Part shown: one piece after another, positions 1 through 64,000 of the stretch | How the letters are laid out: the number at the start of each line of letters is the position of its first letter | Position numbering within the stretch: the first letter of the stretch is position 1 | Origin: Arctopsyche grandis | Taxonomy: Eukaryota > Arthropoda > Insecta > Trichoptera > Hydropsychidae | Reading direction: 5' to 3' | NCBI RefSeq assembly: GCF_051622035.1 | Contig: NC_135366.1 | Span: 5,239,001 to 5,303,000 of the forward strand | Length of the DNA stretch: 64,000 nt | Made by a program: the position numbers and the translations under genes | Notes under the pieces: model-generated | Told to the model about the DNA's origin: nothing | The model's database searches: none | What the model saw: the letters and a program-made list of their open reading frames with translations, nothing else

Positions 1-34
1 GTTTTCATCATTAAATATTGATTTCTGAGTTTCT

Positions 35-530
35 TTGCTAGAGCACAAAGATCGGCCATTTTGTTCTCGTGTTACGCCATTGTCCTACTTTCGTCGGCCG
101 AGTGAACCCTTTATTGTGCTGGACCCTGTTCTACATACTATAATACACCATAACACATGGAAAAGGAGAAGTGAACGTAATGCACCCCGCTACACAGCCA
201 ACAATGCCGCCATATTACTATTATTGTGTGCGTATGCTTCTTTTTGTTTCATCCCGAGAGAACAAGTTTGACGTTTGTCGGTCAAGGCCGCCGACAGACG
301 GCGCTCCACTCGACCGCCGCCATCTTCGTTTCTTTCCCTCGGAGCAGAATCTGCCTCGGAGACCGCGTATTTAAAATGGACGACCTTACGAACTTCGACG
401 TGAAAAATCGCTCTCGAACGTGACGCGATCCGTGAAAAATGGCGTTTGAATTCGCGCCTAATGAGGTCGACTTTTTGACGCTCGCGTCCATCAATAACGA
501 TGTTTGCCTTCGGTGTGAAATATAAGGTGT
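35..530 (+). promoter_or_regulatory. CpG-richer segment, possible transcription start and first exon of a plus-strand gene
   Basis: This stretch is clearly richer in G+C and CpG than the AT-rich DNA that follows, as at the 5' end of widely expressed insect genes. A short open frame starts at ATG 439-441 in a good context (AAAAATGG) and runs 28 codons (MAFEFAPNEVDFLTLASINN and on) to a stop near 526. Weak GT dinucleotides near its end could serve as splice donors. I do not recognise the peptide and no downstream exon was found. Short overlapping frames in other registers look like chance. It could equally be untranslated sequence or a divergent promoter for a gene to the left. Confidence 0.3.
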
Positions 531-671
531 CTTAGTTTACAATTAAACGATTCGTTTCGTATATAATATTTACATATAATAGGTTGTAAAGTTTATACGA
601 TATATGTATGTATGCATATTGGCTTATTATGTCGAATTTAAAAGTATATCCAAATATTCTATAAAAAACTT

Positions 672-950
672 TATAATTATCATCTACAGCCGCTCACCAT
701 CTACTGCTGGATAAAGGCTTCCACTCGTCCCTGTTTTGCGCAACTATCGTCCATCTCACTCCACACATTTTCCTTATTTCGTCTACCCACTTCCCCGTGG
801 TCTTCCTTTTACCTTTTTGCATCCTCTCGGGTATCATTATAGTACTTCTTTTGTCTACCTTTCGTCCAACCACGTGGCCCACCCATTGCCATTTCAATCT
901 CTTCACTCTATCCACTATGTATATACACTACTCTTGTCATACCACTATGT
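672..950 (-). pseudogene. LINE reverse-transcriptase C-terminal fragment
   Basis: Read on the minus strand, this segment encodes about 75 residues with the pattern KWQWVGHVVGR, then GKRKTTGKWVDEIRK, then WTIVAQNRDEWKPL. That order is typical of the extreme C-terminus of endonuclease-reverse transcriptase proteins of non-LTR retrotransposons (W-GH, K-G-R-WVD-I, QDR-W). No upstream reverse-transcriptase domain is present, so this is a truncated copy. On the plus strand, a roughly 30-bp unit is repeated twice at 916-976. Confidence 0.6.
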
Positions 951-1409
951 ATATCCACTACTCTTGTCATACTCCTCACTCACGTACTCTGTTTCCTATA
1001 TTTCTTCGTTATGCCAAGAATGCAGCGTTCCATACTTCTTTGATTGCATTGGACAAAAAAATCTTGATATAGACGTATTATTTAAAAACCTCAACTTGCA
1101 GTGATTAAACTATGTATCGCCAAATATTTACTTTTGCTTTGTCCAGTTGACATATGTATGTATATCATCGAATTAATATATAATACATACACGTTAAAAT
1201 CGAATTAATATAGGCATGCATACAGAATAAAATATAAAAGAAAGCAGTGCATTGAGACAAAAAATATACAAATATAAATGAAAATATTATATTCCAAGTA
1301 CAGTGAGCACCACATGGTAATATAAAGAAAACAAAAAAGAAAAATGACAAAAACATATTAAAAATAATAAATAATGAATGACAATGAAAGTACTAAAAAT
1401 AAATTAAGT

Positions 1410-2015
1410 AATAAAATAAAGAAATGCAAAAAATACAGAATAAAGCTATGAGAAGTATTTTGAATGTGAGTAGATTTAAGAGTATTGGAAGTATGTTAGA
1501 TGAATTAGGATGGATGAGTATTAGAATTAGTCTAAATATTAGTACATTGTCTTTTGTTTATAAGTTAGACCATAAGTATTTTTTTTTTGTGTTATATTTT
1601 TTGACCATTGTGGCGCTTTAGGAATTCCTGTTATGCCACAATGGTCTGTTTAGAATAAATAAATAAATAAATAAGTTATTACCTAAGTATTTTGATGATT
1701 ATATAATAAGGAATAGAGATAAACATAGTTTTTATACTAGAAATAAGGACAAACTAGTTGTAAGTAGAGTAAGAAAGAATAAGACGACTGGGGGTGTTTT
1801 TCACAAGGGTGTGCTCATGTATAATGCCCTCCCTGAGTGCATCAGGTCTGCTAAAAACATGGATGCATTCCTGCGAGGTGCGAAGAGACACCTCTGTGAG
1901 GGACAGTACATATAAGTTAATTATAAATTTTAGAGTTAAGTATAATAATTAATTAAGATGTATTTTTAAATTAGCTTGATAACTAAAATATATATAAATA
2001 AATAATAAATAAAAT
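1410..2015 (+). mobile_element. 5'-truncated LINE 3' end, interrupted by a small insertion
   Basis: The 1424-1575 frame (QKIQNKAMRSILNVSRF, then LDELGW and LSFVYKLDH) continues after a gap at 1680-1915 (TRNKDKLVVSRV, GVFHKGVLMYNALPECIRS, RGAKRHLCEGQYI, stop). It is the same family as the LINE at 12190-13017. Both copies end in a short untranslated region and a TAAATAAA tail. The interrupting segment at about 1575-1672 has a T-run, a hairpin around GACCATTGTGGC/GCCACAATGGTC and a TAAA-rich end. ATAAG occurs on both sides, so a small retroposon insertion is likely. Confidence 0.7.
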
Positions 2016-2877
2016 AAAGAAAGTACTAAAATACATAGACCCTAAAAGTACTGAAAGAGTCAGCAAAAAGGTCGGGGCAATCATCCATACCATCGAAAAG
2101 ACGGCATATTCGTGCAATTGCACTATTAAATGATATGTTGTTATGACAAATTGGTGGATAGAAGAGATTTGTACATCTGGTGAATCGGGTATTAACGTTC
2201 AAAACGGATGCCTCAAGGACACCATAATCTTATATAAAAGTAACAAATCAGAAAGTCTTCTGCGATGAGACAAACTTACGATCTTGAAATAAGAGAGTAT
2301 GTCATTATAAATTGATAACAATCTTACAAGACCAGTCTATTGGGATAAATGGCGAAGAAAACGCTTCCGATTGTCTCTAAGCGATCTACATACATATATG
2401 AGTTTGGTAATAAGGAGACCATATGACTTATTATAATATGATATGAAATTATAATGTGAAAGATCAAAGTAGGTATACGAGTTGCTTGAACGAACGTGTA
2501 ACAGACAGGTGTGATTACAGCTTGTAATTTACTTGTAATGTGCGAGATTTGCATGAAGAAATGTATAAATTACAAACTAATCACATAAGTAAATACTGTA
2601 ATTGAAACACTCCGATTATAATAAAATTAGAATTATCAAATCAATTTCACTACAAAGTTGACTAAAGCTGTTGCTGCTGCAGCACTAAATGATTTGTAAT
2701 AAAACTATTTCATCTTTTAATAAATACTAAGTTTCCAATCCTTCAATACAAAAAAAAAACTAAAATAAATACTTATATACATATGTATGTAGATTGAGAC
2801 ACATCAAGTGCAACAGATTATCCTCCAATTTGAATGGCAACCAAAAGACGTTCATATGTACCTATACATACGTATTA

Positions 2878-2880
<3 letters not shown>
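2016..2880. other. AT-rich stretch without recognised genes
   Basis: Only short chance reading frames are present. I see no protein similarity, no terminal repeats and no sequence shared with other parts of the window. Confidence 0.5.

Positions 2881-2883
<3 letters not shown>

Positions 2884-2957
<74 letters not shown>
2884..2957. repeat. (TA)n microsatellite
   Basis: About 37 uninterrupted TA units. The open frames across it (IYIYIY) are artefacts of the repeat. Confidence 0.95.
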
Positions 2958-2962
<5 letters not shown>

Positions 2963-3689
2963 TTTATTTAACTTTTACAACCATAACCATAAAAAGACAA
3001 ACAGCCTCACACATGGCGCACTGAATTCGCCAACAAATTTACGACACGTCTCCTCTTGCACGTGAATAAAAAAATATATACATATACATAAACATAAATA
3101 AATTATTGCGAGAGATGCACTTCACATCGAGGAACAAAATCAAAACGAAAAAAATAAACAGAGAGTCCTGGTGCGAATGTGGTGTTTTGGAACCGGTTTT
3201 CTGGTCACCCAGTGGTAGTTGAACCCAAAAGACTATTGCTTACGATCGAGACAGAGATGAACCAACGTTTGGTACAACGAAGTGCAGAATTTTCCTCATT
3301 TTTCAAATATACACATTGCCCAATAGCATTGTATGCTCGTCTCAAATACATGCATAGTAACATTCACAAAAGTGTCAAAATGACGATTTAACCGCATGTG
3401 GAAATTACATATGATTGATAGTAATGATCCAAATTCAACAAAATATTTTATACATATGTACATCTATCAACATTTTTTATGCATATTATTTACATACATA
3501 TTTAGGTGCTACTTTATAGTATTCGGTCTACCTTTGAATCGCAGTCGACTAATGTTTTTTTTATTTGTATCGTAGCAACGAAATGTTTATTACAATTTTT
3601 GTTTTTTCCTCCTGCCCCATAATGTTGTCGAAACATTTCTATCAAAATATCGTCAGCAGATACATGCATACAAAATATCGTCAGCAGAA

Positions 3690-3915
3690 CATATCTTAGC
3701 AGCCATCACCTATTTATTTAAGGGTCAGGATAGCTTAGGTTAAGTTAAGGTTGGCCCTATTCATTTATGATTGGGTTGTTAGGGTCGGTATTATTTAGTC
3801 TCAGTGTCACACGAGAGAACTGAGACAGTAAGACCGCATATTGAAGTAAAAACGTGAAGGTAGATCGCATATTAAAGTAGATATGTGAAGGTAATCAGAA
3901 AGATAAACTTAACTC
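3690..3915 (-). repeat. dispersed repeat shared with 57985-58195
   Basis: Read in reverse, this matches the segment downstream of zinc-finger copy B, including the run of AACCTAACC-like words, GTGTCACACG and the GCTGCTAAGATATG end. It is an unclassified interspersed repeat. The CCTAACC-like words are not a telomere array because they are irregular and few. Confidence 0.6.
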
Positions 3916-3934
3916 TTTGTTCTTCAAATATATG

Positions 3935-4160
3935 TATATATTTTATTTTTTTTTTTTTTTTTATTTTTTTTTTATTTTTTACATATATACCAGGAAGGCC
4001 TTACAGGTAAATCCCAATGCGCCTTCCTGGCCAATTACAAATACAAATACAGCATTTTTATTATAAGTCGTTGAATTGCTAGACACTGAAAAAACTCGCA
4101 AATTAACGAGACATCTATGAATTGTACATAAATTTTTATTGTACATCAATCAAATTTTTC
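3935..4160 (-). mobile_element. 3' fragment of the SINE-like family (reverse orientation)
   Basis: The reverse complement matches the 3' half of the copies at 19213 and 36897: the body with GTCTCG and GCGAGTTTTCAGTG, then the hairpin CCAGGAAGGC...GCCTTCCTGG, then an A/T-rich tail (here a T-run at 3950-3980). The tRNA-like head is missing. Confidence 0.65.
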
Positions 4161-4471
4161 AATATATATATGAGCCGTTATATTTGAAAGCGGAAAGTTC
4201 AATTTTCAGTTCCGAAAACACTATTTCTGTTTGACTTAATTCACAAATTGCTATCACTCATTTTAATCCGATGTGTTCAGAATCTGGGAAAAGCAGAATA
4301 TACATACATATGTACGTATTACAGGCCACCAGTATTTTTTAAATATTTTTAAACGCAAAACATTATATTTGATGTTTTACAAAATATTTCTCGACATGAA
4401 GAAAAGTGGACTTTAAATATTATACAACGGCTTATATGTACTATACATACATATGTATTATACCGGTCTCC

Positions 4472-4825
4472 GTGACGAGCCAGAATGTTAAATTACAGAA
4501 AACGCAAATATCGGAAGGCAAAGATCGAAAATCGAAAGATCTTTAGTCGAAAGATAAAAAAAAAAGGGTGCGTAGTAAACGGTACATACTCATTTAATTT
4601 GCGCGATCAGGATATAACAGGAACAAGAGGAACAGGCTTTTCCTCCCGTATTAATGTGCGCGCGCAGAATACGGGAGGAAAAGCCTGTTCCTCTTGTTTC
4701 TGTTGTACCCTGCTCGCGCAAATTACGTGAGTATGTACCGTTTACCATGCACCCTTTTTTTTTGATCTTTCGACTTAAGATCTTTCGATTTTCGATCTTT
4801 GCCTTCCGATATTTGTGTTTTATGA
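4472..4825. mobile_element. palindromic MITE, about 350 bp
   Basis: Two long arms are near-perfect inverted repeats (outer CAGAATGTTAAATTACAGAA, inner TTTTCCTCCCGTATT) around a short GC-rich loop (TGTGCGCGCGCA) near 4655. A second copy in the opposite orientation lies at 29877-30262. No transposase frame is present, so it is non-autonomous. The right arm loses its last part after about 4820. Confidence 0.8.
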
Positions 4826-4829
4826 TTGA

Positions 4830-6170
4830 TTACTTTGATTTTCGGAAGTAAAGTCTAATAAAAATATTCCTTTTAAATTATAAAAATGCAAAACTTACTA
4901 AGTTAATGCTTCAAAAGACAATATGCCAAATTCAGAAGGACTCATAAAAAATACAGACACATGCAACATGAAATATTGCGAATGCATATTAAAATGATAC
5001 AAAAAAAATTACGACAATACCATCGTAATGTTTATTGTCGTTATATGATTTATAAAACCCACACACTATAACTCTCACCTACGCAAATTTTAAGAAAGTT
5101 TTTCTACGAAATAACAAATGCAAATACATACATACATATATAATAATGATTTCGCATGTTATTATAATAATAAATCCATCAAAAGCATCATCTTCACATA
5201 CGGACGTACAAGTACTAATTCCAAAAACGAAACTACTAGCACGTATTATTTAAATATATATATTTATGAACATATGGCTTCATCTGATTGAACTCACAAT
5301 CATGAAGATAATAAATTTCGCTATTCTACATACATATATGCGAGAATTATACCGTCATAAAATACGCGTTAAACTGGATTACAATTAAACGGCATGCTTT
5401 ATTACCTCGACTACAGGTATAATAAAATAAATAAAAACAATATACTTAGGTACATATAATATGTAAAAGAAGTTGTCTGAACCCACACACATCAATGTGA
5501 CCCATACGCAACTTTATCGATTTTCAAATTTTTTTTTAATACAAAAAATAATATTAATCAATATATTTTAAACCACAAAATAGCTGTTTCAAATCTGGTT
5601 TATATAGCAATTTATCCTAATCGGAAAATAAGAAGCGATCGTTCAAATTACATATGTAGATGTGCAAGAATGCGCGTCGAGTCACCGATTTCAATCACCG
5701 AACCGTCGAATTGAACGAACAATAGAGCAGTTGAATCGTTTATATAAATCGACGAATTTTCTATTTTCTTTGCGTTTACGTTTCGATTAGTTGATTAATG
5801 ACAGCGCGTGGGCAAAAGAGGCATCGCCAAATAGAAGACGATCAGCTCTTCTTAACGAACCGTGTGATCGGTGCAAAAAAAAAAAAGAGCTCTGAAGACA
5901 CATAAGTGTGTATACATTGAGGATATGCATATATTTACCCACGTATCTGGTCAAATGTGTATATTTTTCCGTGTCGTTTTTTATGTCATTGAAACTGCAT
6001 CACGTATGAGGCAATTTCTGCGTAGAAGGTGCTGCTCGAGCTTGCAATTTACGCCACTCGATACGAAACCTAACCTAAACTTACATAACTAATGGGCGGA
6101 TAGGAAGCGTGCTTTCTCCAGGAATCAGGGCGTTTGGGTCTATTTACAAAGCTAGAGTGCAAAAAAAAGG
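4830..6170. other. AT-rich stretch without recognised genes
   Basis: No convincing coding frame, terminal repeat or shared repeat was seen. A short CG-richer part near 5640-6090 carries only chance open frames. Confidence 0.45.
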
Positions 6171-6179
6171 TTCTTCATT

Positions 6180-6356
6180 CTAAGCCCGCTTTAAAGGTCA
6201 AGGAATTTGACCCTTAAAGCCCTCATTATATAATACACATAGATGGGCCTTGACGTGTGATTTTGGTCGGAGATCTTGTCTTCACTGAGGGGTGCGGGGG
6301 GTTTAACTCTAAGCCCACTTTAAAGGTCACGGAATTTGACCCTTAAAGCCCTCAAC
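6180..6356 (+). repeat. two direct copies of a 45-bp unit
   Basis: A unit beginning TAAGCCCRCTTTAAAGGTCA and ending CCCTTAAAGCCCTCA occurs at 6181-6226 and 6310-6354 with two or three differences. Each unit contains an imperfect inverted pair (CTTTAAAGG / CCTTAAAG). A C-run follows at 6367-6387. Confidence 0.75.
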
Positions 6357-6685
6357 ATGAGGCCACCACCCCCCCCCCCCCCCCCCCAACGAATACAGTC
6401 TAAGAGACCCTTTCGTCGGAGAACAAGACGGTTGTTCATGAATATCGCACAAGAACAACCGCACATCACTGTTCTAATAAAAAAACCACACTGTACATAG
6501 CCAAGTACAAAATAAACAACAACGCATGAACACATAAAGCGCGCATGCGTTAGGAAATAATAAACATACATGTATAATAATATATAATATATGTAAACAA
6601 AATAAACATAATAAACATACATGTATAATAATATATAATATATAATATATGTAAACATACATGTATGAATGTTTATACGTTCATA

Positions 6686-6963
<278 letters not shown>

Positions 6964-7449
6964 TTCACAGAATAAAAAATAATAATAATAATAATAAATA
7001 AATAAAAATGAACTCATAAATGCTTATGCAATCAAGTGGAGTAGTAGCATCCGGGGGAACACAGCTTCCCAAAGCATTCCGCGAACTTTTCGAAAGCTCT
7101 AAACGATGCTTTATTCATTATTAGATCCCCACGATGCAGGGGGCCAATGAGAGAACCCCTGACGCTGTTTTTCAATTTTTATGAAGGTTCTTCATAAAAT
7201 TGGACAAAGCACAGCGAACAATTAACAATGAACGGCACGCTTCCGGTCCGATCTATACTAATTACAGTATTATCGTGGCGGCCATTATCGTATTGTACGC
7301 CAAATTAAATTCAAACCCACGTGACAGGTTTTATTAACATATTAACCCTTTTAATCCCAAGTTATTTTGCGAGGTGCATGCGAAGAATCGCAAAGTATTT
7401 TTGTTTTCGAAAAAAAAGGTATTTTTTATTTTATTATCATACAAGTGGT

Positions 7450-7640
7450 TTTACCCGGCTTCGCTCAGTGTTTATAATATAAACAGCTTAAACATGGCTA
7501 ATCTAATAGTAAACATTCATTTGTATTTTTATTAAATATATTTCAATTGAAAAAAAATTTATATTCAATGATATCGATATCGTCATCATAGAAACTTTGA
7601 TTTGTTTTCGATGCTCCCAACCAAACCTTACATACATACA
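7450..7640 (+). repeat. dispersed repeat with a conserved ACCCGGCTTCGCTC edge
   Basis: The segment from TTTTACCCGGCTTCGCTCAG through CAGCTTAAACATGG to the AAACTTTGATTTGTTTTCGA region recurs inverted at 17000-17205 and, interrupted by a TTAA-flanked element, at 38790-39485. Here the TTAA at 7488-7491 is uninterrupted, so this copy shows the empty site. Confidence 0.7.
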
Positions 7641-7742
7641 GTTCTAGACATAAAAAATGCCGCATGACTGCATAATTTCATTCAATTTGGGTTTTTTCTC
7701 AGAATTCTGTCTCGATTGTTTTCATTTTTTGTTTTTGGGTAT

Positions 7743-8055
7743 GGTGCACTTCGGTGACACGACAACTCGTTCACAGATTTTCCGTAAACCGATGATGCGC
7801 TCCAGGCATTTCGTATACGGCCATCTATTTCTCACCCCGTCTGTTCACCATGATCTCGTTTACTCTGCCATTACGTATGCAGCCATCTCTGATAACAGAC
7901 GGTCTGTCAAAGAGATGGCTGCATACGTAATGGCAGAGTAAACGAGATCATGGTGAACAGACTGGGCGAGAAAGAGATGGCCGTATACGAAATGCCTGGA
8001 GCTCATCATCGGTTTACGGAAAATCTGTGAACGATTTGTCAGGTAACCGTGCACT
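7743..8055. mobile_element. palindromic MITE, about 310 bp
   Basis: Outer arms (CGTTCACAGATTTTCCGTAA) and inner arms (ATTACGTATGCAGCCATCTC) are inverted repeats with a short loop near 7895-7910. Two apparent reading frames on opposite strands give nearly the same peptide, simply because the DNA is a palindrome. Confidence 0.8.
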
Positions 8056-8149
8056 TCATGTACTCGATATTTGATACAATGCAAGTGTTTAAGGTTCGAC
8101 AGTTTTTTGTTGGGCGTCTGGATAACATAAAAAATGGATAACTCGAAAA

Positions 8150-8600
8150 GTCGATTGTTTTAAACTCAAAAATTATTACGTTATTCGAAGCAAATCTTTC
8201 TATACGTGAAATATCTCGTCGAGTGGTATTTGGAGAGTTTGCTCAGTTCGTCGATTTTTTTAAAAAATATCGAGACACTGCTACTCTGGGGAGGAAACCT
8301 GGGATCGGAAGATGACGTGTGACCAGTGCTCGCGAAGCACATACTGTTAGAAAATCCATTCAAAACAGCAGTAGATATTCCAAAAGAGCTTCAAGCATAA
8401 GATCATGTGACATTTTCAGAAAAAACATTGAGAAATTGACTTTCGGAGCATGGATATCGACCACACCACCCTGCCAAAATGCCGTTTCTTACGCTTAAAA
8501 TGCGAAAAAATCATCTAAATTGGGTTAAGTAGCATAGGCATTGGATTGTCGATGATCGGAAAAGGGTTGTAGTTTCTGAAAATCGAAGTTAAATTTCTCA
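8150..8600 (+). pseudogene. decayed Tc1-type transposase
   Basis: Translations in shifting frames give consecutive pieces of a Tc1-type transposase: LSIREISRRV (helix-turn-helix), KKYRDTATLGRKPGIGR, FSEKTLRN, HGYRPHHPAKMPFLTLKMRK, NHLNWVK, HWIVDDRKRVVVS. The D-E of the usual SDESKF motif is lost (VSENRS). There are several stops and frameshifts, and the last part of the catalytic domain is missing. No terminal repeats were identified. Confidence 0.8.
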
Positions 8601-9206
8601 AAATATAAATACGAGTACGTATGTGACTAGCCAAACTCCAACGATTCCAATATGCTCAAAGGGGGGGGGGGGGTGTCAAACTCGAACCAATCCAGAGCAT
8701 CCGTTCAACCATTTGCAGCATTTCAGTGTGTAAAACCCACGTATCAATAACGAATGTGTGCCAACTTATATACCCAACCACCAATTTGAAAATCAATTCA
8801 CGACAATCATAGCTCATAAATTCACGTATCAAAAAATTTATAAACGGCACTTTCGATACTAATCTAACTGTTTATTTCCTATGAGCAGATAAAAAAAAAT
8901 TTAAATGTGTATAACAGTCATTATGCAAGCCGCAGCAGATGGTGTGACCTGAGCCTTATATGGAACCACCCCGAAAGTGAAGTCTACCCTTTTTTCGATT
9001 AGATAAACACGTCGTCGCGGATAAATAATGACGCATAACACACACACACAAAATGATGGAAAACTCGACGACGAGTATAAGAAATCCGCATAAATCATAC
9101 GTCAACTATGTACCTATGTTGTGTGTCCGAACGGCATTTATGGCAAAAATCAACTAGCGTCGTCGGAAAATGCCATGAGAGTAAAATATTTCGCCATATG
9201 GTCTGA

Positions 9207-9207
9207 C

Positions 9208-9271
<64 letters not shown>
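9207..9271. repeat. (GT)n microsatellite
   Basis: About 31 GT units without interruption. Confidence 0.95.
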
Positions 9272-9273
<2 letters not shown>

Positions 9274-9669
9274 ATATGCATAGCCATTTAAGACAATCTG
9301 CTCATTCTGATCAATTAGAATCTAACTATATGATAATTGTCGTATAATCAATAATGGATCTTGGACCGTAAACACGATGATTATAATGCCGAGTACTTAC
9401 TGTTTGGCAGTGCGGTTGCGTGCAATCAGCGAATGCTTTGGCTCGAAGTTCCTGAAAAAATAATAATATTTATTTATTTAAGCTTAAGTTTGGACCATCG
9501 TGGCAATACAGGAGTAGTGTCCCTAATTCCGTGTCGTGTAGTGTCATTTCTTTCGGCCGCTTTTACATTTCGGCCGCCTGTGTGCGTTTCACACATTTGT
9601 ACATATGTATGTTAGGCGCGTCTTGCATTCCCAAAAGGAAATAAATACGGTAGACATATGGGTAATACG

Positions 9670-10755
9670 TAGAGACACGTATTTTGGGCATTTTGCTATT
9701 AATGCTAAAATTTGGAATGGATGCTTAATTCGTAAAATATGCGAATACATGCTAAAATAACAAACAAAAGTGAAATTTGCATAAAATTTATAAAATTAAT
9801 AGACAATTTAGAAGGGGCTTCCTATCCCTTTGCCCATTTATTATGTGAAGAAATTGAGGGGATAAAACAGAGCTTACAGTTTACCATAGACGGTGTTTTT
9901 CCTGTCGAAACCAAGCAACTGCTTTTGTCTACTACTGTAAACAAAAGAAGACAATTGGAGCTGTGTATCTAAAAGGCTGCTCAAAAAAGCGTCTTAAAAT
10001 TAGACTAACACTCAAGACTAAATGAGACAAATCTATTCCTCCGAACATCGAGTAAACTATTCAATCCATCTGTGGCAAGTACAAAATCTAATATAAATGT
10101 TAAAGAAACAGTTTTGTTTTTTAGAAACCTGCCATTGTTTAATGTACTAACAGAGGCTCAATGTTTGGAAGGATATCAGCACTTTTTTAGACAATTAATA
10201 GAGAATATAAAAAGTGAATCCACGCCGGATATATTGCTATTATTGATGGCAACAAAAATTAAATATGAAGAGCTCAGCTCTATAATCTATTTGGTGTCCA
10301 GTCGATAGTGTGGATACTGAAAGGTATTTTAGTAAATACAATATAATTGTTACCGATCGTCGTACGAATCTCAAAAAATAATCTGTAGAAATATGCTCCA
10401 TGTTGAGTTTTAATAAATTTTAATTGGTATTATATTTTTATATTCATATTTTTTGTCTTTGTATTTTTATATTCATGTTTTTTGTCTTTGTTTTTTAATA
10501 TTCATTGTAATATTCATTGTAATTCCAAAACATTTTTGAATTTTTCTATAATATTTTAATTGTTGTGTTATCTTTACATTGTATATATGTATGTATATAA
10601 ATTTTATTAAAATTTATCAAAATATTATTATTTAAAATTAAAATTTTCATAAAAATAGAAGCTAAAATTGAACATTTTTAATGCCCTAAAACGCTAAAAT
10701 GCAAAATGAAAATGCTAAAATTGTCAAAAATAGATGCCCAAAATACGGGTCACTA
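9670..10755 (+). mobile_element. hAT element remnant with 8-bp target duplication GTAATACG
   Basis: GTAATACG occurs at 9662-9669 and 10756-10763. The ends are inverted repeats: TAGAGACACGTATTTTGGGC on the left and TAGTGACCCGTATTTTGGGC on the right when read inward. An 8-bp duplication and TAG-type ends fit the hAT superfamily. The inside holds decayed transposase. Sequence GCTAAAAT is repeated many times near both ends. Confidence 0.88.
9739..10425 (+). pseudogene. hAT transposase C-terminal half, broken
   Basis: Open pieces at 9739-9972 and 10072-10308 are separated by stops. Near 10300-10420 a third piece reads SVDTERYFSKYN, then VTDRRTNLKK, stop, SVEICSMLSFN, matching the hAT C-terminal dimerisation region (S-E-R-FS pattern). 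The N-terminal zinc finger and the catalytic aspartates are absent, so this is a deletion derivative. Confidence 0.75.
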
Positions 10756-10769
10756 GTAATACGCATACT

Positions 10770-11900
10770 CTTTCCTATGTATGTATATAGGAAACGAAGA
10801 AATGCTTTTTGCACTTTCTCAATCATTATGAATATGAATGGACGTAGGATTTGTTCTATGAAAGCCAACTGTAATAATTTAGATAATATTTTTAATGCTT
10901 TATTTCAATATTTCAATTCGGTCGATTTCTATAATCGTGAATGACGACTTAAAAAACTGTAGATAACCTTCATTTCAATAGATTGATGGTTCTAAACCTT
11001 GTACATGTTGATTTAAGATATACATATGTACTTTCTCGTTCATATTATACAATATAGATATATGTATAAATACGTCTATGACACAGACATCACGATCGGC
11101 CATTTCTATATTAAATAGATATGTCAAGGCAATAATTATACCTATGCACATCGAAGGTGTTTGAGCCCTTTAATTAAGTAACGTTTTAACGCAGTTATAA
11201 CAACCCACCTGTCGGCCATATCTATTCGTATACAAATAATATAATTACTATTTCCTATATTGAGAAGCTTCCACTGCACTATAATTAAGACGTGCGATAT
11301 AGTATTTTCAAGGCTATAAATATTACAATAATACATACATACATATATTATGCAACTAACCGGTCGCGTTAACTGTTTATATACGGTAAAATTTCAAGTG
11401 GTACAAAATAATTACATTATGACAAAAAGGGATAATAGTGTTCGACGAGTCGATGAAAAGTCGAGTGAAGGTCGCTCGCGAAGATGTGGTCTGATTTGAC
11501 CAGTTTGCACACCATCTCCAGACCATGCTAATTAGCACTGTCCGTGTCCAATGTTAAAACCGATCTGACAACTTGAACTTTTGAAACAACGGTTTCGCAT
11601 TTCGCGCAGCGTGTACTGTTTATGAGCAATGATATTATCTTGTTTTTCTCATCCGAGCAAAAAAAAAAAATATTATAATAGCAACAGCCCGAAACACGAT
11701 TTTATCAAAATGGAACTGGATGCCTAGTTATGCAAAGTTATGCGAAGAAAAATGCAATTTATATTAAATTTATTAGAGCCATAGTCGGAAGAGTTAGGGC
11801 GGAGATGCGAGTGGTACAGATCTTTCATTTGACGAAGTCTCGTTGTGCAAAAAACACTCCGCTACCAATACATACATCGTATTGTTAATAAATGCGTGCA
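10770..11900. other. AT-rich stretch without recognised genes
   Basis: Nothing beyond short chance frames was recognised. 11440-11640 is slightly GC-richer but shows no coding pattern. Confidence 0.45.
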
Positions 11901-12189
11901 TTTTAAAGGTCTGACCGCACTATACGACAACCGAACGATCCGACACTTCACAACAGTACGCGACCAAATATTTTTTGTATGAAATTGTATGAGACATAAC
12001 GCACTGCGTGACAGTCGCGTGACGTAGAACGACACCTTGCGTCAATGTTGACTTTTCGACCAACTTTGACGCAAGGTTTCGTTGAGTGGGGGGGTTGCCT
12101 TGCAACAATTATTCTCCTTCTTCATATCGTGACTTTGAAATAGCATGTAGCCATAATCTTTGGGGTTTTCTCGATTGTTCTTCTTCCTC

Positions 12190-13017
12190 GCATATCAAAG
12201 ATACTATAATATTTGGGTATTTACATAGATTCAAGACTGAATTTTAAAGTACATGCTGAATATATTATAAAAAAAATGCCCAGCAAAGTTAGTGTTTTAT
12301 GTAGGTTAAGAAATGTTTTAAATAGAAAAAGTAAAGTTTTAGTCTATAATACAATTGTTTTTCCACACGTAGTTTATTGTGCCACTGTGCTTAACTTGTT
12401 TAGTGGACAAGATATAGGGAAAATACAAAAATTACAAAATAAAGCTATGAGAGGTATTTTGAATGTTGGTAGATTAAAATGTATTAGAAGTATGTTACAT
12501 GAATTGGGATGGTTGAGTATTAATAATAGTTTGAAGCTAAGCACATTATCGTTTGTTTATAAGTTAGATCATGAGTTATTACTAGTCACCGGAGCCTGAG
12601 GGGGCCGTGTATTGTTCAAAGGTTGTAAATGCATTGTTAAAGGTTTGCCGAACAATGGATAGCACTGTGACTATCCTACCTCTAGTTATTACCCGATTAT
12701 TTTAAAGATTACAGAATAAGAGATATTCATAATCATTACACTAGAAATAAGAATAATTTAGTTGTAGGTAGAGTAAGAAAAAGAAAGACAGCTAGTGGTG
12801 TCTTTCACAGGGGTGTACTAATGTATAACGCCCTCCCTGAGTGCATCAGGTCTTCTAAGACCATGGATGCATTCTTGCGAGGAGCAAAGAGACACCTCTG
12901 TGAGGGACAGTACATATAAGTTAAATATAGAATTTTAGATATAAGTTATTGAAATGTATTTTTTTTGTAAATTAGCTAATAGCTAAAATTATATATAAAT
13001 AAATAAAATAAATAATA
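12190..13017 (+). pseudogene. LINE reverse-transcriptase C-terminal part with 3' tail
   Basis: The frame at 12213-12575 reads GIYIDSRLNFKVHAEYIIKK, VLVYNTIVFPHVVYCATVL, LQNKAMRGILNV and LSFVYKLDHE, the thumb region of a CR1/jockey-like non-LTR reverse transcriptase. It is broken by a 102-bp MITE at 12583-12684 and resumes (NNLVVGRVRKRKT, GVFHRGVLMYNALPECI, GQYI, stop at about 12918). It ends in an AT-rich tail of TAAATAAA units. The copy is 5' truncated. It belongs to the same family as 1410-2015. Confidence 0.82.
12583..12684 (+). mobile_element. 102-bp hAT MITE, target duplication GTTATTAC
   Basis: GTTATTAC flanks it at 12575-12582 and 12685-12692. Ends read TAGTCACCGG and, inverted, TAGAGGTAGG. 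It shares its interior (GTTGTAAATGCATTGTTAAA) with 20105-20237 and the pair at 14590-14885. Confidence 0.88.
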
Positions 13018-13264
13018 GCGTCCGTTTCGTCCATTTTGCTCCGAGGTATCGAACGAATGATTGACATAATCTGTCGTTCAAGTGCGGTTTACCTAATATT
13101 ATCGCACACTGTTGTGAAGTGTTGGATCGCTCGGTTGTCGTATAGTGCGGTCAGATCTTAAGGCGTGACGATTGTGTATACCGGCAGAAACATAAGTTTA
13201 ATGGTTTGGTGACTATTTCGATACTAATAAGTAATAATATAATACAATTGTATTATATATATAC

Positions 13265-13438
13265 CAGTGGTTTGCGGTGAAATTCTCCCTGTTTTTGTCG
13301 CACAGCCCTACTTACGTGTGTGCGAGCAGGATACAAGGGGACTCGGTATGACGTCACCTAGTCCCCTTGTATCTTGCTCGCGCTCACGTAAGTAAGACTG
13401 TGCGACAAAAAAAGGAAGTATTTCACGGTACGCCATTG
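13265..13438. mobile_element. palindromic hAT-like MITE
   Basis: Arms are inverted repeats starting CAGTGG and sharing GTCGCACAG and AAGGGGACT words. It is the same family as 26058-26218, which has a clean 8-bp duplication. Here the flanks ATATATAC and GTACACGT do not match. Confidence 0.7.
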
Positions 13439-13836
13439 GTACACGTCTAGACACACACACACAATGAAATTGTATTACATTTTTCCTTTCAACATTGTAC
13501 TGAAAAACATTAGCTCTGCAAATATATGAATATAGTAAAATATAAACGTGACTACGATGATGATAACCGATGACATTTCTATTTATTTATACGAATGTGC
13601 AGTTAACCGTCGAAATAAGGATATGCGACAAACGCGAGAGAACCCACGAGACTCGCGAATGACATCAGATCTATATAATAAAAGCGGGTCACACCAACCT
13701 ACTCCATCAACCGAATTGTCAATAACCACACAGGTACATATATATGCATTGCCTGTAAAAATATATCGTTAGACACCTCGTCTATACATCGACCAGGGAT
13801 GGACCGGCATCATCATCAGCATCATAGTCAACCAGC

Positions 13837-14568
13837 CAGTGGCGTAACTTCTATGTGGCGGAGTAAGCAATGCTTACGGGCCCACGGAGATAGGGGGCCA
13901 TAAATCGACAAAATAACTGTTCTATTTAAAACACGTTTTGCGGAAATGCAGATAGTGAAAAACTATTTCGGTTTTCTTAAACCTAGGAAAATTATTAATA
14001 TGCCGGAAAAAGATATTCCAGACAATCATTGTTTCAATATCAGAAAAAAATATCCAAAAGTTTTCTCAGATCAATTCGAATCTCAACTTACACATGAACA
14101 TTTATTAATAAAGAAAGATCTTTCCGAAACAATAACCATAAAGCAATTTTCACAATTACTTATTACCAAGTACAGTTGTTTGGAGAGTGATTTTTCAGAA
14201 GTACATATACATATACATATATATGTACATTAATGTTATTTTTTACTCTTCCGGCAACTGTGGCTAGTGTAGAAAGAATATTCAATGGATTGAAAATAAT
14301 TAAAGATTACAAAAATAAATTCGATTGGTGAAACCAGACTTTGCTTACAATATTGAGCACAAAGAAGCAGCCAAAATGGACCTCAAACAACTAATTCATG
14401 ATTTTGCAAACAGTTAGGTTTGAAATAAGAAATTTTAAATTAAGAAAAGTATATTAATACTGCATTGTGAAACCAAAAATTTGGTATTTAGATTAAAAAA
14501 TTCGAGGGGGGGGGAGGGCCCTTGCTGATTTTTTGCTTACGGGCTCAAAATTCCTAGTTACGCCACTG
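13837..14568 (+). mobile_element. hAT remnant, first layer of a nested insertion
   Basis: Ends are CAGTGGCGTAACT and its inverse AGTTACGCCACTG. The left target copy is CAACCAGC (13829-13836). The matching right copy lies at 15430-15437, because a second hAT jumped across the right edge. The interior holds a transposase fragment: an open frame at 13946-14233, then LPATVASVERIFNGLKIIKD in the following frame, the hAT C-terminal dimerisation motif. Confidence 0.9.
13946..14400 (+). pseudogene. hAT transposase C-terminal fragment
   Basis: About 95 codons (MQIVKNYFGFLKPRK to the CATATATAC-rich end) are followed, after a small shift, by FFTLPATVASVERIFNGLK and KDYKNKFDW. This is the last part of a zinc-finger-MYM-like hAT transposase. 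The N-terminus and catalytic residues are missing. Confidence 0.72.
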
Positions 14569-14572
14569 CAAC

Positions 14573-15425
14573 CAGAGAGATATAATAACTAAAGGCCGGA
14601 TAACCAAGGTGCCGTCTTGAAAAAAACGGACCCAGAGGGTGCTATGTATTGTTCATTGCATTGTTAATAGAGCCAAACCGCCCCGATTCCTGGAAAAAGC
14701 ACGGTGTCTATCCGGTGTCTAGTAATAACGTAAAGCCCGGGCCCAGAGAGTGCCGCGTACGGTTCAATTGTTGTAAATGCATTGTTAAAGGTTCGCCGAA
14801 CGTTTTTTTTTTTGGACTCTAGCTTTGTAAATAGAGCTAAACCACCCCGATTCGTAGAAAAAGTACGGTGTCTATCCGCAGTCTAGTAATAAGAATAGAG
14901 GGGCCCTTACGAATAAATAATTGTTGTCAATTTTACGCGGCACGTCTCTATAAATACGCTACATCGCACGGAATACAATCGGATCGATTTACTTATAAAA
15001 ATGTATCCCATTTTGTTTGTTGTGTGTTTTTGAATGTATTGTGCAATTTTTACCGATGCACTCGCCCATCTTGCGAGTAATATAAACAAACAGAGAAGTT
15101 TTTATCGGACATACGTCGTGCACCAAGCATCAAATACAATTGATGCTAAAATTATTTAGGATTGTCTGTGGGCAATCGTCACTTGACAACAATATGACGC
15201 CTAAAGGTCTGTTCATACCTAGTCAGCACGTACCGACTTCAGCAGGTATCCGGCCGTACGAAAAGTATTCTTTGGTACATTTTGTACCAAAGAATACTTA
15301 CAATATAATGCACCAAGCGTCAAATACGACTGAAGCTTAAGTTATTTAGACCTGTCCGTGGACAGAATCTCACTTGACAACAAAAGAACACCTAAAGCCA
15401 CTTCTATTAATATTACATTTCTCTG
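14573..15425. mobile_element. hAT non-autonomous element, second layer, target duplication ACTGCAAC
   Basis: ACTGCAAC is found at 14565-14572 and 15426-15433. The left copy consists of the last four bases of the first element's end plus four bases of that element's own target duplication. Ends are CAGAGAGAT and ATTTCTCTG. It is homologous, in inverse orientation, to the 358-bp element at 16222-16579. Its extra length comes from the insertions at 14590-14885 and a partial internal duplication (the CACCAAGC-GTCAAATAC segment occurs at 15120-15200 and again at 15300-15400). Confidence 0.88.
14590..14885 (+). mobile_element. two TAG-type hAT MITEs in tandem, third layer
   Basis: Two related units (14590-14721 and 14730-14885) start TAAAGSCCGG and end GGTGTCTA or GCAGTCTA. 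They are separated and flanked by target-like copies ATAATAAC, GTAATAAC and GTAATAAG. The uninterrupted site GTAATAAG is visible in the sister element at 16222-16579. The interior matches the MITEs at 12583 and 20105. Confidence 0.78.
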
Positions 15426-15544
15426 ACTGCAACCAGCTAAAACCGAGAGAGAGAGAGAGAGAGAGACACTTCCGCTGAGACAGCAGGTATCCACACCTGA
15501 ACCGAAATATACAGTATAAACTCACTTGCAACGATTATTTGCGC

Positions 15545-15715
15545 TTCTTCTTGGGCCAATTATCAATTATCGACACACCGTTGCGGCCCTTATGATGACT
15601 GTTGAAGATCTGCGACGAACGGAGGCGGCTCAGGTGGGCATCGAACCCCGCATCTTGAACACGCGCGTGCACTCACTCTCCATAACCCAAAAACGACGAT
15701 AAGAAGAAGAAGAAT
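15545..15715 (-). mobile_element. possible tRNA-derived SINE head
   Basis: On the minus strand a box-B-like GGTTCGATGCCC is preceded at the right distance by a GTGAGTGCACGCG segment. No intact tRNA cloverleaf was found. The A-rich flank at 15700-15715 could be a tail or chance. Confidence 0.3.
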
Positions 15716-16221
15716 GACAGACGACTCTCTGAACTGGGCACGCTGTCCATCTTTGGTACGACGAGCGTTTCTCGAGCATCTTCTGAGAAGGAAAAAAATA
15801 GCAATTATCACTCAATCGATTGAAGTGGGGTAGGCGTTGATTGGTTTGAGTGACCGTAATAACACTAATCTCCGTTAAGTCCCCGATATAAACAATCACT
15901 CGTTTGAATATATGCATATACGTACGAGTATGTACATATATGCTATGCAATATTGTAATTATGTATTTTGGTTTTATTTAATAGGAACGGATCTATTTCA
16001 TAATAATTAAATAAATGATGCAATAATATTTCAAACTATACGGTACATATTATTAGTGATGTGTTGTATTCAGTTGTTCGTACATTTTGCAATAAATCAA
16101 TTACTATAATTAAAATTGAAATAAAAATTAGTCATAATTAAACTCTCCAAAGCCGAAACGCTAAATAATTGGGAAAAATAAAAAAAATAAGAAGTGTATT
16201 TATAATATACACACATATAAG

Positions 16222-16579
16222 CAGAGAAATGTAATATTAATAGAAGTGGCCTTAGGTGTTCTTTTGTTGTCAAGTGACATTCAGTCCACGGACAGATCTA
16301 AATAATTTTAGCATTAGTCGTATTTGACGCTTGGTGCTCGACGTATGTCCGATAAAAACTTCTCTGTTTGTTTATATTACTTGCAAGATGGGCGAGTGCA
16401 TCGGTAAAATTGCACAATACATTAAAAAACACACAATAAACAACATGGCATACATTTTTATAAGTAAATTGACCCGATTGTATTCCGTGCGATGTAGCGT
16501 ATTTATAGAGACGTACCGCGTAAAATTGACAACAATTATTTATTCGTAAGGGCCCCTCTATTCTTATTACATCTCTCTG
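16222..16579. mobile_element. 358-bp hAT MITE, target duplication CATATAAG
   Basis: CATATAAG flanks it at 16214-16221 and 16580-16587. Ends are CAGAGAAATG and, inverted, CAGAGAGATG. It carries no transposase and is the clean sister of 14573-15425. Confidence 0.92.
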
Positions 16580-16799
16580 CATATAAGTGTAAGGACAAGT
16601 ATGGAGATTTAAATAAAAAATAGATACCTATTACAATTATCAAGTGTGAGGATGAAATTAGGGGGCAGTATGGAGGGTAGAATGGACCGCAAGGGCTGTT
16701 CATGCTGAAATTGCTAGCGACAATAGCCTTGGTTCATGTGGTAATTGGATTATTAGTCACATTGCTGTGGTCACAAAGACAATTTTTGCCATTAAATCG

Positions 16800-17205
16800 C
16801 GAATACGCAATATTTGGCATTTAAGTTCTCGTTAGTATGATAGTTATCGTTAGTATGATGGACTTTTCGGCTGCCAGATGTTCCGTCATAGAGATTTTAG
16901 TGACTTTGTGACCAGTAATCACCGAAGCGGTTCATGTATCACTTCCTTTCCGAAACCACCCTTTGAAATAGCAACGGGTATAACACTAGTCTAATATATA
17001 ATTTCGAAAGACACTTTGTAACTACATATGTATGTATGTAAGTAAATAATGTTGGTTGGTAACATCGAAAACAAATCAAAGTTTCTATGACGACGATTCG
17101 ATATGGTTTCTGTTCGATATACATATAGTAAATGAATATTTACTATTAGATTCCCCATGTTTAAGCTATTTATATTACAAATACTGAGCGAAGCCGAGTA
17201 AAACA
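16800..17205 (-). repeat. dispersed repeat fragments
   Basis: The part at 16860-16950 (GAGATTTTAGTGACTT, then AATCACCGAA) recurs at 50680-50745. The part at 17000-17205, read in reverse, matches the ACCCGGCTTCGCTC repeat at 7450 and 38790. Neither part codes for protein. Confidence 0.55.
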
Positions 17206-17219
17206 ACTAGTACATAATA

Positions 17220-18620
17220 TTCTGACAAACATAATGTAAATTTTGAGTCTAGGACATTTCGTCCTAGACAGATGTAACTATATTTAATTACATATACCAT
17301 ATGACAATAAAAAATTTCGAACAAAATAGTCTTTTTTTTTTTTTTTTTTGATAAAAAAATCAATTAATTTTATCAAAAAAGACTATCTTCATAATATGTA
17401 TGATTCAAAATATCATTACTCCAAATATTTAAATATTTAGGTTTCAATAATTTCAAAATGTACGGTCAACATAAAAATTAAAAATTAATATTGTGGATAT
17501 AAAATATTTGCATGAAATCTGCCAGTGAATTGTCCCCGCGATAAAAAGTGTCACCCCAATGCGGCACTATAACCAGATATGTAAGTACGAAATGTAAATT
17601 TCAATAATATATTAAATATATATGTAATATCGCTATTCTGTCTGTGTGTATCCGCGATAAGGCTCGCCGTACTATAATAGACGTTTCGATTCGACATAAA
17701 TATGTACATTACAGCTAAAGCACTGCCAACAAAATATACGAATATAATAACAATGTATTGAAAATTGAAAATTTATTAAATTAATTAATTAATCTTTTTT
17801 TTTATTCGTGTTATATATTGTTTATATTTAGGTATGTAGGTAGGTAGTTTTTACCATTTCTTTTTCATATTAAACAATTATAATATATATAAATATTAAA
17901 TTAAATATATTTAAAAAGTATTTGAAAAACATTCGACCGCGTGGAGCATCAAACACAGAACCGAAAAATTTCTTTGAATTTTTTTTTTTTATTTAATAAA
18001 TTAATATGCCAACACCTATGCGATGATACACAAATGCATGTATGTATATGAAAGGAAACATGTGTAGTTAAATAATAATGAAAAAAGGCTTGAATTAAAA
18101 AAATTGCTCGTGTGGGTTGGAATAGTTCTTCATAATTTGCATAATATATAAATAAAATTGGGAAATTTTTATTTTTATTAGAAAAAGTCAAATAAAGATC
18201 TGCATAAAAGTAACAAAACTGTATGTGCATATTCAAATACATTCATTAAAATCATTTTCGTTCAAATTAATATAAATTTGGGTTTACAGCGTATTAGAGT
18301 CCCGTCTCTGAAGAGTTTCACTGCTAAAATAATACTTTATTAAAATACTATTTTGAGGTAGTTATGACGGTTTACATATAATGTAAAGGAAATTTTGGTA
18401 AATAATAGACGACATAATTTGCAACCACGTAGGTTGAATCCTTTGTGCAAAGTCCTTTAATTTACTATAAATAAAATAAGCGATAAAAATACATATGTAC
18501 GTGCGTGTATATAATCAGAGGACATTCGTTGACTTCCCGTTGGTTTCGAAGCAAACATTGAAACCGTTACGCGCCGATATGATTATTAAAACTCGTTTTT
18601 CGCCATCGTAAGATTACCCC
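17220..18620. other. AT-rich stretch without recognised genes
   Basis: No coding pattern or terminal repeats were seen. Short T- and A-runs at 17330-17350 and 17980-17995 explain the small open frames. Confidence 0.45.
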
Positions 18621-18775
18621 AAAATTACCATCCACTTTCCGAACGAATGTATAATATAATAATAAAAGCATGCGAAAATTTCACGGTGTGAGAAAAAAGC
18701 CATAGGAAATTCTTCAAAGTCACAACAAGCAGATGCCGAATGACGCACGCGAATGCAATATTGGCACAAGGTCGC

Positions 18776-19066
18776 TCATTGCCCCGAAAGAAAGCCCACA
18801 TGGTCGAAGAAACTCGCCTCCAGGCCTTCCACGTGCCACGTGGTAAATCGGCGATGGTTCTTGGTGATTGACGAGGAGGAAAAGTCCGGAAAAGCCGCAT
18901 CATCGCCGTGGAAAACTCTCGACAGGTAGCTGGACACTCCCTCTTCGGCACATGTGGGTGAAGTACCATCAGTGACGTCACGCGGCTTGTTTTGCACCGT
19001 TCGTTCGGTCGGTATGCTTTTTTTCTTCGTTTCGATTCTGGCTCGTGGTCTCGTATAGAGGTAGGG
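18776..19066 (-). CDS. candidate terminal exon of an unknown gene
   Basis: On the minus strand a long T-rich tract ends in AAATCAG at about 19067, and the frame that follows stays open for 96 codons to TGA at 18776-18778. The segment is markedly richer in G+C than its surroundings. Its codons use C/G third positions in a way that chance AT-rich frames here do not. The peptide contains RDVTDGTSPTCAEEG, SSYLSRVFHGDDAAFPDF and HRRFTTWHVEGLEASFF. I do not recognise the family, and no earlier exon was found upstream (higher coordinates). A different minus-strand frame over the same DNA, 158 codons long, starts inside the T-rich tract and looks less protein-like. It could also be a non-coding exon or a captured repeat; it recurs nowhere else in this window. 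Confidence 0.4.
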   Translation of the reverse strand, partial: PYLYTRPRARIETKKKSIPTERTVQNKPRDVTDGTSPTCAEEGVSSYLSRVFHGDDAAFPDFSSSSITKNHRRFTTWHVEGLEASFFDHVGFLSGQ

Positions 19067-19212
19067 TTCCTGATTTCAAACATTAATGAAAAAAAAAACA
19101 AAAGAACAATTTTTATTTAAATGAAAAATAAATCATTTCTTCTTGAAGTGTAGTCTCCTTGCGAAGATTGGCTGTTATTATAGCGATCTTGACCTTTGAG
19201 ATCATTTAAATT

Positions 19213-19812
19213 ATTAAAACCATTTACATAAGCCAGCAGCATAGCTCGGTCGTTAAGCTTCTGCTTAGTGTCGAGGCGCCGGGTTCGATCCCATGAGCTG
19301 ACCTCGATTGAAAATAATTTTTCAGAGTATATCTGTAGTGCTGCTGGTCAGACCTGGATATTTGTGACTCCAGGTCGATCGTTTCCTATCAGAGTTTGCC
19401 AATTTTCTTGGATTTCATTGTTGAAACGATTCCCGGTAAAATTGGCTAAATATCCTTCCTACCTACTATGTCACCACTATTTGAGATTGATTAATGTACA
19501 ATAAAATTAATGTACAATTCATAGATGTCTGTTAATTTGCGAGTTTTCAGTGTCTCGAAATCCAGCGACTTGTGTAATAAAATACTGCATTGTTTGTAAT
19601 TGGCCAGGAAGGCGCATTAGGATTTACCTGTAAAGCCTTCCTGGTATATATGTAAATAAATAAAAAATAAACATGCTCCGTCTCTTTCTCCCCTTGGAAT
19701 CGTATATCGCAGAAAGACTAAAGGAAGCGTGAGAGTGTTTACTAAGTATTCACTCGGCCTATTAATAAATTATTATTTCCGTTGATCCGAATTGCGATAT
19801 TTTACGAGTTTT
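19213..19812 (+). mobile_element. SINE-like composite repeat with tRNA-like head
   Basis: The head carries box-A-like TAGCTCGGTCGTTAAG and box-B GGTTCGATCCC. A body of about 350 bp follows, then a hairpin CCAGGAAGGC...GCCTTCCTGG and a TAAATAAA tail at about 19650. A further 135 bp after the tail (TGCTCCGTCTCTTTCT to GCGATATTTTACG) is also shared with the copy at 36897-37467, so the mobile unit is longer than the SINE itself. A partial third copy of the body follows at 19815-19860. Confidence 0.72.
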
Positions 19813-20104
19813 GCGAGTTTTTCACCGTCTCGTAATTCAGCGACTTGTATAATAAAAAAAATGCTTTTTTTTCGATATAAAAATTTAAAACTTCAAAAAA
19901 TCTTAATTTTCTGAAACCGGTGAAATTTTAATTTTCTGAAGCCGGTCGACCGGCTTTTTATTTGTAAAAAAACTGAAAACTGGCTCTTTCTTTCGGGCGG
20001 TTTTTTGGAACCCCTAGTCAAACTCTCTTGAGTCTATCGGTTTTGCCACCTCCCCCAAGTATGTTAAATAAATAAATAATTTTAATTTTTAGAAACATTA
20101 TATA

Positions 20105-20237
20105 TAGAGGTAGGATAGTCACAGTGCTATCCATTGTTCCATTGTTGTAAATCCTTTGTAAAAAAGGTTCGGCAAACCTTTAACAATGCATTTACAACCT
20201 TTGAACAATACGCGGCACCTTCTGGGTCCGGTGACTA
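20105..20237 (-). mobile_element. 133-bp hAT MITE, target duplication ATTATATA
   Basis: ATTATATA flanks it at 20097-20104 and 20238-20245. Ends are TAGAGGTAGG and CCGGTGACTA. It is the reverse-oriented relative of 12583-12684. Confidence 0.88.
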
Positions 20238-20249
20238 ATTATATATGAC

Positions 20250-21395
20250 ACTTATCAACACTGGGATTTTTTGAACCTTGGCAGCACTAACAAGTGTCAA
20301 ATAATCTTCTTAAATCAAATAATTTTAAATTTTACTCGAAGCATAGAACGAACCAGAGAGCTGGAATATTCGTGTGTGTGAATAAATAGTAGTCTATTCA
20401 AATCTTCTGGTAATTTGCATAGTGGATATAAAATCTTCATGCCATCGTCACCTCTTTACCGATCAATGCTCAATCATCCATATACATATTATGTACATGC
20501 CTAAATAAGGAAGAAGTGTGAACGAAACTTTTCAATATACTTACATACTCGTATATTATATAATATAACCTTATCTGAAAGCATTGTGAAAGAAACGACA
20601 TACGATAACATCTCAATACAGCCAACTGTCAATTGCAAAAATCATGTTTTATTGAGCAACGATTCTATCCTAGAAGAAAATGAATATTGGAACGTCACCT
20701 ACTCTTTAGCATCATACCGAAACTCAAAAGGCAAACTTTTCGAGGATAAGTGAAAAGAAATATAATTGAGCAACATACATCGAGTTCCACATATGCACAC
20801 ACACACACATTGTTCTGAAAAACCGACCGCGTTGCAGAAAATCTGCCAAATCCGATTCAACAGATTAACAGACGAGAAGAGGGAGGTGGGGCAGATGAGG
20901 ACAAAAGGCAAACCCGTGAAACTGGATACGGCCCGATGTCATGGACCATTCGTTCTCGTCTAACAAATCCACATCTACGACATGACAGTGCGATTAATTC
21001 GGAGGTGTGGAGGAAACAAGATGTACGTAAACCGAGACGGGTCTTGATTCGGTGATATACGACCATCCGGTCCAGCTCTGATTGAATCAGATTGAGCAAC
21101 TCATCAGTTTACATGCCGGTGAACTAATCTTAAATGGTCCTGATGTTGACTTAACAAAAGCGAAAACAACGACTCCTGTCGTGTTCAACTGTCGACTCTA
21201 ATTAAACGGATCCATTGAAGCGGAAATACTCTGACTAAACGTATGCTAATTTATTCTGCGATTTTTTTGAGATTGGGTTCCATTCGAGAGATACATATAT
21301 AAAAATCATATCCTTATCATTACATTAGTGTTGCTGTAATGTTTTGAAACATTTTCAAGTCTTACCTCCAACGGTCGTTCAATAAAACTAGAGAG
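20250..21395. other. stretch without recognised genes
   Basis: 20800-21150 is GC-richer and may be old retroelement sequence, but no motif could be assigned. No terminal repeats or shared segments were seen. Confidence 0.4.
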
Positions 21396-21404
21396 CGATT
21401 ATAT

Positions 21405-22290
21405 CATATTGTAACGTGGGGACATGAGAGAGAGTATCCACTGTCTAAGTGCATTCGTGGGTAAATAATACAGACCCCAGACTAGGCTAACGAGACTCAG
21501 TAAGTGCCCGAACAAAGGATACGCTGGAATTTTCACAGACCTGGGTAAGTGCTTACGTAAACAATAGACTAGCCAGGGTAGACAGTAGGGAGGAAGCACG
21601 GAGACATCAGTTTTCACTTGACACAGCTGCTGACGGGCCAAGGCTGTTTCGGCAAGTATATCCACAATATCAGAAAGGAGGCCGAAATAAAATGCCACCA
21701 CTGTGAAGCTGAAGAAGATGACTTGAGAAGATGCCCGGCTTGGAAAGAAAAGAACTGGAGGAAATTGGAGTGAGTTTGTCCGAAAACCTGGGTAAGAAAT
21801 TATTAGAAAAGATGTAAGCTTGGGACACATCGAAACGGTGATGCGCAAGAAGGAGACGCATGAACGCGAGAGAAGAATGCATGTGAGCTTTATGGAAGAA
21901 TGAATGAAGAATGAACAACGATGAATGAATGGATCCCACTCTTTGAAGTAATGCATAGAAGCTCCAGAGAATGGAGATCGGGGATGGGGTTTAGTCGGTA
22001 AAAATCCGGCATTATCCTGCAGTACGGATTGTAGGGTGTCTTCTGAAGAAAAAAAAAGTTAGACAATATACACATTAATGGATCGGCGAAGCTGTGCTAT
22101 GCAACTTGTCCTTTATAAGGAGGTACACACGGTAGATCAGATTATTCTAGAGTGAGTGGTGGTTCCGTGCGGACCTCTGGGATCGTTGAATAAATGCTAT
22201 GAAGCGACTTTGGCCTTTCATTTGGATCCTGAACCCACCCCTACACAACAATATCATACTTTTAAAACATCAACCTGCTCAAATTCTTCT
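21405..22290 (+). mobile_element. retroelement debris, including an R1-like reverse-transcriptase C-terminus
   Basis: At about 21610-21775 the plus strand encodes HLTQLLTGQGCFGKYIHNI, KCHHCEAEEDD and CPAWKEKNW, the zinc-binding C-terminal pattern (G-H/Q-G-F-YL, C-H-C, E-D, CPAW) of R1/TRAS-type LINE reverse transcriptases. Stops follow. The flanks at 21405-21470 and 22080-22240 resemble parts of 37495-38330 (GYAACGTGGG start; CAACTTG, GGTACAC, GAAGCGACTTTGGCCTTTCA), so an unrelated LTR-like repeat surrounds or abuts it. Confidence 0.55.
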
Positions 22291-22514
22291 CTCATTGACT
22301 TAATACAAACATATGTATATACTTACGTATTCACTAAAAGAATCATTACCTCATAAATGCGATTGATGTTAAAGCAATTTCGGTTTCAAAAAATATTCAA
22401 ACAATTTATTTCCAATGTAAAAGAAAAACAATGTTTTCAATAATCTAGTTACGACTCTTTAAATGTCAATTGGCACTCCTTGAAGTTACTACTCCTTCTA
22501 TTCCTTCAATTGGG

Positions 22515-22778
22515 ATTATCCTCTCGGTGATCGGATAAATGCACTCAAGAGAGCCGCACTCTCGTGACATCCAAACTTTGAAAGATGCTCAGGAAGAACT
22601 AACTAAATAAAATTCCACAAAAAGACGTCAACGGCTATTTGTATGTAACCCGAGGGTGCTAGTCCTTTTTTGTGGAATTCTATTGCTTTAGTTATTTTTG
22701 AGCACCTTTGAAATTTAGGATTTCTCGAAACTGCGCCACTATTCAGTGCAATTCAGTGCATTCTTCCGGGAACCGATC
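22515..22778 (+). mobile_element. MITE, sister of 33488-33703
   Basis: Shared landmarks are ATGCACTC-AGAG, CATCCAAAC, AAAGATGCTCA, the internal inverted pair AATTCCACAAAAA / TTTTTTGTGGAATT, and the end AGTGCATYTTTCCGGGAACCG. The ends are inverted repeats around ATGCACT. No coding capacity was seen. Confidence 0.65.
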
Positions 22779-23315
22779 CTCTCGTCCTCGTGTTTGGTTC
22801 ATCTGGGTAAAAATTACCCTACTGAAGGATTGTTATCTATAAATGAATCAAACCATATTGTAAATAGGGCAAATGGTGGATCATAGCTCAAATCAAGAAC
22901 ACATTCACAAAACGTGCAGAAGCATATCAACAAAATCTCACGCACGTCCTCACACGAGTCTTATCACAGCATAAAAGTTGACAGAAGCAATTGACTCAAC
23001 AAGTTACACTTAAATATGTATGTAGCATCCCACACGTTCTTGATGCGCCTCAAAAACGTGCTAATTAAAGCTGAAACCAGGGACAGCTCGTAGCTTTAAA
23101 AACAGGTGGGGCACGAGAAAACTAAAGCAGCTCCCCCTACATATATATTTTTCGCAAAAAAATTAACTTAATATAATTTTAGTAACATTTTATGCAATAA
23201 ATATACTTTTTTTGGGAAATAATCATTAAATGTTCTAAAAAAGCAAAAATGTGATTAATAAAAAATATTTAATTATTAAAATGAAGGAATTGGCATGTTG
23301 TGATTGACAATTTAA

Positions 23316-24823
23316 CCCATTTGAACCCAGAGCTCGCGTGAAAACACATGTCCCATGTGCCCAGGACTATTTTTTCGTTTATTTTCCAAAATCTTTGAGT
23401 TATTTCATGGGAAATATTTTTTATAGGATAGGGATGGATAATTAATTGATTTTTCAACATTTTTAATTTTTTTCAAGGTGGTGTCGTGAACGACCTTTGA
23501 GGCTAATGAAACATGTTTTTTAAAATAAAACAAAAATCACAATGGAGTCACATAATCAGTTATAATACTTTCTCACTGGTTATTTGTAATTTTATTGTTA
23601 AGAAATTTATAAAATTAATTTTAAAAATAACAAACACGCATCTCTTCGATAAAATGATATTTTAAAATCGCATAACATAACACACGTAGGTACATATATT
23701 GTGATATATACACATCATCAACAAAAAAAAGGGTGCACCCTTTTAAAAAAAGAAATGTCATAAACGAGATTTTGGGTTCAAAAGTCGTAAAAACAAAATA
23801 CATGAAGACAAAATAATTAATTATTATGATACGGTACAAAACATTTGTCATGCAATGGAATTTCACAGTTATCACAAGCGGAAAAAGTTTTATATTTACA
23901 GTGTCCACAATTTCTCCTTTTCTGTTTGACCAATATCAAATGTCTTCCAACTTCCTTTTGATTTTGATTAACTTTGCCGGGTCTGAATGGGACCAATTGT
24001 TTTCGTTTTTGACCATAACACTTGCACAACGTCTCTGTTACCTGTCTGATAAATTCTAATTTATCAAGTTTACAACCAAAACTGTTGCTAAGAAACCAAG
24101 CGTTATTCACAGCTACATCAATGTTCCAAAACAGAATAGGCATGTACCATTTTTTCCCTCTAATACTTATGTTATAGTTAGAAATATGGTTATACATTTG
24201 ATCAACCCCACCCATATATTTATTATACATATTTATACTAAATGGTTGATTGATTTCCACCCTACTTTTTTCTTTAACCGAATATCAGTTTCCAGGGGTG
24301 GTAATATGTATGTATATGGAATCCGGAAGTTGAGACTCGTCGCAATTATCAATTTCTTCCCGTATCTCTGCAGTAGTAAAATTGCATTCTCTGGAAAAAA
24401 ATATGTGGCATTATCCAAAGGACTCCATACGACTCCGTCGACTTTGATTTTTTTTTCAGGAATATGTGATATATAAACGCAATTTCTCTTATGAATATTA
24501 TACAATAAGTCCTACTGTATTAGAAACATAAAGATAAATAAAAAATATGTAAAAATAAAAAAACTTACGTATGTTTTCTCTTCGACATATCTGCAAGTCG
24601 AAAAGCGCTCGATGTTATTCCCTCAAAACTCCAAAAGGAACTGATTTAATTTCGTGTGACTTTCTTAAAATTCATCACCAACATCTAACCAAGCGTAACG
24701 AAAGGTTTTACGGCCGGCCTGAGTGATCCCTTTATTTTACGACGCAAAATTGTAAAATGCCGTGAACGACCGCGCTGGCATACATCGTGTAAGTTCATAA
24801 CTGACCGCGTGGGTTCAAATGGG
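23316..24823 (-). mobile_element. piggyBac element, internally shortened
   Basis: TTAA lies at 23312-23315 and 24824-24827. The ends are perfect inverted repeats CCCATTTGAACCCA / TGGGTTCAAATGGG. The interior encodes the C-terminal half of a piggyBac transposase on the minus strand. At 1.5 kb it is shorter than complete elements, whose transposase alone is about 1.7 kb or more. Confidence 0.92.
23817..24505 (-). pseudogene. piggyBac transposase, C-terminal half with one frameshift
   Basis: Two overlapping frames (24233-24505, then 23817-24260) make up one broken protein. The upstream piece contains KVDGVVWSPLDNATYFFPE. The downstream piece contains YNKYMGGVDQMYNHISNY, ISIRGKKWYMPILFWNIDVA and NNAW, the conserved core around the last catalytic aspartate of the DDE_Tnp_1_7 domain. 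It ends in the cysteine-rich zinc-binding tail (CGHCKYKTFSACDNC, LHDKCFVPYH). The N-terminal half with the first catalytic residues is absent, so the protein cannot work in transposition. It lies within the TTAA-flanked element. Confidence 0.88.
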
Positions 24824-25279
24824 TTAACCTTGCAAAAGATAGTAGAAATGTCGAAAAACATTGACGGTTTCGTGTATTTTTCGAAGCGTATAGAACGGTT
24901 GGGGCTGGCGTATTCTGCCCCAAGGAGACCTTTACGCAGCCAACTAAAAGTAACCCTCAGTATACGGAAGTACTGATCATTTTTCTCTGCCTCGGCTGAC
25001 TGCCTACATATACTCTACAGACAGTACCACTCACAAGTGGAAGAGAAGCAGGCTAACCAAAGCTAGCGACTACGGGACGACAGCAGATAAACGGCTATCC
25101 TAAACTAAATTACGAACCTGTTCAACTCATCGGAAAAAAGAAACACTTATTAACTCTAGATGAGTCACCATCAGTTTACAAGATTTATTTTCTTTTTTGG
25201 TTAGGAGAAATTTGTGTGGGGCAGTGCTCCGGTTGCCCTTAAAGAAAAGTTGCCCCTGGCTGAAACCATATTTAGAAAC

Positions 25280-26045
25280 GAAAAAAATCAGCAATGTATG
25301 TACGTCTGTAATAAAGGACATCAATCAGAATCAAAAAGTTTTGGCTTCGAATGAAAATTATTACCTTTTACGATTCGATATGACATGACTTCGACCTTGT
25401 GCAATAGTCTAGGAACCATCCTGCTGAGGCCAGGGTCTGAACTGCACCCACTCGACCGCCCACGACGATTCACAACACGTCTTCCTAAATGTTGTTGACC
25501 ATATCAGTCATTAAGCATTGGCTCATTTGTCTGCAGTGCGACAGGTTTCTCGCCCATTCGTCATGTCACATCAACAATTGGTACCTATCTACTCCGTCGA
25601 AGGTCCTGGACCGTAAGCCGACGTGCGTCTGTTCCACTTGTTCTCGTCTAAACAGAACCGAAATGGAAACTTGATGATTGGCAGCCACTCGGCCACCTTG
25701 CATTCGAGAAAGAGCTCGAGGTGTGGTGATAAATCCAAGTTTTGACTGTGCTAAATCTCTCTAGGGAAAGCAGACAGGTAGATTCGGTGTTCAAACATTT
25801 CAGCTCCTTATATGTATGAACGTGTATACATTACTCAATAACTTCGTCTGGGTCTATAAGGAAAAATAATATTTCGTATTGTGTTGTACGTGATGTAACA
25901 TTGTGTAAAGGAACGTTACAATTGTTGGCCAGCGTATATGAATATACTTATTAACCACTTAAATTTAGAGTTAAAAAAATAAGAAACACATTTTGTGTTC
26001 TTGATTTATTGGCTATCAATAGTATTACGAGTATACATATAATAC
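25280..26045. other. stretch without recognised genes
   Basis: A GC-richer part at 25400-25740 contains a 61-codon plus frame with several cysteines (CLQCDRF, CVCSTCSRLN), but no family could be assigned and the frame is short. The rest is AT-rich. Confidence 0.35.
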
Positions 26046-26057
26046 AAGTATTAGAAC

Positions 26058-26218
26058 CAGTGGCGTGCGGTGAAATTCACTCTCTTTTTGTCGTACAGCC
26101 TTACTAAATGTGCACGGGCATGATACAAGAGGAACAGCCTGTTCCTCTTATATATTGCTCGTGCACATTAAGTAAGGCTGTACGACAAAAAGAGAGAGAA
26201 TTTCACCGCACGCCACTG
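26058..26218. mobile_element. 161-bp palindromic hAT MITE, target duplication ATTAGAAC
   Basis: ATTAGAAC flanks it exactly at 26050-26057 and 26219-26226. Arms begin CAGTGGCGTGCGGTGAAATT and are almost perfect inverted repeats to a centre near 26138 (GAACAGCCTGTTC). Confidence 0.95.
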
Positions 26219-26486
26219 ATTAGAACTACACTGTGTTAACTATTTCTCTTTGAGGATGTACGTACGAAATTACTTTTGGGTTGAGACTAAGGAGAAATGA
26301 TTTGCGAGCTCAACCTCTACTCAGACGTATTAAATATAATATTCAAGAATTGTTTTATGTAGAACATTATCTATCAAATTATTGACAGTTGTTGAAAATA
26401 CCTTGATTCATATGAATAAAAAGTGTGATGGATCTTCTAGAAAGTTTTTTTTTGTCAATCAACTCATTGAAATATTTCGGCAGGTA

Positions 26487-27110
26487 AACTAGGACCGGTG
26501 GGGCAAGATGGAACTAAAGCCACCACTCTTTTTCAAAAAAATCAAACTTAATACATTTTAGTAACATTGTATGCAAGAAAATACATGGTGTCCTAAAAAA
26601 GCAAAAATGCAATTAATAAAAAATATTTAATGATAAAATTGAAAGAATTGACATATTGTGATTGACAATATTACCTTGCAAAATATAGTAGAAATATCGA
26701 AAAACATTGAGTATTTTTCGAATCATATAGAAAATATAGACAACCGGGATCGGTGTATTCTGCCCCCAAAAAGGCCTTTGCGCAGCCGACTAAAAGCGAC
26801 CCTCTGTAAACAGAAATACGGATCATTTTTCTCTGCCTCGACTGACTATATACACACAGTACTAATCGCAAGTGCCAGAGTAGCAGGTAAACCGAAGCTG
26901 GCGACCACGGGACTACGGCAGAAAAACGACTGCCCCGAACTGAATCATAAACCAGTTGTACTCACTGCATGGGGAGCGGTATATAGGAACACTTGACTCT
27001 CAACAGTCACCAACAATATGCAACATTTTTATTATTTTTTGGTTAGGAGAAATGTGTTTGTGGAAGTGGCCTGGTTGCCCTTGAAGACGAGCCACCCCTG
27101 CTCATTACCA
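26487..27110 (+). repeat. dispersed repeat copy 2 (no piggyBac insertion)
   Basis: Colinear with 23090-25270 without the transposon. At the corresponding point it reads GATTGACAATATTACCTTGC, so this copy shows the site before insertion. The frame at 26658-26996 is not conserved in copy 1 and is rejected as a gene. Confidence 0.75.
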
Positions 27111-27470
27111 TGTATTAATTATCCTTTTCAGATGAACGATTATATTGAATCATACCGCGGCAACCCCGAGGTACGGGCCATAAAACCATCGGTTGGCCTG
27201 TGCTTCGCCAGTAAGCATTCGCTGCCTTCTCGGCTGCCGAAATAACAAGTGTGCATTACCAACACAGTTGTCTCGCCATACCCCCATAACACTATTACAA
27301 CTGGCCATTACTATGCAGCCATAGATGTAGAATATCTATGTATGCAGGTCATCCATTAGTATAAATCCACCATTTCAAGCCTCTGCCTCATGTGACCTAT
27401 TCAGAAAGTTCAATGGAAAGGAAGTTAGAGCCTTTTTTCTCGTAGTAACTCGAGCTAACATAGATGATCG

Positions 27471-27843
27471 GGTTTGGTGCAAACGGTCGACAAGCGCCAG
27501 ACAGACTGAACCACAGATTAACTGGATGGCTGCTTTAAACGCAATTCTCGACTTCACGAATGATAGATTACACAACAGATGACGAGTAACCTTTCGATGT
27601 GCACAGATGCAATTATTAAAATGGTAATTATTAAAATTGAGTTGGATCTTTCTGGCGAGTTTAATAAGGCAAAATTCGGAACTTAAGTATCAGAAGCACA
27701 GAACGTATACAGGATAGGTATATCGGGACTTCGGGTAGATTTCGCTTAGTGTACGTGCGAGCAGTGCGCACGCATAAGGTACACGTGTCATCAATCTGTG
27801 GTTCAATCTGTCTGGCGCTTGTCGATCGTTTGCACCGCATCGG
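27471..27843. mobile_element. TIR element (MITE), target duplication GATGATCG
   Basis: GATGATCG occurs at 27463-27470 and 27844-27851. Inverted repeats of about 45 bp start GGTGCAAACGRTCGACAAGC at both ends. A sister copy lies at 29493-29852. The 7-8-bp duplication suggests hAT. Confidence 0.82.
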
Positions 27844-27854
27844 GATGATCGCAT

Positions 27855-28655
27855 ATGTATATATACAATACATAAATACATATTTCAAAAATTCGCCATC
27901 AACTATTTATCGTTGAACTTACGTTAACTACTAACTATTTATAATTGCAAATTTCTTGTTCTCAATCTTAAAGATACAAAAAAAATCGAATCAAGATATG
28001 CAGCATATAAGCCTGAATAACTTATGGAAGTATTACTTCTAGATTGAGATGCATTTTCAATAGTTTCTTTGAACTTTATGAAAATGGAGTGCGAGCTTGA
28101 AACACGCTTTTGTAAATAAAAAAAGAGGGTACAACGTGAACGATTGCACAACGTCGTCACCTTGTCCCAAAAAAGTTAAAGTTCAGGCGTCGGCAAACTT
28201 TTGCAAGCTGAAACAAATGAGCAAATCGACTAAAAATACCTGGGTACCACGTGTAAGGATTCGTTCAGCTCGTCATGACATGCAATTTACAAATTACACC
28301 CGTCTGAATTTCTAGGACGGCGCCTCTGTATGAGGACATCAGGTCTGAGATGCGAGGAGTTGCAGGGGAGATGGTGGTCGACGCCACCTGGTCAGCAGTT
28401 CGACTTTGCCAGCCAGTAATTGTATGACCATATAGGGAAGCACCGACAGCAACAGCTATCGCATATTTGGTTCGATTGATCTCAATCAAACCTTACGACA
28501 CTTTATTTCGGCTCATGAAAAGCTCGCTTCGTTCAAGAACTCGCACAATCTCCTCACGGTGACGGCCCTCACCTCAAACTCTCTCAACCTCTAAAAACAT
28601 TGGGTCAATATTAAAAAAAATAAATGGTTTAATTAGAATACACATGTGCTTGATG
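27855..28655. other. stretch without recognised genes
   Basis: 28090-28500 is GC-richer with short frames on both strands, none recognised. No shared repeat was found. Confidence 0.35.
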
Positions 28656-28661
28656 GTTTAA

Positions 28662-29230
28662 CCCTTTAAGTGCTGACGTCTTTTCTGCTGAAAATTTCGC
28701 CAACATTTCCAACTAGAATTATTTAAAAATCCAATAGAAAGCGGGTATAAAAATTGTAGATAATCCAAACAAACCCTAGATAACTACCGCCGAAGATTTC
28801 GAGTTTTGTAAAGATGTGTTTAGACTCTCTAATATATCTTGCAACAATATAAAATAAACAAAAGAAGTCTATTAATGAATGTATTTTTCCAAAAATAGTT
28901 CCATCTTCATTATTGTTAAAATGTAATGCTCACAATCTAAAATATTAAGCAGTTAGGGATTTCCATCGAGAAATTCTGCTATGGTTATAGATACAGAAAT
29001 TCCGGTGACAACCAGGCTTTATAAACAGACACGGATTACACGACCCATGTTCAATGCATTTTTTTTCAATGCTACCTGGAAAGGCTTAGCGGGTAGTATT
29101 CTTGTTTATTTTTTACATACTCATAAAACAACGCCTATCGGCGTATTTCAGGCTCATGGACTTGCCTGAAATACGCCGGTCGTATACGCCATGGCAAAAC
29201 GCCGATCGGCGCTGGTCAGCATTCAAAGGG
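28662..29230. mobile_element. TTAA-flanked MITE (piggyBac-like)
   Basis: TTAA at 28658-28661 and 29231-29234. Ends are CCCTTTAAGTGCTGAC and, inverted, CCCTTTGAATGCTGAC. A related copy is 37688-38232. A GGCGTATTTCAG / CTGAAATACGCC hairpin lies near the right end. The shared 60-codon frame in both copies is repeat sequence, not a gene. Confidence 0.8.
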
Positions 29231-29492
29231 TTAAGTATAGCGAGATGATTAACTAACTTGACACTGCGAAATTCTCTTCAATCATCAGCGTTAGGATTTG
29301 AAGACAGACAGACACACTACAATAAGGAAGAGTCTTCAGGGAGGTCATTCAAGCTAAAATCCGATTTAGAAAGGTTGTTTAATCTTACGTCATAGTGAAA
29401 AGATAGGAAAAATATGCAAACTATAATAATCTTCTCGGTTATTTTGAACAATATATAATCTTCTCTCATACTTTCTTAGCTAATTTATACGG

Positions 29493-29852
29493 GTTTGGTG
29501 CAAACGATCGACAAGCGCCAGACAGACTGAACCACAGATTAACTGGATCGCTGCTTTAAACGCAATTGTCGACTTCACAAATGATAGATTGCACATCAGA
29601 TGACGAGTGACCTTTCAATGTGCACAGATGCAATTATTAAAATTAATTTGGATCTTTCTGGCGAGTTTAATAAGGCAAAATTCGGAACCAAAGTATCAGA
29701 AGCACAGAACGTATACAGGGTAGGTATGTCGGGACTTCGGGTAGATTTCGCTTAGTGTAAGTGCGAGCAGTGCGCACGCATAAGGTACACGTGTCGTTAA
29801 TCTGGGGTTCAGTCTGTCTGGCACTTGTCGATCGTTTGCACCGCATCGAATT
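29493..29852. mobile_element. TIR element, sister of 27471-27843
   Basis: Same 45-bp inverted ends and interior. Flanks ATTTATAC and ATTTATTC differ at one base and are probably the 8-bp target duplication. Confidence 0.78.
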
Positions 29853-29876
29853 TATTCATATCTTGAATCTGGGTCT

Positions 29877-30262
29877 ACGTGACTTGACAGAATGTTAAAT
29901 TACAGAAAACGCAAATATCGGAAGGCAAAGATCGAAAATCGAAAGATCTTAAGTCGAAAGATCAAAAAAAATGGTGCATGGTAAACGGTACATACTCACT
30001 TAATTTGCGCGAGCAGGATACAACAGGAACAAGAGGAACATGCTTTTCCTCCCGTATTCTGCGCGCGCACATTAACACGGGAGGAAAAGCATGTTCCTCT
30101 TGTTCCTGTTGTATCCTGCTCGCGCAAATTAAGTGAGTATGTACCGTTTACCATGCACCATTTTTTTTGATCTTTCGACTTAAGATCTTTCGATTTTCGA
30201 TCTTTGCCTTCCGATATTTGCGTTTTCTGTAATTTAACATTCTGTAAAATCACGGTGACCGC
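29877..30262. mobile_element. palindromic MITE, reverse-oriented sister of 4472-4825
   Basis: Arms from about GTGAC-CAGAATGTTAAATTACAG to the centre are nearly perfect inverted repeats. The loop (CTGCGCGCGCACATT) is the reverse complement of the loop in the 4.5-kb copy, showing opposite insertion. Confidence 0.82.
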
Positions 30263-30269
30263 TTGAATC

Positions 30270-30962
30270 TTGGTTCTGCGATAGTTTCCAGATATACAAA
30301 TAGGAACTTTCTAGTTGCTTTTCTATGTTATATTTTGATTGAAAAAGTACGAATAAAACAATAAAAAGTGCACAAACAAATCATATACTTGATTTGTTGT
30401 GTAACTAAATCCCAAGAGCATTTTACATCTCAGTTATCTCAGCTTCAATTACATAGTATGCAATATTCTTCTATGCTATAAAAAGGTGAATATAAATCCA
30501 TAGCTATACGTCGTTATGTAAGTCAATTTCATTTAAAAATCATCAATCGATCGCAATAAACAACTCAACCGAGATCGAATTGATTATTTTAGTGGTATTG
30601 ATACGCTCTTGGTATGGCCATGTCAACGCTCTATAAGGAATTGAATCGTAATTGTACGACAGATTCTGAAGTTCTGTCCTACCAGAGCACTCGGGGTAAA
30701 TACATAATTAAACGTTACTACAGAAATGCACAAGGTTGAACATCAAACGTAACCGTTGGTGAAGTTTTTAGAACTCATTTCCATTTTTTTTTCCCCCCCG
30801 ACACTGCAGTATAAAAAGTAAAAATGAATTACAAAACGCGCATTAATGAGATGGCATCTAATCATCGACAGAAAAGGAAATGAAGCACCTGTGACATTAT
30901 GCAAAATCAGATGTAATATTAAAAAATTTATTTGTGACATGAAAAATGATATGAAAGAATAC

Positions 30963-30993
<31 letters not shown>

Positions 30994-32100
30994 AATTCAT
31001 ACAAATGTCTACTTACAATAGAAAAGGAAACGTTTGATACAATTCTTTTAAACTTTAAAAATATATATGTATATAAATATATTCTAACATTCTTTATACG
31101 TCTATTTTTAATATCATTACATATAATATGGATATTCATATGCTGAAAGTGTTTTCAGAATTGGCACTAATTATATCACCGTCATGATTCGAGTCATAAT
31201 ATTCATAAACATATACATATATTGTTACTTAATAATGCAGTTTAAACGTGCATAATATTAATAAATCCATTTCAGTCTACAAATAATCTGATCAAATTGA
31301 TCTCGAAAATAGTCCATGTGAATTAATTATCATAAATTTGTACATAAATATCAATATAAAATATATAACAAGATACAATGTAAGATTACTACTAAGGAAG
31401 ACAATAATAAATAATAGCTATGTGTATACAGAATATTGCCTCTTTGAATTAAAGTTCATATAATAAAATGTATATAAAGCATTTAAAATTCGTACAAAAT
31501 TATTGTAAATATAATTTATTTCTGCATCACATTTCAATATTGTTGTTTTTTTTTTTGTATAAAAATAGCTACCTCTTTATAATTTATATTTTAAAAATGA
31601 GATTCTTCTATGAATGTGTGAATAAAAATATCATGTAAAATTTTTAATTACTTATAAATGAGTACAAATTTAGATATATTTTATAAAATAAAATAAATGC
31701 ATTAATATTCTTAATTAAAAATTTAAAAATACTACAACAAAGTTTAAAAAATATACTGGTACTCCAAGAGTATTTATTTTATAATACAATATAATCATAT
31801 AAAATAGAATTATCATATAAGGCAGAAAAATCTGATCAAGATTGAAAATTTACACACATAACGATTCGATATTCGACACATTCGAAACATTTCAAACAGT
31901 GGAATAAATAATACTGTATCCAACATTACATACATATACATATATAGAAAAAGTATTCACATATTTCAAATACAATCAATACTTTGTACTGATAAAAAGC
32001 AGTAAAACAGTATAAAAATAAGTCTTTTTTGCATCGCGTATAATTAACATGGCAAGAGTTCACATTTGTGAAAAATCAAAATGAGATGGCCGTGTAATAA
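30270..32100 (-). other. AT-rich region, probably including the deltex 3' untranslated region
   Basis: Downstream of the deltex stop codon the DNA is very AT-rich. TTTATT words (AATAAA on the minus strand) occur repeatedly, for example near 31770, so the true cleavage site cannot be chosen by eye. No other gene or repeat was recognised. Confidence 0.4.
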
Positions 32101-32102
32101 TT

Positions 32103-35100
32103 TCACGATAATTCTTGGTAGAGTCCCTGCTCGTCTTGTCCGTCGCTGACCCCTCTCATGTTCAACTGACGGACGACTCGTTCCAGAAAGTGCGCCGTCT
32201 CTTGCTGCGATACAAACTGTGAACGCTCGGTTCGATGCTCGACACCATTCCACGTGACGACGTCCTCGCGACCCGTCGTGACGGATCTTCCTATGGTAAA
32301 AATCAGTCTTCTTTCCCAGGCTATGGAAAGTAAATTCAACACCTGAAATAACAACGAAACATTTGAATACACACCATTATAATAAAATTTTGAATTATAA
32401 TACTTCCAACGCAAAAATTAAATATAAAATAATTTACTCGTCTGCCTTGTTGAGTGTCCGGAAGGTAACAGTGCCGTGGAAAACCGACGGCGTAATAAGG
32501 TCTACCTGGTGATGGATGTTCCGGTCCCTGAACGCCCGATACAACACTACATGCACAAAAATATACACACACACTGAAATCTCTATATGCACAACTTAAA
32601 ACAATAATAAGCAATGTCTACAAAAACTCTTTCCAGACATAATTAATTAAAAAAATTATAATTTTTCATATGCATTATGGAGTCGACAAATTGACGCTAA
32701 AAAAGGAATATGTTAGATGAATTTGCCACAGCCTAGTGCACTAGTAAAGAGGTCTTGGGTTCAAGTCCCGGCCAAATACATTGCTGGCGAGATCTTTGGG
32801 CGACAAGTCTGTAGCACGGCTGTCTTCCATAGAATTTCTGAACTTTGCACGGGATTTTGAGCCTTATATGCGCCTATTTCAACTGTTTTGAGGTTCAAAA
32901 TTGGTTGAATATATTACTGAGAGTTAAATGCCATCTATTCAATTTGCTTAAAATTTATATATACCAGTCAAAATTAGTTTTTTGTGGAACCATACTGAAA
33001 CCTCGTTTATGTGACGTCACGTCTGTTGAACAATGGCGACGATACGTCTCAATTGTATGAAGGATGATTATTTGACAACTAAGCCAAAACTACGAGATAT
33101 ATTGTGTATTTTATTGTTTAAAATAATACTTTATGTGTTAATTAACATATCTGGTTACTTAAGTAAATATTAAAATCTGTATTTAAGGTCGAAAACTCGA
33201 TTGCCAAATTCGCGAAAAAGGTGCCTTGCTAGAGAGAAGGCGAACAAAAGGATGGTCTCCCATTATATGGTCGGATCAAATTACAGAACTGACGAAATTG
33301 TCTCTAAAAGCTCCTTTCAACTTGGCGCAAGACCGGGAGGAGTGAAGGCGGATCATCCGCCAGATTTCAGATAATGGAAATGACCATGAGCATTTAGCAA
33401 ACGAGAAAGAATAATATATTGTATAGAAAAAAATCCAACAAGGTAAACTATATTGGAAAAAATAAATCGTACGGTAAGTGCGGTTACCAGAAAAATGCAC
33501 TCGAGATAGTTGCACTCTCGAGACATCCAAACATTCAAAGATGCTCAAGGAGAACTAACGCAATAGAATTGTACAAAAAAGCGTCAAGAAGTATTTGTAA
33601 GGGGTATTTTTTTTGTGGAATTCTATTGCGTGCGTTCTTTTTGAGCGCCTTTGAAAACTATGAACTCAGTGCAATTTAGTGCATCTTTCCGGGAACCGGT
33701 AATTGTTATATGTAATGGTAATTTTCATCTTCTTTGGGTAGCACTTGCAAACTTTGCATATAAATCTTAAGACTGGAAAGAGCTAAGCAACGACTAATAA
33801 AATAAAAAACAAACAAACACAAAACATAAAAACAGATATACTACATATGTACTGACAAATCTAACACAAGCAAAATTTTAAACTTTAAACATACTTATAG
33901 GTGATTTGTATTGTATGAACGGAATTGCCTTGACCAGGTAGCGAATGCGCTTGAAGACACCAAACCATCGTGCCCGGAGGTTGATTCCCTCTCATCTCTC
34001 CGTAAACTTTCGAACACACAGGACATTGAATATATAACGCACCCTGTACAAATGAAAAAAAAAAAATTAAAATCAATCCAATACAACCCAATAATCATCG
34101 CATACTTAAAATAACGCAATACCTTATTAGTCCGTTGCTGCCGTGTAAGAATTTTATTCAAACACGCCAAATGCATCATGTGAGAGCAGAGAGACAGAGC
34201 GACGACTACCCGAGGAGGATGAGAAGCGTGCATATGTGGCGATGAGCCCGGTTGAGACGGAGCTAGAGGAGCCAAACACGGAGGACACACGGCCCCCCAT
34301 TGAACGGCTTCTACGACCCTGACAAAGCCGCTGATCACACTCGAAGCAGCGTCCACGCCTATAATTAAAATAATCTATATTCTACGAAGCAATTTTATTT
34401 TACTATCGATAACGGAATCGAGACTCGTACCGACGATGCTGCCGTTCGAAGGAGTTTTCGGTCGACTGATTTGACCCGGGAGTGGATCAGATTCGAATAC
34501 GTCGTCACTTCCCATGCTACAGTCCAACAGATCACTCACCGATTGCTGAAACATTAACAAACTAGCAATTAAAATCCGATATAATTACTGTAATTTCAGT
34601 TCAAAATTTAATTTTAAATACCCGGTTCAGGCTGTCTTTGCTCTCGTGACTCAGATAGGTTGATATAGTGTCGACACTCAATCTTCTTCCAGACCGCGTA
34701 CTGGAAGAGTCGATGTCGAGTACACTATCCTTTTTATTATTATTGCTACTATTATTATTACTAGATGTATTTGGTGTGAGGCCGTTTTGAATTCCACTAT
34801 TTGGACTCAGAGGTGTAGTTACGTTTGGTGTTTTATTGCCTGTAAAAATCGACACATACACAAATTAGTTAAATACATATAGATACTTATTAACTTATTT
34901 ATATTGCTATTTACTTCCATACATTGACTTTATTATATGGAAACAATTTAAACGTCCATTTTATAAAATAATTTAAAAAAGCAATTTAAAAAAAAAATTT
35001 TGTACATTATAAAAAATTCGTGTGACGGATACAGATTGCAGTAGAAACTTTGCTTTGATCATTGAAAAAAATATTTGCTACTTAAAAAGCGGATGAAATG

Positions 35101-38100
35101 TGTATTATAATGACAGATGAACTGTATCGGCAACATTGCGAATACCAAAATACAAACCGACTACGACCAACGCTTCTCTCTACTGGATTCCTTCTTTTTT
35201 ACTATTCGGCTTGTGACCTTCGACACCTACGACCTTGGCTTCGACTCTACGACCTGACATCGTCATTCATATTCATACGTAATACGTAAACAAAAGTAAA
35301 CACTTGACTGTTGACAGTTGTCAATAGCGGAAGACTGCAACGTTGCCACTTTTTGTATCTATTCTAATGCTAAATTCTATTTTTTCGAAATATCGTTAAA
35401 TATTTTTTAATGGTCACTCTATAATGCCAAAATATTTTATTCAATGCACCATACGAGATTGTTTAATGCACAAACATTTTTTTTAAGATACAAAGTATTT
35501 TTTTCAATGTACAGGTAAATCGCACCCTTATTATATGCACAATCAACTACTGGCTCGAATCAAAGATTTTACAACCATATATACAACGAAAGCATTTAAA
35601 TTGCAATTACCACTTTAGTTAGTACGTTTAGATAAAAAAAAAATATTGAGATAGAAAACCAATCCTTATAAACGTGGTGAAATAAAAAATTTGCCAAATA
35701 AATGAAAAATAACACGGAAAAAAAATCCGTAAAAAAAAATATATTTTTGACTTTTAAAATTCGCTAGACAATTAATTAGAAGTATTTTAAAGCAATGAAA
35801 TATAAAAATTAATAGGAAAAATATCTGACTATAGATTTCAATACTCACTTTGAGCGTAACAATCCTAAATTTTGAGTTAAAGACCGCAAAAGCCAAAAAA
35901 CTGTAAAAATCGCGGATTTTTTTAAACGCTCATATCTCGTAAACGATCGCCCACCAACTAAAATCAATATCATATTCGAATTCAGTGGGTCAAACTTAGT
36001 AAAGATTGGCTAGTGTCCGCTCTGGTATTTTTTTTTTTGTTGCTCAGTGTTATTGATTGCTATTGTGACCGCCTCGCTTTATTACTCATTTATAAAACAA
36101 CCCAAATAAATAAAAAAAACTCACTAAATATATTTAAATTATGAAGAATTTGACGAGCAAGATTAGGTTTCCCTTTATCTCTCTGTGGATGATTTCCATT
36201 TTGATTTTTCATTTCTTTAACGGGCAACTTTGCAGGAGCTCTATTGGCAATTGAACTATTTTGACTCGGTGTCGACTTCACAGAGGTCATCGATATAATT
36301 GACTTGGTCGATTTAGTGCTCGATCCCGTGTGTTGGTGTGGAATAGACATCATTCGACGACCTTAAACCAAAACAATTACATTTACAATAATTATACTGA
36401 ATATTCAAGCACATATAAGAAAAACTTTTTAAATCAATTCCATCATACCTTGCACGGACTGGTGTTCAGCTGGAGAACAATTTGCAGGCACTTTAGTGAG
36501 TGGATATGGAGCCTGCTGAATTCGCCTAACGTTCTTAAGAGCGCCACCAGGACCCGCCGCAGTGAGAGTTCCAAAGTCCACCAGCCACGGACAAGCGAGC
36601 ATCGGATCCCGGCTTAGATCCACGGCACGCTCCCCAACACCCCAAGATTCCTCGATTCGACATTGTACGTCCATTGATAGCGTATCCCAACGGGCGTCTT
36701 GAGGTGATTTACAATTGCGAGCCCACTCCCATCGAGCTCCCCGTCCTCCGGGACTATTCACCGAATAACACATACGTCGCACGCCACATTCTATAGATGT
36801 ACCCTCTGAAAAAATTGTACATGATTTATGAAAAGGAATCGTATATAACAATTTATTGTTTAATGCGTGCGGTAAGTTTGAATGCGTTAACATCATAGCC
36901 AGCAGCATAGCTCGGTCGTTAAGCTTCTGCCTAATACCGAGAGGCGCCAGGTTCGATCACATGAGCTGACCTCAAATGAAAAGAATTTTCAGAGTGTATC
37001 TGTAGTGCTGCTGGTCAGACTTGGATATTTGTGACTCCAGGTCGATCGTTTCCTATCAGAGTTTCTCTAATTTCATTGTTGAAACGGTTCCCGGTAAAAT
37101 TGGCTAAATATCCTTCCTACCTACTATGTCATCACTATTTGAGATTGATTAATGTACAATAAAATGTATGTACAATTCATAGACGTCTCGTTAATTTGCG
37201 AGTCTTCAGTGTCTCGAAATCCAGTGACTTGTGTAATAAAATACTGCATTGTTTGTAATTGGCCAGGAAGGCGCATTAGGATTTACCTGTAAAGCCTTCC
37301 TGGTATATATGTAAAAAAATAAATAAAAAATAAACATGCTCCGTCTCTTTCTCTCCTTGGAATCGTATATCGTAGAAAGACACGGAGCTTGGTGAGAGTG
37401 TTTACTAAGTATTCACTCGGCCTATTAATAAATTATTATTTCCGTTGATCCGAATTGCGATATTTTACCGAGTGCACAATTATGTGCACCCAGACAACTG
37501 GTAGTACTATAATATTGCGACGTGGGAAAACGGGAGAAGAGGATCTGCCGGCTAAGTGTATTCGAGGATGGACAATGGAGATCCTCGAATTAGACCGAAC
37601 GGCACTCAGAAACTTTCGTGAGACTGTTAAACTGTACGTGCCTAATCAATGGATCGTGGAAGCTGTAGTGAGCAACTTGCCTTTTAACTATTTGAGTGCT
37701 GACGTCATTTCTGTTGAAAGCCCGCCCGGCCAACATTTCCAACTAGAATTATTTAGAAAGCCAGTATAAAAATTGAGGCTAATCCAAACAAACCCTAGAT
37801 AACTATCGCCAAGGATTTTGATTTTTGTAAAGGTGTGTTTACACTCTCTAATATATCTTGTAACAATACAAAATAAACAAAATGAGCCTATTAATGAATG
37901 TATTTTTCCAAAACTAGTTCCATCTTCTTCATTGTTGTTAAAATGTAGTGCTCATAATCTAAATGCCAAGCCACAATCTAAAATACATACTCGGCAGCTA
38001 GGGATTTTCATCGAGAAATTCCACTATGGTTATAAATTCAGAAATTCCGGTGTAAACCAGTCTTTATAAACATTGATACAGATTACGCGACCCATGTTCA

Positions 38101-39862
38101 ATGCATTTTTTTTCAATGCTACCTGGAAACGCTTAGCGGGTAGTATTCTTGTTTACTCTTTACATGCTTACAATACAACACCTATCGGCGTTTTTCAGGC
38201 CCATGGACTAGTTGGCAAAACGCGGATCGGCGTTAAAAGAAGGTACACTTGGTACAGGGGGTATTCTGGAACCTAAATCATTCAACAAACGCTGTGAAGC
38301 GACTTTGGCCTTTCACTGGCAGCGTGAACACTAGAGGTATCCACCACGGTTGGACAATCTTCATATTGTTATGGTCGCTCCCCACCAGATATTTATTATA
38401 AATGTATAAATAGAGGGCTACCGACGGTGCACTGGAATTCATTAATAGTAGTATCAATTTAACATTCGATAGGTGATGTGCCAATCACCACACACCAGCC
38501 GGCAGTCCCTCTTCTCTTCTTCAATAAAGGAAAGTAAAGCAACAGAAAGGAGTCATTATTAACAACCAAAATTACACATTTTTACAACGGTATTTGATGG
38601 AGCTAGCAAATACAGCGTGTTCCAATCTTTGGCGAGTCACACGCCCCTCCATAATTCCCGCAGTACCCATCGGATTGCCTTGGGAGGATGTCGTCGATAT
38701 TTCAGAGAGCGTGTCGCGAACATATTTACGACATTTGCTCGGCTTATTATTTTATTAAATTATCTTTCTATTTATTACTTAATAGTGTTTTTACCCGGCT
38801 TCGCTCGGTATTTGAAATATAAACCGCTTAACCCTTTGAGGAGTACGGCCGTACGGGTATGTGCAAAGTAAAATGGCCCTGCCAGAGTACGACCGTACTC
38901 GTACGGTTTGACACGTTCAATCACTCAAAATACTCTACCTCTCTCATTGTTCGACATATTTGCATCTCGTTTTTTTTCAAGTGTTGCTGAGATTTCTCTT
39001 TCACCCTTGTGTATGTATATTTTTGTATTCGAATAAAGAAACCAAATTTAACGAGGCGTGAAAGCCAGTTAAATTTTTATGACTGAACATGATGACGATT
39101 TTTTTTCTAAAGTAATATTTTCCACATGTAGAAACTATAAAATATGTTCCGAACGAATAACATTGAAACCTCTGTCTAAATTTATTTCATTTGACCCTCA
39201 TAAAAATAATTTAGCGTAAAATTATAGATTTATTTTCGAGAGAATTTGGTTCGAGATGCAAGGCAAAACCCCGCCGGGCAATAAATCAATCATATAATCG
39301 AGCGAAATATGTCAACTTTAAAACTTCCCACAAAATAAGAGTGTTCGCTCGGATTTTTCAAGTCAGTTGATTCCGAAAAAAAAACTCACTCCTGAGACGT
39401 TTCTGGTGTTCAAATTAACTCACTACTCAAAAGGTTAAACATGGCCAATCTAATAGTAAACATTTTATTAAATGTATTTGAATAGTTTTATTTGTATATT
39501 AATTTGTTCGCTGACGTCGTGGATTTACGAACCAACAATACAAAGTCTGTTTCTAAATTATATATTAGATTTAAATGTTCATTTATCCACTACTATTTTA
39601 TCACCCCTACGCAACAATATCTGTCAGTAACTAAGATAGGTGTCGATTCAAAATTACCGTGTTTATCAATGCACTGCGTTTGCGTTCTAAGGTTGACATA
39701 ACAATCGTGTAAGGACGGATCGGCATCACTCAGGAGTACTCTGGTCAACTGTTTGGCATAGGCCCGCTCTAGGTGTTGGGCTACTGCTGGCCCGTAGGGT
39801 AACCATTTCGAGTTGCCGTCGTCGAACCATTCCCAGACGACTACACAGTGAAGGGCAGACAT
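32103..39862 (-). CDS. dx: Deltex, Notch-pathway RING-type E3 ubiquitin ligase (nine coding exons)
   Basis: Exons, in coding order: 39862-39658, 36805-36449, 36361-36125, 34839-34622, 34545-34431, 34358-34123, 34043-33895, 32546-32438, 32342-32103. All junctions are GT-AG and keep phase, giving 621 residues. Residues 1-180 form the WWE region ([42 protein letters not shown]), which in flies binds the Notch ankyrin repeats. Residues 188-380 are a Ser/Thr/Asn-rich linker. The RING-H2 uses C402, C405, C435, H437, H440, C443, C463 and C466. The Deltex C-terminal domain follows ([35 protein letters not shown]). The start is the first Met after an in-frame TGA. Length resembles human DTX1 and is somewhat shorter than fly Deltex. 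Known role: cytoplasmic or endosomal regulator of Notch by ubiquitination. Introns 1, 3 and 7 carry transposon insertions. No lesion was seen. Confidence 0.95.
33185..33405 (+). pseudogene. LINE C-terminal fragment in deltex intron 7
   Basis: The plus strand encodes [39 protein letters not shown], the end pattern of LINE endonuclease-reverse transcriptases (W-DQI-EL, QDRE-WR). It is antisense to deltex and lies wholly within intron 7 (32547-33894). Confidence 0.65.
33488..33703 (+). mobile_element. MITE in deltex intron 7, sister of 22515-22778
   Basis: Inverted ends CGGTTACCAGAAAAATGCAC and, from the right, CGGTTCCCGGAAAGATGCAC. The interior hairpin AATAGAATT-TACAAAAAA / TTTTTTGTGGAATTCTATT is shared with the 22.5-kb copy. 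Confidence 0.72.
35595..36060 (+). repeat. dispersed repeat in deltex intron 3, copy of 48145-48575
   Basis: About 450 bp match the second copy closely, from TTAGTACGTTTAGATAAAAA through CCGCAAAAGCCAAAAA and TTCGAATTCAGTGGGTCAAA to TTGTTGCTCAGTGT. It has no coding capacity and its class is unknown. Confidence 0.75.
36897..37467 (+). mobile_element. SINE-like composite repeat in deltex intron 1
   Basis: Close copy of 19213-19812: box-A-like TAGCTCGGTCGTTAAG, box-B-like GGTTCGATCAC, the GCCTTCCTGG hairpin, the TAAATAAA tail and the same extra 135 bp beyond the tail. It is antisense to deltex. Confidence 0.75.
37490..38330 (+). mobile_element. LTR-like repeat fragment split by a TTAA-flanked MITE, deltex intron 1
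   Basis: Outer parts (GCGACGTGGGAAAAC start, GTGAGCAACTTGCC, AAGGTACAC, GAAGCGACTTTGGCCTTTCA) correspond to 21405-22240. Whether the unit is a true LTR could not be settled. The split lies at TTAA 37684-37687. Confidence 0.5.
37688..38232. mobile_element. TTAA-flanked MITE, copy of 28662-29230 lacking its right tip
   Basis: It starts CTATTTGAGTGCTGACGTC after TTAA and follows the 28.7-kb copy to GATCGGCG, then TTAA at 38233-38236. The last 20 or so bases, including the right inverted repeat, are missing. Confidence 0.65.
38790..39485 (+). repeat. ACCCGGCTTCGCTC repeat, third copy, interrupted
   Basis: Reads TTTTACCCGGCTTCGCTCGG to ACCGCTTAA, then resumes TTAAACATGGCCAATCTAAT after the inserted element, matching the uninterrupted copy at 7450-7640. 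Confidence 0.75.
38832..39434. mobile_element. 603-bp TTAA-flanked element in deltex intron 1
   Basis: TTAA at 38828-38831 and 39435-39438. Ends CCCTTTGAGGAGTACG and, inverted, CCTTTTGAGTAGTGAG are inverted repeats. A palindromic GTACGGCCGTACGGGTA segment lies near the left end. It carries no transposase and is piggyBac-like by its target. Confidence 0.82.
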
Positions 39863-39869
39863 CTCCTTC

Positions 39870-40250
39870 GGCCGTGACAATGTCTGACATCAATGTCTGA
39901 AATGCGATATATTATCAAGCGGTTGTACAAATAAACAACTATGTATATGTATGATGTGTTTACCAATTGGGTAAATGTCAGTCGAGTCTAGAGTGTGTAG
40001 AGTGTACGAGTGTGTGGGGTCGGGGTCGGGGTCGGGGTGTGCAGGGGTGTCAGCGGGGGGCGCAGGCTCTCGGGAAGAGGCTCCGGGACACGGGAAACAA
40101 CATCCACATCCGCATCGCCATGGCAACGCGCGGGGTGGGGGCGGGAGCGGGCCGCAGCGGTCCACCAGCGCAGCGCAGCCTCACACGTGCACTGCTGCCA
40201 CTCTACAAGTACCACTCTACATTGTTGCCAGGCTACAAATTAACAACAAC
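39870..40250 (-). promoter_or_regulatory. GC-rich probable promoter and 5' leader of deltex
   Basis: Immediately upstream of the deltex start codon, base composition rises sharply, with a (GGGGTC)4-like run at 40016-40040 and many CpG. The long open frames on both strands here reflect lack of stops in GC-rich DNA. No TATA box is evident. A 5' untranslated exon may lie here. Confidence 0.5.
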
Positions 40251-40440
40251 ATTTCACCGGCTTCTTAATTCATTCATATTTTGTTGACGTTCGTCATTGG
40301 AACCATGCCATTTATCGTCATATTCTAGTTTAAATCCCAGGTAAAACTTTAAAAAAGCAAATAGTATCAACACGAGGCCCTAAAGTAGGGTTGTCAGATT
40401 TCATGCAAGTAAAACCGGAACGGTAAACGGACTACTACTG

Positions 40441-40831
40441 CAGTGGCGGCTCGTCCACATGGGCTGCGGGGCTGCAGTCTCCCCAGTACAGTACAAATGC
40501 ATGCTATTTTTGTCGTCCACAAGGGCTGTGGGGCTGCGGACCTCCCAGTATAGTACTGTGGCGGCTTGTTATACGACATGGTCGAGTTTGGTCACCTTTC
40601 TGCGAGTGGGGACCAACTCGATTGTGTTCGGAGCTAGCTACCTCACTCTGCCTTCAGCTGTCATAAATAAAACACGTGCATTAACATGCCAGTCGTCTCA
40701 TTCGTTCATCCCCCATAGTACATATGCATGCTATTTTTGTTTTCATTCGATCACCGGTTTGGCTAACGAGCTACTACAGCCTGATTAATCTCTGCAGCCC
40801 TCCCACTATGAATTCCCACGAGCCGCTACTG
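40441..40831. mobile_element. 391-bp hAT MITE related to 52570-54353
   Basis: Ends CAGTGGCGGCTCGTCC and, inverted, CAGTAGCGGCTCGTGG. The GGGCTGCGGGGCTGCAG word is shared with the larger element and partly duplicated inside. The flanks do not give a perfect 8-bp repeat. Confidence 0.75.
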
Positions 40832-41040
40832 ACTACTAGTCATATGTGAACCAGTCACAGGACAACCGGTCACTCTAGATCGGTCACACGTGATCACCCG
40901 TCACATTAAAACTGGTCACGAGAAAATTGGTCACACCCTAAAACTGGTCACGAGAAAACTGGTCACACCCTAAAATTGGTCACGAGAAAACTGGTCACAC
41001 CCAAAAATGAAAAATTGGTCGTATGATAACTGGTCACACA
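40832..41040 (+). repeat. GGTCACnnn minisatellite (16/32-bp unit)
   Basis: Three or so 32-bp units alternate AAAACTGGTCACGAG and AAAATTGGTCACACCCT, preceded by a degenerate leader (CATATGTGAACCAGTCACAG). Related copies follow both zinc-finger genes (47090-47160, 57800-57975). Confidence 0.85.
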
Positions 41041-41283
41041 AAATAAATATTCGCAAATACTTCTTGGCATCTCATCACTCATGACTCATCAGAGTCAGCT
41101 CATCTGACGCTCTCTAGCCATCCGGTTGGCAATCGCTTTTGCGTTCATTTCACTTTGACAGTTCGAATGTCAAATCACAGTTTAATCTTAATTCACCGCG
41201 GTAAATGTACAAAGTATCTCGGTCTATGTGTAGGCGGGGTACATGTGTTGACCGCGCTGTTGGATGATCAGAAGGTTGCGTAG

Positions 41284-42175
41284 ATCACGTCGGGGTCACC
41301 AATGTAGGCGGGGTACATGTGTGTTGACCGTATCCCGGCCTATCGAAACACTGTTGTGCTAGTTTTATAAAGTTTTATTGTTTGCCTATGGTTGTACAAA
41401 GGTATGGTATTTGTGGGCAAAAGTATGTCGTTCAGCGGTCTCTGGATATGGTAGAGTGTCGCTGGCTTGGCATTCAGCTATGTTCAGAAGGTCTCTGGAT
41501 GCGGCAGTGTGTTGCTGGCTCGTTGTTCGGCTATGTTCGGAAGGTCTCTGGATACGGCAGTGTGTTGCTGGCTCGTCCGGCTGGTTAATCTTACAAGTCC
41601 GCGTAGTGTAGTGGTGGCTGGTCAGGAGCTGTATGTTGACTGGTCTGGTGCTGTGTGTCGACGCTTGCTGCTGTGGGTCGACTGGCGTTGTTTGGGTTGT
41701 ACCTCCTTTTATAGTGTTTCTGGAATCACCTGATCGATGGTGGTGGTTTGTTGATGCGTAAGAGAGGAATTTGCTTTTGTCGAGGCGTAGAATTTTCTGG
41801 AATGATTGATGGAAGTGGTTGTTGATGCGTAAGCGCATGTGGTTGTTGATGCGTAAACGAGGAATGCACTTTTGTCGAGGCGTAGAATTTTCTGGAATGA
41901 TTGGCGCCGTTCCGCTCGATGTAGTTTAATGGTGGCGGCGTGTTTCGACCGTTTTGGTTCCACTCGACTGGTAGGGGCGTTCCGCTTGAATTTAATATAA
42001 TGGTTGCAGGTGTGCGACGTCTGGTTTTCGGGAATTTATTCTGCGTCGCAGTAACTGCTTTGATGAATGTGAGTTCCGCAAGGAATGTGGTTTGTTGTTG
42101 CGGAATATTCTCGAATGTTTCGATGACGATGACTATGACGAGATTCCTACATATGAAAACACTGATTGTGTTAGT
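41284..42175 (-). mobile_element. solo LTR with primer-binding-site remnant
   Basis: On the minus strand the LTR ends CCCCGCCTACA at 41303, directly followed by TTGGTGACCCCGACGTGATC, the primer-binding region seen in gypsy/BEL-type elements. An AATAAA signal lies about 70 bp before the LTR end. Inside are tandem units of about 51 bp (41470-41580) and 98 bp (41775-41910). The LTR start was not fixed. The internal region ends within 100 bp. Confidence 0.5.
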
Positions 42176-42455
42176 TTGAGGATCCTTTATTTATGTTCAA
42201 ATAAATTTTCAGCTTAATACGTTCAGGGGTGTGGACAGAATCCAGACGACAAAATTTTTGACCTTTCTAAGAGGAAAAAATCCCACTATCGGTTTATTCA
42301 TTATTTAAGAATAACAAAATAAAACACGTATACTATGAAAGAAGGACTTTTATTTTTGTAGTAATATGTGATGACCCTGATTCTGTTCTTGTAAGGTTGT
42401 CAACTATGATGGTCAAAAAAAGAGAACATTTAAAAAAAAAAATATTTATTTCTAA

Positions 42456-42540
42456 CAATTTTCTTTATAATTGTGGCAATTTTCTTTATAATTGTGGCAA
42501 TTTTCTTTATAATTGTGGCAATTTTCTTTATAATAAGTCA
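42456..42540 (+). repeat. 21-bp tandem repeat, about four copies
   Basis: The unit AATTTTCTTTATAATTGTGGC is repeated almost perfectly (unit given as 20 bases plus one: AATTTTCTTTATAATTGTGG, C). Confidence 0.9.
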
Positions 42541-42651
42541 TTTAAGCTACCAAAAATGCCATTATTTTACAAGGTAATCGTAAATTTCCACCAGTACAGG
42601 AAAGATTATATCTACATATAAGGCTTATGTAATCATAATCAGTGGCATGGT

Positions 42652-43118
42652 TCCACGACATAAGGTCCAAAGCTATAAGATCCAACGACAAGGGCACCAC
42701 GAAAGAAGAACCACCCGATAGAATGCCCACCTGCTAAGTGATCCAGACAGTAAAAAGCCCAGATAATAAAACGTCCAACTGAAAAACATCCACCCTTTTA
42801 AAGGGTCCAGCCACAAAAAGTCCGAAAACATAATATAAAACATAAACAAAGTAATAATGTTTAATAAAACGCTCCATATTTACATAAATCGGATATCGAG
42901 TCAATTTGACTCGATACTAATAATAATGTTGGATTAAATCATTGCAGCACCTGACATCGAGTCAGGACCGCAAACATTTATTTTTAAGCAGGGTTTCTAA
43001 GCCGGGCAGCAATTTTTTTTTTCAAATAGTTTTTTTTAGCAATCCAAACTTTTACGTTTGCAGAGCTTCTGAATAATGGTTCGCAAATCGTCATTATGAA
43101 ACTTTGCATTTGATAATA
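42652..43118 (-). repeat. block inverted relative to 54575-55415
   Basis: This block, 5' of zinc-finger copy A, is the reverse complement of sequence 5' of copy B: the GTCC-ending minisatellite, GAGTCAATTTGACTCGATA, GCAGCACCTGACATCGAGTC and ATCGTCATTATGAAACTTTG all appear in reverse order and orientation. Both blocks abut the duplicated segment at GTTGACGCAGTGGCG. Confidence 0.82.
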
Positions 43119-43647
43119 AAGTTGACGCAGTGGCGAGTAACACCGGTCGACCGATCGTCCTGGTCGCCCAATCGTCACGTACCATCCGTTTACCGTAACA
43201 GAGAGTGAATTGCCAATGGGCATTTCACCCACAAGCTAAGGGAATAAGAAAGGAAAGAAGAAATGCGCCGAATGTTCCGAGGAGGACAGATAGGTGCATG
43301 TAAATTGGAAAAAAGGTTTAATTGCATTGAAGAGAAAAATTCTGGGTTTCTCATAGAAAACTTCAACATTATCATTCATGTCTACAAGTCAACTATAAAC
43401 GAATCAGTAATCACGAAGTAGTAATAACTTTTCTTGCCAGCGTACAAATGCCAGGATTTTTAAGGAGAAATAATGGATGGCAGCCCTGATTTTGACACCA
43501 AAGATGTAGAAACCCCACTCGAGTCCGTCACCGGCGATACTTTCATATCAGTCTGTCAAGACCGTGAACTCCAAACGTCTAAGCGTCTACACCTAGGAAT
43601 CCATTGTCCACTCTCCAGGAGTTTGCGCTTCTCCTGCCCAAGTAGCG

Positions 43648-46600
43648 ATGGAGTGCAGACTTTGTCTCTGCTCTGCCCCAGCAGGGTCCTTCGTCTCCAT
43701 CCATGACGACCCTCATCCACCGCGTTTGGTGCAGCGCATTTGGACCTGCTGTTAGCTGCGGGTCAGTCACTTTGCACTTGAACCATTGCTATTGATAATT
43801 CGCTACTCCTCGTAATCGCCAATACGTTTTACATTTGCAGGTTAGGAAAGGAGACCATCTGCCAGATTTGATATGCCTTTCTTGTGTCAACAATCTGGAA
43901 TTGTTCGAAAGCTTTCGAAACGCTTGTTTTCAGAATGACTCAACGTCGAGGGTGGAATTAGACAAGTATTTGAGAGTCAAGCCAGAGGAAGTTTTACTAG
44001 AAGATTTAATATGGGAAGATGAGTTGGATGCTGATAGACCACCCAACATTTCACCAGAAGATGATGAGGTTAGCAAATAGGTTTCTAGTGCTTTAGATCG
44101 ATTCCAAACGAAACACTCAATTAATCGAAAATATAAATGCACATGTAAACACACAATACACATGTTTAGTTGAATAACGTTCGGTTTATTTTTTAGACCC
44201 CAGGAAGAAAAATTACTTCGAGAGATAATGTGGCAGCAATAATAGACACCAATAGACAAATTCTGGAGGAAGAATTACCATTTCGAAAAGCTTTAGATAA
44301 GACGTGCTCTACAAATTCTGAATTGGACCATAAAATAGATTTCCAAGACAAATTGTTAACTCATAAAAACAATCTTTTGACACAGAATGACTCGGATACT
44401 CGAAGAAAGCTGCATGATTGTGACATTTGTTCAAAATCATTTACTAGGAAATATGATCTTAGTATACAAATAGGTATTCATACTGGGGTAAAGCCACACA
44501 AATGTAACATTTGTTCAAAAACATTTGCTACGAAGCAAAATCTCAGTGCACATATGGATATTCATACGGGGCTAAAACCACACAAATGTAATATTTGTTC
44601 AAAATCATTTACTATGAAATATCATCTTAGTAGACATGTGGGTATTCATACTGGGGCAAAGCCACACAAATGTGACATTTGTTCAAAAACGTTTACCAAG
44701 AAACAAAATCTCAGTACACACATGGGTATTCACACTGGGGTAAAGCCACACAAATGTGACATTTGTTCAAAAACATTTACTACGAAAAAAATTCTTAGTA
44801 GACATGTGGGTATTCATACTGGGGTAAAGCCACACAAATGTAACATTTGTTCAAAAAAATTTACTACGAAGCAAAATCTCAGTGCACATATGGATATTCA
44901 TACGGGGCTAAAACCACACAAATGTGACATTTGTTCAAAAACATTTACTATGAAGCAAAATCTCAGTGCACATATGAATATTCATACGGGGCTAAAACCA
45001 CACAAATGTGACATTTGTTCAAAAACGTTTACCAAAAAACAAAATCTCAGTACACACATGGGTATTCACACTGAGGTAAAGCCACACAAATGTGACATTT
45101 GTTCAAAAACATTTACTACGAAAAAAAATCTTAGTAGACATGTGGGTATTCATACTGGGGTAAAGCCACACAAATGTAACATTTGTTCAAAAACATTTAC
45201 TACGAAGCAAAGTCTCAGTACACACATGGGTATTCATACGGGGCTAAAACCACACAAATGTGACATTTGTTCAAAAACGTTTACTATGAAACAAACTCTC
45301 AGTACACATATGAGTATTCATACTGAGGTAAAGTCATACAAATGTAACATTTGTTCAAAAACATTTGCTACGAAACAAATTCTTAGTAGACATATGGGTA
45401 TTCACAATGGGGTAAAGCCACACAAATGTAATATTTGTTCAAAATCATTTACTATGAAATATCATCTTAGTACACATGTAGGTATTCATACTGGGGTAAA
45501 GCCACACAAATGTGACATTTGTTCAAAAACGTTTACTATGAAACAAAATCTCAGTACACATATGAGTATTCATACCGGGGTAAAGCTACTCAAATGTGAT
45601 ATTTGTTCAAAAACATTTACTACGAAACGAAATCTCAGTATACACATGAGTATTCACACTGGGGTAAAGCCACACAAATGTGACATTTGTTCAAAAACAT
45701 TTACTAGGAAACAAAGTCTCAGTACACACATGGGTATTCATACGGGGCTAAAACCACACAAATGTGACATTTGTTCAAAAACGTTTACTGTGAAACAAAA
45801 TCTCAGTACACATATGAGTATTCATACCGGTGTAAAGCCACTCAAATGTGATATTTGTTCAAAAACATTTACTACGAAACGAAATCTCAGTATACACATG
45901 AGTATTCACACTGGGGTAAAGCCACACAAATGTGACATTTGTTCAAAATCATTTGCTACGAAACAAATTCTTAGTAGACATATGGGTATTCACAATCGGG
46001 TAAAGCCACACAAATGTGACATTTGTTCAAAAACATTTACTACGAAAAAAATTCTTAGTAGACATGTAGGTATTCATACTGGGGTAAAGCCACACAAATG
46101 TAACATTTGTTCAAAAACATTTATTATGAAATATGATCTTAGTACACACATGGGTATTCATACGGGGCTAAAACCACACAAATGTGACATTTGTTCAAAA
46201 ACGTTTACTATGAAACAACATCTCAGTACACATATGAGTATTCATACTGAGGTAAAGTCATACAAATGTAACATTTGTTCAAAAACATTTGCTACGAAAC
46301 AAATTCTTAGTAGACATATGGGTATTCACAATGGGGTAAAGCCACACAAATGTAATATTTGTTCAAAATCATTTACTATGAAATATGATCATAGTACACA
46401 TGTGGGTATTCATATTGGGGTAAAGCCACACAAATGTGACATTTGTTCAAAAACGTTTACTAGGAAACAAAATCTCAGTACACATATGATTATTCATACC
46501 GGGGTAAAGCCACTCAAATGTGATATTTGTTCAAAAACATTTATTACGAAACGAAATCTCAGTATACACATGAGTATTCACACTGGGGTAAAGCCACACA

Positions 46601-47010
46601 AATGTGACATTTGTTCAAAATCATTTGCTACGATACAAACTCTTAGTAGACATATGTGTATTCACAATGGGGTAAAGCCACACAAATGTAATATTTGTTC
46701 AAAATCATTTACTATGAAATATCATCTTAGTAGACATGTGGGTATTCATACTGGGGTAAAGCCACACAAATGTGACATTTGTTCAAAAACGTTTACCAAG
46801 AAACAAAATCTCAGTACACACATGGGTATTCACACTGGGGTAAAGCCACACAAATGTGACATTTGTTCAAAATCATTTACTTCGAAATATGTTCTTAGTA
46901 GACATTTGAGTATTCATTCTGAGGTAAAACCACACAAATGTGACATTTGTTTAAAATCATTCCTTAGAAAATATGAACTCAGTGCACATATGGTTATTCA
47001 TACAGGGTAA
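43648..47010 (+). CDS. ZAD C2H2 zinc-finger protein, copy A (31 fingers; premature stop in ZAD exon)
   Basis: Exons 43648-43761, 43841-44068 and 44197-47010 join in phase by GT-AG introns. ZAD cysteines are in CRLC (3-6) and CLSC (50-53). Codon 36, at 43753-43755, is TAG where copy B has CAG, so a full-length protein (1051 residues) would need read-through or another start. The last exon is open for 938 codons with 31 fingers of 28 residues (HKCDICSKTF-linker type, TGVKP links). The first finger has Q in place of its first His. ZAD is a dimerisation domain; fingers bind DNA in the nucleus. The first Met follows an in-frame TAG at 43594. Finger helices differ at -1, 2, 3 and 6. It is either a recent pseudogene with a preserved last exon, an allele, or a gene using an alternative first exon. 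Confidence 0.85.
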
Positions 47011-47089
47011 AGCCACACAAATGTGACATTTGTTCAAAAACATGGAAGTAACAAGGTCTTAGTGCACATATGGATATTCACACGGTTCA

Positions 47090-47165
47090 GTGATTACTAG
47101 TCATATGTGGACCAGTAATAGGCTAACCGGTCGCTCTAGATCGGTCACCCGTCACACTAGGTTTT
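47090..47165 (+). repeat. truncated GGTCAC minisatellite leader after copy A
   Basis: Matches 57800-57870 and 40840-40905 (GATTACTAGTCATATGTGGA, GATCGGTCACCCGTCACAC), then jumps to the GAATAAATAGGTG segment. The tandem part present in copy B is absent. Confidence 0.75.
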
Positions 47166-47169
47166 GAAT

Positions 47170-48057
47170 AAATAGGTGTTGGCTGCTAAGATATGTTTTT
47201 TTTTTATGAAAATATTTATGAAATAAAACTTCATGAAATGAAGATACACTTATATTCAAGAAAAGATGGCAATTAGTAGTACATACTTTATCTAAGAAAC
47301 ATTACTGTTTGAAAATTTTCATTTGGACATACATATTTGTGTTTTCATTTCATACATACGTGTTTTCATTTCATACTTATGTACCGAATAATCGATTTAA
47401 AATAAAACAATAATTCAGATGTTCAACGAAAATGTTTGTATTGAAAGAATGAATTAGAGGGTATTGAATATTTCGGTATCAGTCCGATGACAAACTTATA
47501 CCAATCATTTGTATGTAAAATGGACAAAGCGTTATTAAAACTATCGCGTTATAGACGATCTACATATGTGTTCAAGAATATGTTTATTTATAGTGTGTTG
47601 AAAACATAATAAATAATTGTATTTACTGTGCATAAAAGTTTATGTTTTTAAAATTTATCCCTGTAATTTAGATTTAAGTATATATTTTAGAATTTATTTG
47701 AAGCTGCATATATCGTACAATTATAATTTAGTAAATATAACTCAAGTTAAGTTTAATTAATATTGATGACATTCAGGACAAGTAATATTATATTAGCAAA
47801 ATATGATTCTATTTGCCTATGTCTAATGCTAGGTAAACGTGCAAGGCACGAAGATTCAGAAGTAGTGGGTTGATCTATTGCATCTATGTACATAAGTCAA
47901 TAATATCAAATACCCTTTAAAGTGATGTCTCAACTACGTGATAATTTCTCTATTTTCATGATATTAAGCGCACGCAGATATATGATTCGTCATTTTTGTA
48001 GCATTTGGAATGTTATATTTCGTTTCACAAAATCTATATACAGCTGCAAACTTCTTA
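47170..48057 (+). other. 3' flank of zinc-finger copy A, no further gene
   Basis: AT-rich DNA nearly identical to 58180-59055. It probably contains the 3' untranslated region (several AATAAA words, for example near 47220 and 47610). The shared short frame at 47922 is not supported as a gene because it diverges after the duplication edge. Confidence 0.5.
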
Positions 48058-48144
48058 CGCGCGTAAATGGCAGACTTGCCATCTCGCTTGCTCCAAGGCT
48101 TCTAGTGTACGCTCCCGGAAACTGAACGAAAGTCTTTCTTAGCA

Positions 48145-48575
48145 GTTACCGCTCGAATTAGTACGTTTAGATAAAAATAAAATATATTAAGATAGAAAAC
48201 AAATCCTTATGAAAGTGGTAAAATAAAAAACTGACAAAACAAATGCAAAATAGCACAGAGAAAAAATCCGTAAAAAAATATATATTTTTGACTTTTAAAA
48301 TTCGCTAGAAAATTAATTAGAAGTATTTTAAAACAATAAAAAATCACAATCAATAGAAAAAACATCTGACTATTGATTCCAATTCCACTTTGAGCACAGC
48401 TATACTAGATTTTGAATTAAAGACCGCAAAAGCCAAAAATCTGTAAAATGTGCGCATTTTTTAAACGCTCAACAAAAATCATTATCATATTCGAATTCAG
48501 TGGGTCAAACTTAGTAAAGATTGGTTATAATCTGCTCTGGTAACTCAAAAACGTGACTTTGTTGCTCAGTGTAAT
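48145..48575 (+). repeat. dispersed repeat, copy of 35595-36060
   Basis: Same order of landmarks as in deltex intron 3, with scattered substitutions and a short deletion after AAACGCTCA. Confidence 0.75.
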
Positions 48576-48579
48576 TAAT

Positions 48580-49810
48580 AGGTTATTTACGTAAAGCATC
48601 CGACTCAAACACAAAGGTGAAATTTACAGAACTGCCACTACATGAAAACGTTTGGATTCTTTCAAGTGTTGCATTTGTCAATGGCATTGAGATTGACTTA
48701 ATGCGAGTATCTAAAAAAATGTGTCGATTTGAAAATCTGAATGATATACATTTTTTTTTCAATTTTCCCAAATTTTCCTAGGGAAAAAAACCGCAGTTTA
48801 TTCCCGGGAAAAAACCGGATTTTTTCCCGTGGACACATCTCTAGACACAATCAGAAGCATTTGAAGAAGGCGTAGAGAATTTTTTTAACGTTGGAATTGA
48901 TTATTTGGGAAAATGGTGGAAATAAGATGTTTTTTCATGGATGCTTCTCCATGATGTACCCGAATGGGAACACGTTGAAAAAACTATTGCATATTTAATT
49001 GAAACAGGTATTAGCGCTTCACTACGCTGACCGCGTTCTGCGCAAGTCGAGCGTACAGTGTACACAAAGCAAAGCCGTGTTCAACTCATACGATTTTTTA
49101 GCTCGCAATTTTACCCATGTAAAATTCGGCACACTTCCAATTAACCCTTTTAAACGAAAAAAAAATAGTGTGGTCAGAGCACTATCCCAATAAACATATT
49201 TCAATATAAAATAGTATTAACAGTGGGAAAAAATCCCAAGTGAAAATACGTACATACTTTTGACTTTTGATTTGAACTGGACGAAGCTAAAATGTACTAC
49301 AGATGACAGATAAAATACCCAACTCTAGATACCAATATTCATTTTAAACAGAAAATTGACAGATTTCGAGACATCGACCGAACAACACCAAGCTATAGGA
49401 AAATCGCGCGATTTAAAAAACATATATCTCCGAATCTCGAGCCAATCAACATTCTATAAGAAAAGTCATATCTCGTCTCTTCACCATTTTTTGTGTCGAA
49501 CAGTGTAATGAATGTTTTTTTTCCTCGAAACTAACAATTATTATGAACTTCAAATTTCTATGAAAGATCAAAAAAAATGTGTATTGGATTCAAAATTTCT
49601 TTGAACAACAAATATAATAGTAAGTAGTAAGTAAAATGAAAGTAGTTTCAATAACCTACCATGTCCTTTTAGAATTTTGGCAAATTAGGTTTTCCATAAT
49701 TTGTAGTTTTCGCTCGTTCTTCTTGATAGTACATAGCTGATTTAAATCATTTAATCATTTGTGCGTATTCAGGATCTGCCAGAATCTGGCTTTGATATTT
49801 GTAATAATAA
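48580..49810. other. AT-rich stretch without recognised genes
   Basis: A GGGAAAAAA-CCGCAGTTTATTCC-GGGAAAAAACCGG pattern at 48775-48830 looks like part of an old repeat. Nothing else was recognised. Confidence 0.4.
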
Positions 49811-49812
49811 TA

Positions 49813-49814
<2 letters not shown>

Positions 49815-49887
<73 letters not shown>
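49815..49887. repeat. (TA)n microsatellite, left part
   Basis: About 36 TA units, continued at 50533-50588 on the other side of a hAT element. Confidence 0.93.
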
Positions 49888-49890
<3 letters not shown>

Positions 49891-50529
49891 TGGCGGACTG
49901 GCCATACAAGCGAACATGCCCGATGGCATGTGGGCCCCACTATCTGTTAGAAAATATGGGCCCTCAGTAAAATTAAATAACTTTTTAACTATTTCACGTG
50001 TGTAAAAATTTATAGGATATTGCACTTTGGGACCTAAAGTTTGGGTATTTCAACAAAACAAATTTCTTACGATATACACAAATAACTAATATCTGCTTTA
50101 ACAGCCCAAGGATCGGTTAACTTTTTTTATTAGGCTCGAAATGTAAGTTTCAACATTTGCGTGGGCCCTTTTGCTGGGCCCATTTCTAACCTCAATATTA
50201 TGTATATACCAATACCTATGTAACAACTACCTACTGAAATAAAAATGGGAATAAACAAATTTCCGTGAATAATATAAACTGAATTGCCTAAAACAATTTT
50301 GATAGGACGATTCATCATCAACCAGCGATTTAAATTTACTTCATACTTTCAAAATAACATTTGATTATACTTTTGAAAATTTTATTTTTTTTACCATTGA
50401 TTTTTAGCGTGATGGAAATAAGAAAATTTTGTTATATCCCCGGGGGGGGGGGGGGATAATTTTTTTTGGAGGCCCTGGGTGGGCCCCCTTTGACTCCTGG
50501 CATGCACTAATTTCAGTCCCAGTCCGCCA

Positions 50530-50532
<3 letters not shown>
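49888..50532. mobile_element. 645-bp hAT element inserted in a (TA)n tract
   Basis: Ends CAGTGGCGGACTGG and CCAGTCCGCCACTG are perfect inverted repeats. TATATATA flanks both sides. GGGCCC-rich words occur in both subterminal regions (GTGGGCCC at 49930 and 50160; GGGCCC at 50480). No transposase remains. Confidence 0.88.

Positions 50533-50588
<56 letters not shown>
50533..50588. repeat. (TA)n microsatellite, right part
   Basis: Continuation of the tract at 49815-49887. Confidence 0.93.
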
Positions 50589-50590
<2 letters not shown>

Positions 50591-51075
50591 ATAATGATAT
50601 TATGAAAGTTCATAATGTTTATAATTATTTTTATGCAAAATAAAATATATATTTACATTTTTTTTTTATATAAATGTTCCGTGATCGAGATTTTAGTGAC
50701 TTGCGCGAAATCGCTTTTTGCGGAATAATCACCGAATCGTTTAAAAGAGCGGCGTGGAGCCAGAAAGTTGTCGATTGTGCCTGTAGATGAAGAAGGACTG
50801 GGAACAACTTGTATTCGACCAGTGCATACAGAAGAGGATTTACCATTTATATAACTGGTGTAGGAATGTTAGCTTAATTACATACGTATGCAGTTGTCAT
50901 TTTTAAAAACCGTTTTTGTGAATATGATAGAAAAATAGGGGCGTCTCAATTTGAATTTATTTTAACTTGAGGACAATTTCTCATTTCATGAGAAATTTAC
51001 AAAAAATTGAACCTATAAATTTCAGGACTCTATAGTTAAAGATGTACTTTTAACTACTGTGGGAATTTCAATAAG

Positions 51076-51798
51076 CTATGTTGAATGTGTAGGAATATAG
51101 TACAACTTGTACAATTCCGATCCAAAACCAGTGATCTCATAAATTTCACAACAATACACAAGTCTTACGATGGCATCATCATCGCTCACATGGATACATT
51201 GTATCTGCAGTGACCGCATTCTTCTTAATTTTTGTAATAAAATATTCCTATCTACTGTCTCGAACGCTCGCTTAAAATCTAGAAAAACTGCTCCAACAAC
51301 CATGCTAGATTCATCCATCGCCTCCATCCAATCAGAAACCACCAATTGGATAGCGGTTTCTGTTGAATGTTTCACTCTAAATCCAGACTGTTCCACAACC
51401 AAACAATCATTTATACTAATGAACTCTTTCAATTGAATCATAACGATTTCCTCCAGCATCTTCTCAACAATTGGTAACATATTGATGGGCCTCATTTCAC
51501 TGGCTTTATGTGTGCCAGTAACCTTTGGTACCGGTACAATAGTAGACACCTTCCATGCATCCGGGACGGATCCCACTTCTAACGATTCATTTATTAATTT
51601 CAGTAACTGAGGTCCAACCATGTCCCAAGTGTTGATTAAAATATCTAGAGTCAATCCATCCATACTAGAAACTGATTTCATGCCCTTCAATACACCATTT
51701 AATCTCCCCATTTCCACTAATTTAAACCTATCAAACTTATTTAAACCCAAATTAATATCATCATTCACACTTATAAATGTAATAATGTAATATTCCAT
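51076..51798 (-). pseudogene. LINE reverse-transcriptase fragment
   Basis: A 240-codon open frame on the minus strand contains SSMDGLTLDIL, RPINMLPIVEKMLEEIV (RT motif 2a region), VVEQSGFRVKHSTETAIQLV and GAVFLDFKRAFETVDRNILL, which holds the first catalytic aspartate of reverse transcriptase (FLDFKRAFE). The frame then leaves the family (after KLRRM) before the FADD motif, so the enzyme is truncated. The protein type is a CR1/jockey-like non-LTR element and may be the same family as the fragments at 1.4 and 12.2 kb. The endonuclease and thumb domains are missing. Confidence 0.82.
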
Positions 51799-51804
51799 CG
51801 ACTA

Positions 51805-52560
51805 TTAATTAATTGTTTCGTAACTATTAATTGTTTTTGTTTCGAGCGACCCGGACCCGGCCTTCAAAACCCGCCGGGTCCGGGTATTTAAAATTTCGAG
51901 TATTAACGTAAAAATTCAAAATGATTTTCAGTTGATACATAGAAAATATCCAAATATGTATGTGTTATTTATAGAGTCTGTGTGTACATGATTCATATCC
52001 ATACATATATATGTATGACCTTATTTGTTCGAGAACTTGATTTTACATGTGACTTCTGAGAAAACGATACGTACTGAAATTTCGCTAAATGTAGAATTTC
52101 ACTCATATACGGCGTTCATATTTTTAAGTTAATTTCAATAGGTCCCAAAGTAAAACAAAGTTCATTGATTGAAAAATCCTCGGGTTAAATAATAACGTAG
52201 CAATAAGGTATTTTAAATTTAAAAATCGAAAGCATATTGATAATTTTAATAATGAAATCGTTATAAAACGTTAAACATAATATGTACATCAATATACAAT
52301 GATAAAAATAAACATAAAACGTAATAGTTATATATAATAGATGATCTTAAAAACAATACAATTGATGATAAAACCCATGTCAACGATACATTAAATTATT
52401 GGAATTTCATTCGTTTTAAGCCATGAATTTCCTATGATCACGACATTTGCTACACTATACTATTATATTTAGAATATAATCGATTAAATTATTTTCATTT
52501 CTTTGAATATTTTTAGTGAAGTATGTTGGTTGAAATGCACGATAATTTAAATCAATGGTC
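51805..52560. other. AT-rich stretch without recognised genes
   Basis: A short GACCCGG-CCGGGTCCGGGT palindromic patch at 51848-51886 is the only notable feature. Confidence 0.4.
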
Positions 52561-52569
52561 AATAAGTAT

Positions 52570-54353
52570 CAGTGGTGGCTCGTCCTAATGGGCTGCCGGG
52601 CTGCAGCCCCTCCTATAAAATTCTAAGATATATGTTTAATAATACATTTAATATTTTATTTATTAATGATATTTTTTTTATTAGTTGGATGGACGAACTA
52701 TTGGGGCCTTCTACAAAGTAAATATTACTTACAATATCACCCATATCCAAAAGGGTGATATTGTAAGTAATGTTGACCGTTTCGAAGACCCCACTAACTT
52801 GTATGGTGACAGATGAATTAAAATGTTGCTGTACTGGCTGTAAAGTGTTACAGCGCCGCGCTGAACGCTGCGCAGCCCGGAGTTTCGGAACGAGAAAGAG
52901 AAAGAGCTATTTGCAACTGCAGATAGCTCTTTCTCTTTCACTCACTCTGCCGTTTTGGGCTGGACAGTCGGCAGCCTTCGCCTGTTAAACGACATTCATC
53001 TGTCAGTTTGTGTAAGATTTCGCGCGCTTGATCTTACATTTGATTAGTTGAATCGCACGATCACAGCTTTATTCGTTTTCGTTACTCTTAATTGGTTGTG
53101 TACGAGCCCTCATCAAATCTTCGGTGAGTCGTTTTCATTTTGATAACAGCAAACTTTTTTCAAATCTGTTTAACTTTTTCTCGTAATTTTTATTTAAATA
53201 TATTAAGATTTTTTTTCTTTTAAAAATGGAAGAACAAAAGAATTCAGTAAAATATTTACAAAATTTGCACTTTTCGCGACTAGAACTTACCGAAAAAGTC
53301 GCTATAAAAACATTAGGCTGCCTCACGCCCAATTTAATTATTTCACAGCCTGCAACTAGTAGATCTTTTAGTTACTCGCGAAAATTTAATCCAGACATTT
53401 ATAAAAAATACAATTGGTTAACGAGATGTACAGAAAAAAACGCGTTATTTTGTTATCCGTCTTTTGTTTGGAGGAGTCGCCAGGCGAAGCATCTTGGACG
53501 AAAACAGGAGTTATTGACTTTAAACATTAACTTTAAAGTCAATGACTTTAGACATTTAAACGATAAATTTAAAAACACGAGGGAAGTGTCGAACACTTAA
53601 AAAATGTGTGTAATCTCACGATTTTGGGAAGCTTGTCGGCGGGAAATAGATAAGCATAACGAAAACGTCAAAAAAATCGGGATGTTTTATTTAAAATTAT
53701 TGATTGCGTTAAATTTTGCGGTAAATTTCAAATGCCAATGAGGGGACACGATGAAACAGATAATTCAAAAAATCTAGGAGTTTTTCGGGGGCTTCTAGAA
53801 TATTCACAAAATTTCGACGATTCTTTAAAAAAACATTTTCAAACTTCTTCGGTTTTTAAAGGGACATCAAAAACTATTCAAAATGAACTTTTAGATTGTA
53901 TTTTGAAAGTGTGTAGGGAACAAATAAGTGCTGAAATAAAAAAAAGCAAATTATCTAGCTGTTATGGCAGATGAAACAACCGATGTATCGATGCATTGTC
54001 AACAGGGTAATGTTTTTCGTTACGAATTAGGGGGTTAAGTTTTTAAAAGGTTTTGGGTTTTTTTTTAATCCGCGTCGCGAAACCAGCAAGAACGAATTTT
54101 TTTTAGCAATCTTACTGGAGTACCAGCGTATTTTTCGAAATCTTCATCGCGTTTGGACGCACCCCTTTAATGGGTGGTGAATTTTGCTAGTTTTTTTTTC
54201 AATAAATCTACTTAAATCCACATGTAAGTGGTCGTACGCCAAAAATTGTGCTTATTTTGTCCTGTTATGACATGATAGAATAATTATGGTGACATTTTTT
54301 AGACATCTTTTCAGTGCAGCCCCGCCACTAAAAATTATCACGAGCCGCCACTG
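52570..54353 (+). mobile_element. hAT element with target duplication ATAAGTAT
   Basis: ATAAGTAT lies at 52562-52569 and 54354-54361. Ends CAGTGGTGGCTCGTCC and, inverted, CAGTGGCGGCTCGTGA. GGGCTGC-GGGCTGCAGCCCC follows inside the left end and CAGCCCCGCC inside the right. An internal inverted repeat (ACTTACAATATCACCC / GGGTGATATTGTAAGT) lies at 52725-52775. The element carries the start of a transposase gene but has lost most of it. Confidence 0.93.
53226..54045 (+). pseudogene. hAT transposase N-terminal part, broken
   Basis: The frame from ATG 53226 encodes a TTF-type zinc-finger region (YNWLTRCTEKNALFCYPSF) for 124 codons to a stop. A second frame (53732-53974) encodes PMRGHDETDNSKNLGVFRGL and QNELLDCILKV. 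After a one-frame shift, VMADETTDVSMHCQQGN appears, which contains the first catalytic aspartate of ZMYM/ZBED-like hAT transposases. The rest of the catalytic domain and the C-terminal dimerisation region are deleted. Confidence 0.85.
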
Positions 54354-54399
54354 ATAAGTATACAAATGTATACGCGTACATTTTAGATATGAATAGCAG

Positions 54400-55430
54400 A
54401 ACCCATGAAGACGGGCTTGCGAACCTTGGTCTAGAATCCGTTCATACGTAAGATTTTACTCTTTTAAAGAAATATTTTTTGCGGAACTCAGTTGAGAAAC
54501 TCTAAAAAAGTAGGATTTGAAAACATAATTTTTGGGGAAAAAATCGAAAACCAAAGAATCTCCCATTTTTTATCAAATGCAAAGTTTCATAATGACGATT
54601 TGCGAACCTTAGTTCAGAAGCCCTGCATACGTATAAGTTTGGATTGCTAAAAAAAAAAAATTGCTGCCCGGTTTAGAAACCTTGCTTAAAAATAAATGTT
54701 TGCGGTCTTAGTTGAGAAACCCTGCTTGCGTAATATTTCAAGGCACAAAGAGTATCAAATAAATTTATTCCCATTTATAAAATTATCATGTAGATATGGC
54801 CGACAATTTCAATACAGTAATTTCGAAAACGCATTTAAAATTTATTGAAAAAATTGATTTTGCGCTGAATAGATTGGCAGCACCTGACTCGATGTCAGGT
54901 GCTGCAATGATTTAATCCAACATTATTATTATATTTCTTAGTTCAGAAGCTCTGCAAACGTAAAATTTTGGATTGCTAGAAAAAAACTATTTGAAAAAAA
55001 AAATTGCTGCCCGGCTTAGAAACCCTGCTTAAAACTAAATGTTTGCGGTCCTGACTCGATGTCAGGTGCTGCAATGATTTAATCTAACATTATTATTATA
55101 TTCGGAAATTAATTTTAAAAAATTTAAACCCGTCGAATATTCAATCGAGTATCGAGTCAAATTGACTCGATATCCGATTTATGTAAATATAGAGCGTTTT
55201 ATTAAACATTATTACTTTATCTATGTTTTATATTATGTTTTCGGACTTTTTGTGGCTGGACCCTTTAAAAGGGTGGATGTTTTTCAGTTGGACGTTTTAT
55301 TATCTGGGCTTTTTACTGTCTGGATCACTTAGCAGGTGGGCATTCTATCGGGTGGTTCTTCTTTCGTGGTGCCCTTGTCGTTGGATCTTATAGCTTTGGA
55401 CCTTATGTTGTGACACGGTCTCGTCGCCCA
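54400..55430 (+). repeat. repeat block 5' of zinc-finger copy B
   Basis: A loose array repeats a unit built of TTAGTTCAGAAGCYCTGC, CGTA-AAGTTTGGATTGCTA, AAAATTGCTGCCCGG, TTAGAAACC-TGCTTAAAA and TGTTTGCGGTC (at 54600, 54940 and partly 54420). CTGACTCGATGTCAGGTGCT also occurs twice (54886, 55052). 54575-55415 is the inverted counterpart of 42652-43118. Confidence 0.75.
55238..55412 (+). repeat. degenerate 15-16-bp tandem array (GGAC-start units)
   Basis: Successive units start TGGACTTTT, TGGACCCTTT, TGGATGTTTT, TGGACGTTTT, TGGGCTTTTT, TGGATCACTT, TGGGCATTCT, TGGTTCTTCT, TGGTGCCCTTG, TTGGATCTTAT, TTGGACCTTAT. The spacing is regular but the sequence weakly conserved. The inverse array is at 42655-42832. 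Confidence 0.75.
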
Positions 55431-55956
55431 GTTGACGCAGTGGCGAGTAACACCGGTCGACCGATCGTCCTGGTCGCCCAATCGTCACGTACCGTCCGTT
55501 TACCGTAACAGAGAGTGAATTGCCAATGGGCATTTCACCCACAAGCTAGGGAATAAGAAAGGAAAGAAGAAATGCGCCGAATGTTCCGAGGAGGACAGAT
55601 AGGTGCATGTAAATTGGAAAAAAGGTTTAATTGCATTGTAGAGAAAAATTCTGGGTTTCTCATTGAAAACTTCAACATTATCATTCATGTCTACAAGTCA
55701 ACTATAAACGAATCAGTAATCACGAAGTAGTAATGACTTTTCTTGCCAGCGTACAAATGCCAGGATTTTTAAGGAGAAATAATGGATGGCAACCCTGATT
55801 TTGACACCAAAGATGTAGAAACCCCACTCGAGTCCGTCACCGGCGCCACTTTCATATCAGTCTGTCAAGACCGTGAACTCCAAACGTCTAAGCGTCTACA
55901 CCTAGGCATCCATTGTCCACTCTCCAGGAGTTTGCGCTTCTCCTGCCCAAGTAGCG

Positions 55957-57723
55957 ATGGAGTGCAGACTTTGTCTCTGCTCTGCTCCAGCAGGGTCCTT
56001 CGTCTCCATCCATGACGACCCTCATCCACCGCGTTTGGTGCAGCGCATTTGGACCTGCTGTCAGCTGCGGGTCAGTCACTTTGCACTTGAACCATTGCTA
56101 TTGATAATTCGCTACTCCTCGTAATCGCCAATACGTTTTACATTTGCAGGTTAGGAAAGGAGACCATCTGCCAGATTTGATATGCCTTTCTTGTGTCAAC
56201 AATCTGGAATTGTTCGAAAGCTTTCGAAACGCTTGTTTTCAGAATGACTCAACGTCGAGGGTGGAATTAGACAAGTATTTGAGAGTCAAGCCAGAGGAAG
56301 TTTTACTAGAAGATTTAATATGGGAAGATGAGTTGGATGCTGATAGACCACCCAACATTTCACCAGAAGATGACGAGGTTAGCAAATAGGTTTCTAGTGC
56401 TTTAGATCGATTCCAAACGAAACACTCAATTAATCGAAAATATAAATGCACATGTAAACACACAATACACATGTTTAGTTGAATAACGTTCGGTTTATTT
56501 TTTAGACCCCAGGAAGAAAAATTACTTCGAGAGATAATGTGGCAGCAATAATAGACACCAATAGACAAATTATGGAGGAAGAATTACCATTTCGAAAAGC
56601 TTTAGTTAAGACGTGCTCTACAAATTCTGAATTGGACCATAAAATAGATTTCCAAGACAAATTGTTAACTCATAAAAACAATCTTTTGACACAGAATGAC
56701 TCGGATACTCGAAGAAAGCTGCATGATTGTGACATTTGTTCAAAATCATTTACTACGAAGCAAAATCTCAGTGCACATATGGATATTCATACGGGGCTAA
56801 AACCACACAAATGTAATATTTGTTCAAAATCATTTACTATGAAATATCATCTTAGTAGACATGTGGGTATTCATACTGGGCTAAAGCCACTCAAATGTGA
56901 TATTTGTTCAAAAACATTTACTATGAAACGAAATCTCAGTATACACATGAGTATTCACACTGGGGTAAAGTCACACAAATGTGATATTTGTTCAAAATCA
57001 TTTGCTACGAAACAAATTCTTAGTAGACATATGGGTATTCACAATGGGGTAAAGCCACACAAATGTAATATTTGTTCAAAATCATTTACTTCGAAATATC
57101 ATCTTAGTAGACATGTGGGTATTCATACTGGGGTAAAGCCACACAAATGTGACATTTGTTCAAAAACGTTTACCAAGAAACAAAATCTCAGTACACACAT
57201 GGGTATTCACACTGGGGTAAAGCCACACAAATGTGATATTTGTTCAAAAACATTTATTACGAAACGAAATCTCAGTATACACATGAGTATTCACACTGGG
57301 GTAAAGCCACACAAATGTGACATTTGTTCAAAATCATTTGCTACGATACAAACTCTTAGTAGACATATGTGTATTCACAATGGGGTAAAGCCACACAAAT
57401 GTAATATTTGTTCAAAATCATTTACTATGAAATATCATCTTAGTAGACATGTGGGTATTCATACTGGGGTAAAGCCACACAAATGTGACATTTGTTCAAA
57501 AACGTTTACCAAGAAACAAAATCTCAGTACACACATGGGTATTCACACTGGGGTAAAGCCACACAAATGTGACATTTGTTCAAAATCATTTACTTCGAAA
57601 TATGTTCTTAGTAGACATTTGAGTATTCATTCTGAGGTAAAACCACACAAATGTGACATTTGTTTAAAATCATTCCTTAGAAAATGTGAACTCAGTGCAC
57701 ATATGGTTATTCATACAGGGTAA
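55957..57723 (+). CDS. ZAD C2H2 zinc-finger protein, copy B (12 fingers; intact)
   Basis: Exons 55957-56070, 56150-56377 and 56506-57723 join by GT-AG introns in phase 0 into 519 residues. The ZAD occupies about residues 1-80: CRLC at 3-6, VSIHDD, LVQRIWTC, and CLSC at 50-53, a zinc-coordinating dimerisation domain of arthropod zinc-finger factors. An acidic stretch follows (LLEDLIWEDELDADRP), then twelve 28-residue C2H2 fingers from residue 187 to the end. All twelve keep C2H2 ligands and TG[VL]KP-type linkers. The first finger is a fusion of the first half of copy A's finger 1 and the second half of its finger 2. Compared with copy A, the Ala codon GCC/GCT in the ZAD exon differs silently, which supports this frame over the overlapping upstream frame. 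Function inferred: nuclear sequence-specific DNA binding. Confidence 0.9.
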
Positions 57724-57800
57724 AGCCACACAAATGTGACATTTGTTCAAAAACATGGAAGTAACAAGGTCTTAGTGCACATATGGATATTCACACGGTT
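57724..57800 (+). pseudogene. remnant of one more zinc finger after the stop
   Basis: Just after the stop, one frame over, the DNA still reads KPHKCDICSKTWK, stop, QGLSAHMDIHT. One missing G in GGGTAAAG (GGGGTAAAG elsewhere) creates the stop. The same remnant follows copy A at 47011-47085. Confidence 0.8.
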
Positions 57801-58195
57801 CAGTGATTACTAGTCATATGTGGACCAGTAATAGGCTAACCGGTCGCTCTAAATCGGTCACCCGTCACACTTAACTGATTCCAAGAAAACTGATCACACC
57901 CAAAAATTGGTCCCGAGAAAACTGGTCACACTCAAAAATTAAAAATTGGTCGCATGATAACTGGTCACAGAAAAAAAGGTGCTAGTTTAGTATGTGGTCT
58001 ACCTGCACATATCTACTTTAGTATGCGATTTACCTTTACGTTTTTACTTAAATTTGCGATCTCAGTTCCCGCGTGTGACACAGACTGAATAATACCGACC
58101 ATATCAACCTAATCTTAAATGAATAGGACCAACCTTAACTTAACCTAACCTATCCTGACCTATAAATAAATAAGTGCTGGCTGCTAAGATATGTT
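57800..58195 (+). repeat. GGTCAC minisatellite plus dispersed repeat, present only after copy B
   Basis: 57800-57975 is the minisatellite family of 40832-41040. 57985-58195 is the repeat also found reversed at 3690-3915. In copy A about 285 bp between CCGTCACAC and AATAAATA are absent. Confidence 0.8.
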
Positions 58196-59055
58196 TTTTT
58201 TTTATGAAAATATTTATGAAATAAAACTTCATGAAATGAAGATACACTTATATTCAAGAAAAGATGGCAATTAGTAGTACATACCTTTTCTAAGAAACAT
58301 TACTGTTTGAAAATTTTCATTTGGACATACATATTTGTGTTTTCATTTCATACATACGTGTTTTCATTTCATACTTATGTACCGAATAATCGATTTAAAA
58401 TAAAACAATAATTCAGATGTTCAACGAAAATGTTTGTATTGAAAGAATGAATTAAAGGGTATTGAATATTTCGGTATCAGTCCGATGACAAACTTATACC
58501 AATCATTTGTATGTAAAATGGACAAAGCGTTATTAAAACTATCGCGTTATAGACGATCTACATATGTATTCAAGAATATGTTTATTTATAGTGTGTTGAA
58601 AACATAATAAATAATTGTATTTACTGTGCATAAAAGTTTATGTTTTTAAAATTTGTCCCTGTAATTTAGATTTAAGTATATATTTTAGAATTTATTTGAA
58701 GCTGCATATATCGTACAATTATAATTTAGTAAATATAACTCAAGTTAAGTTTAATTAATATTGATGACATTCAGGACAAGTAATATTATATTAGCAAAAT
58801 ATGATTCTATTTGCCTATGTCTAATGCTAGGTAAACGTGCAAGGCACGAAGATTCAGAAGTAGTGGGTTGATCTATTGCATCTATGTACATACGTCAATA
58901 ATATCAAATACCCTTTAAAGTGATGTCTCAACTACGTGATAATTTCTCTATTTTCATGATATTAAGCGTACGCAGATATATGATTCGTCATTTTTGTAGC
59001 ATTTGGAAAGTTATATTTCGTTTCACAAAATCTATATACAGCCGCAAACTTCTTA

Positions 59056-60720
59056 TGGTCCGTACGCACCAAACCAACGACGATTTTGGGCCAACTTTTA
59101 AAACCAGTAGCGTACAAAATATCGAAATAAAAATTAAATAAAAAAATTGAAATTAAATATCAAAATTAAGCTAACGAGCGAGATTGAGCTCAAATTAGAT
59201 CATCGTTGATGTTTTCGAATTACAACAATGTTTTGAATTACGACGATACGCATTACAACCAGAGAAATATTATAATTTCTCTGATTACGAGCGAAAAAAA
59301 CCTTTTTGTTATTTCTTATTAAAAGTCGTCACGATATACTACTGTTTCCGCCGCCGATGAGACATTAAACAAAAAAACTGTCGGTGATTTGTCAAAGGGT
59401 TTTTTTTTCTTTCGTCGAAATAAAATTAATAATCACACAGTCGTGTTCTTTTCGTGTTCGTGTACAGACGTTGATTACGTGTGTGGCGATTTGGGCAACG
59501 AAATTGTAACAATTAAAAAAATAAAAATAAATTTGTAATATATAATTATGTGTTTGTTCTAAGTATATAATAATGGCATCAGAACGCATAAGTGAAGTAA
59601 TAACGATTGAAAAAAAAATTATGGACATTTTGACCACAAAAACTAACAGTATATCAAATGACAATAAGACATTTTTAATTACATCAGTAAAAAAATTTGT
59701 TGAATATATTTGTGAAAATGAAAATAATGATAAGGAACAATTTTTGGATGTAATATGTGAATTAAGAAGTGAATTTAAAAATTTGAAAAACAATATACAA
59801 AAAGACATAAATATATTAAAAAGCAACAGTGAATTAAACATTTTAAAAAGGGGTGTAAATAAGAATGAAAATAATTTATTTTATGCAAATGCACTTAAAA
59901 ATAATAATAAAGACGTAACAATAATTGTTCCAAAAAAAATTCAAGAAACGGACAAAACAAAAGAAGAGTGCAAAAATGTAATAAAACCCAAGGAACTAAA
60001 AATAGGAATACAAGGGGTTAAAAAAATCGGTAAAGGGGGCATTGCTGTAACGTGTAACAGTGCACAGGATAGTATTAAATTAATAAAAGAAGTAGAAAAT
60101 AAATTAGGGGAGAATTACAATGTTAAAAGAGGGGAATTAAAAAATCCCAAAATTAAAATTGTAGATATGTCGGAGGAACTTACAAGTGAACAGTTGGCTG
60201 AGTGTTTGATGAATCAAAATCAAGAAGCTATAAATGATGGTGAATTGAAGGTGTTAAAAATATGGAAAAGTAGAAAAAATAATAAATATAATGCGATAGT
60301 GGAAGTAGATTGCAATACATTTAAAAGATTAATTGAAGATGGAAAAATAAATATAAATTGGGATAGATGTAGGGTTTTTGAAGAAATTAATATTCTAAGA
60401 TGTCTAAATTGTTACGGATTTAATCACAAAGCGGTAGATTGTAGAAACAAGGTGACATGTGCGAAATGTGGAGAAGAAGGGCACAAAAGCGAGGGATGTA
60501 ACAATAAAATAATAAAATGTATTAATTGCTTTAAGTGTAATAATAAATTAAAATTAAATTTGAACACGAATCACGGACCGTTGGACACTAAGTGCAGTGT
60601 ATATAAAAGAAATATAGAATTAATGAGAAATAGAATTAAGTATAATTCACCGTCGGTCGTTGCCGATCGATGACCTATTCGCACCGGTATTAGCTCTTCC
60701 ATAAATAATATCTAATTAAA
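59056..60720 (+). mobile_element. LINE 5' region with intact ORF1 and no ORF2
   Basis: Copy B's duplicated sequence stops at 59055 and the element begins (GGTCCGTACGCACCAAACCA). About 515 bp of leader precede ORF1 at 59573. After the ORF1 stop at 60673 there is no endonuclease or reverse-transcriptase sequence; by about 60900 a different LINE's ORF1 begins. The element is therefore 3' truncated or a shortened derivative. Confidence 0.7.
59573..60673 (+). CDS. LINE ORF1 (Gag-like RNA-binding protein with CCHC knuckles)
   Basis: One uninterrupted frame of 366 codons starts ATGGCATCAGAACGC. The first 110 residues are charged and helical in character (a possible coiled coil). The central part (about residues 140-270) resembles the nucleic-acid-binding fold of retroposon Gag proteins (KIGIQGVKKIGKGGIAVTCN). 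Two CCHC zinc knuckles follow at about residues 275-310: CLNCYGFNHKAVDC and CAKCGEEGHKSEGC. A third is degenerate (CINCFKCNNK). This arrangement is known from ORF1 of R1/LOA/I-type non-LTR retrotransposons; the protein packages the element's RNA. The frame has no lesion, which suggests a young insertion, but the polymerase ORF2 is missing here. Confidence 0.88.
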   Translation: MASERISEVITIEKKIMDILTTKTNSISNDNKTFLITSVKKFVEYICENENNDKEQFLDVICELRSEFKNLKNNIQKDINILKSNSELNILKRGVNKNENNLFYANALKNNNKDVTIIVPKKIQETDKTKEECKNVIKPKELKIGIQGVKKIGKGGIAVTCNSAQDSIKLIKEVENKLGENYNVKRGELKNPKIKIVDMSEELTSEQLAECLMNQNQEAINDGELKVLKIWKSRKNNKYNAIVEVDCNTFKRLIEDGKININWDRCRVFEEINILRCLNCYGFNHKAVDCRNKVTCAKCGEEGHKSEGCNNKIIKCINCFKCNNKLKLNLNTNHGPLDTKCSVYKRNIELMRNRIKYNSPSVVADR

Positions 60721-60928
60721 AGTACCTAAACGGTCTTAAACAAAATCTGTCAACAAAGTTTGTTCCTGTAGTGCTATTTTTTAATTCGTACTTATAAAAT
60801 ATACTCAATATACTCATAATAATCACATAAAATATCATTTCAAGTTTCAAGTGGGTAGTCCGTACATTCTCGTACGCAGAGTGAATTTCATAGATTGTCA
60901 ACCTTTAGTTCAATTAAATTTGGCAATC

Positions 60929-61564
60929 ATGCAGTGTTGCGCATCTTGTGAAACGAAATTTTCTAATGGTGTTCAATGTGGTATTTGTAAGAGGCACTAT
61001 GATTTTGATTGTGCCAACATTACGGAAGGCGGCTACAATAGATTGGGAGCTATGGAAAGGGCTGCATGGAAGTGTCCACGATGCCGTAATCCACAAAGTT
61101 CTCAGTCTTTGACCGAGTCACCTTCGCCGTCATTTAATACACTACTTAAGGATATCCTTGATATCAAACGTAGCATTTCATGCCTGCCGTCGCTTGCAGA
61201 AGACATAAAAACGCTAAAAACTGATATTTGCAACCTCAAAGCGACATGTGAATTTAACAGCTCAAAGATTATTGAGGCTGAAAATAGAATAAGTGCAGTA
61301 GAGGATAAAGTAAAAGACATTTACAGGGATCTATGTACTGAGAAAATCACTACCAATGATATCAAAGCTCGACAAAATAGCTTTGAAACCAGATCGCGTA
61401 GTAATAATATTGAATTGCAAGCTGTACCCGAAAAGCGCACTGAGAATGTAATAGATATTTTCAAAAAACTTTGCAAGACTATCTCGGAGCCGATGGATGA
61501 CAACTTAATATTATCCTGCCACAGAACTGCTAAATCAAACAAGAACAGTGACCGCCCTCGGAAC
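60929..61564 (+). pseudogene. LINE ORF1, PHD-finger type, cut by a hAT insertion
   Basis: From ATG 60929 the frame encodes a PHD-like zinc finger (CCASCETKF, CGICKRHYDFDC, WKCPRCR; C4HC3 order). A coiled-coil segment follows (LLKDILDIKRSISC, EAENRISAVEDKVKDI), then the start of the RNA-binding part (RSNNIELQAVPEKRTENVID, LSCHRTAK). This order is that of ORF1 in CR1/jockey-like insect LINEs. Translation from the Met gives about 212 residues before CAGTGGCG of the inserted transposon begins at 61565. The remainder would lie beyond the transposon, outside the window. Confidence 0.82.
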
Positions 61565-64000
61565 CAGTGGCGTATATTGGGTGTGTGCTAGGTGTGCGGC
61601 GCACACCCGTGAAAACCAAAGACCACATAAAGTAGTATTTTAATACAAAATAATGTGTTGTTGTATGAACAGGCATTGATGTGTATGGTGTATTTACCGC
61701 GTGCGCTAAATGTATGGTGTATGGTGTGGTGTGCAGTCTGCAGCGTGTTGTGTGATGTTAGATGTAGTTTGTGCGCCGCGACGAGAGAATACCTATGCCG
61801 TGCAGCAAATTGGTGGGTTTGGTTGGAGTGTGCAGGCGGATATTCGCTTGTATAGGTTTGTTCGCGATATTAAGACGTACGGTGTGCTACGACTTCAGAG
61901 CACCGCGCACCACTCGGCAATTGACCGAATGCGATGCGACACGTGGTCTCGTACTTTTTCGCACATTCGTATTTTTATGGTCATATCTCAGTCATACCTC
62001 TAATAACTAATAATGGCTAACAGTGTTCAAGACATTTTAACTATTCCGTTTTCAAATAGAAGTTTTGAGATAAAATTAAAAATAATTAAATATGGGAAAC
62101 CGTGTCCGTCTCTTCCAAATTTATCCAGTTTGCATAAAGAAAAAACAAAAGTTTACACTAGACATTTTTGCGTTTCAAATTATAAAAAATTCGAATGGAT
62201 TACAGGCTGTGAAATTCGATCCAAACTTTTCTGCTGGCCATGTTTATTGTTCTCCAAAGATATTAATGTGTGGAACAAAGAAGGATTTGCTGATCTCAAC
62301 CATTTGACAGCAGCACTGAAGAAACACAAAGGATCGCATGCACACGTTCAATCATTTCTTTCCATACAAATGTTTGGCAAACAACGAATCGACGTATTAA
62401 TTGACAGTCAACGTAAAGCCGAAATAAGTCGACATAATGAACAAGTAAATAAAAATAGAGATGTTTTAAAACGAATTATTAACGCAATAATCTATCTAGG
62501 AAAACAAGAACTGTCCCTGCGAGGTCACGACGAGTCATGTAATTCCGTAAACAAAGGCAATTACATTGAATATCTAAATGCTCTTCGAGAATATGATTCT
62601 GTTTTAGATACTCATTTAAATACTGCTACTACCTTTCGTTGTACTTCTCCAAGTATACAAAATGACATAATCGAAGCAATCGCTCATGTTATTAAAGTTC
62701 ATATAAAAAATGAAGTAGAGTCAGCAAGTTTTGTTGCTATTATTCTCGATGAAACTTCAGATATAATGACAAAATCACAGCTCTACGTTTACGTTTTGTA
62801 TGTAAAGGCAATGTACATGAACGGTTTATTAGTTTTACAGACGTTAGTGCTGATAAAACATCTAATGGTCTATTCCGTCACGTGGTGAACATAGTTGAAG
62901 AATTTAAAATTCAAGACAAATTGGTTGGACAGACTTATGATGGAGCAAGTGTAATGAGTGGACACGTAAATGGTTTGCAATCCAAAGTCCTCAATGCTTA
63001 TCCTTTTGCTCTTTTTACACACTGTTATGCTCATGTATTGAATTTAGTATTGCAGCAAGGTCTTTCTGATATTAAAGAAAGTAAATCATTTTTTCAAACT
63101 TTAAATGGATTGTCTACATACTTTTCAAAATCTTCCAAAAGAGTATTCGCTTTACAGGAATTTGTGACAAAAAGACTTCCCTCTGTAGCACCCACAAGGT
63201 GGAATTTTACATCTCGTTTAAGTAGCACAGTACAACAATACAGAAGTCAATTTACAGATTTTTTTCGACATGTTATAGAAAATTGTGAATTATGGGACAC
63301 AGATACTGTTATAAAAGCACGAGGGTTTTTAGGCTTTTTAGAGGATTTTCAAACAATTAAACTTCTTCAAATTTTTTCAAAACTGTTTGGAATAACTGAT
63401 GTTTTGTATAACATTCTTCAATCTAAATCTTCGGACGTTTTATATTGTTGTAAAAAAATTAATCATGTTTTGCAGCAACTGAAATACGAAAGGGATAATA
63501 ATTTTGAAATGTTATGGAATAATTATTTAAATGAAAAAAATGATGATCATGATCGTAGGCCACAAAGATTAAAAAATTATTCAGAAGTAGAAGATAAAAC
63601 TTCATTTCGTCAATTATATTTCAAAATAGTTGATAGCATAATCGCACAAGTCGAATGTAGATATTCTTCACTTTCCAAATTAGAATATTTCCACCTTCTT
63701 TGTAATGATAAATATGACGAATATAAAGAAAATTTTCCAAATGTTTTAATTAATAAATTAAAAGATTTTTATGGATCACTGTTTGATTATATTCGATTGA
63801 AAAACGAACTCATCGTGCTATATTCCAGCTCTGAATTTTCAGAGAAACCTGTTCATGAATTAATACAATTCATGACAAAAAATAACCTCGAATCTGGTTT
63901 TAAAGAGGTGTTTAAGCTGGGAGAATTAATATTAACGTTACCAAGCAGTACAGCTTCAGCAGAACGTTCTTTTTCGGCGCTGAAAAGAATAAAAACTTGC
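61565..64000 (+). mobile_element. hAT element, nearly full length, running off the right edge
   Basis: The left end CAGTGGCGTATATTGG follows CTCGGAAC (61557-61564), the expected 8-bp target copy. A GTGTGCGGCGCACAC palindrome lies just inside. The transposase gene begins at 62013. The right end is outside the window. Confidence 0.88.
62013..64000 (+). pseudogene. hAT transposase (ZMYM1-like), one frameshift, 3' end outside the window
   Basis: From ATG 62013, residues about 45-115 form a TTF-type zinc finger (FEWITGCEIRSKLFCWPCLLF; LKKHKGSHAH). The catalytic RNase-H-like core follows: first Asp in VAIILDETSD (about 62735-62765), second in QTYDGASVMSG (about 62930), HCYAHVLNLVLQQG, and PTRWNFTSR. 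The C-terminal dimerisation motif LILTLPSSTASAERSFSALK is near 63930-63995. One base is missing near 62807 (the frame changes between YVK and the following NVHERFISFTDVSADKTSN). Otherwise the second frame is open from there to the window edge. Known role: cut-and-paste transposition, acting in the nucleus. It is the best preserved transposase in the window and may be the source type for the CAGTGGCG-ended MITEs, but the internal sequences of those MITEs do not prove this. Confidence 0.9.

Follow-up and report, generated by a model that had tools for sequence, protein, structure and literature searches.

How two neighbouring genes about 1% apart came to carry zinc-finger arrays of 31 and 12 units is the question raised by a tandem pair in Arctopsyche grandis (Trichoptera: Hydropsychidae). 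The whole stretch of DNA analysed, hereafter the window, is 64,000 nucleotides long. Self-BLAST of the window delimits two duplicate blocks on the + strand, copy A (43121..48057, which matches 55430-59055) and copy B (55431..59055): 43120-45448 pairs with 55430-57756, and 47167-48057 shows 98.765% identity to 58165-59055 over 891 bases. The near-identical flanks and recent tandem duplication proposed by the initial annotation are thus borne out, the copies being about 1% apart. The ends of the copy A block lie inside or adjoin dispersed repeats, one of which (42654..43120, + strand) has an inverted relative next to copy B at 54566-55412. Directly 3' of its array, copy B also carries about 293 bases (57872..58164, strand not assigned) at a place where copy A has 8 (47159-47166). 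These extra bases, missed by the initial annotation, overlap a repeat that has a relative at 3688-3893.

A divergence of this order (about 1%) resembles that of alleles, and the pair could in principle be an artefact, two haplotypes of one gene having been assembled in tandem or an array having been wrongly collapsed. This is very improbable. The homology ends sharply on both sides and the flanks differ, and the window contains no N bases. Of 59 listed matches to the left part, A and B alone reach 99% and the next stands at 89%; all are on large contigs. Furthermore, the units differ from one another, so that a collapse would not easily yield in-frame mosaics.

In copy B, exon 1 (55957..56070) is open and encodes the first half of a ZAD; together with exon 2 (56150..56377) it gives an N-terminal ZAD that has both CxxC pairs and is recognised by Pfam zf-AD (PF07776, E 2.2e-12) at 47.5 bits, the cut-off being 28 bits. 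This is the sole Pfam match of exons 1 and 2 at E 0.01, no KRAB being detected. Exon 3 (56506..57723) is open for 405 codons and ends with a TAA at 57721-57723. The corresponding exons of copy A encode the first half of the ZAD (43648..43761, MECRLCL...IWTCC*LR), its second half with an acidic linker (43841..44068, protein and splice sites as in B) and 937 open codons ending with a TAA at 47008-47010 (44197..47010); all these exons are on the + strand. Exon 3 of both copies matches Pfam C2H2 models, with no KRAB model among the matches listed (23 for A, at least 25 for B). A search of solved structures with the ZAD gave one weak match, 7pok (E 0.4), which was set aside. In the ZAD-ZNF family, the ZAD mediates protein-protein contacts and the C-terminal C2H2 fingers bind DNA. 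A and B lie in tandem and belong to a large family of ZAD C2H2 zinc-finger genes; their arrays are predicted to bind DNA. A fossil finger sits behind both arrays (in copy A past the stop, at 47011..47090 on the + strand, end approximate), where, read by eye, GGGGTAAAG reads GGGTAAAG; the loss of one base would give rise to the TAA and put this next finger out of frame.

The arrays themselves (44413..47007 in A and 56722..57720 in B, both +) differ by whole units of 84 bases. As initially described, exon 3 encodes 937 versus 405 amino acids, a gap of 532 codons that equals 19 x 28, and the 31 versus 12 units are each spaced by 28 codons. The finger count nevertheless has to be corrected, since all four zinc ligands are found in 12/12 units of B and in 30/31 units of A: in unit A1 (44413-44496), which reads ..LSIQIGIH, the first histidine is missing. 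In addition, the core leucine of A24 is replaced (L to H). Core defects such as those of A1 and A24 occur in 10 of 20 other arrays.

Comparison unit by unit confirms the relationships that had been proposed between and within the arrays. B7-B12 match A26-A31 with 2 differences in 504 bases (0.4%), and B1 is a fusion that equals A1 for its first 32 or so bases and A2 from there on, with 0 mismatches. As a whole unit, B1 is 6 differences away from A2, A6 and A7 alike, and A2 was taken as the partner because A3 comes next. Higher-order units are present in A, where A11-A15 and A22-A26 (an 11-unit block repeat) show 10 differences in 420 bases (2.4%) and, at about 81 synonymous sites, a single synonymous difference. 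The pairs A14-15, A17-18 and A25-26 are alike, A26 being 1 difference from A15, and three internal repeats are exact (A15=A18, A12=A23 and A4=A29). Copy B contains one 4-unit block twice, B3-B6 and B7-B10, with 10 differences in 336 bases (3.0%).

The initial annotation explained these arrays by unequal exchange inside the array after the duplication, of which the exchange stands, the timing being a mere proposal. Five in-phase segments of A are enough to rebuild B with 7 mismatches in 1008 bases. Since the 28-codon spacing is kept and the in-phase junctions appear to fall inside units, this reconstruction makes in-register exchange within the arrays well supported. The finger exon would behave as a minisatellite of 84-base units, its reading frame being preserved by an exchange that pairs units in register, whether by unequal crossing over or by copying during break repair. 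A single exact path between the arrays was considered and ruled out: after shuffling of A4-A25, 20 of 200 trials fitted B equally well or better, so that the order of the middle units adds nothing beyond chance, and a stricter switch cost gave a different path.

The timing depends on the finger classes found only in A. No B unit comes closer than 7-8 differences (of 84) to the f-class fingers (A11, A14, A17, A22 and A25), and the best chimera that one crossover between B units can produce is still 6-7 away, as compared with about 1% in the flanks; the e-class fingers of A likewise stand 7-8 differences of 84 from every B unit. When A11-A14 were compared with their own genome, the best match outside A and B reached 89% among 293 matches, of which the best candidates were listed. 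From the distance to B units and the level of this listed match, the f classes are probably older than the duplication. The common ancestor would then already have carried the finger classes now restricted to A, and B would have lost fingers rather than A simply having gained 19. The simplest accounts would combine deletions of 1 + 22 units, or of 1 + 14 + 8, with a 4-unit duplication, for a net change of minus 19.

The opposite direction, suggested by the wording of the initial annotation, starts from an ancestor of about 12 fingers and has A gain 19 after the duplication. The next relatives of A and B, the L040 pair, carry arrays of 11 and 13 fingers, which makes about 12 the parsimonious ancestral length and speaks against contraction. 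The exact internal repeats of A point the same way, as does the single synonymous difference between its repeated blocks, according to which part of the length of A may be no older than the duplication. Such an expansion is nonetheless unlikely, as it leaves unexplained e and f classes that are remote from every B unit, and an f-class block whose listed matches, A and B aside, stop at 89%. The extra fingers may instead have been imported from another gene, including donors that were unscored or masked in the search. The 89% ceiling for A11-A14 argues against this, but these were the only units in the genome-wide search. For the e class the comparison took in 20 sampled genes (19 with units), and in this sample a unit of gene L048 is closer to it (4-5 differences) than any B unit; import is therefore less well excluded for the e class. 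Finally, the arrays could have been unequal from the start, if the duplicate was formed when two chromosomes with different array lengths crossed over unequally, in which case no later exchange is needed. Allelic diversity in insects can reach about 1%, which fits the divergence of the flanks, and the repeated array blocks (2.4% and 3.0%) are more diverged than these flanks; against this, the last six fingers are only 0.4% apart, and an allelic origin is a possible but doubtful account. Loss from B of classes that predate the duplication is the more probable direction of change.

Although the two copies had been treated as equivalent genes, the first ZAD exon of copy A is interrupted by an in-frame TAG (43753-43755), overlooked by the initial annotation, where copy B has CAG. 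Base 43753 is T in A and C in B and in both L040 outgroup copies, so that the T is derived in A. No stop was found in exon 1 of 23 other copies (21 distinct genes and 2 more). The TAG comes after residue 35, and copy A, as written, consequently ends inside the ZAD; the 35-residue stretch upstream of the stop matches no Pfam family at E 0.01, A as translated being devoid of a ZAD. Copy B would make a working ZAD protein with 12 fingers, and copy A a fragment of 35 residues, or at best a product without ZAD that starts at a methionine in finger 2. The longer copy may thus already be broken, and it is probably heading toward a pseudogene.

Copy A could still function if the TAG is read through or if a ZAD-less transcript gives a long-array protein. 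Stop-codon readthrough is known in insects, and the TAG of A is followed by C. The TAG is the sole A-specific change in non-array coding sequence, the exon 2 protein is unchanged and the 937-codon frame is intact. However, of the 13 substitutions to the left of the array only 5 fall on the A line, so that the frame would be expected to stay intact even in a copy devoid of function; no methionine lies between the stop and finger 2; and A1 and A24 have core defects, even if these are of a kind seen in other arrays. On the side of function, change at core positions of A is below that at synonymous sites, though not significantly so for A alone (p 0.13). A functional copy A is improbable. Taken as a whole, in-register exchange, contraction of B and a broken A likely provide the best explanation of the locus.

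Copies A and B belong to an expanded, clustered family of the same genome: exon 2 or the start of exon 3 has 178 matches there, counted as exon pieces rather than genes, many of them clustered on contigs C12, C9, C6 and C3. This family is labile in array length. The finger number differs in 6/6 close pairs (<2% apart), which are not all independent, three of them coming from one trio. In L049/L050, a pair picked for its uneven offsets, the difference of about 1435 bases corresponds to 17 units plus 7 bases; judged from offsets, array lengths look equal in the pair C9:5419707/5453242. Searches for two other families, run as a test for Lepidoptera, returned 0 matches for chorion, with none in the control genomes either, and 1 for gloverin (E 2.6e-5, above the cut-off of that family). 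A partial look at the open-access literature brought up no account of this locus, nor any of changing finger numbers in ZAD-ZNF families outside the Diptera.

Change at the DNA-contact positions (helix -1, 2, 3 and 6) was assessed by a simple count of nonsynonymous versus synonymous differences, recombination between units being left out of the model. In pairwise comparisons, contact pN exceeds overall pS in 21/21 arrays. For close unit pairs of A and B, this count gives ratios of 3.2, 2.6 and 2.1 at cut-offs of 4, 6 and 8 (p 0.018, 0.013 and 0.006). For those of the 19 other arrays, the excess is absent at the tightest cut-off (1.08, p 0.86) and the ratios then reach 1.54 (p 0.07) and 2.08 (p 1e-6). 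A bolder scenario would make copy A a long array without ZAD, either a silent reservoir of fingers for intact neighbours like B or a DNA binder that competes with them, in a genome with a KRAB-ZNF-like ZAD repertoire whose arrays, at a divergence of no more than about 1%, turn over by 10-20-finger blocks and become diverse at DNA contacts; it must be regarded as quite unlikely.

Copies A and B offer a clean natural case for measuring the speed and direction of zinc-finger array change: they are about 1% apart and their last six fingers are nearly alike, yet they differ by 19 units and by a nonsense mutation in the ZAD of the long copy. The finger array of PRDM9, a single vertebrate gene with a PR/SET domain, is also a minisatellite whose contact residues change fast; A and B resemble it in these two respects but belong to a different gene family. 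According to the parts of Kasinathan et al. 2020 (PMC7655104) drawn on here, D. melanogaster has 91 ZAD-ZNF genes with an N-terminal ZAD, a linker and C-terminal tandem C2H2 fingers, in tandem clusters with a common intron structure, as is the case here. Positive selection was reported there for six genes in the linker and for three in the ZNF domain, whereas here the finger contact positions are the most variable and the arrays reach 31-34 units. Finger-number change is the commonest domain change among primate KRAB zinc-finger orthologs, finger-array-only duplicates are frequent and chimpanzee ZNF780B has lost 9 fingers (five internal, one internal and three terminal), as stated in portions of PMC3126818; finger number changes here too, with a ZAD instead of a KRAB, and the change is larger and lies between tandem duplicates rather than between species. 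In the sections used of Emerson and Thomas 2009 (PMC2604467), a codon likelihood model detected positive selection in poly-ZF expansions of several vertebrates and gave no evidence of it in those of D. melanogaster and A. gambiae. The wider family studied here resembles the vertebrate genes in that variation is centred on helix contact positions, although by a simple count, a pattern that these sections report as absent in the two dipteran expansions; should a proper codon model bear it out, the family would serve as an invertebrate case for comparison when the arms-race explanation of zinc-finger families is examined.

The window (C12:5239001-5303000, in a genome of 475.7 Mb on 189 contigs) contains two plus-strand duplicate blocks, delimited by self-comparison: block A at 43121-48057 and block B at 55431-59055. 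Each carries a gene of three exons with identical splice sites: exon 1 encodes the first half of the ZAD, exon 2 the rest of it together with an acidic linker, and exon 3 a short spacer followed by the fingers. This gene model, predicted from sequence, is backed by paralogs from the genome that show the same exons. Exons 1 and 2 of B match zf-AD (Pfam, E 2.2e-12), and B is predicted from its domains to be an ordinary ZAD zinc-finger DNA-binding protein. Exon 3 stays open over 937 codons in A, as against 405 in B, and this gap of 532 codons (19 x 28) bears out the 19-finger difference reported by the initial annotation. Left of the array, the copies differ by 13 substitutions and one indel in 1291 ungapped columns; with the two copies of the related locus L040 as outgroups, five substitutions fall on the A line and six on the B line, two being ambiguous. 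Right of the array, identity is 98.8% across 891 bases, and B has about 293 additional bases 3' of the array.

Members of a dispersed repeat family adjoin both copies in opposite orientations (42654-43120 and 54566-55412); several genomic copies of such repeats form inverted pairs, which suggests long terminal inverted repeats. A repeat of about 120 bases (43195-43314), with at least 37 other genomic matches, lies in the 5' part of both blocks. Near-perfect, mutually related inverted repeats are found at 29872-30260 (96%) and 4465-4824 (91%). Mobile-element remains lie at 51079-51801 (Pfam reverse transcriptase, PF00078, minus strand), 23820-24284 (Pfam DDE_Tnp_1_7 fragment, PF13843, minus strand) and 62007-64000 (plus strand), the last being an open frame with a Pfam match to DUF4371 (62007-62885) followed by a second frame to the window end. 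Two open frames 3' of B (59546-60670 and 60785-61588) have no Pfam match at E 0.01; their zinc-knuckle and PHD-like cysteine patterns presumably point to LINE first ORFs.

Codon 36 of exon 1 is a TAG in A, which had been overlooked. Base 43753 is C in B and in both L040 copies, and A alone has a stop in exon 1 among the 22 genes compared (24 rows minus L033_6693 and L046_6243, cut views of the related loci L045 and L037); exon 1 is likewise open in the loci L049 and L050. As the stop sits between the two ZAD CxxC pairs, the 35-residue product would be unable to complete the ZAD, and the first in-frame Met downstream lies in finger 2. The finger core of A has two defects (His to Gln in A1, Leu to His in A24). 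These alone are no sign of decay, since 10 of 20 other genes with counted arrays depart from the core pattern, some by shifted spacing only; B has no departure. Taken as a whole, A keeps a long array with no complete ZAD as written and is probably turning into a pseudogene.

Both arrays are made of 84-base units whose register is never broken. They share an end where an apparent one-base deletion in a common linker spelling (GGGGTAAAG to GGGTAAAG) creates a TAA, with an out-of-frame fossil finger beyond it (read in the sequence at 47008-47090 in A and 57721-57800 in B). Units B7-B12 had been equated with A26-A31, and indeed only two of 504 bases differ. In a copying model, B reads as A1, A2-A3, A17-A19, A27-A29, A26-A31 (four switches, seven mismatches in 1008 bases) or, with a stricter switch cost, as A1, A2-A3, A25-A29, A26-A31 (three switches, 11 mismatches), with a net loss of 19 units either way. 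The path is not unique: the fit does not depend on the order of the middle units of A, as 20 of 200 shuffles of it account for B equally well or better. The junctions inferred by the model lie within units and in phase, matching the expectation for homologous exchange. Register and junctions together point to in-register exchange between repeats as the source of the array changes.

The unequal exchange that the initial annotation proposed within the arrays is well supported; it may have followed the duplication, as proposed there, or preceded it. Two classes of A units, e (A5, A9, A20) and f (A11, A14, A17, A22, A25), have no counterpart in B: they show 7-8 differences to the closest B unit where the flanks predict about one, and joining B units by a single crossover leaves, at best, 4-5 for e and 6-7 for f. 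The closest unit elsewhere (20 sampled genes, 19 with units) is 6-8 differences away for f and 4-5 for e (in locus L048). A genome search with A11-A14 gave identities of 98% to A22-A25 and 93% to B; among the matches listed beyond these two copies, the best stood at 89%. The f class therefore probably predates the duplication and was then lost along the B line; for e, import from another gene is a likelier alternative. The arrays of the next relatives (11 and 13 fingers), however, point against loss in B. Together with the single synonymous difference in about 81 sites between A11-A15 and A22-A26, they indicate that the array of A may have grown too. It is also possible that the length difference was allelic in origin.

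The family is very large, with members clustered on six contigs (C12, C9, C6, C3, C2 and C13), one genome search giving at least 178 matches, which count exon pieces, not genes. Among 22 genes selected for likeness to B, open frames hold 7 to 34 fingers (34 in L044), leaving aside two cut views and L038, whose exon-3 match used stopped short of the array (15 units via its other match). Some genes have fingers beyond a stop, such as L035 (10 in frame, 14 altogether). The number of fingers in the open frame is unequal in all six pairs less than 2% apart (nine rows, three with cut views dropped), with gaps of 1, 1, 2, 2, 4 and 19, three of these pairs being non-independent as they come from one trio (L034, L035, L036). 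L049 (C9:5465000-5470700) and L050 (C9:5427200-5431600), chosen for unequal match offsets, are 97.8-99.0% alike; a length gap of about 1435 bases (17 units plus another 7 bases) separates their arrays, both of which are broken by stops or frame shifts. A and B therefore show, in extreme form, how labile such arrays generally are. Outside the six pairs, the genes at C9:5419707 and C9:5453242 look like a counter-example, with seemingly equal arrays and an offset steady at 33,535 bases across paired matches.

At what we take to be helix positions -1, 2, 3 and 6, nonsynonymous difference exceeds overall synonymous difference in all 21 arrays; in 18 of them, these four codons together rank within the top 1% when 7315 sets are compared. 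For close unit pairs at cut-offs of 4, 6 and 8 differences, the contact ratio is 3.2 (p 0.018), 2.6 (p 0.013) and 2.1 (p 0.006) in A and B; in the 19 other arrays it is 1.54 (p 0.07) and 2.08 (p 1e-6) at the two looser cut-offs and gives no support for positive selection at the tightest (1.08, p 0.86). The core is conserved (ratio 0.04-0.16 over six counts, p from 0.07 for A and B at the tightest cut-off to 2e-14). These close-pair p values are uncorrected, and the counts are non-independent through recombination between units.

Selection at contact sites has been described for the poly-ZF genes of vertebrates, and the same study did not find it in two expansions from dipterans (PMC2604467); across dipterans, no correlation between ZNF and transposon copy number was observed (PMC10547256). 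In primate KRAB-ZNFs, internal deletion has been described as altering finger number, with nine fingers lost from chimpanzee ZNF780B (PMC3126818). The ZAD-ZNFs of Drosophila are described in PMC7655104.
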